A stretch of 64,000 nt of DNA, taken from the NCBI GenBank assembly GCA_963922205.1, contig CAWUHX010000030.1:1364001-1428000 (forward strand), in the 5' to 3' direction. Shown one piece after another: positions 1 through 64,000 of this stretch (its first letter is position 1; every line of letters begins with the position of its first letter). The notes beneath the pieces are model-generated. The model made no database searches. It saw only the letters and a program-made list of their open reading frames with translations, and was not told the DNA's origin. Origin of the DNA: Romanomermis culicivorax (taxonomy: Eukaryota; Nematoda; Enoplea; Mermithida; Mermithidae). Both the position numbers and the translations under genes were made by a program.

Positions 1-2780
1 CCTACGTGTTTGCATGGCGCCAAAGTGCCACTAACAATCAATTAAAAATCGTTGAAGTTGAGAAGTGGTCCCCTACAGTTTATATGGCGGTAAATTTTAG
101 ATGAGAATTGAGCCGAATAAATCTCTCACGTTTTTCTGACGAAAAAAGATTAATGACAAAAAATGAAAAGAACGAATTCTGTAAAATATTGGTGTACTAA
201 ATTCTTTTTGAAATGATCGATGCGGGGTTGGAGGCAAAATTTTATTCAAAATTATGGACGACTCGTAAAGTCTATTCAATAATTTCCTCCTCCATGATAC
301 GGACTCCTTGATGATCACTTTTCTATTCTAAGCATTTCAAAATTTTCAAAATTGATTTCATAATCTCTAGTAAGGTTGTGTTTGCCCCAACTGTGACCCT
401 GCTTCGATCATTTCTATGTGAATGGAGGGTGTTAGTCGACCAGGTAACTGGAAACTATTGCCAGATCATGATCCAATCTTTCATTCATGACATATCAACT
501 TGACTAACTATTTTTTACTCTGTATTAAGATAGATGTCAATTGATTGTGTCAAGAAGTACAGCGAATTATACTCTAAAAAGGAAAAGAAAACAAAAATTT
601 GTTACATCAAATTCATTTGTGTCGATTCTTTCATGTATATAGCAGTTTGACTAAGAAGAAATTACCAACCACAATAAGAAAATGTTTTAGTTTCCATTTA
701 ACAATTCGCTGCTTATGTTAGCTGTGCAATGCTATTTGTAATAATAGTATTTCCATCTTCAAATTTTTGTAGATAAAAAACACAAAGTATATACTCATTT
801 CTTTTCAAATAAGTCCTCTAAGGAAGATTTTTCCAATATTGGCAGTATGAGTAGAAAAAAAGTCTTCATCGCTGATTTAGATTAGTCATCTGCTTATGAG
901 ATTCTTTTCATATGCTGGACGTCTTCAAGCCTTGAACAGGGATCATTTCCCTAAATGTATATGACAAACGTAAAATTACTTGCAAATACAGAAATCAAAC
1001 TGCAATTCACACATCGAGCTTTATAATTTTTCTTTTTCGGGTGAATGACATAGGCTTTGTGAGGTTTGATTAGGCGAGGGGGTTGTATCATCCTTTTAGA
1101 TCAGTGACTTAACGGAATTGAACAAAATTTATCAAGTAGACGAAAATGCAGTTAAAATCATAAATCACTGTTTTGCTGCAACGTTTCTAAAAATTTGTGG
1201 GCTTTTTAATTTATTTTCTAGTTCAGAATCGAGACGAGGAACCAACTTCATGAAAACACAAAAATACCAGAAAAAATTTGTTGATTTTTGAGCAATTTTT
1301 ATGATTTTTCTTTCTTTGAATCTATGCAGCTCCTCAAGGGGCAACCGAGTCGCGAGGCTGCTTCCACAGCTATTGTAGGAATGTAAGAACGAAAAGATAA
1401 AAAGATAAAATTCTGCGGCTTCTTAGGTGAAGGTGGTCGGGAGTGCCTCTAAACTGGATTTCTCTTTTTTTGCTTCTCATTTTCGACTGTTTAAAGTTTC
1501 TTGCAGAGTGTAATATGTTTGTTTGTGGAACAGTTAGTACATCAAGCTATAGTCTGTTAGTTTTTTGATAATTCTACAGTATAGATAATAAATATATTAC
1601 AAGGGATAGCGGAGGGCGACCTGAAAATGCAATGATTTCTGATAAATTTTCATAAGTATGCCTTCATCAGACCAGTGCAACTCCCAAAACGGTATGAAAA
1701 TTTTGATGAAAATTTAAGAGCTACAGTAAAAATGCATGAGCTATAAAATAAGAAAATAAACTACTGTAGCGTCCGATGGGATGGTGCTCGCAAGTACCCA
1801 TAAACGAAATTTATTTCAATTTTCACGGCTCATTTTCGACACTTTAAACTGTATGAAGAAGTGTAATATGCATTTATTCACTGTAAATATTACATCAGGA
1901 GAGAGCTTATTCTCTCCTCCGTAAAGTGAATATTGATTCATCAAATAAGATTGATTCCATTCTAAAACATCGCTTGGCTAGTAAGAGCACTGAAAAATGC
2001 CAAAAATGGATCAATTTTCAAACTTTGGCATAGTGTAGCGGCGTGAATTTTTATTTCCAAGCAAAAGCAATGATACCATGGAACTCATTTTTAGATATGA
2101 TTAATTTCCAACTCATCATAGATCAATGTAAAAAAAGTAGAATCTCTCAGAAATCATGTCTTAAGTAGCCTCTTAAGCGTTCAAAATCTGACTGATGTGA
2201 TTGAAAATGAATTTCCACTCCAATCATTTTTCATTCTCTCTTTCTCTGCCCATTTTCCTCATTTATGAATGGTTTGAATATTCACACTTGTAGCGGTTAC
2301 GGGCCGGTTGCAGTAATGAACCCTTCACTGTGCTACCTGAGGAATATGCACTTGTCGCTATAATGGGCCTTGAAGCGGTGACGAGCTCTATCCTGCAATG
2401 CATGGGCATCACCTGCCCACAGACTTATTTAGATTTTTTGCATTGCGAGGCTCGCTTGAAAATGAGTGAAATATAAATGTATAATTGTAATCGATGAAAA
2501 CTGCAATATGATCGGTATGCTTCATCACATTCGTCATTTCTCTCAACCTTACGTTTCAGCTTTCATCTGCGTAGATGCGGCTGAACATGCGGATCACTAC
2601 GAGAGCCAAATTTTCAGTTTTCATCGTGGATTTTTCTCGTATAAGACGTGAATGCCATCGATTTTGTCGGAAGAAGTATTCGATTCTAAGTTCCTAACGA
2701 ATGTCGAATTCTTATCTTTCGTTGAAAATTCGAAAAATGTCGACAGAATAAATTTTTATGGAAGATTCATGTTTTGATTT
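1..2780. other. AT-rich non-coding stretch, no gene seen
   Basis: I see no convincing coding region or RNA gene here. Open frames are short (at most about 73 codons), low in complexity and resemble nothing I recognise. One weak duplication is visible: about 1476-1545 and 1828-1895 share a CTCATTTTCGAC block, then a TTTAAA block, then GTGTAATATG, so they look like two diverged copies of one dispersed repeat. A locally GC-richer patch lies at about 2290-2420 without a tRNA or other RNA fold that I can support. It could be intron or intergenic DNA of the downstream ACSL gene, whose 5' exons are not in the window. Confidence 0.5.
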
Positions 2781-2786
2781 GATCAA

Positions 2787-3160
2787 TGTCTGGGCCCGGT
2801 TTCACCACAATTTTACAAGTCTTACGAGTACTACGAGTGATGAATTCTAGGAGTAAATGAGTTTCATCAGCTTCACTCGTGCTACGGGTGATGAGCTACA
2901 ACCTATGGGTGACGGACTACAAGTTACAAGTGATGCAAGTTATGCTATGGCTGATGGGCTTTGAGTTACGAGTTCGTAGTAGAGTGTCTCACCATGTTCG
3001 TCGTAGGACTCCTAAAACAATCATTTTATGGGTGCTTTTTTGGCACTCGTTATTGGGGAATTCGTAATCTTTTTGTAATAGGATGTTGTAATCTGCTGTT
3101 GTAATCTGAAATATTTGGTTTGTTTGGCTTGATTACTTTTTTGAATTCGTTCAGTTTCTT
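2787..3160. repeat. Possible DNA-transposon terminus with degenerate subrepeats
   Basis: The stretch opens with GGGCCCGGTTTCACCA at about 2790, a type of end seen in PIF/Harbinger-like elements. It continues with degenerate repeats built on ACGAGT, GGGTGATG and TACAAGT up to about 2985. I find no matching inverted end in the window and no clear target duplication, so the assignment is tentative. It sits just upstream of a Myb/SANT-like fragment on the same strand, which is what the 5' end of such an element would look like. Confidence 0.3.
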
Positions 3161-3186
3161 TTAAATTGTGCATCGATTCTGGTCAA

Positions 3187-3370
3187 ATAATGTCACATGA
3201 TCAACCAACTATGGACTTTTCAACAGTTGGTTTGTCAATCAAGCAACAGAATACGTTCCAACTAAAACTGCTACTTTTGGAGAAAATCAAGGAATCAAAG
3301 ACCGTCTTATTTGGTGCATTTTCTTCAACATTGACGAGTTCAAAAAAACAAGCTGCTTGGGAATGGATAA
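3187..3370 (+). pseudogene. Myb/SANT-like DNA-binding domain fragment
   Basis: The plus-strand frame starting near 3166 encodes a stretch with the pattern of Myb/SANT-like DNA-binding domains: an aromatic start, a Leu-rich helix (LLLLEKIKES), a VLFGAF turn, then a Ser/Thr and Lys stretch followed by AAWEWI, where the tryptophan is typical of the last helix. In known families this domain is found in accessory proteins of PIF/Harbinger transposons and in zeste-like proteins. The frame is cut at about 3370 where a minus-strand gypsy remnant begins, so only part of one domain is left. The family call rests on pattern alone. Function cannot be claimed. Confidence 0.35.
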
Positions 3371-3371
3371 T

Positions 3372-4130
3372 TACATCACCCGTGCTGATCTCGTTGGTGC
3401 ACAAGGTCAGTGGAACCTGTGTCCTTCTCATTAATAGCATAGAAGTAAGTGTATGCATTCAGCAGGTCGATTAATGCTGTCCTGTCCTGTGAGGAGATAT
3501 CTGGCCAATAAATGACAACTGGCCCGTCTGGAAGAGGTCCAGGTACCTCTGGTCGACCCACCGGATGAGGCAATGGAGAAAGCCCACAAGGATGGCCGAG
3601 AAATGGATGAAGTCCTTGATCTTAATCGAGACCGGGACCTATGAGAGGCCCTTGATAGTGAACGTGTGTTCTCCCACCAGGGTTTGATCTGATCAATATC
3701 CGCCGCTGTCAGTAGAAGTGGCAGTTCTACTGCATTCAACCGACAGACATGTTGTTGGTAATCAAATTTGATATTCTTGAATTGTTCTAGGAAGTCCAAT
3801 CCAAGAATCAGATCTACTGGTGCCCAAAGAGGAGACGTAGTCTTACACACATCCTTGTGTGTGGCTGATGGGTTCCAGGCAACATGATCTCATACGGTCT
3901 GGATAGGAGAGTATGGACAGCTTTCCCCATTGATACTCATCAATGGGTTAAAGTCGTGATGTTGCTGGAAGGTCAAAGCCCCCTTTGGACTCTCTTTAAT
4001 CAAAGCCTTGTTAAGTCGTTGACAAATGATGGTCCCTGGACAACCAGCATCAAGGTAAGCGGGAGATTCCTTGGCATCAACCAGTATGACAAAACACGGA
4101 GTGATTCTATCTAACTGAGATCACACATTG
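3372..4130 (-). pseudogene. Ty3/gypsy protease to RT-linker remnant
   Basis: Read on the minus strand, 4110-3700 matches the layout of a retropepsin. It has a region with a DAG-like triad in place of the usual DTG/DSG, and a C-terminal LILGLDFL motif typical of gypsy proteases at about 3810. After a frame change, about 3560-3376 carries the pre-RT linker (RTALIDLLN, INEKDTG), which normally leads into the reverse transcriptase. The RT itself is missing because the fragment stops at about 3372. At least one frameshift and one stop break it. It lies downstream of the envelope-like gene, the reverse of the usual gag-pro-pol-env order, so the two are probably not parts of one intact element. Confidence 0.5.
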
Positions 4131-4179
4131 TTCTGCACGTAGTGAAAACCAACCCAACATTGGGCTTTACGGAAAAGAC

Positions 4180-5970
4180 TCAACAGAGAGATTTGCTAGC
4201 AAACCAAACCTGTCTTTTCCGCAGGCGGTAGCTGAGATAGTAGGATAACCCACTGTAGATGAGATACCCCATACCTGCCAACACTGCCAGGGTGATAAGG
4301 GTGTTAAAGATCAACTGCACTGGTCCACTCAGGACAGACTGTAAGCCCTGAATGAGATTTTGCTGCTGACCAGTAATCACGTGGTTTGCTGCCAGACTGA
4401 CACCTTCCAGAGAGGCCTGTCCCTACACCTGCAAATGCCTGATAGAGAGAATCTGGGTGCAGAGATAGACCAGTGGTAAAGTTTACCAACCGGTTCAATC
4501 TGCTTGGTCTTGTAAACATACTGTTTAAAGAAAGCAAAACTTGAAGGGGTCATCACCAACTGATCGTGAAAGAGCACAAGAGTGTCAAAATGAGTGATGT
4601 TAAAGCGCTATTTCCAGAAAAGTTCAAGGGATATGTGGCTCGCATGGACCGTGCCAGACCCAGTAAACCAGTCCGAGTGATTTCCGAGAATCCCTGTAAA
4701 GTGAAGGTCACACGGCACTCTTGGGCTTACTTTAATGAGATCTGGGCCACTGGGGGTGGCAAAATAAATGATATCGCCAACCTGTACAGGAAGATACTTG
4801 TAACAGATGTCTCCCACCTGGCACAAGTGATAGACATAGGTGGCATTGACCTTTTGACACAGCCATATTGTCAGTGCTTCACCTGTGAATTCCGCTGTCA
4901 GGTCATTCCATTGCAGAAATGCCCGGGCCCCTAATGTAGGGTCAAAGCGAAGCAACTGCCAAGTCAGATCATGGTAGCATTGAGTGTGAGAGGAAAGCTC
5001 AAGCCACATGAATCGAAAATTGTTAATTTTCAATTCTTTGATCTGCTGAGCCAGCTAGTTTGGTTTGGCATTGACGGGGTTTGGACGTGAATCCTTTGCC
5101 AATCTGAACAACCTTTGGGTCAAATTAAATCTTTCTTGGGCGTGTAGAAGAAGACCCTGAACCGTCTGCACTGTGTTTAACTGGAGGTTGGGACACATCC
5201 GGAAGACGCGAGAGTCTCCTGGGATCTACACGGCAATGTGTAAATCATGGATGATGACATGGTTCCCTGACACACCCGCAGTGAAATTGCCTTGAGGACG
5301 ATAATGACACTGTGCTGTGAAATTTGTTGCAGGCCAGACAATCACCCCATTGAGAGTAGTGCACTGACCTGCAGTCAGACTGCATCCACCTAAATCTCCT
5401 GAGGTACTTAGAGCTGTAGTACCATCCCACAAAGCGAGCGACCTGTCCCTCCTCAATGAAGAGGTTAGTCACTGTCTTGCAGACGTCACTGCAGCACCAT
5501 GAGTACATCAAGTCCAGTGTTTGATTAGTGCTATAAGAGCCAGGGCATATTTCCACAAGCTTTTGTAAACCAAACACCTTCCTATGATGTGCTAGCCTAC
5601 AAGCTGCAGGCGCTAGATGCTGAGTAGTAATTATGTCTGCAGTAATGCCCCTAGATCCAAGGAAACCAGTGTTGGTGCAGGCTTTACAGTTATGCAATGT
5701 GCATTTCCACACTAATGTAATGATTGGATCAGAACTAGGAACATACACTGTGACATTCATGCATCGTGGACTCCATGAAGATTTTGGTGGCTTGCATTCT
5801 ACTTTTTGAGGTAGCTCAAGTGGATGACCGCTTCTTGAAAGACCACAAAATTGGTACTGAGTAGCATGTATTGTGGAGCTCATTCCTAAGAACAGTAATG
5901 TCACAAAGGCCCAATTTATTATATACAAACTATTTACAAACAGTGTCTGTAAATATACACCAATATTCAC
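4180..5970 (-). pseudogene. Broken envelope-like membrane glycoprotein gene
   Basis: Three successive minus-strand frames form one decayed gene. The first (about 5970-5245) starts with a hydrophobic signal-like segment followed by a Cys-rich ectodomain with N-glycosylation sites. The second (about 5033-4608) is also Cys-containing and ectodomain-like. The last (about 4380-4180) has one strong transmembrane helix followed by a short basic cytoplasmic tail and a stop. Signal, Cys-rich ectodomain, TM and short tail are the layout of retroviral or retrotransposon Env proteins. I cannot say which viral glycoprotein class it derives from. Frameshifts near 5240 and 4600 and between 4540 and 4380 make it non-functional as written. 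It begins about 30 bases after the end of the e1 third ORF on the same strand, so it may be a fourth gene of e1 or a separate insertion. Confidence 0.5.
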
Positions 5971-6004
5971 ATTGTGGGCCCGTCAGGCGGCCTCATTCTT
6001 CATC

Positions 6005-9000
6005 ATCATTGTCCGACAATATTGGCTCCTCACTGGGGAAGACGTGGTGTGAGTTATTGTAGTTGTCATAGCGGACGTCGGAGCCATCGGTGGCTGCCAC
6101 GTGGTCCTGGGTGGAATCGAAGTTGAGGATGGCGTGGCAGGTTCCGCGTCCATAGGTGGCGGCGGTGGGAGTGGAGCCTTGAAAACATCTTTCGGCGGGT
6201 TTTTGAGAGCTTCCATACGTCTTTGAATTTGGGCATCTCTGTGCAGCCGGCTGATATAATCCGTCAACTTTGGTGACTGGCGGAAACGGTGCTGGTAGGC
6301 GTCTTCGTAAAAACCCATCGTGTGCACCTGGCGCATTTGCTCGCTCTGAGTGCAGGGCTGCGGTGCATCATCGCGGCATTCTTGTTGATGGCTATCACGG
6401 CTGGTGGCGTGAATTTGCTGAGTTTCTTTACGGTGGCGATCATCACGAGAGTGAGACTTGTGGCCTGAACGGTGACTATCTGATTGATGAGCAGGCGACG
6501 GTTGTGTGGCTGGCGCTGCTGTTTTCGTTGATGTGATTTTCGGTTTCGGCGTGGAAGTGGTCTGCGAAGTTTTGTGAGCTTCTTCGCTGGCTTTCTGTTT
6601 ATCACGCTGTTCGCGGCAACGGGTTGTTCGTTTGCTAGGCGTTTTGCCGTGCTCAGCACGCGAAGTACTGGGTGGCGGCGTACGCCTTGTGCTGGGTTCG
6701 TCCGTTGTTCGCGTTTTGTGAGATTTCCGATATTCGGCCTCTTCATGAAGGTGTTGTTTGCACTTCACGGAGTGTTCGTAACATCAGGGTTTTGGAATAG
6801 GTTGGCCATGACGATCTAGAGCCGGCACAGACGTGCTGGGGGCCTGTGGGGTTTGAACATCCACAGGCGCCATCAGCAGCACTAGAGTTGCGGCCTGGGG
6901 CGGTTGCGGCGCCGGTGGCGGTTGGAGAGCAATTGGCTGGGGTAAAGTGACTGGCGGTTGTACGGCCATTTGAGCAATAACTGGAGCCATTTGAGCAATT
7001 TGAGGAACGGGGGCTATCAGCATGGTTGGTGGCAGCAGAATGTGCTGTATCTCTTCCTTAAGTGCGGGGGGGTAATCCATCCAGTGGTGTTCCAGGAACA
7101 ACATACCTGGCAGCGGTGGTGGAAAATGATACGCGGTAAGTGCTGTGGCCAATGCGTTCCATTGAGAATCTGAAATTATATGTTGCGAAAAACGAACAGG
7201 TGCACTATGCCTGGCGGCGGCAACGGTGGCTATGATCGGAGGTCTGGGGAGAACTGCCGGAGTGGCCAAGTAAATTTGCGGGTCTACGGCAGGTACCGTT
7301 GCGGGCATCATAGTGGCGGGTTCTATAGGAACAACGTCTATTGACGTGGACTGATCGACCGTACTTTCTTCAGGTATGTCGGTTAACATTTGATCGGTGG
7401 TTGTGGTTGTTTCAGTATCCATCGCGGCGGGTTGGACGGGAGTGGATTCATCCATCGGCACTGGAGCGAGGGTTGCAATTCCATCGAGCATCAGTTTAAA
7501 AAAATCAGTGATTTGGGTCGCCGTCGCTGTAATATCGGATGGTGCGGCAGGCATAGGAAGGGCCGACACGTCGGTTGACAGCGGCAGCTTCCCTATGTTC
7601 AGGACGAAAATTGGCATATCCAAAAGCTCTTCATTGGCGGGTTCCACTTCGACATCAATAGGGCAGTCAAGCAGTTCCTCGGCGGTGAGCGTGTGCACCG
7701 AAGCCGTAGTGGGCATGGGGTACGCATACACCGGGGCGGGGAACGAGAATCGATTTTGAAAGTCGATGATGGCGATGAACGTGGAATAAAGGTGGAAACG
7801 GCTGTGCGGGTTGGCGGTGTAATCGGATTCATCGATTTTCATTTCTTCAACGGACGTTTCCATATGGAATTCCTCATTGAAGATGATCGGGTGTAAGGTG
7901 AACCTGTTGCAGACGTATGTACCGGGTTCGCTGGTGAAAGACGGCTCCCATTCGGGGATGCGATTCATCCAATCGGTGAGGCGCGATTTGGGGTTGCCGT
8001 CTGTGCGGTACCACATACAGTCATAGAAAACAGCACGCCTTTCGGAATTCCTATTCTGGGCATGGCGGAGCAACAAGTCGTTCACGAAGGCGTATTCGGC
8101 AGCCGAACACGGAGAGGCCAAAAGCGCGGCCAACGGCATGAAGGAAGTTAGCCGTCGGAACCAATCGCCATCGACCTGTAAAAAGTTAAGGAGGGTGGAG
8201 GGGTGATAACGATAACAGGTACCCTGATAAGTTCGCTCGCGCAATGGCTGATTGGCGGCAATGCATTTGATCCATACATCGTCAACTTCGTGCCGAATTG
8301 GTGGCAACGCGGAGTCATTGTATTGAATTCGATCTCGAATAGCCAATTTGTATATCAGGGAAACGGGGAAGTTGAGGAGTTTGATGGTCAGGTGGGTAAG
8401 GTTACTCTTCATGGCCGAGGTGACGGCTGCTTGAAGGCATTTCGCATTGTCGAATACCAATCGTGGTTGGAGGGCCAGGTCTTTGTCCTCAGAGACATCT
8501 GGTGATTTGTTCCACTCATCCTTCTGTTTCTTTTTCTTCTTCTTGTGTTTTTCGGGGTGGTGAGCAGCTTCGGATGAGTCGTACAAGTCAAAACTTTGAC
8601 GCTGTGGAAACCATTAGGCACCGTTCCTAAACAAAAAGACGGACCGTGGTCGGACGATGTGCAATCAATCGTACATGAAAAATTTATAAGCGGAAAGAAC
8701 TTCGTCTCACATGATCCTGGGAAGAGCGACTTGCCATATAGTGGGATACACTCGATCCGCGGAGTCGGGGGATAGAACATCCGACAACGCAACGTTGTGA
8801 AAGGCGGCCATGATTGTCTCGGCCAGGTGGTCGATTTGGGCGGCATCCAACGAGTCATGGGGAAACAACGCAGGGGCGTTGTAAACCTCGGGGATGAAGC
8901 TGTTACGACCGAAAGCCAAAAACAACAACAGCAGATAGTCAGCATCGAGGGCCGGGTAGGCAGGGACGTCCGATTGCAGGAACGATGTCGCCAGGTTGTT

Positions 9001-9665
9001 GAAAAATCGCAGGGCAGCTGGGAATCGTAGCGTGAGTTCGGAAACGTCCAGCGCCCACATGGCGGAAACGGTGGCTTTCAACATACGTTTTTCAGGAAAG
9101 AATCCAATTCTCCGAGCCAGCTCATATAGGGGCGGGGAGATGTCGATATTTCGGATTACGCGGTAGGCGTCAAAATGGATGGCCTTAACTGTGGGATCTT
9201 TACTATTCTTTTGACAGTCCGTCAGGAACTGAGTACCCAAAAGAGCGTATATTCCCGCCCAGTCATTGGCTTCATCGAAAGAAACTACGATGGTGTGGTC
9301 GCCGTTGACTAGAGAGAATAGTGCAGTCCATTCTTCCAGGGTAGCGGTGAAAGTTTTGAAAACAAACATCGTGCCATTAGGGAACGCCAGTTAGACGTAT
9401 CGAGGGTAGCTGGACGCCGTGGAGTCGGCTGGCATAGGCATGGTAAACTGAAAATTCTTCATGTCCACGGCCATGATCGATTCCGTGTCTAAACTGATGA
9501 GGGTGTAGCCTCGGAAGTTTGGTGTGGGTTGGGCGGCCAAGGCCTGCCCCAAACTTCCAGGTGAGAGAAATATGGGTGGCGGCAACACATTCAGAGGTCG
9601 GGTGTACATAGAGATGTGCCACGATTCCAAATCGGCGGTGCGGATCAAACGTTTGACGTTGTTTT
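6005..9665 (-). pseudogene. Element e1 third ORF: exonuclease-like multidomain protein, broken
   Basis: This is the second exon of the e1 extra ORF. Its N-terminal part has the DEDDy exonuclease layout: ExoI SLDTES (Asp codon 9487-9489, Glu 9481-9483), ExoII with Asp at 9262-9264, and ExoIII AYPALDAD (Tyr 8956-8958, Asp 8944-8946). After it come a Lys-rich linker (about 8550), a conserved domain of unknown function (about 8480-7730), a Pro/Thr-rich acidic stretch (about 7650-6790), and a basic Ser/Arg-rich part containing [10 protein letters not shown] (about 6320). It is broken by stops near 9391, 8707 and 6784 and a frameshift near 8590. Yet all four acidic residues and the ExoIII Tyr are still present. 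The homology with e2 ends at about 6005-6040. It follows e1 pol and precedes the envelope-like gene. Confidence 0.65.
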
Positions 9666-10141
9666 CTTAAACAAGAGCAAGCACCATATTTGACATTTGA
9701 CACATTGGGCACCAAATCGAGGGAGCAAAATGGAGGCAAAAAGGTGATTTTAGAGTGGAACCAAAAGAAAAATGTGGCGTTGCTTGCTATTCGAAAAGAG
9801 GAAACACGCTCTGGAGAAATGGTGGCTTGGGTGGTGATGTCACTTTGACAGGCGCATCTTGGCAACTGGATCAGGCTATGATAGCGAGATAACCAGAGTT
9901 GTAGTATTTGGAAATCAAAGCAGTGGCCGGTTGTGGTGTGGGGGTGCCACAACTTGACGATGACGAGATCGTGGCGGCTGACCATGGGATTCTGGCACGA
10001 GGGCTACAGAGTGGGGATCCCCATGGGGTCCCAAGCAATAGAGCATGCAAGAATAGAAGCAAAAGAAGCGTAAAATATAAAAGTACCGTCGCAGGCGAAG
10101 CTTAAATCGTTTTAATGGGGCTGCTGTTCTGCCCAAGGTAC
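9666..10141 (-). other. Probable intron of the e1 third ORF
   Basis: The 476 bases between the conserved 28-residue start peptide and the exonuclease exon begin with GTACCT and end with TTTAAG on the minus strand. The codon in front of the acceptor G is an in-frame TAA, as in e2 and e5. The homologous stretch of e2 is 475 bases. A TM-like reading (aromatic and Leu/Phe-rich) lies near its start, better preserved in e2, so an alternative unspliced membrane product cannot be excluded. The donor as written leaves the exons one base out of phase, which I take as decay. Confidence 0.45.
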
Positions 10142-10225
10142 GTAACATTTGTTGACGTTGATGGATTCCCGGTACGGTGGGGGCTCATCGGCTGTGGAGG
10201 TGGACGCAGTCGATGGAGTTGTCAT
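10142..10225 (-). pseudogene. e1 third ORF, first exon (28 codons)
   Basis: An ATG at 10225 opens 28 codons reading MTTPST...ADEPPPYRESIN..., nearly the same as the e2 peptide at 17324-17407. The e5 counterpart also has 28 codons and begins MATST. In e1 and e2 the peptide is followed at once by GTAC, in e5 (after one extra base) by GTAAGT. A conserved short peptide with an abrupt GT boundary is what a spliced first exon would look like. PPPY is a known late-domain-type motif (Nedd4 ligase binding in retroviral proteins); its role here is only a guess. Confidence 0.5.
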
Positions 10226-10725
10226 GTTGAAAAATAAATTTTGAAGAGTGGCTGGAAAATGCGACTATTGGGGTTGGAAGCAAAAAGTAGAAATAAAAAA
10301 GTAAAAGAATAAGCTGCTGAAAGGTGAAGAAAGTGTAAAGTAAGAAAATGCAACACTACAGTTACAAAAAAGCAACACAAACACCACTATGTTAATGGGG
10401 ACTAAAATCAACCTTTCCCAATTAATCTTATGAGAGTGATAGCAGCCAGGGTCGGGCGGAAATAAATCGAATGGCCTCGCGCGGAGCAGAGCCTAACATT
10501 AAAGAAGAAACCCCTCCTACGGTAAAAGTGTGGAGACCATGTTGTAAAATCGGTGAAGTTTGCTGGTGGCGAACGGTGCGAGGGGAAACTACTGCTCGGG
10601 GGATATGTGACCTGCATCGCTGTCTTGTCAACAAGGTTGCCATGATCTAAATTGAACAAACACGAAAATTATGTACAACTCAGCGTGATGAGCACCATAT
10701 CACAGAAGAAAAATTTCAAAGCAAA
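10226..10725 (-). other. e1 spacer between pol and third ORF
   Basis: About 500 bases separate the end of the integrase frame from the first ATG of the third ORF. The stretch is closely similar to 16797-17323 of e2 in the opposite orientation. I see no long coding frame. Because it is conserved in both copies and lies in front of a separately started ORF, it could contain a promoter or splice signals for a subgenomic transcript; no motif proves this. Confidence 0.35.
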
Positions 10726-13375
10726 CTATTGGCCGTGGGAAGTGTGAGGCAGATGCAGTCCACCCGCTTCGAGTTCGAATGATTCTTTAGCTGGTCCCGG
10801 TATGAACGGTTTCAATCGCATCATGGAAACGGTTTGCGGTTGGCCGGGCGCATTGATTGAATCGATGGTGACTACATTTTCGGCTGCGCGAGATGCGTCC
10901 ATGATGAGGAAAGGTCCAATGAAGTCGGGTTGGATTTTGTTTGCCTTGCCTGTATTGGTCAAAAAAACAAGGTCGTTGACGGCAAAGTCACATTTTCGGG
11001 CTTTTCGGTCGAAATATTCTTTGCTGACTGCGGCTGCCAAATCGAGATTGGCTTTTATCTTCTCGTGCATCTTAAGTTGCGCTTGTGTGAGAATATGCTG
11101 GTAAGCATCATAATTTAGTGGCAATGTGAGTCGGCGGGTGCAGTCGTAGTCGAAAGTAATGCGCGGTTCGTAGCCTCGTAACAAGCTGAAAGGGGAATGG
11201 CTGGTAGCTGTATGCGGCGTGGCTTTGTAAGCGAATACGGCGTATGGTAAGAATCGCTCCCAGTTGTCCGGGTCGTCAGTGGTGTATTTTTTTAGTTGGG
11301 TGATCAACGTTTGATTGAAACGCTCGACCATTCCGTTGCACTGGGGGTGATATGCCATTGTTTTGACTTTTCCTATTTTGAGTAGATCGCAAATATCTTG
11401 CATAAGCTTTGACGTAAAACATCCACCTTGGTCTGAGAGGAGGACAAGCGGGCTACCATGCCTTAGGACGACGTTGTTCATGAAACATTCCATGATGGTT
11501 GAGGCTTTTTAGTCAGGTATTGAATGCGGGGAAACCCTTTTCGTAGAATAACCCTGAAAAATGATAACGTATGGGCGTTTCTCACCTACCAGCAAAATAT
11601 TGACAATATCGGTCGCCATGATCTCAAAAGGATGTTTTGGTTGTATCGGCAACAGCGGCGGAGGCGGTGATGTTCGTGGCATTGTTAGTTGACAAATCTT
11701 GCAAGTTTTCATCTAATCTCGAACGTTTTCTTCCATGCGGGGCCACCAGAAATGAGCTTTGATCACTGCCAGTGTGCGGTGAGATCCTTGGTGGTTCAAG
11801 ATTTTCGGGCCGTGGAATTGGTGAAGGGTTTGGTCGACCATGGATGCGGGGACGACTAATTGCTTGACATCTTTGATTTGGCGATACAGAAGTCTATCTT
11901 CGGTGAAGAAAATTGGTGGATGTTTCGCGGCGTTGTCTGTTTGGAGGGTGGTGATGATTTTGGCAATGGCTGAATCCGCGGCTTGGGCTTTTAAAATTTC
12001 GTCGTGAGAGGCAATTGTTATGGCTTCGGCCGGAGGCGGGGCATAGTCGGCGGTCAATGGCATAAAATTGGAGAGTGTGGGTTGACTGATGGTCTTTTTG
12101 GTCATTGCACGAGTGATGGCCTTAACGTCTACATCAACTTCTGTGGTTGGTGTAGCCTCTGCTAGGAGTATATCCGGTACCGTTAAGTCGGCAGCCATGG
12201 TTGCACCAGCAGGGTGAAAATCCTTATGGAAAATCTTAGCGGTTAAGTTCTCGGTGTTCGGGATCAGCGTTTTGTGGCAGTCATCCTTTCTGGACAAAAA
12301 GTCCGTGCAGGCGTTGTCTTTACCTTTAACGTATTCAACCTTATAATCGTAATCTTGGAGGCTGATCGCGAAACGTTGGTGGCGCGAGTTTCGGTGTTTT
12401 TCATCTTTGAGCCATTCGAGGGGCTCGTGGTTGGTGCGGACAATAACTTTTTGGCCATACACATAGTGGCGGTACATCCGGAAGCTGTAGACAATGGCGA
12501 GGCATTCACCCTCAGTTGTACTGTAGCGGGTTTCGGCATCGGTGAGTACACGGCTATTGTAGGGGATGACCCATTGATTGTTTCCATTTTCCTGATACAA
12601 AATTGCTCCAATGGCGGTCGTACTGGCGTCAGTTTGGATAATGAATTGAGATTTTCCATCGTAGACCGGGAAGCGGAGGAATGGTAATGATGTAAGGGCT
12701 GATTTGATACCTTCAAACGCTGTGTGGTGTTCATCCGTGGCAATATATTGGGCGTCTTTTCGTAGGAGTCCGTACAAAGGACTGGACAAGGTCCCCAAGT
12801 TCGAAATAAATCGTTTGCACCATTGGACCAAACCTAGAAAGCTTTGCATACCTTTTTTGGTCTTTGGAAATTCATATTCGGTGATAGCTTTAACTTTTTC
12901 TGGGTCGGCAGCGATTCTGCGGGCACTCAGAAGATGTCCCAGGAACTTGACTTGCAGCAGCAGGAATTCACATTTGTCTGGCCGAAGCGTGAGGTTCGCT
13001 GCGCGGAGGGCGTTGAAAACGATTTGTAGATGTTCCAGATGTTCTTCAAACAAATTTGAGAAAATGATAATATCATTGATATAAACGAGACAAATCTTCC
13101 AAATGTACGGGGGGAGAATTCTTTCCATTAAACGTTGGAATTTGGGGGGTGCATTTTTCAAACCGAATGGCAAAACTTTGAATCGAAACAAACCTTCTTG
13201 GCAGATAAAGGTTGTTTTATCATGGGAGTCGGCGTCGAGGGGTACCTGCCAATACCGGGGTTTGAGGTCCAACATAGTGAAGAATTTTGCTTGTCCCATC
13301 GCGTCCAGATAATCGTCAATGCGCGGGATCGGGAATTTGTTGCTCGGCGTGACATCATGCAGGCTCAACCTAGTC
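10726..13375 (-). pseudogene. Element e1 pol: RT, RNase H, integrase (Ty3/gypsy), broken
   Basis: A single minus-strand frame encodes gypsy-type reverse transcriptase, RNase H and integrase. Seen in order: [19 protein letters not shown] (RT), a YIND box in place of YIDD near 13080, RNase H QTDAS near 12640 and TNHEPLEWL, an integrase zinc-binding region with CKICQ near 11700, the core with ATD, SDQG and VERFN, and a GPF-type C-terminal module. Two in-frame stops (11713-11715 and 11509-11511) cut the integrase. The N-terminal RT fingers, protease and gag are missing, because the fragment ends head to head with e2 at about 13375. The RT Asp-to-Asn change and the stops make it inactive. Confidence 0.85.
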
Positions 13376-16300
13376 CACACACCAACTGCCCTCTCCGCGG
13401 CTGGAGGTTACAGAGCTGGCCAAGCCAATTTTCCTTGTCACCCAGGTATCAGTTTCGATTTCGCCACATTGCCAACAATGGGTAAACAGCACCGTCTTCC
13501 CTACAACAACGGCAACCATTCCAGACGTGATTGTTCAACCACTACAAACCAACAGCATAGCCACAGAGCTCCCAATCGAAACCGCCATCATCAACATTAC
13601 CAAAGGCCACTGCCCGCTACTCTCCATCAATAATACGCTGAATAGCATCAAACTCCGCCCTAACCAGCTTATCGCAATGGCAAAACATACACTAGGTCAC
13701 GCCCAATCCCCTGTCAATTGACAGGTAGCAACTGCTGCTGCAGACTGCATCTTAACTGATCACGAACCGGCTGCCCTCCATAAATCACTCCCTTGCCACA
13801 CCGACCAGCAAAGATTGGAATTCGCTTTGAACAAGATGACCGCAAAAACTTACGTCAAGGCTGCAAAAAAAGCAAAGGCTCTCTGCATGTTACGACAAAA
13901 CTGCGATGTCTTCAGCCTACCCAGCGACAAACCAACTATCACTAGCAAATTGACCATCAGCATTGACACCGGCACTGCAAAGCCTGTATCCCTCCATTAT
14001 TACCATGCCACCATGGAACAAAGACCAATTGTATGCCGCCATATCCAAGAAATGCTTGACAACAATTTTATCAAACAATCCCGCTCTCCCTGGGCTGCAC
14101 CGCTGTTCCTGGTAAAGAAATAGGATGGTTCATGGCTACCCATTGTCGACTACCATGCAATAAATGACATCACCCCGAGCGACAAATTCCTGATCCCGCG
14201 CATTGACGATTATTTGGAGGCCATGGGACAAGCAAAATTTTTCACCATGCTTGACCTCAAAGCAGGGTATTGGCAAGTACCCCTGAACAACGACTCCCGC
14301 GACAAAACAACCTTCATCTGCCAAGAAGGCTTGTTTCCATTCAAGGTTTTGCCGTTTGGTATGAAAAACACACCCGCTAAATTTCAACGGTTGATGGAAT
14401 GAATTCTCGGCCGGTATATTTGGAAAACTTGCCTCGTCTACATTGACAATACTATCGTTTTCTCCAATTCGTTTGAATAACATTTGGAACATTTACAAAC
14501 CATTTTCGACTCCCTCCGTGCCACCATCTCACGCTTCAGCCCGATAAATGCGAATTCCTGCCGCCAACAAGTCAAATTTTTGGGACATCTTCTTAGCCCC
14601 CCTGGAATCGCTGCCGATCCGGAGAAAGTCAAAGCTATCGCCAAGTATGAATTTCCAACAATTAAAAAAGGTATGCAAAGTTTTTTAGGTCTAGTCCAAT
14701 GGTGCAAGCGATTCATCCCCAAATTGGCAACCTTGTCCAGTCCATTGTATGGACTCCTATGGAAAGACGCTCAATACATTGCCACTGACCAACACCAAGC
14801 CGCCTTCGAAGGTATCAAAACAGCCCTTACGTCAACACCTTTCATCCGTTACCTGGTCTACGACGGTACAGCCCAATTTGTCATCCAAACAGATGCCAGT
14901 ACGACTGCCATCGGAGCAATCTTGTACCAGGAAAACAGAAATGATCAATGGGTCATTGCCTGCAACAGCCGCGTACTCACCAACGCTGAAACCCGCTACA
15001 GTACAACTGAGCTCGAATGCCTCGCCATTGTCTACCGCTTCAGGATGTACCGCCACTATGTTTATGGCCAAAAGGTAATCGTTCACACTGACCACAAGCC
15101 TCTGGAATGGCTCAAGGATGAAAAGCACCAAAATTCATGCCTCCAACGTTTTGGGATCAACCTCCAAGATTACGATTACAAAGTTGAATAGGTCAAAGGC
15201 AAAGACAATGCTTGCGCTGATTTTTTGTCCAGAAAAGACGACCGTGACAAACTGCTGATCCCGAATACCGAAAACTTGACCACCACAATTTTCCGAAAAG
15301 ATTTTGGCTCTGCTGGCGCATTATCGGCCGCCGACATAATGGTATCCGATACACTTCCAGCAGTGGATTTGCTGCCTAAAGAAATTGACATGGACATCAA
15401 CGCCGTCATTCGGGCAATGACCAAAAAGACCATCAGTCAACCCACACTCTCTGATTCCAAACTGTTGGCTGTGGATTACATGCCACCTCCAGTCGAAACT
15501 ATAACAATCGCCTCCTATGACAAGGTTTTTTCGAGCACAGGCCCCTGATCCTGCCATCACCGCGATCATTGCCTCTCTACAAATTCACAACACCGCAAAA
15601 CGCCTGCCAATCTTCTTCACAGAAGATGGACTTTTGTATGGCCAGATCAAAGATATCAAGCAATTAGTCGTCCCCACATCTATAGTCGACCAAACGTTAC
15701 ACCAATTCCATGGCGCCAAAATTTTGAATCACCGAGGATCAAACCGCACACTAGCAGCCATCAAAGCTCATTTTTGGTGGCCCCATATGGAAGAAAACGT
15801 CCAGGATTGGATCAAAACCTGCAAAATTTGCCAATTGACAATGCCGCATACATCACCGCCTCCGCCTTTGTTGCCGATTCAACCCAAACATCCTTTTGAG
15901 ATCGTCCCCACCAATATTGTCAACATTTCGCCAGTAGGTGAGAAAGGCCCATATGTTATAGTTTTTCAGGATTATTTTACAAAATGGGTTTCCACGCATC
16001 CCATACCTGACCAAAAGGCTTCAACAATCGTGGAATGCTTCGTGAACAAAGTCGTCCTAACACACGGCAGCCCGCTTGTTCTTCTTTCTGATCAAGGTGG
16101 ATGTTTCACGTCAAAGCTCATGCAAGATTTTTGCGGCCTACTCAAGATATGAAAAGTCAAAACAAGGGCATATCATCCCCAGTGCAATGGAATGGTCGAG
16201 CGTTCAATCAAACGTCAATTGACCAACTAAAGAAGTACACTGCCAACGATCCGGACAACTGGGAGCGCTTCTTGCTGTACGCTGTATTCGCCTATAACGC

Positions 16301-16796
16301 CACGCCGCATACAGCCATGCGTCACTTGCCTTTCAGCTTGTTAGGAGGCTACGAACCGCGCATCACCTTCGACTACAAATGCACCCCCCAACTCACATTG
16401 CGCCTAAATTACAACACTTACCAGCATATTTTCACGCAAGCGCAACTCAAGATGCACGAGAAGATCAAAGCTAACCTTGATGTAGCCGCTGCAGTCAGTA
16501 AAGAATACTTTGATCGCAAAGCCAGAACATGCGCTTTTGCCGTCAACCACCTTGTGCTCTTGACCAACACACAAAAAGCTAACAAAATTCAACCTGATTT
16601 CATTAGACCTTTTATTATCATGGACGCGTCCCGCGCAGCCGAAAACGTTGTCACCATCGATTCACTCAATGTGCCCGGTCGGCCGCAAACTGTTTCCAGG
16701 ACCCCTTTGAAACCATTCGTACCGGGCCCCGCCAAAGAAGCTTTTGAACTCGAGGCTGGTGGACCGCATTCGCCTCACACTTCCCGCCATCAATAG
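13376..16796 (+). pseudogene. Element e2 pol: pre-RT linker, RT, RNase H, integrase, broken
   Basis: Plus-strand relative of e1 pol, starting in the protease-RT linker (about 13400-13990) and running through RT ([12 protein letters not shown] at about 14200), RNase H (QTDAS about 14890) and integrase (CKICQ about 15820, SDQGG about 16090, GPF-like tail about 16600). The catalytic box near 14445 reads YIDN. In-frame stops occur at about 14122, 14400, 14478 and 15189, with frameshifts near 15530 and 16140, so it is dead. Nucleotide similarity to e1 is clear but far from identity, so the two are separate old copies rather than a recent inverted duplication. Gag and protease are absent. Confidence 0.85.
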
Positions 16797-17323
16797 TCTG
16801 CTTTGAAATTTTTCTTTTGTGATAAGATGCTCATCATGCCGAGTTGTACATAATTTTCGCATTTTGTTTAATTTAGTCCCTGGCAACGAATGATGTTGAC
16901 AAGACAACGAATGCGGACCAACTGTAACCTGTGTTGTTGTTTTCCTCCGCCCCATTCACCTCCAGCAAACACTTTACCAACTTTACAACATTGCCCTTTA
17001 CATTTCCCCAGTCTCCACACTTTGTCGTAGGAGGGGGATTCTTCTTTAATGTAAGGTTCTGTTCAGCCCAAGGCCATTCGGTTTACTTCCGCTTGACCCT
17101 GGCCGCAGTCACTCTCATAAGACTAATTGGAAAAGGTTGATTTTAGCCCCATTAACTTAGTGGTGTTTGTATTGCTTTTTTTGTAATCCTAGTTTTGCAT
17201 TTTCTTACTTTACACTTTCTTCACCTTTCAGCGGCTTATTCTTTTACTATTTCATTTCTACTTTTTGCTTCCAACCGCAATAGTCGCATTTTCCAGCCAC
17301 TCTCAAAAAATATTTTTTCCACA
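16797..17323 (+). other. e2 spacer between pol and third ORF
   Basis: Non-coding as far as I can see. It matches the e1 spacer 10226-10725 on the opposite strand. It ends at the ATG of the 28-codon first exon. The short frames in it are not shared as protein with e1. Confidence 0.35.
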
Positions 17324-17407
17324 ATGACAACACCATCGACCTCTTCCGCTTCAGCAGCCGATGAGCCCCCACCGTACCGCGAATCGATCAACCTCAACGA
17401 ACGCTAT
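17324..17407 (+). pseudogene. e2 third ORF, first exon (28 codons)
   Basis: ATG at 17324 opens MTTPSTSS...ADEPPPYRESIN..., the e2 copy of the short conserved start peptide, ending at residue 28 and followed by GTACGA and an in-frame TAG. Same length and position as in e1 and e5. The conservation and the abrupt stop argue for splicing to the exonuclease exon at 17883. Confidence 0.5.
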
Positions 17408-17882
17408 GTACGATAGGCCCAACAGCAGCCCCATCAAAAACGATTTGAGCTTCGCCTGCAATGGTACATTTCCTTTTTAGGCTTCCTTTGCTTTACTTTT
17501 GCATGCTCTTTTCTGCTTGGGACCCCATGGGAAACCCCCCACTCTGTAGCCCCGCGCCAGAGCCAATGGTCAGCCGCCAGGATCCTGTCATCATCAAGTT
17601 GTGGCACCTACTACACCACAACTGACCATAGCTTTGATCTCCGCATACGACAACTCTTGTCATCTGGCTATTGTAGCCGGATCCAGTTGCCAAAATGCGC
17701 CCATCAAAGTGACATCGCCGTGCAAGCCACCGTCTCTCCAGAACATGTCTACCCTTTCATACAGCAAGCAACGCCATAACTTCTTGATTCTATTTTAAAG
17801 TCAACCTTTTGATCCCATTTCATTTCCTCGATTTGGAGCCCACTGTATCATATTTCAAATATCGCGCTCGCTCTAGTTTAAG
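17408..17882 (+). other. Probable intron of the e2 third ORF
   Basis: 475 bases, GTACGA at the start and TTTAAG at the end. The in-frame codon before the acceptor G is TAA (17879-17881). Past the first stop, one frame encodes a strongly hydrophobic segment (about 17463-17522) preceded by basic residues. That could be a membrane anchor of an unspliced or older product, or chance in an intron. The e1 homolog has the same length. Confidence 0.45.
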
Positions 17883-20800
17883 AAAATAAGGTCAAACAAT
17901 TGATCCGCACTGCCGACTTGGAATGGTGGTACGTCTCCATGTACCCCAGACCTCCGAATGTGCTGCCGCTGCCGATCTTCCTCTCACCTGGAAGTTTGGG
18001 GCAGGCCTTGGCCGCCCAACCCACACCAAACTTCCGTGGCTACACCCTGGTCAGCTTCAACACCGAATCAATCATGGCTGCGGACATGAAGAATTTCCAG
18101 TTTACCATGCCTTTGCCAATTTCCAGTTTACCATGCCTATGCCCACGATATGTTCAGCTCGCGTTCCCCAACAGCACAATGTTCGTTTTTGAAACTTTTG
18201 CCGCTACCCCAGAAAACTGGACCACGCTATTCTCCCTAGTTGACGGTGAACACACCATTTTGTTTCCTTCAATGGAGCCGAGGACTGGGCGGGGATATAT
18301 GCTCTGTTACGTACCCAGTTCCGGACCAATCCCCAAAAGAAGAATAAAGACCCCGTCCTCAAAGCAATCCATTTTGACGCATATGGCCTAATCCGCAACA
18401 TCAACATCTCACCGCCACTGTACAAGCTGGCTTGGAGAATAGGGTTTTTCCCTGAAAAGCGAACCCTGAAAGCTACCGTTTCCGCCATGTGGGCGCTGGA
18501 TGTTTCAAAACTTATGCTAAGATTTCCAGCCGCTTTGCGATTCTCCAACAACCCATCCACATCCTTCCTGCAATCGGACGTTCTCGCATACGCAGCCCTC
18601 AACGCCTACTATCCGCTTCTAATGTTCTTGGCTTTTGGCCGTTACGGCTTCATCCCCGAGGTATACAATGCCCCCGCGTTGTTTCCCCACGACTCGTTGG
18701 ACGCCGCCGAAATTAATCACCTCGCCGAGACAATCATTGCTGCTTTTCACAACGTCCCGTTGTCGGAAGTTCTACCAGCTGATTCCGCGGATCGAATTTA
18801 TCCCACTCTCTAGCAAATCGCCCAATTTATCCCACTCTCTCGCAAATCGCCAAATCTGCTTACAAATTTTTTATGTTTGATTGCACATCGTCCGACCAGG
18901 GTCGGTCTTTTTGTTTAGGAACAGTGCCCAAGGGTTTTCGCAGTGTCAAAGTATTGATGCATACAAGGCACCTGAAGCTTCTCACCGCCTCGAAAGTGCC
19001 CAAGAAAAAGAAGAAGAAACAGAAAGACGAGTGGAACAAATCACCAGACGTCTCTGACAATGAAGACCCGGCCCTCCAACCTCGATCGATATTCGATGAT
19101 CGGAAAGGCCTTCAAGCAGCCGTCACATTGGCCATGAAGAGTAACCTCATGGACCAGCTCATCAAATTACTCAATTTTCTGGTTTCGCCCATGTACAAAT
19201 TTTCTCTCCGTGATTGCCTTCAATACAAACTGATCCCACGCTGCTACCAATTCCGCATGAAGTCGACGATGTGTGGATCAAACGCGTCGCCGCCGACCAA
19301 CCACTCCCCGATCGAACCTACCAGGGTACTCATTACCACTATCACCCCTCCACCATTTTTAGTTTTTTACAGGTGGATGGCCACTGGTTTGGACAGCTAA
19401 CATCTTTCATGCCGTTGGCTGCACTCTTGGTTCACCTTGTTCTGCTGCCGAATACGCCTATGTTAACGATTTGTTGCATCGCCACGATCAAAATTTTGAT
19501 CTGGCAATGTGTACCGCTTTCTACGACTGTATGTGGTACCGCCCCGATGGCAACCCCCCATCGCGTCTCACAGATTGGATGAATCGCATACCCGAGCGAG
19601 AGCTGTCTTTTGCAAGGGACCCCAGAACATACGTCTGCAACCGGTTCACTCTACGCCCAATCATCTTCAATGAGGAATTCCACATGGAAACATCCCTTGA
19701 ACAGATCGATATCGATGAATCTGACTACAGGGCTAATCCACATAGCCATTTCAATTTCTACTCAACCTTCATCAACATCATCGACTTCCAAAATCGATTT
19801 TCATTCCCTGGGCCGGTGTATGCCTACCCCTTGCCAACTACAGCCTCGGTGCACATGCTCACCGCCGAGGTACTACTCGACCGCCCTATGTTAGGTGTCG
19901 AAGTCAAACCTGCGGACGAAGAACTATTGGATACGCCGATTTTCGATCTGAATATAGCGAAGCTGCCCTTGTCAACTGACGCGTCGGCCCTTCCTACGCC
20001 CGCTACCCCATCCAGTCCTACAGCGACAGCCATGCAAATTACCAACTTCTTGAAACTGACGCTTGATGAAATTTCAACCCTCGCCCCAGTGCCAATGGAC
20101 GAATCCACCCCCATCCAACCCACTGCGATGGATGCTGAAACAACCACCACTACTGACCAAATGTTAATGAACATACCCCAAGAAAGCACCGTCGATCAAT
20201 CCATGTCAATGGACGTCCTATCCACAGAACCTGCTCAAACATTGCCTTGGACGGCGCCTGCCGCAGACCCGCACATCTATCTGGCCACTCAAGCAACGCT
20301 GCCTGGACCTCCGATTATCGCCACTGTTGCCGCTGTGAGGTATAGTGCCCCTGTTCGTTTTTCACAACATATAATTTCAGATCTGCAATGGCAAGCGCTG
20401 GCCGCAGCTCTCACCGCTTACCATTTCCCATCTCCGCCGCCCAGTATGTTGTTCCCTGAACACCATTGGATGGACTATCCGGACGCGCTCAAGGAAGAGA
20501 TACAACAAATTCTGCTGCCACAACCAACGCCAGCTGTATCGGCTCCTCAAGTCGCTCAACCGGCTCCGGTAATTGCTCAAGCCGCCATACAGCCGCCCAC
20601 CGCACTGCTGCTGCCGCCCGTCTCTCAACCACCCCCGCCTGCGCCTCTATTGCACAGGCTCCCAGCAAGTCCACGCTGGCTTTAGACCACCACGGCCTAC
20701 CCATTCGAAAACCCCGATGTTAAGAACACTCCGTGAAGCACAAGCAGCATCTTCAGGGAGAAGCCGAATATCGAAAATCTCACAAGACGCATACAACAAA

Positions 20801-21668
20801 CGAACCCCGCACCCGGCGAAGGCTGCCACCCAGTACTTCGCATACTGAGCGGAGCAAAACGCCCAGCTAACGAACAACTCACCACCCCAAACAACGCAAT
20901 AAACAGAAAGCTCATGAAGAGGCTCATCAATCTGCACAAACAACTGCAACACTGCAACGGAAGGTCACATTGACAAAAACAGCAGTGCCGGCAAAACAAA
21001 CGCTGCCTGCCCGCCACTCAGACAGTCACCATTCAGGCCAGGAGTCACACTCAGGCGATGACCACCACCGTGAAGAAATCCAGCAGCCTCAGGCTACAAG
21101 CCATGATAGCTGCGGACACGAACGCCGCAACAATGCACTGCAACATTGCACTCAAAGCGAGCAAACGCGCCAGGTGCACTCGACCCGTTTCTATGAAGAT
21201 GTGTACAAACACCGTTTCCGCCGATCACCACCAAAATTGAGGGATTACGTTAGCCCTTTGCATCGTGACGGCGAAACCCAAAGACGCATGGAAGCTTTGA
21301 AAAATCCACCAAAAGCGGTGTTCAAGGCCCCGCTCCCGCTGCCGCCCCCCATGGGCATGGAACCCGCCACGTCATCCTCAACTTCCCTTCCGCCTACAGC
21401 CACGTCGCAGCGGCCCACAGCCCCTATGTCTGCTACCACAACTGCTGTAACTCACACCACATTGCTGCCACCTACGGCTCGGACCTCAGTTCACAGTGTC
21501 ACACCCACCCAACCACACTTGGTTATCACGACTAGACCGGTTCTCGAAGTTGCTCCACCGACCAGTTCCATGCCACGTTTCGAGCAGCGGTTGCCTAGTG
21601 AAGAACCTGATTGCCCAATTACACGCATTTCCGAACCACAGACTCGCCTCATTGTAGTATGCTGGTGA
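17883..21668 (+). pseudogene. Element e2 third ORF: exonuclease-like multidomain protein, broken
   Basis: Plus-strand homolog of the e1 third ORF. The exonuclease part is still recognisable (about 17890-18810) but ExoI reads FNTES and ExoIII reads AYAALNA. Two of the four acidic residues are therefore Asn, while the ExoII Asp is kept in a shifted frame near 18285. Then follow a Lys-rich linker ([11 protein letters not shown], about 19000), the conserved unknown domain (about 19060-19810), a Pro/Thr-rich acidic part (about 19850-20690) and a basic part with [10 protein letters not shown] (about 21195). Several frameshifts and stops are present (for example near 18110-18330, 19400 and 20720). 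A local duplication of FQFTMP occurs near 18097-18135. Inactive copy. Confidence 0.65.
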
Positions 21669-22351
21669 CGCTCCGCCATCCCCCGCGTATCGACCCATCC
21701 CTTGAATTCTTCACGCTGGGTACATTGCATGAAATGGTTCTGATCAATTTCTTCAGCCGCCTTGGTGTTCGCCTTACTATGGCCATTCACATTCGCGCGA
21801 GGAATGCTTCGCTGGCCTTGTATCAATACTTCTCTGATCACTACTGTATCATGTACCTCGAACAACAACCACCCCTATCGCATGACATCGCCGCACTAAT
21901 CCTGGGATGGGTCGCCAGCCTGTGGGCTGAGGAGCTCGGCATCATCGACACTGTGCACACTGCCCATTTGGCCCTCTTTCTGTATGAAGCTCGAGGCTTG
22001 GACAATCCGTCATGTCTATTGCAAGCCTACAACACCCCCTGTCGGCCTGATCAACAGCTGGATGGCCTACCCACAATACTCACCATTTGCACAACCGCCA
22101 GAAATCGCCAATATCCAACGAATTTACCTTTAATACCACAGCAAAACCGACCGTCCCGTACCCCTGCTGCGCCGGCACGATTTCTCTGCCCAGTGGAACT
22201 TTTTGCCATCGCGACTGTTGCTGCCAACAGGGTTGCCTTTGGACCGTCCTTCTTTGATAGCCACGCAGCTGCCGCCCCGCGGTGTGAATCCTCTCTCACT
22301 GCTCCAATCGCAAACCTTCACTTCATCTTCCTGCCCCCCGGATACCGCTGA
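21611..22351 (+). pseudogene. e2 helical C-terminal domain of unknown function
   Basis: An open frame of 246 codons follows the Pro-rich part of the e2 third ORF in another frame. It is rich in Leu, Ala and aromatic residues, predicted mainly helical by eye, and begins with a DPSLE block. The e5 protein has a helical region with a similar start (DPTLDEE, about 47640) at a comparable place, so I take this as the same C-terminal domain, shifted out of frame here. The tail is Pro-rich. I do not recognise the family. The domain is missing from e1, which ends before it. Confidence 0.4.
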
Positions 22352-23088
22352 CTACAGCCGCAATTGCCACCCTCACTCCGTTCGTTTCGATGGCCATGAT
22401 GATCCCGGTGACCCCCATGGTTATCACAATGACCGCCATCACCAAGAAAATTGCAACCGTCGTGACAATCAACAACAATCTCGATCCACATCCGATACTC
22501 GCCATCATCACGGCCATTGATCCCAAGCTTTTGTACAGTAATATTCATTTTTTCTTTTTTGTTTTCATTAACTCCATTAATACCGGTTGTTTTGTTTTTC
22601 TAATCTCTTTTGTGTGCTTTATTTTGTACTAGTATTCCCAGCGCATGTGCAGCCGATGCTAAGACCACGCAGCAAGACGACTCGACTTGTTCTACCCCCA
22701 CAGGCCCCCATTTGCGCCATTTTGTCCTTTTCCACCTCCGCCCTCATGTGCCCGTTCTGTTACCGCTGCTGTCTTAGTGGCCGGCCTCACCCTCCCATCT
22801 GCATGGCTTCGTATGCTGGTGCGCTCCAGTATATCAGTGCGGATGGAGTGACAACGTGAGCTGCGGCATTGCTGAACTTACAGCCTCACTAATTGCAACC
22901 CGTGTTGGGAGGTCTCACCCTACGCGCCATCCAAAATCGGCTCAAACAACTGCAATGACTCCGTCCGCCCCACTGCATGATGCCGAAGATCCCTTCGGCC
23001 ACCCCAGTGACAGCCTGTAGTGGTGGTGCCCTTCCCCTTGCATCTCTTGGTTATTTCTTGACGATCCCTTAGGGCGATCTACCGCAAT
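22352..23088 (+). other. e2 3' untranslated region
   Basis: About 740 bases between the last e2 frame and the polypurine tract. There are short Thr/Ile-rich and Phe-rich frames, none shared with another copy. No envelope-like gene is seen here, unlike the position after e1. It contains the region expected upstream of the 3' LTR. Confidence 0.4.
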
Positions 23089-23098
23089 TGGGGAGGGG
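23089..23098 (+). promoter_or_regulatory. Polypurine tract of e2
   Basis: GGGGAGGGG lies directly before the TG that opens the LTR at 23099. A purine run here is the standard primer site for plus-strand DNA synthesis in LTR elements, which fixes the LTR start and marks this LTR as the 3' LTR of e2. Confidence 0.7.
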
Positions 23099-23645
23099 TG
23101 TTGTAGTGTGTTTCCGCCGATTTTTCATCATTTTTGTCAAACCCTGCATGAGGCTCCCAGGTGCCAAGTGGAGAGAGCAATGCGGACCATCAACAGTCAT
23201 CTTACTGTAACACACCTCGGTACGTGTGCACTGGCTCTCTCATCGTGTATTATTCATATATGTTTTTATTATAACGTGTGCCCTGCTGGCCACTTTATCT
23301 CTACTCGCCGCCTCCCCGCACGCACATCTCTATTTGTTTTTTCTTCCCAGTGCATGGGAGTGAATCATCTGTATTCTCGCCCCGTATCGCTTGTAAGTAA
23401 GTGTTTTTCGATTTCTTAAGATAAAATAAGAAAAAGTCTCTCCTTTCCAGTTTATATTTAATTGGGGAGACAATTAAGGAAACATCTTTTCCTTAATTGG
23501 TAGGGTCATTAGTGTCGGGTTGAAGTACAACTAATTAAGTCCATCGGGAAAGCATGGGCATGGGAAATACGTACATTAAGGACGAACCCTGGGATCCCAA
23601 TCCTGCCATGACTCATCAGTCCCCAACTTATTTTAAAGTACAACA
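23099..23645 (+). repeat. Family A LTR, copy 1 (547 bp)
   Basis: Starts TGTTGTAGTG and ends AAGTACAACA, so it has the TG...CA ends and a 7-base terminal inversion TGTTGTA/TACAACA. It is preceded by a polypurine tract (e2) and followed by a primer binding site and a gag start (another element). It therefore serves as 3' LTR to the left and 5' LTR to the right. An inverted copy of the same length is at 26871-27417 and a longer one at 28656-29231. Confidence 0.8.
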
Positions 23646-23646
23646 C

Positions 23647-23661
23647 TGGTGACCGTTTGGA
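23647..23661 (+). promoter_or_regulatory. Primer binding site, family A
   Basis: TGGTGACCGTTTGG starts one base after the LTR end. TGG complements the CCA end of a tRNA. The same TGGTGAC start is found behind the e5 LTR and the two inverted family A LTRs. I cannot name the tRNA. Confidence 0.6.
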
Positions 23662-24574
23662 TTGTACCCTTCGTTTCCCCGCCATTGTGCTGCATCCGAC
23701 TACACCCCCAAGCTTCAAAATTCGACCATGCAGTAGTTGCGCTCAAGGTTACAAAAAAGGTTGTTATACCCTCTGGCAAAAGATGCCAAAAGTAAGCCAT
23801 ACACAGCCAGATCTCACTCCCCTCCCATCGCGATCAAGCTCGCCTAACGCCCCCACAGCCGTGCGCCGGGCCTTGAGTTTTGACCAGATGTTATTGCCGC
23901 AGCCGACAGTGCAATCATCAGCGGTACCCACGGTAAGCCTCCCGCCCCATAACCCGCCCTTGTCTACTTTCAGTACCTCCGCATTGGATGGGACCCCACA
24001 GACTCAAATACGGCTCACTTCGGCAACCACCACGATAGTCAATTCACACGTGCCGCCGCCTCTGAGTCAAGACGCCCTCATCGCCGCCGTTATATGTCCT
24101 AGCGCCTTGGCAGTATCACAAATACCACGGCCAAGCACCGCCCCCCAAGTCAACAACAACCAAACCGTTGCCAGGACGGATTCTTCAGACTCCTTTATCA
24201 ACATTGACCCACCGCAGGCCCCAACCCCCACCGGCGCTCCAGCAACCAACCACCGCAGCAGCCTAGCAATCGCAAATGCTAACGAAGTCCATAATTTCTG
24301 AATCGAAGCACACGACGCGTTGGACCAGCTCAGCAATTCCGCCGGGCGAATAACCAATAATGTTCCCACAGTACAAACAATTGATCAAATTATCGGCGCC
24401 GTTTCCGATCAATTTCAAGCTCAACAACTACGTGTTCAACGCGAAATCCAAGAGCAAGTGAAATCCACAAACGCGCGCTTCACCGCCCTGGCAGAACAAA
24501 TGCAACAATTGATTTTGACCAATGCTGCCGCAGCCAATGCACGCAACCCCACCAAGACAATGATGTATTTGTAG
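23657..24574 (+). pseudogene. Family A gag N-terminal part, truncated
   Basis: Open from about 23657 to 24301: a Cys/aromatic start followed by a long Pro/Ser/Thr-rich stretch, then a stop. A second frame (24320-24574) is Gln-rich and amphipathic with a coiled-coil look. Position directly behind an LTR and primer binding site identifies it as gag. There is no zinc knuckle or capsid core because the fragment ends at about 24580 in a rearranged LTR piece. The same N-terminal part occurs inverted at 26176-26859 and, very short, at 28405-28644. Confidence 0.55.
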
Positions 24575-24579
24575 GTCCT

Positions 24580-24695
24580 CTGGCAGCTGATGAGTCACGG
24601 GCAGGATTGGGATTCCAGGGTTCGTCCTTAATGTACGTGTTTCCCAACTTATTTTAATGTATGTGTACGAGTCCCCAACTTATTTTAAAATTCAA
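24580..24695. repeat. Rearranged family A LTR fragment
   Basis: About 24583-24645 is an inverted piece of the LTR 3' region (GGGTTCGTCCTTAATGTACG on this strand). About 24665-24690 is a direct piece (CCCCAACTTATTTTAAA...CAACA). The mixture of orientations in about 100 bases points to a repair or rearrangement junction that truncated gag. Confidence 0.55.
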
Positions 24696-26175
24696 CAGAA
24701 GCTCTTCAATTGTTTTATGAAGCTGACTTGCTTGATGTTATGGAAAAAGGTTGGGCTTTGAAGAAGTATAGGATATGCTGTCCCTTGACAGAAAAACAAC
24801 CTCAATATTTGCTGGAAAAATACAACAGTGATATTGTATATCAGCAAAAATTCAATGCTGAAGTTTCACTGAAGAAATGAGGAGGAACCCATCTTTTGTC
24901 AGATCTGGCTTCCTCACATCAGAACAAATTACCCCATTCTGGGCTAAGGAAGCCAGCTGTCATCAGGAAGAACCTACTACATTCTATAGTAGCAATCTGG
25001 AAGGAGAATGTGGTGTTGAAGATTAAGGAGAACCCTACAAGCCTCTAGTGATGTTTGATACACATTTAGAATATGAAAGTGAACTACAGAAAACAGATTG
25101 TTCTGGATAATTGTTTCAAAAAACAGTATGTAGATCTGACTCTTTAAAGATGTCATCTGGTTTGGAGCCAATATCCTATTGAATTCAAGTGGATTTTATG
25201 TTGAGCTCTTATTATCTGAAAATGATCCAGATTTTCCTAGTTTAGCTTGAAAATTTGAATGATCCTTCATCTTAAAGTTAAACAAAAGAACATGGCTTTT
25301 CTAGTTTATTAATATACAATGGGTGTCAATACTTTGATGCAAGTTGTTTGGTATGTAGCCACATACTGTAGCTGCAATGTAGTTGATTGGAACTAGAATT
25401 AATAATATTTCGACTAAATGGAACAACAATTTGTACCTGAAGTTTTTTCAACAATATCAAGAAATGTGTTTAACATTGTAAGGGATGATTATATTATGAC
25501 CAAACCTTGTGGGTATATAGCCAAGATGTCAACCTGCAATGCGTAAAGGTTTTAGTTGGATTATTAGAATTTTGAGTGAATGACTGCATTTTGAAACAAA
25601 TTTTTTTATAATTTGATTCAAAAATGGTTTCTACTTGTTTCACCATGCCACACTAAACGGTTTTTTTATTTTGATAAAACTTTGTGGGTATGTGGCCAAG
25701 GGGTCCAGCTATAAGATAGTGCAGTTTAATCAATGACATTCATTCTTTGACTTTATGGGGTATGAAAATGTGTAAAAAATACAAAAAAGTCCTCAAGATC
25801 AGATCACTTGTGATCATGGATCAGACACTCAGACACAGTTGTTGCACCTACAGAGCTGATGAGTACGGTTAGACTTTATGAAGAAGGAATCCCTACTGTA
25901 GTTTATTCTCCTGATAGAGTACAACCGTTGTTGGGTGAGGGTATGTCCAAGAAATTCATTCCGCGAATATCGAAAGAAAAGGTCACATGTTGAATTGGCC
26001 TTAGTGAAGGGTGTGAATGTAGACTAACATCTCAACAACAAGCCAAGGGAATGCCAGCATTAGGTTTAGAAAATGACGCCTATGAGACAACCAAAAGAAA
26101 GTACAACTTCAACTGCATCCACAACTCTGAAATCACAATCTGAGACATCCAAAAGTCGAATGATTTCCAGTATGC
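24696..26175. other. Degenerate, coding-like stretch of unknown origin
   Basis: Short plus-strand frames with protein-like composition (for example around 24700-24880 and 24890-25020) are interrupted by many stops, with an AT-rich part at 25250-25760. A second protein-like patch is at about 25850-26120. I do not recognise a family. Together with 27430-28480 it fills the space around the inverted LTR-gag copy and may be the remains of one older element. Confidence 0.3.
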
Positions 26176-26859
26176 CTACAACATCCACAAAAGCTTATGC
26201 TCAGATGTGATTGGTATCAAAAACTGGTGGAGATTTGCGATTGCGATTGCTAGGCTGCTGCAGTGGTTGGTTGCTGGAGTGCCCGTGGGGGTTGGGGCCT
26301 GCAGTGGGTCAATGTTGATAAAGGAGTCTGAAGAATCCGTCCTGGCGATGGTTTGGTCGTTGTTGACTTGGGGGGCGGTGCTTGGCCGTGGTATTTGTGA
26401 TACTGCGGGGGCGCTAGGACATATAACGGCGGCGATGAGGGCGTCTTGACTCAGAGGCGGCGGCACGTGTGAATTGACTATCGTGGTGGTTGCCGAAGTG
26501 AGCGGTATTTGAGTCTGTGGGGTCCCATCCAATGCGGAGGTACTGAAAGTAGACAAGGGCGGGTTATGGGGCGGGAGGCTTACCATGCGTACCGCTGATG
26601 ATTGCACTGTGGGCTGGGGCAATAACATCTGGTCAAAACTCAAGGCCCAGCACCTGGCTGTGGCGGCATTAGGCGAGCCTGATCGGGATGGAAGGGGTGT
26701 GAGATCCGGCGGTGTATGGCTTACTTTTGGCATCTTTTGCCGGAGGGTATAACAACCTTTTTTGTAACCTTGAGCGCAACTACGGCGTGGTCGAATTTTG
26801 AAGCTTGTGGGTGTAGTCCGATGCAGCACAATGGCGGGGAAACGAAGGGTGCAATCCAA
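26176..26859 (-). pseudogene. Family A gag N-terminal part, inverted copy
   Basis: Minus-strand frame of 227 codons, closely similar to 23657-24301 and directly behind the LTR 26871-27417 and its primer binding site. It starts with the same Cys/aromatic stretch and Pro/Ser/Thr-rich body and diverges from the plus copy near 26235. No nucleic-acid-binding motif is left. Confidence 0.55.
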
Positions 26860-26870
26860 ACAGTCACCAG

Positions 26871-27417
26871 TGTTGTATTTTAAAATAAGTTGGGGACTGA
26901 TGAGTCATGGCAGGATTGGGATCCCAGGGTTCGTCCTTAATGTATGTATTTCCCATGCCCATGCTTACCGGATGGACTTAATTAGTTGTACTTAAACCCG
27001 ACACTAATGACCCTACCAATTAAGGAAAAGACGTTTCCTTAATTGTCTCCCCAATTAAATATAAACTGGAAAGGAGAGACTTTTTCTTATTTTATCTTAA
27101 GAAATCGAAAAACACTTACTTACAAGCGATACGGGGTGAGAATACAGATGATTCACTCCCATGCACTGGGAAGAAAAAACAAATAGAGATGTGTGTGCGG
27201 GGAGGCGGCGAGTAGAGATAAAGTGGCCAGCAGGGCACACGTTATAATAAAAACATATATGAATAATACACAATGAGAGAGCCAGCGCACGCGTATCAAC
27301 GTGTGCTACAGTAAGATGACTGTTGATGGTCCGCGTTGCTCTCTCCACTTGGCACCTGCGAGCCTCATGCGCGGTTTGACAAAAATGATGAAAAATCGGC
27401 AGAAACACACTACAACA
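26871..27417 (-). repeat. Family A LTR, copy 2 (547 bp, inverted)
   Basis: Minus-strand LTR with the same ends as copy 1 (TGTTGTA...TACAACA) and exactly the same length. It is followed on the minus strand by CTGGTGACTGTTTGG (primer binding site) and gag. No polypurine tract precedes it, so it acts as a 5' LTR. Together with copy 1 it makes inverted arms of about 1.2 kb (23099-24275 and 26235-27417). Confidence 0.8.
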
Positions 27418-28404
27418 CTTCTTGAACTACAGGCAAGCCAGGGGTCAATCAAACACTTTCTAGTGTTCTACTATAGCATTGTATTGCCATATCATGTAAA
27501 TTTATTCGCTGTGGTGTTAGTTTGCTGTTTCCCAATATATAATGCTGCAACAAGTTGGGATGAAGTACAAAAGCCTTCTTCAGGACAGTTGAAGCATTGC
27601 TTTCCATTTTATATGGCTCATCAGTGGCAGCTGGAACATCTTCAGATTCTTTTTCAAAGTTGGTGATTGTAATTTTTAGATTAATAGCAATCCAGAACTA
27701 TGATTTTTGAAGGGGCGCAACCTCTGGCTGGTCTTTATGAACCACATGATGGATTTCCAAGCTTTGGTAACTGTTCAAAATTCAATATTTTTGTCTTGAA
27801 TATGCTTTCAGTACCAACCTTGTAATCTTTAGTTGCCTTGACTTCAGTAGATGTAAACTGTAAATTGAAGTAGCTCCTGATACCAACTGCTTTAAGATCC
27901 ATCTTCTTGTGTGGGATTTTGAGATTGCCAAGGATGAATGATGTTTCCTTGACCTTTCCATGTGTCATAGCACATCTGATTAATTTGTCAGCAGTTGTAC
28001 ATTTATTATTGTGCACTTTTTTAGTGCAGCAATGCGGTCACATGGACTTTAACCATATTCGGAATCAGAGAAGTCTCAGTTCTTGATAGTCACACCTGTT
28101 TTCTGAGATATTGCCGGCACGATGAGCAAGGTTGGGGAGCCATGAAAACATCCAGCATTGCCTGATTGCACAAAAGCTGTGTTGATTGTTTGTTGTTCTG
28201 CCTTGATTTTTGTCAATGGGTCAGTCAGTATTCAATAATTGCATTACTGTCTTGTGCAAGTGAGTTGAAAACATGGTTAAATGTGCTGTGGTGTAGCAGT
28301 CCACTTTTTATGCCAAGGGCATATGTGATTTGCCATAGTAAATGGCACTTACCAAACCAGCTTGACTGATCTTTCCATCCACTGGAAGGCAGAAATTTCT
28401 TTGC
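27418..28404. other. Degenerate stretch of unknown origin
   Basis: A minus-strand frame of 93 codons (27735-28016) has a protein-like composition (Lys, Ile, Thr) but no family I recognise. Other frames are short and interrupted. It may belong with 24696-26175 to one broken element into which family A inserted. Confidence 0.3.
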
Positions 28405-28644
28405 TCAATCAAGCTGTGGGTAAACATGATTCTCCAGGAGGTTGTCAATCATGTCTTTCCATTGCTTCATCTTGGCGCATGATCTAAGCTGGCTGGTGGC
28501 TTCGCCTACTTGGGTTGCCGTCGGTGCGGTACCACATACATCTCTTTTGTAACCTTGGGCGCAGCTGCGGCGGGGTCGAATTTTGGACTCTTTGAGCATT
28601 TTCGGATGCAATGCAACGGCGGGGAAAGAAAGCGTACAAACCAA
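28405..28644 (-). pseudogene. Family A gag start fused to a third-ORF piece
   Basis: Behind LTR copy 3 and CTGGTGACCGCTTGG, a minus-strand frame starts like the other family A gag copies (Cys-rich AQGYK block). At about 28545 it changes into sequence that matches the third ORF of e1: a GGTTGCCGTC/GTGCGGTACCACATACA block also found at 7992-8020. This is a chimera made by deletion or template switching, not a gene. Confidence 0.5.
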
Positions 28645-28655
28645 GCGGTCACCAG

Positions 28656-29231
28656 TGTTGTATTCGTAGGTGTGGTCGGGGCGATGAACTGTGGGCAGGA
28701 TTGGGATTCCGAGGTTGCGTCCTTAATGTACGTGTTTCCCACACCCACGTTTACCCGATAGCCTAATTATTTGTACTTAAACCCCAACACTAATTATCCC
28801 ACCAATTAAGGAAAAGTCTAATTTCCTTATTTGTCTCCCTTAACACATAAGATCAAAAGGCGGGAGTTTTCTACCTTTTTATATTACGCAATAAAAACAA
28901 GAAAAAGACACTTACGTACACAATGCGAAAATGGGCGAGAATAATAAAAAGATCTACTCCCACGCACTGGGACGAAACGAGAAAAGAGTTGTGTGGTGGG
29001 AGGCGGCTAATAATGAACTAGTGGTGGCCAGCGAGGCGCACAACTAGTGTATAAAACGAACGAAAAATATAAATCAATAACAATAATAATGAGAGACCAG
29101 CGCACGCGTACCGACGTGCGCTACAGTAAGACAGCTGTTAATGGTCCGCGTTGCTCTCTCCACTTGCCACCTGCGGGCCTCAGACGCGCTTTGACAAAAC
29201 GATAAAAATCGGCGGAAAACACACTACAACA
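28656..29231 (-). repeat. Family A LTR, copy 3 (576 bp, diverged)
   Basis: Minus-strand LTR starting TGTTGTAGTGTGTTTTCCGCC at 29231 and ending ...ACAACA at 28656, followed by a primer binding site. It is longer than and diverged from copies 1 and 2. Upstream of it (29232 onward) there is no polypurine tract; the e3 integrase end begins about 100 bases away. Confidence 0.7.
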
Positions 29232-29309
29232 CTTTTGCCAACCTTTCATTTTTTCTCCAAAACTCAGGAAATTCAATTCTAAAAGTCTAAAACTGACACA
29301 AATTGAATG

Positions 29310-30734
29310 AAATATGAGAGAAATAGTTATTGATTCATAAATCTTTTGCTGTGCTAGTGTAAGAATATGTTGATAGGCATTGTAATTGAGAGGTAGCATC
29401 TAATGGGGGGCACAGTCATAGTCAAAAGCTATGCAGGGTTCATAGTCATGTAAAAGGTTGAAGGGTTAGTGATGGGTCATGGTGTGCATTATAGGCGAAC
29501 AGGACATATGGCAAATAATGTTCCCAGTTGTTGGAGTCATTGGTGGTGTATTTTTTGAATTGAATTTTTGATCAGAGAAGAGGACAGGCAGGCTGCCATG
29601 ATTGAGGATGAAATTATTGACAAAACATTCGACAATTGTCGATGCCTTTTGATCGAGGATGAGATATGTGGATACCCGTTTTGTAAAGTAGTCTTGGAAG
29701 ACAATAACATAGCATCGTTTGTCGCCTACCAGGGAACCATTGACAATATCTGTGGCAATAATTTCGATCAGGTGAGTTGGTTGAATTGGCAACAAGGGTG
29801 ATAGTGGTGGTGTGGGCATTGATGTCAATTGACAAATCTTGCAGGATTTGATCCAGTCGCAAACAGCTTCTTCCATGCAGGTTCACCAAAGATGGTTTTT
29901 GATGGCGGCCACTGTACAGTTGGAGCCTTGATGGTTCGTTATCTTTCACCATGGATAAAGAGTATTGTCGACTAGTGAAGCAGGTAAAAAGAGTTGCTTT
30001 TGAGCTTTCATTTGATGGTACAGGATGCTGTCTTCAGTGAAGTTGGCTGTCTTGCCGCATGAGCACTGTGAAGTTGGCTGTCTTGCGGCATGAGCACTGT
30101 GAAGGGAATGGATGATTTTGGTGTTGGCGGGGTCAGAGGCCTGTGTGATCTGAATCTCTATCTGCATGGTGATTGAAATGGCCTCAACCATAAGAGGCTG
30201 AAATTTAGCAGGCCGCAACTGAAGTTCAGCTGTTGCAGCTTGACCAGCCAGTTGTTTTCACATGGCATTGATGGCATTGACATTAGTGGTGGCTGGCAAA
30301 GGCGGCAAAATTTGGATCGATATTATCAGTTGTCATGAGGTTGGCATTTGATATCCCACCAGCCATGAAAATTGAGAGTGCAAGATTTCATTGGCCAATT
30401 CTTCTGTGCTCGGAGCAGGCAGCTTTTCTCCATCATCTTTCTGGACAAAGAATCAACACAAGGTTTATCTTTACATTTGATGTATTCCACTTTATAATCA
30501 CAGTCTTGTAAATTGATAGGGAAACATTGAAGGCGGGAATAGCACTGTTTTTTATGTTCGAGCCATCTGAGTGGCTTGTGGTTGGCCTGGACTATCACTT
30601 TCTGGCCATTTACCTAATGGCCGTACATGTAAAATCCGTAGATGATCACCAGGCATTCTGGTTCAGTCTGGTTCAGTTGTGCTATAGCATGTTTCAGTGT
30701 CCCTGATGATGCCACTATTGTAAGTGATGACTCA
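29310..30734 (-). pseudogene. Element e3: RNase H end, integrase (broken)
   Basis: Minus-strand continuation of e3 pol after the inserted transposon: RNase H end with NHKPLRWL near 30590, a spacer, the integrase zinc-binding region (about 30200-29830 with CKICQ), core parts (ATD near 29745, SDQ near 29575), then after a deletion a short piece of the integrase C-terminal region near 29400-29310 (LPLNYNAYQHIL). Stops and frameshifts are frequent. The nuclease-type third ORF is missing here. Closest relatives in the window are e1 and e2. Confidence 0.75.
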
Positions 30735-30742
30735 TTTGTCAT
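30735..30742. repeat. 8 bp target site duplication, left copy
   Basis: TTTGTCAT, repeated at 35679-35686. The two copies sit in the interrupted e3 RNase H reading, where a single copy restores continuity of the region, so they are a true target duplication of the inserted transposon. Confidence 0.8.
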
Positions 30743-31016
30743 CAGTTCTAAGACAATTCGCCCCCAGCGATTCATCCACCACAATTTGCCCGTGGTAATT
30801 CACCCCCACTGCAGTTCGCCCCCAGGACAATTTGCCCCCAACACAATTGGCCCCTGAGCAATTTGCCCCCAATAATTCACCCCTGGCACTATACTTACCT
30901 GGTTTTAGATTTAAAAGCAACTCCATGATATGTTATGTAGTATATCTCCAGATTTTTTTTTCCAGCTTCATTTCTAGTAACTTTCAATAAGGATCTATAG
31001 AGAGCAATTAAGACTA

Positions 31017-32664
31017 GTTTATTAGAAAATGCCCCGATGGGGCAGAAAAAAGAATATACTTGCTTGGATAGTTCCCAAGCTAGAGAAAGGATTGAACTAG
31101 TTTTTTGAGAACTTGGGTTGGAGTTGGAAAGAATTCACTTTCGTTATATTGGATTTTCATTCTTTCTGAAAAAAAATTTTCCATGTCTATGAAAAAGTAT
31201 ATTCTGCAGCATCGTGCATTTTGTCCTTCCCCTGGCAACTAAAGCGAAATTTTTCTATATGAAAATTTTGTATGCACATGATTTCAAATGTAAAGAAATG
31301 GTAAACCAATAGCTTTCTGACTCTCGACCGATTCAAAACTCCTGCCTCTCACATTAGCTGAAATATAGTGAGGCAGGTATATTATAGTCATTTTCAGAAC
31401 TATAAGAAACCCGAGGTTGGTTGCACTAACCCAAGATGAGGATAATCTAAAAATCGGGATTAAATTGATGATTCTGAGTTTGAGCTAATCGCAATGTCCA
31501 AATTATTCTCTTCCAGTGCACAAACAATACTCACTTTAGGATTAACTACTACTGAGGTTTAAGTTCGAGTTTGAAAATTGCAGACATTTTTATATTTATT
31601 TGCTTTAGAGATAAGAAAATTATGTGAAAATATTAGTGCAGCCCAACAGCTCGAGTTGGGGATAATATCAACATTGAGCCCGTTAGGATCCTATTGACAT
31701 TCAAATTATACCGAACTTGAGATCAAACCGAGTCGTTTTTTTGTTGAAGATTTTCTTGAGCTCGAGCTCAGCCCCCTTTAGTGCAACGGGGCTTTGGTTA
31801 CAGTCATTGGGCACTGATCTGCAGATGGGAGAAAAGAGTCAGTTCTCCCCAAATCCACTTACACTCCCAGTGCAACAGTTAGACTTTTTTGAAAGAAGGA
31901 CCAATGGGACAGAGATGGGTGAAATTGCTTCCCATCTGCAATCTCACAAAAAGCGCTCTTTCTGCTAATTTAAGTTTAAATCCAAAAACTGTGGATGATG
32001 CTATTTTGTTGAATAGTTAAGTAGAAGGAAATAAATCTGTTTATAGCTTGTAATCAGTAGAACATACAGAGTGAATTCTATGTGATATGTTATATAAAAT
32101 GAGTGAATTAAACATATCTTGCACAATCGATTTAGTTCTAAGAAGGCTTTATGGTATAGATTTTCTTCTTAAATAGTTGAGTGGAATTTTAAGTGCCATT
32201 TTCCCACAGTTGATTCCAGTTTTATTAACACTAAATTTAGCAAAAAAGTTCAACGCAGTTAGAACCACACATGTGTGAGGGAGAACATGGGGGTACAAAC
32301 TACCCCAAAGGTTTTGAAACTGAAAATTTTGTTATAAAAAAACTTTTTTGGTCAATTTTTTTTATTTTTTTTGTCTCAAAAAACGCCAAAAAACCATGGT
32401 CTAGCCCTGCGCTCTCCTCAAAATTTCGGAGATCCACATGTTTGGTTGGAAAGTGTGTTGATGCACTCAGCTACAGAATATACTTTTTCACAGACATGGA
32501 AAATTTTTTTGAGAAAGAATGAAAATCCAATATAACGAAAGTGAATTTTTTCGAACTCCAACACAAGTTCTCAAAAATCTAGTTCAATCCTTTTTCTAGC
32601 TTGGCAACTATCCAAGCAAGTATATATTCTTTTTTCAGCCCCATGGGGGCATTTTCTAATAAAC
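31017..32664. mobile_element. TIR (foldback-like) element, copy 1
   Basis: Long terminal inverted repeats of about 180-200 bases: the left starts GTTTATTAGAAAATGCCCC, the right ends GGGGGCATTTTCTAATAAAC. TA lies on both sides (31015-31016 and 32665-32666), as for Tc1/mariner-type targets. The interior has no transposase. Relatives are at 59124-61137 and 62748-63608. The shared inner TATTCTTTTTTC...CCAAGCAAG block near each end is conserved in copies 1 and 2. Confidence 0.65.
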
Positions 32665-32899
32665 TATTTCACCTCTCTTTAGCGGGCCTCAACCATGCAT
32701 GAAAACCTTCATAGAAGCGCATTGAAGTTTCAAATTTGGTCATCTTCACATCAAAGAAACAATAAAAAATCTTAAAGCTACGAATTCTTACTTCTGGTGA
32801 AAGTAAAAGATGTTTAAACCGCATAGAACTTAAAACACGTTGTAAACAGAGTGTAAAGTGACCATTTCGATTGAATTTCCCATAAACAAGAACCCCTCA

Positions 32900-33785
32900 A
32901 CCCAAAAAGCCTCAGAAATACCTTTGTTTTAAATAGACACAGAACAATTTCTTGTGTGAAGTGATTGTGTCCATTGTATTCCGCATGGTCAGAAACCTAT
33001 CCCCTCGAAAATCGCAGAAATATCTTTGAAATACACTCAATATAATTTTGTGTGCAAAGTAATCACATTCATTAAATTCCTTGTGGTCGAAAACTCCTTC
33101 CACAAAAAAACCACGAGAATAGGCTCGATTACGCCCGAGATAATTTTTTTGTGTAAAGTGACACATTCATTGATTTTCTGCAGCCGAAAACCTTTTTCAC
33201 AAAAAAGTAATGAAAATACGCTTGTTTACACCGGGAATAATTTTTGTGTAAAACGATCACATTCATCAAACTCTTCGTATTCAAAAACTCCCCCCAAAAA
33301 ATTACGAAAACAAACTTGTTTACACCCGGGATTATTCTTTAAGTAAAGTGATTGCATCCATCAAATTCCCTGTGGTCGAAAACACCTTCCACCGAAAAAT
33401 CACGAAAGTACGCTTGTTTACACCCGAGATAATTTTTTGTGTACAGTAATCGCATTAATGAAATTCTCGTGGTCGAAAACCCGTTCCACCAAAAAATCAG
33501 GAAAATACGCTTGTTTACACCCGGGATAATTTTTTGTGTAAAGTGATCACATTCATTAAATTCGCCGCGGTCGAAAGCCCTTTCCATATAAATATTACGG
33601 AAATACGCTTGTTTCCAACCGGGATAATCTTTTTGTGTAAAGTGACTGCATCTATTGAATTCCCCACGGTTAAAAAGTCCTTCCACTGAAAAATCACGAA
33701 AAAAAGCTTGTTTACACCCGGAATCATTTTTTCGTGTTAAGTGACCGCGTTCATCGAATTCCCAATGGTCGAAAACCATTACTGC
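32900..33785. repeat. Tandem repeat of about 98 bp, about nine units
   Basis: The block ACGCTTGTTTACACCCGGGATAAT and its variants recur near 33120, 33218, 33314, 33409, 33507, 33605 and 33703, a spacing of 96-98 bases. More diverged units lead in from about 32900. Each unit also has a GTGTAAAGTGATC and a GTCGAAAACC block. Minus-strand frames through it encode repeats of the unit and are not genes. It lies inside the 4.9 kb transposon, next to the MITE. Confidence 0.8.
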
Positions 33786-33810
33786 TCAAAAATCTCATTA
33801 AGGCTTCCGG

Positions 33811-34251
33811 CATACATGTAACGGAGCCCCGAGGTCTGGGGGGGGGGGGTTGGGCCACTTTTTTTGGGCCGGGGGTCAGTAATTCCCAAATTTTTGGGGG
33901 GAAGAGTCTCTGAGAGAAAAAAATTGATTTTTTCACGAAAAAAGTCTGAAAAATGGTTCAAAAAATAGTAATTTTTGTCTAAAAAATGATAAAAAATGTA
34001 TTTATGGCGCGAAGCGCCGAAAAAATTGACGTTTTTGACCATTTTTTGTTCAAACATTGACATTTTACATCAAAAAATTGACATTTTTCAGTATTTTTCC
34101 GACCAAAAGTATGGGGGTCCCAACAGCTACCATATGGTTAGCCATTGGATTGGAAAATCCTGGGGGGGGGCGGTCGCCCAACGGCTAGCCATATGGTCGA
34201 CGATTTCTGGGGGAGTTCCCATAGCACTCCCCCCCCCCAATTACATGTATG
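33811..34251. mobile_element. 441 bp MITE with 8 bp target duplication
   Basis: Starts CATACATGTAA and ends TTACATGTATG, a perfect 11-base inversion, with G-runs behind the left and C-runs before the right end. Flanked by GCTTCCGG at 33803-33810 and 34252-34259. An 8 bp duplication and short TIRs suggest a non-autonomous hAT-type element. The interior has repeated hairpin-like stretches (GGCGCGAAGCGCC near 34005, GCTAGCCATATGGT near 34190) and no gene. Confidence 0.75.
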
Positions 34252-34289
34252 GCTTCCGGTCCAATTGAAACTGCAAAAAAGGACTTTGG

Positions 34290-34625
34290 ACTACCATATA
34301 ATTGAATTGTGGCCATATTGAAAAAAAATAAAAAATCGCAGTTGAGATTGCACCCCCAAGATGCTCAGGCCGAAGTATGAACCTTGGATATGCCACTGCT
34401 GGGCATGCTGGAACTGCGTGGCCTCAAAAAGTGCGTTTTTCGCATGTTTTTGGGGCCCCACTGAGCGCCACTTGTAGATAGAGGCGAAATGACAAAAGGC
34501 ACCCCCTAGTTTGCCCTTATGCCCGATATTATCCAAAAAACCCGAAGGTTCTAGCTCTTGCCATTTTGGGTCCAGAGGGGGGACATGAAATTTAGAGGCC
34601 AAGTATATTACAGGTTGACGCTATC
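34290..34625 (-). repeat. Dispersed repeat X, copy 1
   Basis: The minus strand of this stretch matches 42640-42960 and, in part, 62585-62740. Shared blocks are CAACCT.TAAT, AGCTAGAACCTT, CATTT.(A/G)CCTCTATCT(A/G)CAA, CCAAAAA.ATGC and AGTTCCAGCATGCCC. No reading frame is conserved among the copies, so it is a non-coding dispersed repeat. Confidence 0.6.
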
Positions 34626-34689
34626 ACGCCACCTATGATTATGACAAAGTATCACAATTTTTTTACGTGTGACTCTATCGTGTTCTTCG

Positions 34690-34940
34690 CTATTTTTTTT
34701 GTGACAACTTTTCGGTGTACCAAAAACAAAAAAGAAAAAATTGAAAAAACAGAAGAAAAATATGGAGGAAAAAAATAATAAAAGGAGAATGAGTAAAAAG
34801 TAATAAAAAAATAAAAGAAGAAACTAAACAAGAAAGATGAAAGACAAAAATGAGGAATACAGGAAAGAAAATTAAACGAAAAAAGGAACAAAAAACATAA
34901 AAAACAAATGCAGATCGAAGAACATAAATGATTAGCAATT
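34690..34940. repeat. Purine-rich low-complexity tract
   Basis: Mostly A and G on this strand (AAAAAGAAAAAATTG, GAAGAAAAATATGGAGG and similar). The Phe/Ser-rich open frames on the minus strand are a consequence of the composition. No gene. Confidence 0.7.
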
Positions 34941-35686
34941 CTGCTTATGATATCCGTGTTACACATTAAAATCCTGCGTAAATTCTTCCAGGTATTCACG
35001 CCATCAGACTAAAATTTGGCATGGTTTCTGGGGATTAGAACACCATCATTACAAACTCGGAAAATATGAATTTATTGCCAGTGTTGGGATTTTTCACACA
35101 TTTTTGGTCGAGATTGATTATTTTCAGTTAAATAAACTTCAGCTGCAAGCTCTCGTTTTGAACTCGGCCACACATTTTGTTTCAAGTGGAAAAACAACCG
35201 GCCACTTCAATGCTATGGAACTACTGCTCAAACGCCTGTATTGCACACTTTACGAGTAAAAAATGCTTATTCTGACTTAGTACTAACCGCACCAGTGAAA
35301 AAATCTTATATTCAAAGAAAATTTTAAAAAAATTGTTTGTGGACCTTTATTTGGAACATTGCTGTGGATCTTTTTTCTTATACATAATACTTGCACTCTG
35401 CATGCAGAATTCAAAAATAAACATGCTATTTCGGCTGGGAAAAATCTTTAGGTTTTGTGTATGGATGTGTAGAAATGCTATTACATAAGTGCTAACAACC
35501 AAGTGAAATTATTTTTTAATCTGAATTTTTTAAATTAAAAAACAGTGAATTGGGGGCGAATTATCGGGGGAGATCTGTGGGGGGGGGGCGAATTGCTCAG
35601 CCGCGAACTACAGTGGGGGTGAATTTTGTTAGACGAATTGCTGATGGCAAATTACTGGGGGCGAATTGTCCGTATCCCTTTGTCAT

Positions 35687-37640
35687 TGCCACTTTCTTGA
35701 TACAGGATCACACCAATTGCGATTGCGCCTGAATCAGTTTGGATAATAAATTGGGCTTTGCCATTGTAGATTGGGTAGCAGAGGAACAGTGACATGTCAA
35801 AGCTTTCTTGATTCCTTCAAATGCTTTTCAGAGTACATCCATGACATTATAAGTTGAATCGTGACGTAGCAAGGTGTACAGGGGGCTTGATAGCATAGCT
35901 AATTGCAGAATGAAATGCTTTCACCATTGCACTAAACCTAGAAAACTTTGCATAGTCTTTTTGATCTGTGGGAACTTGTATTTGGCAATCAATTTAACTT
36001 TGTCAGGATTGTCAGCAATTCCTTCTGCTCTGAGTAGATGACCCAAAAATTTGACCCATGGTGGCAGGAATTCACACTTGTTGGGCTGCAGGGTCAAGTT
36101 GGCAGCACAGAGGGCATTGAAAATTCTTCGCAAGTGTTTGAGATGTTCGTCGAATGAATTTCTTGAGGCCAGAGGACAAAACTTTGATGTGGAACAGACC
36201 TTCTTGACAGATGAAGGTTTTCTCGTTGCTGAAATGGTTGTCAAGAGGTACCTCTCAGTACCCTGCCCTTAAATCAAGCATTGTGAAGAATTTGGTGTTG
36301 CCATAACATCCAAGTACTTGCCTATCCATGAGATCAGAAAGCAATTGCTAGGACTTACTTTGCTGATGCTGTGCTAGCCAATGAGGGGACACCAGTAGCC
36401 ATCTTTTTTCTTTACCAGGAAAAGTGGTGCTGCTCATGGAGAGCAGCATGTTTTGATAAAATCATTGTTGAGCATTTCTTGGATGTGGCAATGTATGAAT
36501 GGTCTTTGTTCCATGGTGGTGAAATAATAGTGGCGGGATACAGGCTTTGTAGTGCCAGTATCGAGGCTAACCATCAATTTGCTGGTGAATGTTGGTTTGT
36601 CACTGGGCCAACTGAAAACATCTTGGTTGTCTGGTAGCATGTAAAGGGCTTTAGCTTTTTGAGCTGCAGTGATAAACTTTTTTCTGTCATTTTGCTGAGC
36701 ACAAATTCGAGCTTCTGCTTATCAGTGTGATGCGGCAAGGATTTGTCCAGTGCAGCAGGATTGTGGTTGGTCAGATCACAGTTGGACATGGCAAGTGAAA
36801 CATGGATATGGCTATCGGGCTTTGGGACAACTACAGACTCCAAGGTGTGCTTTGTGACAGCAACTAATTGATTCGGGCATAGTTTGATACTATTCAGCAT
36901 GTTGTTGACAAACAATAAGTGGCATTTGCTGTTGGTAACATTGACTATAGGCATTTTGATGGGGAACTTTGCTGTGACTTCTGAAGTTAAGCAGTTGCAT
37001 GATTAAATCCAGTATCAAGGCAGTCATTAAGGCAAACAGTGCTGGTTACTCATTGCCGGCAACTAGCTTGAGTTGTGACTAAGGCTTGTGTGACAAAGAA
37101 AATTGGTTCAAAAAACTCTGTGACCTCCATTTGTTGTGCAGGCAGATGGTGTAAGCTAGATAGGGGAAACTGATCCAATTTTTCTGCTTCAATTTCTTTG
37201 GTTTAGCTGGAAGTATCAGTTTGTCATCATAAATGCTCAGCCTCTCCTCTTCAGGGATTTGTTCTATAATGTTATCGCAGGCAGTGCTAAGGAACATTTT
37301 GGCTGGCTTGATGATGACAATGACCTATAGGGGCAATTTGATATTTTGAATTTCCATATAATTATCTTTGAAGTTGAAGACAGCATGGATGTCTGGGTGC
37401 ACTAAGAAATTGGTGCCGATAATACATTGAAGATTGTTGTCATCATTGAGGATCACACATTTGATCATATGTTTGCTGAAAGTGGATAACATAGTGACGA
37501 CCATAGGACAATAGCACCATCAGTGACTTTAATTTTTCTACAAATCAGTAGCCAGAGTGATTGTTTGTTGAACACACACTTGATAAGGCCATATGACAAT
37601 AGTGAGCATTGTGCATTTGTGTCAATGAGGGCCTAAGATT
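35687..37640 (-). pseudogene. Element e3: protease, RT and start of RNase H (broken)
   Basis: Minus-strand order: protease with IDTN at about 37615 where IDTG is expected, pre-RT linker (about 36954-36574), RT fingers ([14 protein letters not shown] near 36580, SDKPT), RT palm and thumb (about 36250-35900), then RNase H (YQESGN near 35700) interrupted by the 4.9 kb transposon. A deletion near 36160 removes the segment with the YxDD catalytic box. Several stops. It is the third and most decayed relative of e1 and e2. Confidence 0.75.
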
Positions 37641-38170
37641 TGACATTACCAATCTTCCCTCAAATTTGGTATGCATGAGTCAAAGCATATTTTTCGACCA
37701 AAGATTTCATTGTAGGCATAAGATTGCCAATTTGGCAAATGGAGGAGCATGTGTGGCAAGGGTCCACTGCAGCTTGAGTCATGGGGGCCTACTGAACCTT
37801 TCCTGGGCTGATGATAGGGGGCAGTAGTGACTTCTTTACACAGCATGACCATGTTGGCAATGGAGGTTGGTTAAATGTAGCCTGGCATTTCCGAGGCATT
37901 TGCAATGGGGGCTGCTGAACTAATTGACAGTGCCAGCAGGGGGAGAGGCACTTTAGAGGACTGTGAGCTATCCTGGGACGAGTTTGTTGGTGTAGTGATC
38001 CATGGTGTGGGTAGCACTTTATAAGGAATTTGTTGCTCCCAAGATGCAGCATAGTCATAATTAGAGTAAACTGCATGGTGGCAAGTTGGAATGACCACTT
38101 GATTGGCCAAAGGTAGCAAGTTGGAATGACCACTTGATCATCAGCTCCTTGCCCGACTTCCCAGTATAAT
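37641..38170 (-). pseudogene. Probable gag remnant of e3
   Basis: Upstream of the e3 protease on the minus strand, short frames rich in Pro, Gln, His and Cys (about 38133-37646) are in the position of a gag end. No intact CCHC knuckle can be read. A 27-base stretch is duplicated near 38085-38130 (AGCAAGTTGGAATGACCACTTGAT-type), a small tandem duplication. Confidence 0.35.
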
Positions 38171-38196
38171 GCTTTGTTTTGGAAATAGAAACCACT

Positions 38197-39870
38197 TTAA
38201 TATTTGGTTGTCTGATTTGGGCCCAACCCATCAAAATGAAGTTGCAATACCTTATCCTCTCTCTTCAAGAGGGTCATGAGGTCATATCTAATTAGCCCTT
38301 TTGGCAGCTCATCTACTTTAGGGTCCACTAAACTAAAATCCAGTTCCTCTCCAGGATATAAACAGGTTAAACTTTTTTCCTTACCTTTATCCTGGTTGTT
38401 TTCCTTGTCTATCACTTGCCCCTGATTTCCATCAATCTGAACTTGAACCTGACCCTTCTTTTCTGCGTCTTTTGCCTTGCTCTTTGTAGTAACAGCATTT
38501 ACGAAGTTTGCAGGCATACTAGATTCTGGATCACCCTCAGAATCTTCAGGATATATTTGGGTGAGCCTGGAATTTCTGTCAATCTTTTGACTGTTCTAAA
38601 TTTGACCCTCCCTCTATAGCTTTCAATACAGTGGAGTGCCATCCTGAGATTTTGATCTTTCAGAATTCTGAATCTCCTCTGCTGGTTGAGGTGAGTCTCC
38701 TCAGTTTTCAGCTCTTGATCTTTCAGATCTGGCTCTTTATTATTCTCTGAGAACATGTGTTCCCATTTTGGGGGTATCTTCTGGGTTTGATCATCGAGTT
38801 CGTTCATTCTAGAAAGAAAGTCTGCCAAAATCTGCAGACCTATCCGAAACCAGGTACCTCAGGAATGGCACTGACAACAATACAAGTTTCAGGGCTTTGA
38901 AAAGCCTGATAATGAACCTCTGTGATCTCCCAAACAATATTCTCTCCTGTTAATTTGTACAAAGGCTCTGCTAGTCTAGGTAACCCTGGCATGAATTTTT
39001 TACACCAATGTAGCATTCCTAGAAATCTTTGGAGTTTCTTCTTCGATTCAGGAGAAGGGATTTCCCTTATGGCTTCGACATTTTTTGGATCTGGGAAAAC
39101 TCCATCCAAATTTAAGATATGTCTTAGAAAGTGGACTCTCTCAGGTAGAAATTCACACTTCTCTGACTTTAGGGTCAACTGGGCCTTTCTCAGGATTTGA
39201 AGGACTAGCTCTAAATTGACCAGGTGTTCCTCAAATGTATTTGAGAACACAATTATGTGGACTATATAGATGAGATAGATTCTGGATACATATGGGTGCA
39301 AAAGTCTTCCCATCATTTGCTGAAGCTCTGTGAGCGCATTTTTTAAGCCAAAAAACATGACCTTAAATTGATATAGCCCTTCCTGTCATATGGAAGGGGT
39401 CTTTTCTTTGCTCTCATCATCCATAGGTATTTGCCAGTAATCAAATTTTAGACCCAAAGTGGTACAAAATTTGGCTCTACCTAAACAGTCCAGATAGTCA
39501 TCTATTCTAGGAATGAGATACTCATCATTCTTTGTGACCTCATTTATACCTCTGCAGTTGACTACTAATCATTTGGTACCACCCTTTTTTCCTGCCAGAA
39601 ATAAGGGTGCTAACCAAGGCGACTTTGATGGTTCTATAACACAATTTTTAAGCATGTATAGTACATTCTCATGAACATGTGGCCTTAAATTAATGACTGT
39701 CCTGTGGTGATGTTCAGCCACAGGTGCCGCACTGACTGCATTAATTTTACAAGTCAAATAAGGTGTAGAAGTTGGAGGATCATTGTGCAAGCTAAATACA
39801 TCTCTATAATTGGAGAGACACTTCAATGCTTCTTCCACATGGTCCAAAGGTATGTTTTCTATGTGAAAAA
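38197..39870 (-). pseudogene. Second gypsy lineage: RT fragment and pol linker, broken
   Basis: Minus-strand RT with its own sequence type: NYRDVFSLHN and PWLAPLFLAGKK (about 39800-39580), [16 protein letters not shown] (about 39500), FGLKNALTELQQMM (about 39350), YIVH in place of YIDD (about 39270), LGMLHWCKKFMPGL (about 39000). The RNase H is deleted: at about 38850 the RT thumb runs into ADFLSRMN, which normally follows RNase H. Then come acidic/basic linker frames to 38197. It differs clearly from e1-e3 and e5, so it is another gypsy lineage, dead. Confidence 0.75.
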
Positions 39871-41009
39871 TTTCATAAGGTAGTATGTATAAAAAATGCA
39901 TTATAGAGTTAAAACCATACATATTTCTGAGGATTGGGGTTTGCTGGAGTTCCTGACCCCAGGCAGCTTCCTGACTGACCCCCCCCCCAGAATTTTTCTT
40001 TTTCTTGGGATATACCATGAAATGTAAAAGTAGATTTCTTCCCAACTAAATTTTGCAAATAAATATAAGCATAAAATTAATATGAAGTTAAAATAGTTCA
40101 GTGCTCGTTGAAGACTTAAGCATATAAAGATTAGAAATTTCACGCAAACGTGTTAAAAATTATCAGGAAAGAAGTTTGACTGCTTTGTTGGAAGTGAAAG
40201 AGCACACGGAAGAACATCTAAAAACGAAGTTTTAAGACGTTTTAATCAATTTTGACTGAGTTCTGATATCACTTCTAAAAAAATCTAGATCTGACTCCTC
40301 AAAATTATTATGCTGTACATTTATGGTCAAAACCATCACTAAAAATAAATTTTAATGCCTGTTGTAGAAGTAAAAAAACCGAAGTATCAAAAATAATTCG
40401 GTTAGACGCCTGGCTTTGGCGCATATTGGTGATGGATTTCAGTTTTCTTTGTTAAAATTCAACAGCTTCTAGCTTATGTGGCCCACTTGCTATGAACGGA
40501 AGTGTTTTAGGGACCCAGTCAACTAGTTTGACACTCAGAAATATTCTAGAGAAAATATGACTCATGAAAATTCCTTCTTAATTTGTCACTCCCAGAAGAC
40601 TACATAAATTGATCAAGTTATTCTTCGCTTTCTCAATTCATTGACAACAATTTAACAAACAGTTTCAGAAAGTTGGAAAAAATAATAAGAAACCGCCTAA
40701 GTACTCCTAATGGATACTACTAATTAGTCAATAAAAGAAGTTTTTGCAAGCCTAGAAGTCGGCCAAGGGGCATGATCGGCCATTCGGCCACCCGCTACAC
40801 AATGAAGTATCTCGACCGGTAGCTCATCTTTCTTTCATTGAAAAAATTGCCGTCGTATTTGGGGTACATTGAACATCACTGTTACGTTGAACTACTTAAT
40901 TTATGTATCGTTGTCAAGTATAGTTAGCTCTTCAGTTATGTTCTTTTGTGATAGAGTCTTAGATGTTTTTTTCTAAAACATAGCATTCATAGCAGTTCTT
41001 GTTTTTTAG
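39871..41009. other. Non-coding, probably ACSL intron
   Basis: No gene seen. It ends at the acceptor TTTTTTAG of the first recognisable ACSL exon. I searched for the preceding ACSL exon (the part before the conserved Trp) and could not find it here, so it must lie further upstream, perhaps beyond the whole retroelement cluster. Confidence 0.4.
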
Positions 41010-41109
41010 TGGGTTATCGCCGAGTATGCTTGCTACGTGTACTCTATGTTAAGTATACCGATTTACAACACGTTTGGCCACGAAAGCGTCAAAACCGTTT
41101 TAGCAGAAA
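41010..41109 (+). CDS. Long-chain acyl-CoA synthetase, exon a (partial gene)
   Basis: 33 codons plus one base, after acceptor GTTTTTTAG and before donor GTAAGA. It encodes WVIAEYACYVYSM...IPIYNT.G, which fits the ACSL segment around W(V/I)..E..C..YS...VPLYDTLG. ACSL enzymes activate long-chain fatty acids with ATP and CoA at ER, mitochondrial or peroxisomal membranes. The phase (one base left over) joins exactly to exon b. The fit is family-level; I cannot choose a paralog. Confidence 0.75.
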
Positions 41110-41394
41110 GTAAGATGAGTGAGAATTGAACAAGGAACAAATTCAAATATAACGTTTCTTTCTGTTAGGGAACACTGTAAAATATTTTTCCGAGAGAAAG
41201 GTGTTTGTAACTTTGAAATTTGATCTTGTAATATTTGTGTCACTTCCTATTAGAAATTGATACTCCCTTTGTATTTATTCGGTCCCAAAGAAAAGCAAAA
41301 CGCCAACTTTGTCAAACGTCACTAGGTTACGCGGGAAACATTGAAACACCGGTTTAGGAATTGAAGTCAAGTCGCATAAAATTCTTATTTTTAG

Positions 41395-41613
41395 CTGCGT
41401 TGACCGTTATTGTAATCGATACGTTGGACAAAATTAGAATTTTTAATCAAACGTCGAACCGATTTCAAAAAATTGAAATTGATCGTTCTGATGGATGACA
41501 TACTATCCTGTAGACCGGCTATGAAAGCTGACGTAGACAAAATGAATCTGACTTTGTTAACAATGAAGGAAACTATTGAAATGGGGGAGCAGAATAAGCA
41601 TATTCCGGATATG
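41395..41613 (+). CDS. Long-chain acyl-CoA synthetase, exon b (apparent frameshift)
   Basis: Acceptor TTATTTTTAG, donor ATG|GTAACT. The first part reads ALTVIVIDTLDKIRIFNQ in the frame given by exon a, corresponding to the LSLVFVD.P.KA region. The second part reads KLIVLMDDI...MKETIEMGEQNKH in a different frame, corresponding to LKIIVVMD...ED.G. The switch lies at a run of six A near 41466-41472; five A would keep one frame. It is either a sequence or assembly error or a real inactivating insertion. Both halves fit the family in order, so the exon itself is secure. Confidence 0.7.
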
Positions 41614-41784
41614 GTAACTTTTCTCTTTTCTCCCACCTTACTTTTTGCTGTTACTTTTGCCATTCAAAAATCTAGATAATTGGTTAAATAATTTTTCCCT
41701 TTCGCGAAGTTTATTTTGGTTTCAATTTTCAATTTCGTCTACTTACGTTCATTTTATTGCATTGATTTTCTCAATATTTTTTAG

Positions 41785-41982
41785 CCTCCTAAACCATCCA
41801 GTTTGGTTTCTATCTGCTATACTAGCGGTACGGGGGGAAATGCACGCGGCATTTTAACGACCGATGCCAATGTCGTCGCCAATTGTTCGCCGATTGCAAA
41901 CTTCAAATATGGAGCATTTGCCGCCGACGACACATTACTCTCCTACATGCCTGCTGCACATATTTTCGAAAGGGTCATGGAA
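41785..41982 (+). CDS. Long-chain acyl-CoA synthetase, exon c (AMP-binding loop)
   Basis: 66 codons in phase 0, acceptor ATTTTTTAG, donor GTAAAA. It holds the adenylate-forming enzyme signature as ICYTSGTGGNARG where the family normally has TSGTTGNPKG: the second Thr is Gly and the Pro-Lys pair is Ala-Arg. Next come DDTLLSYMPAAHIFER, matching DDT..S.LP.AH.FER. The loop Lys-to-Arg change is unusual for an active enzyme. Introns on both sides are short (171 and 185 bases). Confidence 0.9.
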
Positions 41983-42167
41983 GTAAAAATACAGAACTTT
42001 AGACAATCGTAAAATTTGAATGAAATTATCATTGTAATGCTGCAGTTGCATAAAAGTTAGGTGGTAGTAGCAGTAGTGGTAGAAGTGCAAGGAAGTGCTC
42101 CAAGGTCTCAAAGACTAATCCGTCGGATAATACAATTAAGCATTTTATTAGAATAACAAATTTTCAG

Positions 42168-42385
42168 GCCGCGATTCTTATGAAAGGAGGGGCGATAGGC
42201 TTCTTCTCGGGTAACGTCACGTTGTTGGGCGACGACCTGTTCCACTTACGTCCTACGAAGATGCCCTGCGTACCAGCTTTACTAAACCGTGTGTACAGTA
42301 ATGCGATGACACAGATCAATAGTAGCTTAATCGGAAGATGCATATTTCAAAGGGCACTGGCGTCAAAGAAGCGGCTTTTGGAAAA
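42168..42385 (+). CDS. Long-chain acyl-CoA synthetase, exon d
   Basis: Acceptor ATTTTCAG, donor GTAAGT. It encodes GGAIGFFSGNVTLLGDDL, then RPTKMPCVPALLNRVY and a helix ending KKRLLEK, all matching the ACSL order (IGFFQG...LL.DDL...P...P.VPRLLNR). It ends with two bases of a codon; these join to the G of exon e 19.1 kb downstream to make AAG and keep the frame, which proves the link across the long intron. Confidence 0.9.
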
Positions 42386-42594
42386 GTAAGTAATTCAATA
42401 AAAAACACTGTCTGGTTATTGCGGTTTCTGAGGTTACTCGTGTCCACTCATGCGTGTCCAAAATTCATATTTTTCAATACCTTAAATCCAACATGCCATC
42501 TTTTCGGGTATCAAAAGCAGCTTCTAGGAAAATTCGCTATATTTTGTTTTTCTTGAACGCTTCTAAATTACCAAAAAGCAACTACGACACTATT

Positions 42595-42645
42595 TTTTCA
42601 CGATAATTATACGTGTCATGTTTCACGATAATTATACGTGTCGTC
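42595..42645. repeat. Short tandem duplication
   Basis: TTTCACGATAATTATACGTGTC occurs twice in a row (about 42597 and 42622), 24-25 bases apart. It lies just upstream of dispersed repeat X. Confidence 0.7.
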
Positions 42646-42960
42646 AACCTATAATCGCGTCCCCTCTCCTCTAGAGCGAAAACAGTAAAAGCTAGAACCT
42701 TGGAGTTTTTTTAAAATTCCGGGCTTAGGGACAAACTATGGGGTGCATGTGGTCATTTGACCTCTATCTGCAAATGGTGCTCGGTGGTGCACCAAAAATA
42801 TGCAAAAAATAGCTTTTTTGTGGCTTTTAGTTCCAGCATGCCCCACATTGAGTGTAGCATCCTTGAGCTCGATACTTCGCCCCATGCATCTATCCGATGT
42901 CCCTCAGATTACAATTTTTTCTTTTTTGAAAATACGGCCTTAATCCAATTATACTATGGC
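42640..42960 (+). repeat. Dispersed repeat X, copy 2
   Basis: Plus-strand copy of the repeat described at 34290-34625 (inverted there) and partly at 62585-62740. A short part (GGTGCATGTGGTCATTTGACC) is also found at 57892, directly beyond the e5 insertion. Non-coding. Confidence 0.6.
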
Positions 42961-44190
42961 CCAAAGTTCAGAAATCACAAAAATTCCTAAATTTTGTTAT
43001 ATAAAATTTATGGCTTCAAAAAAAGTTTTTCTTGCATAAAAATTTTTGCAGTATGTTTTTGTAAGCATGATGCATTTTACTGATGTTCCGGTGCCACTTT
43101 TTCAGCCGGTACCGGTACCACTACAATGTTATACGTATATATTAATTATATATGTAACATGTTACGTATGCAGTTGAGATACATATATGCTGATCTGCAA
43201 AGTCATAATTGTCGGTCATTTAAAAAAATCCACTCAGTCAATGCATAGAATGACGTATTTTCTGCTATTTATAAAATGCTTGTAAATCGGAAAATGTCAG
43301 CTTTCTTGTCGAAATCGCTTACACGAAGCTTTTGTGTCACATTTTTCTTTCTCGAGAAACGGTTAAACGGTTAAAGATTAATTGAGTACGATAACAAAAG
43401 TTCAGTCCTATGTGACACAGAGTTAAGTAGGAAATCGTTGAAATATAAATTGGTACTTGCTTTGCACTCTAATTATTTAAAAATCATTTCGGGGGAAAAA
43501 AGACTATAATAATAGCAGCAGAAATATGCGGTAATCATCAAAATTGGCGATTAAAATGGATTCTGAAAACTCAATTATACTATGGCCTAAAGATGCTCTT
43601 AGAGTACTCTTATGGAATCTAAAACAGTTATCCGAGCTAAATATGTCTCAAATTTCCAAGCAAAATTGGAAATTTTATATACATCTGTTTAACACGATTT
43701 ATTCATTTTTTATATTTTCATTTTTCAACATTTTTGCGTTGTAGACATTCTAAATTATTTTCCACATTACCCACATGGATTTTAATTCCAGAAATGCATT
43801 TCAATCTGAGAATCTCAGCACCCTTGTAGAAATAACGCATCCTCATCAAACAAACTGCAAGCAGTAAAGACAACAACCTAATGATAAACAACAATAATAG
43901 AGAACAACTACAAAAAATGCTGCTAAAAACTGACCAATTCTTTGGCATACTCGTTCTAGTCGAATTCAATGCCTGAATTATTTCAGTTTCATATGCCCAA
44001 CTATTGAATAATCTTTACATTTATTTAGAACATTATCAGACATGAAATTAATTTTTTCAAAAATGAACTTGAGTACCGGCACCAGTACCTCCTCGGTACC
44101 GCCCGCTACCTGTACCATGAAACCGATGCCGGTACCCGTATCGCCACTGGTAACTGTCGCATCACTAATGCATTTATGCCCACGTGTCTG
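42961..44190. other. Intron DNA with diverged repeats
   Basis: No gene. Two patches of CCGGTACCGG-type sequence lie at about 43085-43125 and 44070-44160 and may be the ends of an old element. A stretch at 43290-43440 (GTCCTATGTGACACAGA, GAAATCGCTTACAC) has a diverged copy at 61830-61960 (GTCCTACGTGACACAGA, GAAATCGTTTACAC), near the other end of the intron. Confidence 0.4.
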
Positions 44191-44194
44191 CATG
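44191..44194. repeat. e5 target site duplication CATG, left
   Basis: CATG directly before the TG of the left LTR, repeated at 57854-57857 directly after the CA of the right LTR. Ty3/gypsy integrases make duplications of 4-6 bases. Confidence 0.8.
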
Positions 44195-45028
44195 TGTCGT
44201 ATTAAGGTTCTCGTATGCCCTCGGCTGCCTACCTGCGGTTCTTGGGAGATCCAATCTGGTACGGCCCCTGACGCTAACCCGGTACTAATTTCACTCCGAC
44301 TGCAGTGAGTTGAGACTTGAGGTACGTGAACGTTTATTAGTGAGCAAAACACAACAGGTAGTGAAATACAATGAGGAGTGTAAGTACGAAACAAAGGTGC
44401 AGAGTGCCGAAAATATAAACACTGACGCCAACAACCTCCCTAGTCAACTGATCCTTCCAATTTGTCCCTGAGCAGCGAGCCACAGGGCCAATGGGATCTC
44501 TCAGGGCACGGCCTAAGCTGAAACTCTACCAAAAGTAAGTGAACTAACTCACACAACCACTCACGATTCCTTTCTTCAAAATGGAACGTCGAAAACGTCT
44601 CAGGCCGCGTTATCACTCAAAATCCGCCCGCGGCGCGTATCACGAAATACAAATAAACAAGACGACGATCCTTTCCTCCGTCACCGTCGTCAAAAATAAC
44701 ACAGCGTCCGAAAACTACGGGGTGGACGCCAATACTACGCAAAGGAGAGGCGATTCTCCAGACGACAATATTTGCCACAATAATAATAATAAGAAAAACT
44801 AAGAATGAATAAAAACGCTGGCGCGCGTCTGACATCGACCTGCAAGTGATATGCAAAACATTTGCGCCAACCATTTGTTTATTTTAGACCAAAAATATGA
44901 GTGACACAAACCGTTTTATCGGTTTGTTTACCTGAGAATAAATGAAAACGCTTTAGCAATAAAGAAACTTTAGAAAATGAAATGATGTAATTAGAGGACC
45001 AAAGGTCAGAGGAATTGACCCTCTGACA
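44195..45028 (-). repeat. e5 3' LTR (834 bp)
   Basis: TGTCGTATTA ... CCCTCTGACA on this strand. Differences from the other LTR: G against T near 44206 and A against C near 44612. It follows the polypurine tract in element orientation. The short open frames inside both LTRs are the same on both sides and need not be genes. Confidence 0.9.
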
Positions 45029-45045
45029 TCCCTCCCCCCCAAAGG
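45029..45045 (-). promoter_or_regulatory. e5 polypurine tract
   Basis: TCCCTCCCCCCCAAAGG on this strand, read on the minus strand as a G/A tract ending at the 3' LTR. Expected plus-strand primer for reverse transcription. Confidence 0.8.
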
Positions 45046-46190
45046 CAAGACTTTTCCCGCCAGCGAAGGGAAAAGTCAGGAGGTCCCCCAAGGGCCCCCG
45101 ACCCTCGACGCCGACGATCGACGCCTCCAACTGTTCCAACCAACGACGCTACGCGCCGTTGACGCGATTATAAACAATAAAAAATAAAATGTCCGTATCA
45201 AACGGTATCGTTACAACTTTGGGCCAATTGCGCCGGATGCTACCCGACGCTAAAAAGTTCGCTAATAAAATGCCCCGTGGGCTCGTGGTCCCGAATAAAA
45301 GAATAAAAAATGTTCGAACGAATAGCGTTCTCGGCACTCGGGCCGAATTTTGATCAAGATAAAAATAAAAACGTTTTATCGGCGGCGACCCCCGCGGTGC
45401 CCGAGTTAGGTTGTGGGCTGCTCCCCACTGCCGTCGATTTATTTCGTATCGGCGGCTCCTCCATCACGGATTGTGGCATTCGTCTCCGTCCTCTCCGGAG
45501 GGGGGGTTGTTGCTGTGGAGAGCCCGCAAGACTTTCCAAATTCCGCCGCCGTTCCTCCTCTGGCCCCTTGGCCGGACACTGGCCCCCCCGACGCCTTTGG
45601 TATTATCTGCCCCCAGGGAGAAAGGATGCCCGAAAACCAAATCCTCTGGCCCTTTGGCTGTCTAGATTTTGAACCAAAAATATTTAAGGTATTTATTGCT
45701 AAAGTGAATTTGCCTTATTAAGAGGTAAACTTAAACCCATAACACGGTCTGTGCCACGAAAAAATTTTAGAATGAAAATGTGTTTTGGAAAAAAGATGGG
45801 AAAAAATATGAAAATGGCAGCGCAAAGCCTGCTATCCTTGGGCGATGCCAGTTGGTGACTTTTGTCGGAAAGGAACAAAATACCCGAGATTTAAGAAAAT
45901 ACAAAAAATTGCTCAATAATTTCCAGATTCGCAAAAAAAAGAAATACGATATATTCCCGTGCAGATCTCGAACACAACACAAACGAAAAAATAAATGAAA
46001 CAATTTGAGATTAGTACAAGAGGCAACTTTAAGGCATAAAAAAGGTGGCACAACCGGTTCGATTTTGTAATACAGACGCTCACAACAGAGAAATAGGTAA
46101 CTTTTGAAATATCGAAAAAATTTTACAGAATGAAATAATTATCTTTATAATGACCTCACGGAGAGTGGGGTCATCTGAAACATAAAAAAT
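45046..46190 (-). other. e5 3' untranslated region, GC-rich in part
   Basis: About 1.15 kb between the stop of the second ORF and the polypurine tract. The part 45050-45660 is GC-rich and unlike the neighbouring DNA. There is no envelope-like gene and no frame on the element strand that I can support. Long plus-strand frames around 45310-45720 follow the GC-rich composition and are antisense to the element. Confidence 0.45.
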
Positions 46191-49100
46191 TTACTTCCTT
46201 CTATGACCGCTATGGTCACGTCCCGGTTGACCAATACCGGTTTCCCGTTTAAGCGGCGAAATATAATCGGGATTTTCAGTCGACGGCGGTCTCGTACTCG
46301 TAGACGTCCCCGGGATGTCCATCCTTTCCTCCGTTTGCGCATTACGCACCGGCGGAATCATTGTAGGCGGGGGCATCTGCATTCCCGGCGGAACTAAGAA
46401 CTGGTGGTAAAATTGGGGTTGCCCGGCCTGGAATTGCATGACCGGAAACTGCGGGACTTGAAACTGTGCCGGCGGCGGCACCATTGTATTCGGGAATAAT
46501 TGTCCTGAAAAAAGAGGGCGGTTTATACAATCAACACCCACCATCGGCAATCCCGGATAATTCGGCGGTAAATAAGGTAACTGCTGCTGCTGGGCTTGCA
46601 TCATCGCGTTTGGATCGGCCATTGACACTCCTTGCTGAGTTGTTTCGGTGGCCCTAGACCTGTCCAGTGAAGTCCTTCGACTGGAGTAGGACACGTCCAC
46701 TCTATCATCGTGTTGGTAATATGCGGCTGTTCTTTTCCTACTTCGAGACTCTCTACTACCTTTATGTTCTGCCGCTTCTCTTTTTTCTCTTTCCTTCCTT
46801 TCGTATTTCTTTTCGTAGTCATCGATCTCCTTGCGCCAACTTTCTTCTTCCGCTTCCTTGCGTTTCTTTTCCCGCGACATCGACTTCTCGTGACGACTTT
46901 CGTCTCTGTGTCGACTTTCGTGCCTTCTTTTTCTGTCGTTTTCGGGCGTTTTCGATTTCTCCGTTCTTTGCGTATCACTTTCTTTTCTACTCCATCGTTT
47001 GGATACCTTACTGGTCGCAGGCCTAGCGTGGGCATGCTTGACTCGGTATCCCACTCTTTTCTTTAAGGCTTTTTGAACTTCCAATATATCGTGAGCCTTC
47101 TTCCGATCGATAACTTCCCAAAACCGTATTCTGGGGTCCGTATTGTCTGTTTCTTTTTTCCAAACTTGTATGTTCGCATATTTCGGTTCGGGGTCTTTCT
47201 TGTCTTGAAGCACGGCCTTGGCAATCGTATAAGCTAACCCCGCTGCCTTTGCCTGACATGAGGAGTATAACCTATGAAAATTGCTCCCTGCTCCTCCTTG
47301 CCTAGCGTTGAACTCGCGGCGCAATTTCATTGTAACATACGCATGGGCTTGGTAATGGAATCCGGCGAAATTTTGGGGAATCCTACCCAATCTCGACAAT
47401 TTCATAAATAAGCACGCACAAGCCCATACGGCGGCTTCATAGGCTTTCTCCGCAGACCGTGTAGTACTCCATTCTGTTAATTGAAGCTCGAAAATACTCC
47501 ACAATTTTTCTGGCAAATTCGCCTGTAGAACGTGAAACTGTAGTTCGTAATATCGTATAGTTTCAATTTCGATCCCGGCTTCGTCGTACACACGGTTTAT
47601 CAAATCCGTCGCCATTAGAGCTACCTCCTCGTCTAAAGTCGGATCCATGTGCGCAAGATACTTCTGGACACATGGGTTCGACAGAGATACTCTCCCATAC
47701 TGGAAATCGACGACGTACTTTCCTTCCTTCAAAGCCTTATTAAGAACTTGTCCCCGTTTCCCGAGGCCCCGTCGATACTTGACTTTATCATTCGGATTTC
47801 CGGCTGGTTGTTGAAACTGCCCGCTCTTTACTTTGTCCAGTTCGGCTTTATTTTCTTCGTGACCTATCCGTTTCTCTGTAGCCTGTCTTTTCGATTGCAT
47901 CACTTTAGCAAATTTGTCCGGATTCTTGATATTCTCTACATTTTGCCCACCGGCTTTTGCATAAACCGGCGGCGTGGGCAAAACGTTATCCGTAATTTCT
48001 TCGTCATCGCTACCAATCTCTGATACCACCTCCACGTAGGGTTCTTCGCTCGTTTCTTCTTCCTCGGGATTGACATCTTCTAATTGCTTTGCCAATTCGA
48101 TTGCGGCCCTGCCGTACTTTTCTCTTTCCAAAACTTCTATTTTTTCTTTCATTTCTTTTATCTGGTCGGTTAATTTCTCGAAATCGGGTTGGGTTTCTTT
48201 TTCAGTTTCGACTACTTCCATGAGTTTCTCCTCCTCTTCAACACCTGTACTCCCCTCAGCGGGTGTACTGGCGATAGGGGGATCCGTGATGACCACAACT
48301 ACGGGTTTCTCTTGCTCCATCTCGGTACCTGAAACATTCGAATTATCTATTGTAGAGGGTACTGTTACAGTCTGCTCCTTCGAAGTTTCTTCCATAGGGC
48401 CCTGGCTAGCGGGAACCACAACTTCTACTTGCGGATACAGATCTGAATCGTCCCACTTATCTACAGATTTAAAAGTCGCAGAGGTGCTAGGGGCCCATAG
48501 GTCCTTAGCCTCGAATATGGACGCGGAAACGTTCCAGTAAATGAGGTTCTGACTCGCGGCATGGATATTCAGAAAATGAAACAAGTTATAAAAGTTACAA
48601 TTCATATGATAAATAGAATTATCGCGCAAATTGGTCTTTATTTCTTGGATAGGTTCTTTGCAGGATCGCGGTATCCATCTTATAGGTAGTACGCAAAAAG
48701 TGTTCTGGATGGATTTCGGCGTACGTATCTTCGGATACCGTTCCATCATCTGCTCCATCTGATCGGTAATTCTGTCGTTCAAAAGATCCTGGCCCATCCA
48801 CTTCATAAATTCAACCCGTTCCTGTTCATTTCTCCACACAGAGGCCCACATACCAGACGTGAATCCCGGAACCCAGGATTTCCATTCTTGCGCCGAATGA
48901 GGCCACAAGAAGTAGATAATCGGGTTTACGTTTTTCTCGTACAACTCTTTGACTATGGGAATGATTGATCGGTTGATTTTGGAGTGATAATGATCTTTGA
49001 GTGCCGAAACTTGTTCTCGTATAACATTAGTAAACTGGATCACATCCTTAGGCCATTTTCCTTTCTTCATTTCCATTTCCCGGGGTTCAATTGGCCGTCC

Positions 49101-50262
49101 GAAATGTCGTGCCGCCAGGATATCCTCTAAATCCCAATCGTTTGCCGGTGCTTCTTCGGAACCGTCGGTATCTTTTCTTTTCCTTGACGCTTTCACTTTT
49201 CTTTCTATCCACGGGAACCAACCGTTGGGTACTGGCTGTGGCTCAATATCGGTATTTGAGAAATGCGGAGGACAATGAAAAGTCCCGGGCGCCATTTCTT
49301 CCGACGATTTATACGTCGCGATAGCCTCTCCACGCATCATGAAATACAACGCGTTTGTGTTATCCGTTACTTCTTCCACTCCATATGGTCCTTTCCACTC
49401 TGGATCGGCAATTCTGCCTTCGAACGTATCTCTGAATCTTCGTGCTAGATCGGAGATCAATTCCGGCTCCATTGTATCGTGTGGGTACAATTGAAAGCAA
49501 TTTTGAATATCGCTCGCGAATCCATATCGAAGTAAAGCTAAAAAACATAAAAGCGACCCGCGCGCGTCGAGCGTCGCGTATCTCAAAAGTTCTATGTTTA
49601 GCTTATCTGCCTCCATTAGCTGTCGAAACTCCAGGGAACTCAACTGTCCCCACGAAATCTTGAAGGCGTCGGCCCATAAAACAAAATTTCCGTCATGAGG
49701 GCTTTCAAATTGAGACCTTCGGGGCTGATTCCGACTATTCTGGCTTTCGGCTTGTCCTTCATTTCTGCCAACACAATCTCCAAATCGTAAACGCAGCACG
49801 ATAAAATATAATCTATGTTGTCCCGTCTTTTCCGCACTAGTTCTTTTTCTTGATCCAAATATCCGAATTTGGTCAAAACTAACGTGATATCCTCTCGAAT
49901 ATGAAAACCGACGATGATGTTTTCGCGGCGAAATATTGTTCCATATACTTTGTGGAAATGTTCTTTGTCCCAAAATTTCAAATCGATTATGAAGTTTTTC
50001 CCGCACATGGTTGAAATTGTTAAAAGTCGCAATGCGTCACTAGGCTTCGATCCTGGGGTTTTTGGCTTCCTCCCACTTTCTGTATCCAACGCTATGACTA
50101 TCCGTCCTCGGAACTTCGAATTGTTTATCGCTCTAATAAATGCTTTCAAATTTTCGGGCGCCAAAAATAATGGTTCTTCGATGGCCGCATGAGGCACACC
50201 GAACAACGATGTAAAATAATTTGAAATATCCGTTGAACGTACTAATCTCCGAACATTGTAAT
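46191..50262 (-). CDS. e5 second ORF, exon 2: DEDDy exonuclease-like multidomain protein
   Basis: No ATG opens this frame; it starts behind acceptor TTTTAAG at 50263. The exonuclease-like part has ExoI ALDTES (Asp 50084-50086, Glu 50078-50080), ExoII VGFHIREDI (Asp 49889-49891) and ExoIII RYATLDA (Tyr 49578-49580, Asp 49566-49568). A block typical of RNase D/MUT-7 proteins (GLNLKALM) lies before ExoIII. There the frame changes by one base (between about 49720 and 49640), a real or sequencing frameshift. Then come a conserved domain shared with e1 and e2 (about 49060-48540), an acidic Glu/Thr-rich part, a coiled coil (about 48180-48060), a helical domain (about 47690-47100), a Lys/Arg/Ser-rich part (about 47000-46680) and a Gln/Pro-rich tail. 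In the family such enzymes remove nucleotides from 3' ends; here the substrate is unknown. Confidence 0.7.
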
Positions 50263-50471
50263 CTTAAAATTTTCACACAATTTTCTAACTACAATTTTTG
50301 ACAATAATTTCGAAACAAAAACGACTCAAATGCACAAGAATAAATTTGGACGAAGGGGAGTTGATCAGGCTCTCAAACACCCAAAATCCTCGGCATATAA
50401 ATTGCCGGCCGGTCAACTTAGAGTCCTATTCCGAAAAATTTCAACATACATTCTACCTTTCCAATACTTAC
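50263..50471 (-). other. e5 intron in the second ORF (209 bp)
   Basis: Donor A|GTAAGT at 50471, acceptor TTTTAAG ending at 50263. Exon 1 leaves one base and exon 2 supplies two, so the frame is kept. The codon before the acceptor G is an in-frame TAA, so without splicing the ORF is closed. Counterparts with TTTAAG at the homologous residue are found in e1 and e2. Confidence 0.55.
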
Positions 50472-50556
50472 TACTGAGTTGAAAATTCGTATTATCTTGC
50501 CGATCTTGCGGCTGCCCGAAGGTGCTATCAACTTCGACGATAGTGGACGTTGCCAT
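50472..50556 (-). CDS. e5 second ORF, exon 1 (28 codons)
   Basis: ATG at 50556 opens MATSTIVEVDST... and runs for 28 codons plus one base to a consensus GTAAGT donor. It has the same length and place as the MTTPST peptides of e1 and e2. It starts about 400 bases after the gag-pol stop, so it must be translated from a separate or spliced transcript. Confidence 0.55.
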
Positions 50557-50955
50557 ATCGCGTTTGGATCCGAATTTCTTGAAATTTCCAATCGACGAAA
50601 ATTACTAATACACTAACGCTTTGCAAATGAAATCTAAAAAATAATTCCATAATTCCTCGACTTCGCGACTTCAATGATTCGGGGAAGATTTTCCCGGGAC
50701 TTATAAAGATTTAATTTTTTCACACTGAGCGCGTGAAAAAATATTATTTCGCCCATTAAAAATTTTCCGGCGTCGTAATTTTTTGGAAAATGCCTAAAAC
50801 TTGCCATAAAGTTGCCAAAAATAAGTCAGTACAATTAAAAATTGAAAAAGGAGAAAGGGGAAAAGGTTAGAAAAAATATAATACATAGGGCATTAGAAAA
50901 TACACATAAAATTAATCCTAACAAAACGCACAACGAAAACGATAAAAATGAATTG
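50557..50955 (-). other. e5 spacer between gag-pol and second ORF
   Basis: About 400 bases with an A/T-rich stretch and no frame on the element strand. It is at the position where a promoter or splice acceptor for the second ORF would be expected. No motif that I can name. Confidence 0.4.
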
Positions 50956-53900
50956 TTAATTACAGTAAAAATCGGGCGTTCGCGTAACAAAAGGCATTAC
51001 GCGATTTACAGAAACTATTTGTACGCGCGAATCTGGTTTCCCAGCGCGACGTATTTTAATGACATTTTTTTCTAAATTCGATGTCTCAATTACTTCGTAC
51101 GGACCGTCGTTTGTTGTATCGGCCTTTCCTTTGATAATTCCCTTTTGGTAGAGAACAAGTTCTCCCGTTCGGAATGTTTTTTCGCGAGCCTTCTTATCGT
51201 ACTGTAGTTTCCTTTCGGCCGCGGATTTTTTATGGTTTTCATTTATGATTTTATACGTGTTAAGGAGGTGCTCCGTTAACATGTATCTGTAGGTATCGTA
51301 ATTATTCTGGATAATTATTGGCCTCGCTATCTCATTATCCAATTGAAACCTAGCCTCGTGCCCGTACAATAGGCTATGGGGGGAATTTTTCGTTGTTTTG
51401 TGCGGCGTAATCCGATATGCAAATAAAATTTGCTCGAGATAGTGTGGCCAATCGTCTGGGTCGGTTATCGCGACTCTCCTAATTTGTTCTATTAACGTTC
51501 TATTGAATCTCTCCACCATACCATTGCATTGCGGGTGGTATGGTGTTGTATTTATTTTCTTTATTTTTAAGAGATCGCACACATTGCGCATTAACTCGGA
51601 CATATATGCTGAGCCTTGGTCACTCAGCAGGTGTTTCGGTGTGCCGTGCGTATAAATGACCTTTTCCATAAATGCCTTCACTATTGTGTCGGCCTTTTGA
51701 TCTGGGATGCATTTTGCTTCGACCCATTTCGTGAAATAGTCCATAAATACAATAACGTATGGTCTTTTTTCTCGAAGGGGCGAAATACTGACCACATCGG
51801 TTGCTACTATCTCCCAAGGATACGAGACGGGTATTGGGTTAAGTGGTTGGATCGGATTTGCTATGGGGCGGCACAGTTGGCAAACGACGCAGGATTTTAT
51901 CCATTTAATAATGTCGTTTTCCATATTTGGCCACCAAAACTTGTTTCCTATCGCGGCGATAATTCTATCTATTCCCTGGTGTCCCATTAATGTATCGCCG
52001 TGATATTGATGTAAGATGAGGTGTCTAAGTCTTGATGGGATCACTAGTTGGCTTTTTCCATGGGCATTTTCACGGTATAATACTCCGTTTTCCAAGTGAA
52101 AACTATTAAAGTATTTTTTCGAACTATTTTCACCAACGTTCCGAAAAATGTCCGCCAACTTCGGATCCAATTGTTGTTGTTTCTGAACTAATTCCAGGGA
52201 AAACAATTCGGAATCTTTTTTCACTTCCTTCGGTGTTTGATCTATTTCTTGTTGGGTCGGCGGTGGGGGATCAATGAATGTTTCCTGAGTCTCAGGTTCA
52301 AGCATTTGCCTCGTCATGGCTCTCGTAACCGCCATGCATTCGGGTTCCGTAGTCGATTTCTCCTCTTCGATTTCTTCCTTCGTTTCTTGTCTTTTACTTC
52401 GACTCTTTTCCTTTTCTTCGGACCGTGATAAGAAATCTGCAAAGGCGTTTTCTCGTCCCGCTACGTATTCAAAAGTATAATTGAATTGACCAATATATAA
52501 AGCCCATTTTAACAATCTTTGATTTTGCTGTTTCTCTGCGGAGAGCCACGTGAGTGGTTTATGATCTGTCCTGATCGTGACCCTAAACCCCATCACGTAA
52601 TGCCTATACTGCTTGAACCCGTAAACTACTGCCAAACATTCTCTTTCTGTCGTTGAATACCTTGTTTCCGCGTCGTTTAAAACTCGACTCGAGTAGGCTA
52701 TTGTCCATCGATCATTTTCCGTTTCTTGATACAAAATTGCCCCTATTGCCGTTCCTGAGGCATCTGTTTGAATTACAAATCTTGCCGACCCGTCAAATAC
52801 TGGGTATCGGAGGAAGGGTGCCGTCATTAGGGCATTCTTTACACTTTCGAAAGCTGCTAACTGCTCCTCTGAAAGTTCAAACTTTTCCTTCCTATTTTTC
52901 TTTGCGAGGGCTTTAAATAAGGGCTGGGCGATAAAGGCTAAATTGTGAATGAAACGTTTAGACCACTGCACTAATCCCAAGAACTTTTGCAGCTGCTTGA
53001 TGGATTTGGGTACTTCGAAATTTTTTACCGCTTCTATCTTTTGTGGATCTACTGACATTCCGTTCTTGTCCAATATGTGGCCTAAGAATTTCACACTGGC
53101 TGGCATAAAGGAACATTTGTCAGGTTTTAGTGTGAGGTTCGCATTTATTAGACATCGAAATATTGTCTCTAAATTTTCTATATGCTCTTCGACGGTTTTT
53201 GAAAAAATTATAACATCGTCGATATATACTAGGCATATTTTCCATACGTATGGGTACAAAATTCGTTCCATGAGTCGTTGAAATTCCGCGGGAGCATTCT
53301 TTAGGCCGAACGGCATCACCTTGAACTGGAACAAACCTTCTTGACATATAAATGCTGTTTTTTCTTTTGATTCGGAGTGCATGGGTACCTGCCAATACCC
53401 CGACTTTAAATCCAAAGTAGAAAAGTACCGTGCTCCTCCCAGCGCATCTAAATAATCATCTATTCGAGGTATTGGAAATTTGTCGTCTTTCGTCACTTGA
53501 TTGATCCCTCTGTAGTCGACTACTGGTCTCCATGTGCCATCTTTTTTGCCTACTAAAAACAATGGCGCAGCCCAAGGGCTTCTAGAAGGCTCGATGACAC
53601 CTTTGTCCATCATATCTTTGACATGTTCTCGAATTATATCTCTTTGCATAATTGGCGCTCTCCAGTAGTGTTTTTGAACAGGTAGCGCATCTCCTGTATC
53701 GATCTTATGCTCCGCTTCATGGGTGATTGTTAAAGGATCGCTCTTCATGCTAAATGCCTGCCTATGCTTGAGTAAGACATTCATGAGCTGTTGTTGCCCT
53801 TCTCTATCGACACTCGATTCTTTTACCAAGTGCGTAACGATTTTGACGAATTCTGGTTCGGTTTGCCATTGATTTTGGGGCTCCGATTGCAGTTGATGTA

Positions 53901-56900
53901 CTTTTTCGTCAAATTCTGGCCCCACGAACTTTGTTTTGGTCTTGGCTATCAACTCGTTGCCACGCAATTTGATTCCTTTGTTTGTCTCATTTATTAGTAG
54001 GATACGAAAATTATTGTCTTTAGCGTCCACGATTGAGGCATCGACGTCAAATAAGGTATCTTTCCCCGTCTCTTCTACCACTATGGGACCCTTTGCCCAA
54101 TCTTTCTGTGGCCAAACCACAGCTTGCACAAAAGAAGTGGTATTTGGGGGAATATATGTCCCGTTTTTTGTCCAAATAAAGGTTTCTTCGTTCATTTCAG
54201 TAATTCGCATCACTTGTTCCTGATCCTCGTCACTTTCTAGTTCAGGTAGATCTTCTTCTTTGACTTCCTCTTGTAGAGGTACGTAATCGAGAACCATTGG
54301 ATTCGTAGGAATTGGTAAACGGGACGGTATTTGCGCATCGTCGAATAATGTCTCACTAATAATTTGTTTCTCTACATTTGCTAGGCGTATGTGGCCGTTT
54401 CGAAAATCGATAGACGCCTGTATACTAGGATGGGTTAGAAAATCTAGACCCAATATAATACCTTCATTTAGGTTATCTAGTAACGCGAATCTGGCCAAAA
54501 AATTCCCAAAACCGGTTCCAACGTACACAAATGTAGGACCATATGTTGTCACTCGTTTTCCAACAGCTGTTACTACTGAATTTAAGATAGGGAATTTTGT
54601 CTTGGGCGTATTCAGTAGCCTTGACGCTGTATCTGTCCTCATGAAGCTAGATTGCGCTCCCGTATCTATTAGGGCTTTAAATTCTTCTCCGCGTATCCTA
54701 ACGGGTATCAATAACCGTTGACATTTGCGAAAATTTTCCAAAAATAAGTGCTCGTTATCATTGGCGAGTCTAGGCTTTGTCTCTGAAGTAGAATTGATAA
54801 CGTTCCCCAAGCCTAACTCGTAGTTTTCAATCAAAACTCCATCTAATGCTATAATTTCCGGCTTATCTTGTTTTTTAGCCTCTTGTGAATTTATAACATT
54901 TACGGAATTATTCGGAGGGTTATTCACCGGTTGCGATGTTGTTGCGGGTACAATATTTGGCGGTGGCTGCGGGACGTTATTTTGGCGGTAATAATATGCC
55001 ACATTAGGATTCTGTTCGACGTTATTATTGTGATATGGCACCCGTTGACCGAAATTAGCAAATCCTGCTCTTCCACGATTTACAAAGCCGCCGCGATGGT
55101 CAAAATTTCGATTATAAAAATTATTGCCGCGATTCCACGACCTCCCTTGATCCGTTGGTTGGATCAATTCCGGGTGCAGGATAAAACAATTTTCAGACGA
55201 ATGACTATTCGATTTGTGGTATGTACAATATGGCCGACGATACGGATTTCCCAAAATTCTACCAGGTAAATTGTTATTATATGGTACATTATTAGGACTA
55301 TTATTGACTCCCCAACGATTAAGAGTTGGAGGGCCCTGACCCCTAATTGCTTCATTAACCATTTTCATAATATCCTGCTGGGACAAAGGGGTTTGAAATG
55401 CTGGTGGCGGCGGGAAAATTTGCTGAGGCCGTATAATCTGTTGTTGTTGACCAGTATTACTATCCTGCGGACGAAATTGTAAATTATTAAATCTTCTATT
55501 TTCATAGACTCTATTCAACCGATCATCTTCGCCGTCTTCTTGGTCCTCGCTGAATTCCTTCCAGGCCGTCGTATCGGCTTTCAACTTGTTTACGAATTCC
55601 GCCAAAGAGGCGATATTTTTGAACTCGTGAAGCCGACCCTCCATTCGCGTTTGGACGTAAACTGGAGCCTTGTGAAAATACGTTTCGATGACAATACGAT
55701 TTCGTTCATTTTCGGTTTTTTCGTAATTTAATAAATGAACATAAGTTTTTATTCGGCGTAAAAAATCCTTTGTTGTCTCCCCTTTTCGTTTTTTCATATC
55801 ATGTAACTCCCTTCTAAGTGCAGGAGTGTCCATTTTTGGAGCAATCATTCTAATCACACTCGCCTTCCCTTCTTCATAGCTACCATTCTTATCCACGTAT
55901 GTCGAAGTTTCAAAATCGCAACATCGCCAAAGTACTTCAATTCTTAGATCTTCCGTATCTTCAGGCTTGAATGTGCCTTCCAAACAGGCGAAAAAATTGA
56001 GTATCTCCGCGGCCTCCATTTTATCCGATATTTCTTTATTCTTCATTCGACCTAAAATTATCTTGATTCTTTTTTCGGGATCTTCACAATATCGTCCATA
56101 ATCCTGCTGATTTCGATTTATACTTCCAGACACAGGTTGTTCCATTCCGCGATTCCATGACGTCGTTGGTATTTCATCTTCCATCCTTCGATATTGTGCG
56201 CCTTGAGCCTGTGCCTGGGCAAGATGATTTTGAAACCAATTTAATTTTCTCTCTAAACTTCTGTCTAAATGTTCTTTAGCCGGTTCAGACTGAAGTATGT
56301 CTGTATTTTCGTAGTTTGGTATTCTTTCATCGAGCTTTCTATCTGTTTTCCTCATCAACTCCCGCATTTGTTTTTCGACCTCTTCCATTACCTTCCTCGC
56401 ATTTTGTTGATCCTGTTCTCGTAACCTTTCTTCCAATAATTTTCTCTCTGCTCTTTCTTGCATAAGTTGTTCTAATATTTCTTGTTCCCGGAGCGCTGCT
56501 TTCGTTCTTTCCACATTAACAGCATTTGTTGATTTATCGACTGCTCTTTGCATTGATTCCAGGATGGCTAAAGTGGCCACATCCTGCAAATTCCCTTTCG
56601 TCAGTCTTTCAGTTTCATTCCTCGGTTTCGTTTCGATACCAATTTTTGCGTCGATTTCCGGTATTGTAGGCGTACATTTCGAATTATGAAATGATACCAC
56701 ATTCGTTTTCGGAGTTACATTAATCTTCTCGAAGGATGATACTGAACCAGAGGACGTCTGTATCCCCTGATCCGCATAATCATATGTCTCTGCGTCAATA
56801 GTCTGATCTTTGTTGCTGTCATCGGGTGAACTCGCAAATTTCTTTGCTACTTGTTCGATCGTTGCTTCCATATTTGCCATCCGTTCGTCGTGATCCTCTT

Positions 56901-56988
56901 TATTCAATTCCATTTGCGATAATGTTACTTTCGGCCGTCGTCCAGGTTGCTTCCGTATCGTTAATTTCGGCTTCGATACTTTCTTCAT
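50956..56988 (-). CDS. e5 gag-pol polyprotein (2010 aa), Ty3/gypsy
   Basis: One uninterrupted frame whose ATG lies only about 31 bases behind the 5' LTR. Gag: acidic/basic N-terminus with a coiled coil (residues about 140-230), capsid-like region, and a Cys/His cluster [14 protein letters not shown] near 591 with an unusual order of ligands. Protease: IDTGAQSS near 773 and [26 protein letters not shown] and YIDD near 1256. RNase H: QTDAS near 1405, TDHKPLTWL. Integrase: His/Cys zinc-binding region about 1660-1700, catalytic ATD near 1729, SDQGS near 1789, VERFN near 1825, and a GPY module near 1962. All catalytic residues are in place. Gag and pol are fused in one frame, with no frameshift signal needed. 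It makes and integrates the element's cDNA. Confidence 0.93.
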
Positions 56989-57000
56989 CTTTTACCTTTG

Positions 57001-57019
57001 TAGCTGCACAAGTCACCAA
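57001..57019 (-). promoter_or_regulatory. e5 primer binding site
   Basis: In element orientation the LTR end TACGACA is followed by T and TGGTGACTTGTGCAG, complementary to a tRNA ending in CCA. It shares TGGTGAC with the family A elements. tRNA not identified. Confidence 0.65.
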
Positions 57020-57853
57020 TGTCGTATTAATGTTCTCGTATGCCCTCGGCTGCCTACCTGCGGTTCTTGGGAGATCCAATCTGGTACGGCCCCTGACGCT
57101 AACCCGGTACTAATTTCACTCCGACTGCAGTGAGTTGAGACTTGAGGTACGTGAACGTTTATTAGTGAGCAAAACACAACAGGTAGTGAAATACAATGAG
57201 GAGTGTAAGTACGAAACAAAGGTGCAGAGTGCCGAAAATATAAACACTGACGCCAACAACCTCCCTAGTCAACTGATCCTTCCAATTTGTCCCTGAGCAG
57301 CGAGCCACAGGGCCAATGGGATCTCTCAGGGCACGGCCTAAGCTGAAACTCTACCAAAAGTAAGTGAACTAACTCACACAACCACTCACGATTCCTTTCT
57401 TCAAAATGGAACGTCGAAAACGTCTCAGGCCGCGTTATCCCTCAAAATCCGCCCGCGGCGCGTATCACGAAATACAAATAAACAAGACGACGATCCTTTC
57501 CTCCGTCACCGTCGTCAAAAATAACACAGCGTCCGAAAACTACGGGGTGGACGCCAATACTACGCAAAGGAGAGGCGATTCTCCAGACGACAATATTTGC
57601 CACAATAATAATAATAAGAAAAACTAAGAATGAATAAAAACGCTGGCGCGCGTCTGACATCGACCTGCAAGTGATATGCAAAACATTTGCGCCAACCATT
57701 TGTTTATTTTAGACCAAAAATATGAGTGACACAAACCGTTTTATCGGTTTGTTTACCTGAGAATAAATGAAAACGCTTTAGCAATAAAGAAACTTTAGAA
57801 AATGAAATGATGTAATTAGAGGACCAAAGGTCAGAGGAATTGACCCTCTGACA
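57020..57853 (-). repeat. e5 5' LTR (834 bp)
   Basis: Same length and ends as the left LTR; carries the element promoter by position. Followed outward by CATG. Confidence 0.9.
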
Positions 57854-57857
57854 CATG
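57854..57857. repeat. e5 target site duplication CATG, right
   Basis: Second copy of CATG (see 44191-44194). Confidence 0.8.
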
Positions 57858-58049
57858 CAAAAAGTCGTGGAGAGTTATATGAGGTGCATGTGGTCATTTG
57901 ACCACCCTGGACCGCAATGGTTAAGCATAGGCAGTTGTTAAGGATATGCGGAGCAAGTTTTCCTCTATGTGGTCACGTGACCACAAGGTGTTCCAGTGGA
58001 TGTGGCAGCAGCGTGTTTGAGCTTGCTTGGCCGCAGCCACAAGGTCATC

Positions 58050-58430
58050 TCCGCGACTGGGTCACCTCCACCACAGGCTCATTTCCAGCACCGAGTCACC
58101 ATCACCACCAGGTCATTCCTGCTACCGGGTCAGCTCCACGTCTGGGTCATTCCTGCCACCAGGTCAGATCCACCACCAGGTCATTTCTGCGACATTTCCG
58201 CCGCCGGTTGTCCACCATCATTGGATCATTTCGGCCACCGGGTCACTCCCACCACCAGGTAATTCCCACCACGCATCAATTCCGTCACTGGGTCACTTCC
58301 ACCACCGCGCCATTTCTGCCACCGGGCAATCTCCATCACTGGGTAATTTCGGCCACAAGGTTATTCTGCCACCAGGTTACGTCCGCTACCGGGTCACTTC
58401 CGCCACTTGATCATTCCATCCACTGTCCTA
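58050..58430. repeat. 17 bp minisatellite
   Basis: About 22 degenerate units of the type GTCAYTYCYRCCACCRG in a row. A 17-base period is not a multiple of three, so the Pro/His/Ser-rich frames through it are not proteins. It lies about 200 bases beyond the e5 insertion. Confidence 0.8.
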
Positions 58431-58508
58431 TTCGTACTATCGGAACTCCACCTAGATGGACCATCAGAGCTCTGCCTAATTGAACGGTGCAACTGTCTAG
58501 AGCAAGTG

Positions 58509-58765
58509 AGACACAGTTGTTTGCAACTGAAACCAGCCGTCCGCATACAAGACGCAGCCATCTGCAGATGGGACGCAGCCGCCTGCGAGTGCGACACAGC
58601 TTTCTGCAGTTGAGACGCAGCCACCCGCGGATGAAACACAGCCGTCTGCAAGCGAGACACATCCGTCTTCAGGTGAGATGCAGCCGTTCGCGATTGAGAC
58701 ACAGCAGGATGCATCCATTCACAAGTACGATGTGGCTGTTCGCAAATGAAACGCAGCCTTCTGCA
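58509..58765. repeat. 21 bp minisatellite
   Basis: About 12 units of the type GACRCAGCCRTCTGCAGATGA. All frames stay open over much of it because 21 is a multiple of three, which gives heptad-like peptides on both strands. I see no gene around it. It directly follows the 17 bp array but has an unrelated unit. Confidence 0.8.
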
Positions 58766-59123
58766 GACAATATGAATCTGTCAGAACTTGGTCAAATTAT
58801 CGAGTTCCAAATAGCTAGAGTAAAATGAACATGACAAAAATATAATAGATATTGAAATGAAAAATAATAAAAGAAGTTTTTGACCATTTTTGACTTTGTT
58901 TACAATGTGTTTCAAGTAGTATGCATCCTACACATACTTCCTACTTTTACCGAAAGTGAGGATTCGAAGCTTTAAGATTATTTTTTTTTTAAGATAAATT
59001 TAAGATTAAGATTTAAGATTTAAGATTAAGATGATGTAAAGATGACCAAATTTAAAAGTTCAATGTGCTCCATCGATGAAGGTTTTCAGGTACGATCAAG
59101 GCCTACTGAAAAAGGGTGGACTA

Positions 59124-61137
59124 GTTTATTGGAAAATCCCGCGATGCTTCAGAAAAAAGAGAATATACCTGTTTGGATAGTTATCAAGCTAGAGAAAGGG
59201 ATGGACTAAGGTTCTTGGTAACTTCTGTGAGAGTTTAAAAAATTCAGTTTTGTAATATCGGATTTTCATTCTTTCTCAATAAAAAATTATTCATGTCTGT
59301 GGAAAAGTATATTCTTTAGCTTCGTGCATTAACACACCTTCCAGCCATTCATGTGCAGCTCCAAAACTTTGAGGCGGATACTGGAGGCGGACCCAGTTCC
59401 TTTGGTGTTTTTCGAGACAAAAATCCAACAAAATTGATCAATATTTTTTTCACATGAAAGATTTTCCAATTTCAAAAGTATGGGGATATGTACCCCCAAT
59501 ATCCCCCCTCGCACTGATGTGCTTCCAACCACATTGAACTTTTTTACTAAATTTAGTGTCCATAAAACAGGACTCATTGTGGGAAGTTGACACATAATTT
59601 CCAACTCAGTTTTTTTAGAGAGAAAGCTACAGCACAATGTTTTCTTAGAACTAAATCTGAACCAATTCCAAGCATTAAAATTGTGCATTAGAAGAGGAAA
59701 AATCCGCAGTTGTGTGAAAGTAATGTAGGCTAGGGGTGTGCGCAGGTTTTAAAACCCTGCCTGCTTCCCGCCCACATTACCTACAACCAATCCTGCTCCC
59801 ATCACGCTCCCGCCGATGACCTGGTCTTCCCGTCGCGCGGGATAATATTCACATGTTCAGTTTTTTATATAATATATTTTATACAATTCACTTCATAAGT
59901 TTTATTGATAACATGCTATGAACAAATTTATTCTCTTTATATAGATACTCGAAATCAAGTTATTACAAATGCTTGTTGACATTATTTAACACAATAGCGT
60001 CATTCACAATTTTTGTATTTAAACTGCAATTTAAAATGGAATTTTCAGAAAAAATGTCGGATGGGAAGCAATTTGATTCAAACCCGCCTGCTCAAGTACC
60101 ACTTTCGAAAAAGTCGCCTTTACTTGCATTCCCGCAACGGGATGTAGGTTTGGGGTGGATTCCATGCACATTCTATTATAGGCATGACTGAATCAAGAGC
60201 TTTTTAAAGACATTTCTGCATGCTTTACCCTGTTGTTCCATTTGCAGATGCCCAATGACTGTAACCAGGCCATAGTTGCACTAAAGAATCTATGCTCGAG
60301 CTCAACATATTATCGAACAAAAAAGTGACTACCTCGGTATTAGTGGTTGCACTAAAAATGTCGATGATCTCAAGCTTGGTATAATCTCAACGTCGTAAGG
60401 ATTATTCCGAGCAAGCTCGATGTCGAGATATTCCCAGCTCGTGCTCTCGGGTTGCAACAGCATTTTCTCATAATTTTTCTGTGTCTAAAGCAAATAAATA
60501 TAAACCTGTCTGCAATTCCGGAACTCAAGCTTAAACCTCAGTATTAGTTAATCCTGAAATGAGGATTGTTAGCTCAACTGCAAGAAACTAATCTCGACAT
60601 CGCCACTGAAACTGAAGATCAGAAATTCAATCCCGACGTTGAGATTATCCTCATATTGGGTTAGTGCAACTAACCCGAGGTTTTTTGTAGTACAAGAGGA
60701 TGCCCCTTTAATCACAACCATAGATTTTAAAAAACAAAATGACTGTAATATGCCCATCCCTCACTATTTTTCAGCTAGAGTGAGAGGCACAGTTTCGAAT
60801 CCGTCAGGAGTTCGAATGCTATTAGTTTACCGTTTCTATACATTTGAGAGAAGACAGCCATCCGCATCATCGCATATAATATTCATTTAGAAAAATTTTA
60901 CTGTACGGGATACATTGCTCGGGAAGGACAAGGAGCGCTCAGGCTGCAGAATATATTTTTTCAGTCATGGAAAGTTTTTTAATGAAAAAGAATGAAAATC
61001 CAATATTACAAGAATTGGATTTTTTAAACTGTCCCCCAAGTTGTCAAAAATCTGGTCTACTCTTTTTTCTAGCTTAACAACTATCCAAACAAGCATATTC
61101 CCCTTTTTCTGCCCCATCGGAGCATTTTCCAATAAAC
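59124..61137. mobile_element. TIR (foldback-like) element, copy 2
   Basis: GTTTATTGGAAAAT at the left and ATTTTCCAATAAAC at the right, each inside an inverted repeat of about 200 bases, with TA on both sides (59122-59123, 61138-61139). Same family as 31017-32664. The interior holds a nested 445 bp insertion and a GAGCTTGAG/CTCGAGCTC-rich part near 60290-60430. No transposase. Confidence 0.65.
59731..60175. mobile_element. Possible nested hAT-type MITE (445 bp)
   Basis: The related copy at 62748-63608 lacks this stretch. Left end TAGGGGTGTGCGCAGG, right end as complement TAGAATGTGCATGG, a weak inversion. Flanking ATGTAGGC and TTATAGGC agree at six of eight bases. An old 8 bp duplication is plausible but not certain. 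Confidence 0.4.
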
Positions 61138-61481
61138 TAGTATAGTCTGTTTCTCTTGACATGCTTCTAAATAATGAAAGTGGAAAGCAGCAAGTAGTAT
61201 TTCATATTTTTAGGATTTTATGCTAAATCATATACCACCAGGGAGGTGTTAAATAATTTTTTGAGTAAAAAACCATATTGCAAAGGCATTGTGTTGACGA
61301 TTTTGAGAACTGCGCTCATTTTGGTAATTTTTCAACATAGCAACCAGCTGTTGTTGGACAATTGATTGCACAAAAACGCTTGATATTTTTTCCTCGTTTG
61401 CCTGACTAGTATATTTTGAAATGAAGCGGATCATTCTTGCCCCATAGTAAATTTCCCAGTTTTGTCACTATTCATTTTAAG

Positions 61482-61705
61482 GCAAATTGTTTGCGACGAT
61501 ACTATTTGGGATTGTCTAATTTTCAAAAAGATCCGAAACTATTTCGGTGGCAGAATGAAATTAATGATATGCGGCAGTGCCCCGTGTTCGGACGAAGTCT
61601 TGCTGTTTACGCGGGTAGCTCTAGGTTGTTACGTAGTCCAAGGCTACGGTTGTACGGAAGCCACAGCAGTAGTCACTTGCTCGCTGGAGGGCGATTATGA
61701 GCCCG
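61482..61705 (+). CDS. Long-chain acyl-CoA synthetase, exon e
   Basis: Acceptor TTTTAAG, donor GTAATT. It encodes IWDCLIFKKIRNYFGGRMKLMICGSAPCSDEVL, then VVQGYGCTEATA and a Glu-Pro end. This matches the ACSL order LWD.LVF.K....LGGR.R....GAAP.S..V...GYGQTE. Gln of GYGQTE is Cys here. One base before and one after full codons join in phase to exons d and f. Confidence 0.9.
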
Positions 61706-62584
61706 GTAATTTTTGGAAATTTTCAAAATTCAATTCCCCGAATTTCATTCATTCAGTCTTTGTATGCCACTGTGCCCGCTTCATAAACATATTATAGTTT
61801 TTTACAGAATGCTTTTAATAGAAAAATCACAACAATTAGCATTATCTTTGAAATCGTTTACACAAGGCTTTTTTCAAAAAATGGTTAAACTTTAGTTAAA
61901 TATGCCAATCAATATCCAGTCCTACGTGACACAGAATAAACATGAAATAGTACAACTGGCTTTCTTTTATTATTATTTACAAGCATTTCAAGAATAACAG
62001 GCTATAGTTGATCTACTAAGTCTGTTTTTATAGAATGTTCCTTGATTAAAAAATGAGAAAAACAAGTACTGTATTCAAATTCGTTTCCACGAAAATGTCA
62101 CGGTAGAATTTAATTTTAAGAACATCATGAGAAAAACGGCTCAGTTGAGTTATTATTACTGGTCAACTTCCTTTTGAGCTCAATTATAGTCTGTTTAAGT
62201 ATCTCATGTGTTTGACTACTATACAACATTATTGGATAACGACTCAGACGTGTCATTTGATAAGCTAACTTGATAAGTTGATCGACCTTATTTCATTAAT
62301 TTTCAAATGAGCCCCAGAATTCAAAGAGATCCGTGGCAGATCCTGAAGTCCTTATTGCAACAGCTAACTTGAAAAACGGATGTTTGCCTAAGCTGCATTA
62401 CTCTTGTGCGAGTATCATGTAACATTATCACGTGCATTTCGGATCATCCGGCCGATCGAGTAAAATTGAAAATAATAGGGAAAAGTAAGTACTATTCCAT
62501 GTTTTTAAGATTTCAAGAGTATATTTGACCATGGCTTGAAATGTATAAGCATGTTCAACTAACTAAAACATTGGGTTGGTGAAG
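61706..62584 (+). other. ACSL intron, nothing further seen
   Basis: Start of the 2.2 kb intron between exons e and f. The stretch 61830-61960 is a diverged copy of 43290-43440. No other feature that I can support. Confidence 0.4.
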
Positions 62585-62740
62585 ATTATTGGGGCTCTAT
62601 ATGCAAATATGCAAATGGGGCTCGGCAGGGCGCCAAAAATATGCTAAAAGCGGCCATTTTCGGTCCTCCAGTTCCACCAGATCCCACAATGGGTATGCAA
62701 CCGTGGATTTTCATACTTTTAATCTCGCATCTACCAAGGG
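62585..62740 (+). repeat. Dispersed repeat X, copy 3 (partial)
   Basis: GGCTCTATATGCAAAT, GGGGCTCGGCAGGGCGCCAAAAATATGC and CCAGTTCCACCAGAT blocks match copies 1 and 2. It abuts TIR element copy 3. Confidence 0.5.
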
Positions 62741-62747
62741 TAACTTG

Positions 62748-63608
62748 GGGTGGACTAGATTTTGGGACCCTGGCCGACAGTTTAAAAAATTCAGATTTGT
62801 AATATTGAATTTTCATTCTTCCTCATTAGAAAGTTTTCCATGTTTGTGAAAAAGTATATTCTACAGCTGAGTGCATCAACACATGTTCCAACTATACATC
62901 TGCAGCTCCAAAATTTTGAGGAGGATCTAGGGGGTAGACCTCGGGTTTTTGACGTTTTTTGGAACAAAAATCCAATGATGTTGGCCAAAAAATTTTTTTC
63001 ACATGAAAATTTTCCAAAATCAAAACTCTGCACGTACCCCCATATCCCCCACCCCCTCGCACATGTGTGCTTCCAAGCGCATAGAAAATTCTACTAAATT
63101 TATTTTCCGTAAAACAGGAATCAACTGCGAGAAGTAAAAAAATAATATCTAGCTCGGTTGGGAAGTAAACACATAAAATCCAGCTCAGTTTTTCACACAA
63201 AAAGGAACAGCACAAAGTCTTCTTGGAACTAAATCCAGTGTGTGAACCAATCCCAAGCATCAAAGTTGTGCAGATGAGGTAAAATCTGTAATTGTGTCAA
63301 TGTAATATAGGGTCTATATATTATATTAAAGGCATGGCTGAATCAGGAGCTTTTTAAAGGCATTTTCGGTATGTTTTATCCTGTTCGCCCATTTGTAGAT
63401 GGTGCCCAATGACTGTAACCATAACACAGTTGCATTAAACAGGTCTAAGCTCGAGTTCAAGATAATCTCGAACAAATGGTCGAACACCTCAGTTTCAGCG
63501 ATTGCACTAACATGTCGATGATCTCAAGTTTGGTGTAAAATCACTCAGGATTATCTCACGCTCGATGTCGAAATTATCCCCCGCTGAGTTGTCCGTTTTC
63601 CAATAAAC
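62748..63608. mobile_element. TIR element, copy 3 (left end damaged)
   Basis: The right end reads TTTTCCAATAAAC followed by TA. The left inverted repeat is shortened and diverged from about 62748. The inner part (CCAAGCGCATAG, GAACTAAATCCA, GGCATGGCTGAATCAGGAGC) matches copy 2 without the nested insertion, which fixes the borders of that insertion. Confidence 0.5.
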
Positions 63609-63904
63609 TAGTGGTGGAATATCTGACATCTTCACTGTCTCTTCTGAGTTCAGATATCTCGTCGGTGCATGCTAGGATGCCACTGAAACCATGGTATGTG
63701 ATGATTCCTCGCTTGGAAGGTTCTCATGGCACTTCACACTTCAATTACATATACCATACAATCTATTTTGACGACGATACTTTTTTTGTCATTTTTTCAT
63801 TTACAAACATTTTGTAAAAACACTTTTTCGGTAAGTCGACTATCTGAGGAAAGAAACCCGATGACCGACTGAAATTTACACATAAATATTTTTCTACAGT
63901 GGAG

Positions 63905-64000
63905 GCACTGTTTCCTTTGTAGGTCACGTGGGTCCGCCTGTATCGTCGTGCAAAGTCAAATTGGTCGCGTTATCTGAGACCTCCAACACCGGCATAGAAA
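63905..64000 (+). CDS. Long-chain acyl-CoA synthetase, exon f (runs off the window)
   Basis: With acceptor GTGGAG|GC the frame from exon e continues as G-TVSFVGHVGPPVSSCKVKLV, matching the (T/A)GHVG.P.....KLVD region of ACSL. The stronger-looking acceptor CTACAG five bases upstream would give a shifted frame. The gene continues beyond the window. Confidence 0.7.

What the first reader, a model, noticed from the sequence alone, without database searches (positions are those of the whole stretch)
46191..50262. LTR retrotransposon e5 carries a DEDDy 3'-5' exonuclease-like domain in an extra ORF
Seen: ALDTES, VGFHIREDI and RYATLDA in the order, spacing and context of ExoI, ExoII and ExoIII of RNase D/WRN/MUT-7 exonucleases, inside LTRs, behind an intact gag-pol. 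Known: Ty3/gypsy elements usually have gag-pol and at most an env or small accessory gene; I know of none with this enzyme. Inference: the nuclease may trim cDNA or RNA 3' ends, or counter small-RNA silencing, since MUT-7-type nucleases act in transposon silencing. This is the best candidate for an undescribed system in the window.
Basis: partly seen in the sequence, partly recalled or inferred. Interest (0 to 1): 0.92.

Follow-up and report, generated by a model that had tools for sequence, protein, structure and literature searches.

The report
Nuclease gene in nematode LTR retrotransposons
A large family of virus-like jumping genes in a mosquito-killing roundworm carries an extra gene whose front end looks like an enzyme that nibbles RNA or DNA from its 3' end, an arrangement reported before in rotifers, and that part is kept while much of the rest of the gene changes.

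Summary
Confirmed, with one correction and one precedent. The window is from a 359 Mb assembly, by protein identity of the mermithid nematode Romanomermis culicivorax. Element e5 (44195-57853, minus strand) is a Ty3/gypsy-type retrotransposon: 834-bp LTRs (832/834 identical), CATG duplication, intact 2011-aa gag-pol. Its second gene starts with a divergent DEDDy 3'-5' exonuclease-like domain. In this copy one frame break splits the domain; other copies read it in one ~1360-aa frame (51 of 150 scored copies have a frame of at least 1350 aa, 47 without a stop in the matched stretch). The five catalytic positions are kept in 20 of 20 e5 loci and 8 of 8 loci of the distant e1 family. Profile comparison with RNase D: score 41.9, reached by 0 of 300 shuffles; but Pfam PF01612 stays below its cut-off and no fold could be predicted. 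dN/dS of the domain is 0.03-0.13. DEDDy ORFs in LTR retrotransposons are known from bdelloid rotifers (2017), so the kind is not new; host phylum and gene architecture are. Sister elements with long pol frames but without the domain suggest that it acts in trans or is dispensable. Substrate unknown.

The parts
57020..57853 (-). 5' LTR of e5 (TG...CA ends)
   Evidence: 832/834 identical to 44195-45028
44195..45028 (-). 3' LTR of e5
44191..44194 (.). target-site duplication CATG, left
57854..57857 (.). target-site duplication CATG, right
57003..57019 (-). candidate primer-binding site next to the 5' LTR (TTGGTGACTTGTGCAGC); tRNA not identified
   Evidence: position only
45029..45040 (-). purine tract GGGGGGGAGGGA directly before the 3' LTR
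   Evidence: position and composition
50956..56991 (-). gag-pol ORF, 2011 aa: aspartyl protease, RT, RNase H, integrase
50634..50640 (-). acceptor-like TTTTTAG upstream of exon 1, invariant in 5 of 5 aligned copies
   Evidence: use not shown
50472..50556 (-). predicted exon 1 of the second gene (ATG; 28 codons + 1 base)
   Evidence: ATG and donor GTAAGT kept in 5 of 5 copies; 5 of 6 e5-type R. culicivorax UniRef models read have this N-terminus and the same junction, P0026 begins differently
50263..50471 (-). predicted intron (209 nt), acceptor TTTTAAG
   Evidence: acceptor kept in 5 of 5 copies, the alternative downstream AG lost in 3 of 5
49679..50262 (-). exonuclease-like domain, first part (ExoI, ExoII), frame A
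49410..49685 (-). exonuclease-like domain, last part (ExoIII, to residue 285), frame B; one frame break from frame A in this copy
46191..49685 (-). second gene in frame B, to its stop
   Evidence: 97% identical over 1164 residues to the intact copy L041
46725..47024 (-). R/S/K/E-rich segment (residues 1081-1180; 70 of 100 residues in L041)
8794..9660 (-). homologous exonuclease-like domain of the first e1 element (25% identity, E 7e-12); one in-frame stop
17891..18753 (+). homologous pieces, in two frames, in the inverted second e1 element

Best explanation
The second gene of e5 is a predicted two-exon gene in the env position whose N-terminal ~285 residues are a divergent DEDDy (RNase D-like) 3'-5' exonuclease domain, followed by a region not recognisably shared with e1 that holds an R/S/K/E-rich segment and ends in a P/Q/M-rich tail. 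It is kept by selection as an enzyme. Most likely mechanism: the protein, made from a spliced message, works in the nucleus or the element RNP and trims 3' ends of the element's own RNA or cDNA (structured or tailed RNA ends, untemplated nucleotides on cDNA), as a trans-acting helper of replication. Shown: element, gene, conservation, purifying selection, profile similarity with all catalytic residues in register. Inferred: fold, catalysis, splicing in vivo, location, substrate.
For: LTRs, duplication and intact gag-pol. At least 150 copies (150 scored of 2269 candidates); 125 of 150 pol places have an exo place within 3.5 kb, median distance 1294. Catalytic D, E, D, Y, D in 20 of 20 e5 loci and 8 of 8 e1 loci, and invariant in the 7-row e5+e1 alignment at 28% identity. 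RNase D-type profile: score 41.9, 160 columns, 0 of 300 shuffles; the positive control, family 2, which passes the Pfam cut-off, scores 45.1. dN/dS 0.03-0.13 for residues 1-285 in four pairwise comparisons. The domain is the only part of the gene recognisably shared with e1: the whole e5 protein matches the window's e1 copies only over residues 3-283 at E<=1, and the first ~490 residues after the e1 domain show no similarity by profile. Splice sites conserved and used in 5 of 6 database gene models read.
Against: PF01612 cut-off not reached. e5 and e1 profiles taken alone scored 21.2 and 21.5 against RNase D (reversed controls 12.5 and 8.8), not convincing by themselves. ExoII to ExoIII spacing is 104 residues against 66 in E. 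coli RNase D. No structure prediction was possible. Of the 25 pol places without an exo hit, four with long pol frames were read over 1.8-2.0 kb: three lack the domain and share one arrangement, the fourth keeps only 29 residues, so the gene is not needed in cis. No expression or biochemical data.
Confidence: 0.6

Rival explanations
1. Counter-silencing: the exonuclease shortens the 3' ends of the host's transposon-directed siRNAs, or of their templates, and so protects the element, like a viral suppressor of RNA silencing.
For: Sarkies 2015 (PMC4323106, passages) reports for R. culicivorax no piRNAs, no PRG-1/Piwi and no 5'-triphosphate small RNAs, and says that HENN-1, which adds the 3' 2'-O-methyl group, shows the same pattern of conservation as PRG-1 (which it reports absent outside clade V); siRNAs there may thus have bare 3' ends (my inference). 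A diffusible activity fits the sister copies without the domain.
Against: No small-RNA data for these elements; an enzyme acting in trans on siRNAs would help every transposon in the cell; the MUT-7 analogy is weakened by the reported absence of 22G-type RNAs in this host.
Confidence: 0.2
2. Non-catalytic RNA-binding derivative (like Maelstrom or EXD1) used as an RNA chaperone or export factor, in the manner of CERV of Cer1.
For: Env position, predicted splicing and R/S/K/E-rich segment resemble a nuclear RNA factor; CERV of C. elegans Cer1 is made from a spliced mRNA and is needed for genomic RNA export (PMC10309623, abstract and section 9).
Against: All five catalytic positions are invariant between two families at 28% identity and kept in 28 of 28 loci checked; Maelstrom and EXD1 are catalytically inactive derivatives (as stated in PMC5408684). 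The word exonuclease does not occur in the main text of the CERV paper.
Confidence: 0.15
3. Chance resemblance: a lineage-specific domain without the exonuclease fold that happens to carry DTE, D and YxxxD motifs.
For: Pfam score below cut-off; few relatives match PF01612; no convincing PDB match; spacing differs from RNase D; in the members' Pfam tallies other families match as weakly and as often.
Against: 0 of 300 column shuffles reach the profile score, all five residues align with those of E. coli RNase D, and four alignment modes (41.9-46.2) and an e1 master sequence (48.6) agree; these residues are among the invariant columns.
Confidence: 0.1

Closest known systems
Juno and Vesta LTR retrotransposons of bdelloid rotifers with DEDDy ORF3 (Rodriguez, Kenefick and Arkhipova 2017, PMC5408684)
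   Same: Retrovirus-like LTR element with a third gene after pol that has an RNase D-like DEDDy exonuclease domain; more than one element lineage of a genome carries one.
   Different: Nematode host; no dUTPase domain found in e5 gag-pol (Pfam scan), whereas all members of Juno and Vesta contain one; the e5 gene would encode about 1385 residues with a two-exon start. Sequence relationship of the nuclease domains not tested (no rotifer sequences at hand).
Family 2 elements of the same genome (L001-L020)
   Same: LTR elements with a DEDDy exonuclease ORF: the domain lies between the LTRs in 6 of 6 copies fetched with both flanks.
   Different: Passes the Pfam PF01612 cut-off; shorter ORF (up to 614 aa); in four of the six only RNase H-integrase stretches matched e5 pol inside the LTRs; no significant sequence similarity to the e5 domain.
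RNase D / WRN / mut-7 / EXD2 (DEDDy exonucleases, PF01612)
   Same: ExoI DxE, ExoII D, ExoIII YxxxD in register with RNase D over 160 columns.
   Different: Below the Pfam cut-off, 38 more residues between ExoII and ExoIII, no HRDC or helicase domain found by Pfam in the gene.
CERV of Cer1 (C. elegans)
   Different: CERV is 517 aa with H, M and G domains, and its exons 1-3 are in the gag frame; no exonuclease mentioned; no sequence comparison was made here.

Membership tests
DEDDy (DnaQ-like, RNase D type) 3'-5' exonucleases | ExoI D-x-E | tested here: met
   20/20 e5 loci, 8/8 e1 loci
DEDDy (DnaQ-like, RNase D type) 3'-5' exonucleases | ExoII aspartate in register with RNase D | tested here: met
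DEDDy (DnaQ-like, RNase D type) 3'-5' exonucleases | ExoIII Y-x3-D (the 'y' of DEDDy) | tested here: met
DEDDy (DnaQ-like, RNase D type) 3'-5' exonucleases | Profile similarity to known members beyond chance | tested here: met
   41.9 vs max 26.2 of 300 shuffles; an earlier run with fragment-laden rows was unreliable, its highest of 100 shuffles scoring 135
Pfam PF01612 (as curated) | Gathering score 23.6 bits | tested here: not met
   16 bits for the window piece, no hit for the intact 1357- and 1361-aa proteins; so filed as DEDDy-like, not as a PF01612 member
DEDDy (DnaQ-like, RNase D type) 3'-5' exonucleases | RNase H-like exonuclease fold | not testable with these tools
   structure prediction switched off
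DEDDy (DnaQ-like, RNase D type) 3'-5' exonucleases | Metal-dependent 3'-5' hydrolysis | not testable with these tools
   needs a bench assay
Ty3/gypsy (Metaviridae) LTR retrotransposon | LTRs, target duplication, protease-RT-RNase H-integrase order | tested here: met
Ty3/gypsy (Metaviridae) LTR retrotransposon | RT placed in the Ty3/gypsy clade by a tree | not tested
   only domain order and Pfam families
Juno/Vesta DEDDy elements of rotifers | DEDDy-like domain in a gene after pol | tested here: met
Juno/Vesta DEDDy elements of rotifers | dUTPase domain between protease and RT | tested here: not met
   no dUTPase family among the 12 Pfam families listed at E<=1 for the 2011-aa gag-pol
CERV-type genes | Gene after pol, spliced | tested here: inconclusive
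   conserved splice sites and gene models, no RNA data

The most novel reading that the evidence does not exclude
In a nematode without piRNAs, 22G-type RNAs or (by the published pattern) the 3' methyl group on small RNAs, several gypsy lineages depend on a trans-acting 3'-5' exonuclease that destroys or shortens the siRNAs aimed at them: a transposon-encoded silencing suppressor that sister elements without the gene freeload on.
Probability: 0.15. Interest if true: 0.88.

Novelty: new variant of a known kind. Interest (0 to 1): 0.52.

Why it matters
It takes DEDDy-carrying retroelements, in the papers read reported only for bdelloid rotifers, into nematodes. One genome holds at least two sequence-dissimilar exonuclease lineages (e5/e1 and family 2), and between e5 and e1 the exonuclease-like domain is the only recognisable common part of the gene, as far as compared. 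That points to the nuclease as the reason the gene is kept. The genome also holds sister elements with long pol frames and without the domain, so expression and small-RNA profiles of the two kinds can be compared.

Tried and rejected
Frame break as a programmed frameshift: rejected for this copy, because many other copies have one continuous frame. Exonuclease as a host gene between two elements: rejected, since it lies between the LTRs, with pol upstream in 20 of 20 exo-selected e5 loci, and 125 of 150 pol places have it at a near-constant distance. First profile comparison with 27 rows including fragments (score 56.4): discarded as evidence, because the highest of 100 column shuffles scored 135 and one alignment mode gave 167; replaced by 14 long rows. 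e5 against family 2: no convincing similarity. Relatives elsewhere: viral contigs 85 pattern matches, 0 confirmed; protein search with an intact ORF2, 0 at E<=0.001 of 6912 candidates (only proteins of 0.55-1.75 times its length are candidates); with the e5+e1 domain, 82 proteins at E<=0.01 among the 8000 candidates scored, all 82 listed as R. culicivorax; with family 2, 8 of 8 R. culicivorax among 1861 candidates. PHROGs: only weak hits (best E 0.013) to families of unknown function and one tail family. NCBIfam: nothing for the two window pieces. In one search three of the five residue positions were off by one; redone correctly.
Full report
What was checked. The window is G000:C30:1364001-1428000 of a 359,112,060-base assembly in 595 contigs. 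Of 90 R. culicivorax UniRef proteins compared with the ORFs of the loci fetched by then, two are 100% identical over 233 and 215 residues (only a sample of the genome was compared), so the host is taken to be this mermithid nematode (taxonomy); the assembly itself is unnamed.

Element. e5 runs from 44195 to 57853 on the minus strand: 834-bp LTRs, 832/834 identical, CATG on both sides, a 2011-aa gag-pol frame with protease, RT, RNase H and integrase domains. A purine tract precedes the 3' LTR and a candidate primer site follows the 5' LTR.

The second gene. An ATG exon (50556-50472) with donor GTAAGT, a 209-nt intron and the acceptor TTTTAAG ending at 50263 are conserved in 5 of 5 aligned copies; an alternative AG further on is lost in 3 of 5. 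Nine UniRef proteins were read; six are e5-type, of which five (P0011, P0012, P0017, P0057, P0061) carry this N-terminus and the same junction, while P0026 begins differently. Whether these models rest on RNA data is not known here. In the window copy the frame breaks once near 49.68 kb. In 150 scored copies (2269 candidates) 51 have a listed open frame of at least 1350 aa, four of them with a stop inside the matched stretch, and 71 of at least 1000 aa (from the list). Four long-frame copies were read (L041-L044). Intact copies exist; none is singled out.

Is it an exonuclease domain? By Pfam it is a sub-threshold match: 16 bits, E 0.011, cut-off 23.6; the two intact proteins scanned give none, and 2 of 21 and 2 of 48 relatives match at E<=5, no more than some unrelated families. 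PDB sequence searches gave nothing for e5; a profile of e5+e1 listed EXD2 at E 1.5 with the ExoIII region in register. The e1 elements in the same window carry a homologous domain (other e1 copies 25-27% identical, E about 1e-25 to 1e-26), which gives depth. In the 7-row e5+e1 alignment D60, E62, D125, Y229 and D233 are among the invariant columns. A profile of 14 long rows against 15 sequences (13 RNase D or RNase D-like by similarity, 2 polymerase-linked exonucleases) aligns over 160 columns with the five residues on D28, E30, D85, Y151 and D155 of the E. coli protein: score 41.9, probability 78%, none of 300 column shuffles above 26.2; other alignment modes 41.9-46.2; e1 as master 48.6; positive control family 2 45.1, its 100 shuffles at most 20.9. 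Taken alone, e5 and e1 score 21.2 and 21.5. I therefore call it a divergent DEDDy-like domain, with the fold untested.

Selection. dN/dS of residues 1-285 is 0.13, 0.03, 0.03 and 0.10 in four pairwise comparisons of four copies; dS is saturated in the two wide ones (1.9 and 2.2), so 0.03 is rough. In those two the domain has the lowest dN of the five segments compared. In 20 of 20 e5 loci (L021-L040, the window copy included) and 8 of 8 e1 loci the catalytic residues are kept; two e5 loci and two e1 loci (one of them the window copy) show one stop in the aligned stretch. Between e5 and e1 nothing beyond residue 283 was found alignable: the whole e5 protein against the window's two e1 copies at E<=1, and by profile against the ~490 residues after the e1 domain that the fetched loci hold; the last part of e1 copies outside the window was not fetched.

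Linkage and loss. pol lies upstream of the domain in 20 of 20 exo-selected e5 loci and 8 of 8 e1 loci. From the other side, 125 of 150 pol places have an exo place of the separate list within 3.5 kb; both lists are capped at 150 of thousands of candidates, so misses may partly be a cap effect. Four of the 25 misses, chosen for long pol frames, were read over 1.8-2.0 kb: three (L142-L144, 91-94% identical to each other, pol frames 2009-2011 aa) lack the domain and jump from the pol/intron region to the last part of the gene; the fourth (L145, pol 2010 aa) keeps 29 residues. So the gene is dispensable in cis, by trans-supply or outright.

A second lineage. The PF01612 search of the genome gave 80 places, all over the cut-off. 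The six fetched with both flanks are LTR elements of 7.4-11.3 kb with the domain between the LTRs in 6 of 6 (LTR matches 95.8-99.8% identical), with ORFs of up to 614 aa. Their domain has no significant similarity to that of e5.

Known before. Rodriguez, Kenefick and Arkhipova 2017 (PMC5408684; abstract, Results 3.1-3.4, Discussion and legends read) describe DEDDy ORF3s in rotifer Juno and Vesta elements, acquired at least twice, related to those of Athena elements, and discuss 3'-end processing and silencing roles. A review mentions DEDDy 3'-exonucleases in rotifer Terminons (PMC6431247; two passages). Seven searches of the open library (listings capped, subscription papers missing) listed no report for nematodes that I recognised; two listed papers that mention Romanomermis and retrotransposons (PMC5177903, PMC4157794) were seen as listings only. 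Some R. culicivorax UniRef entries are already named '3'-5' exonuclease domain-containing protein', so the domain is annotated but, as far as searched, not described.

How it may work. Position, predicted splicing and the R/S/K/E-rich segment suggest a nuclear or RNP protein; the CERV protein of Cer1 shows that a spliced gene with an ORF in the env position can handle genomic RNA (PMC10309623; abstract, sections 6 and 9 and passages). Trimming of the element's RNA or cDNA 3' ends is my first choice (about 0.45 taken alone), counter-silencing second (0.2), helped by the reported absence of piRNAs and 5'-triphosphate small RNAs in this very species (PMC4323106; passages). Both are inference.

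Noticed in passing
window 5983-21668: Two related gypsy elements (e1 type) lie as a large inverted pair; both carry broken copies of a second gene with the e5-type exonuclease-like domain.
   Followed up: partly
L142 (C370:28900-30700), L143 (C53:786300-788250), L144 (C320:133300-135300): Three sister copies with long pol frames share one arrangement in which most of ORF2, the domain included, is missing; 91-94% identical to each other. LTRs not checked.
   Followed up: partly
L001-L020: A second exonuclease-carrying group of LTR elements with LTR matches of 383 to 1268 bp; in four of six only RNase H-integrase stretches matched e5 pol inside the LTRs.
   Followed up: partly
window 23098-27418: Inverted repeat with 1185-nt arms, 95% complementary, 1951 nt apart.
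   Followed up: no
window 33067-33731: Six copies of an 82-nt unit at spacings of about 97 nt, with one gap of 192.
   Followed up: no
window 45041-46190: About 1.1 kb between the stop of the second gene and the purine tract has no assigned function; a matching stretch is kept (79-83% identity) in the three copies without the domain.
   Followed up: no
P0009 (A0A915K5M7_ROMCU): An e1-type exonuclease-like protein is named 'DNA-directed DNA polymerase' in UniRef, perhaps an automatic misnomer.
   Followed up: no
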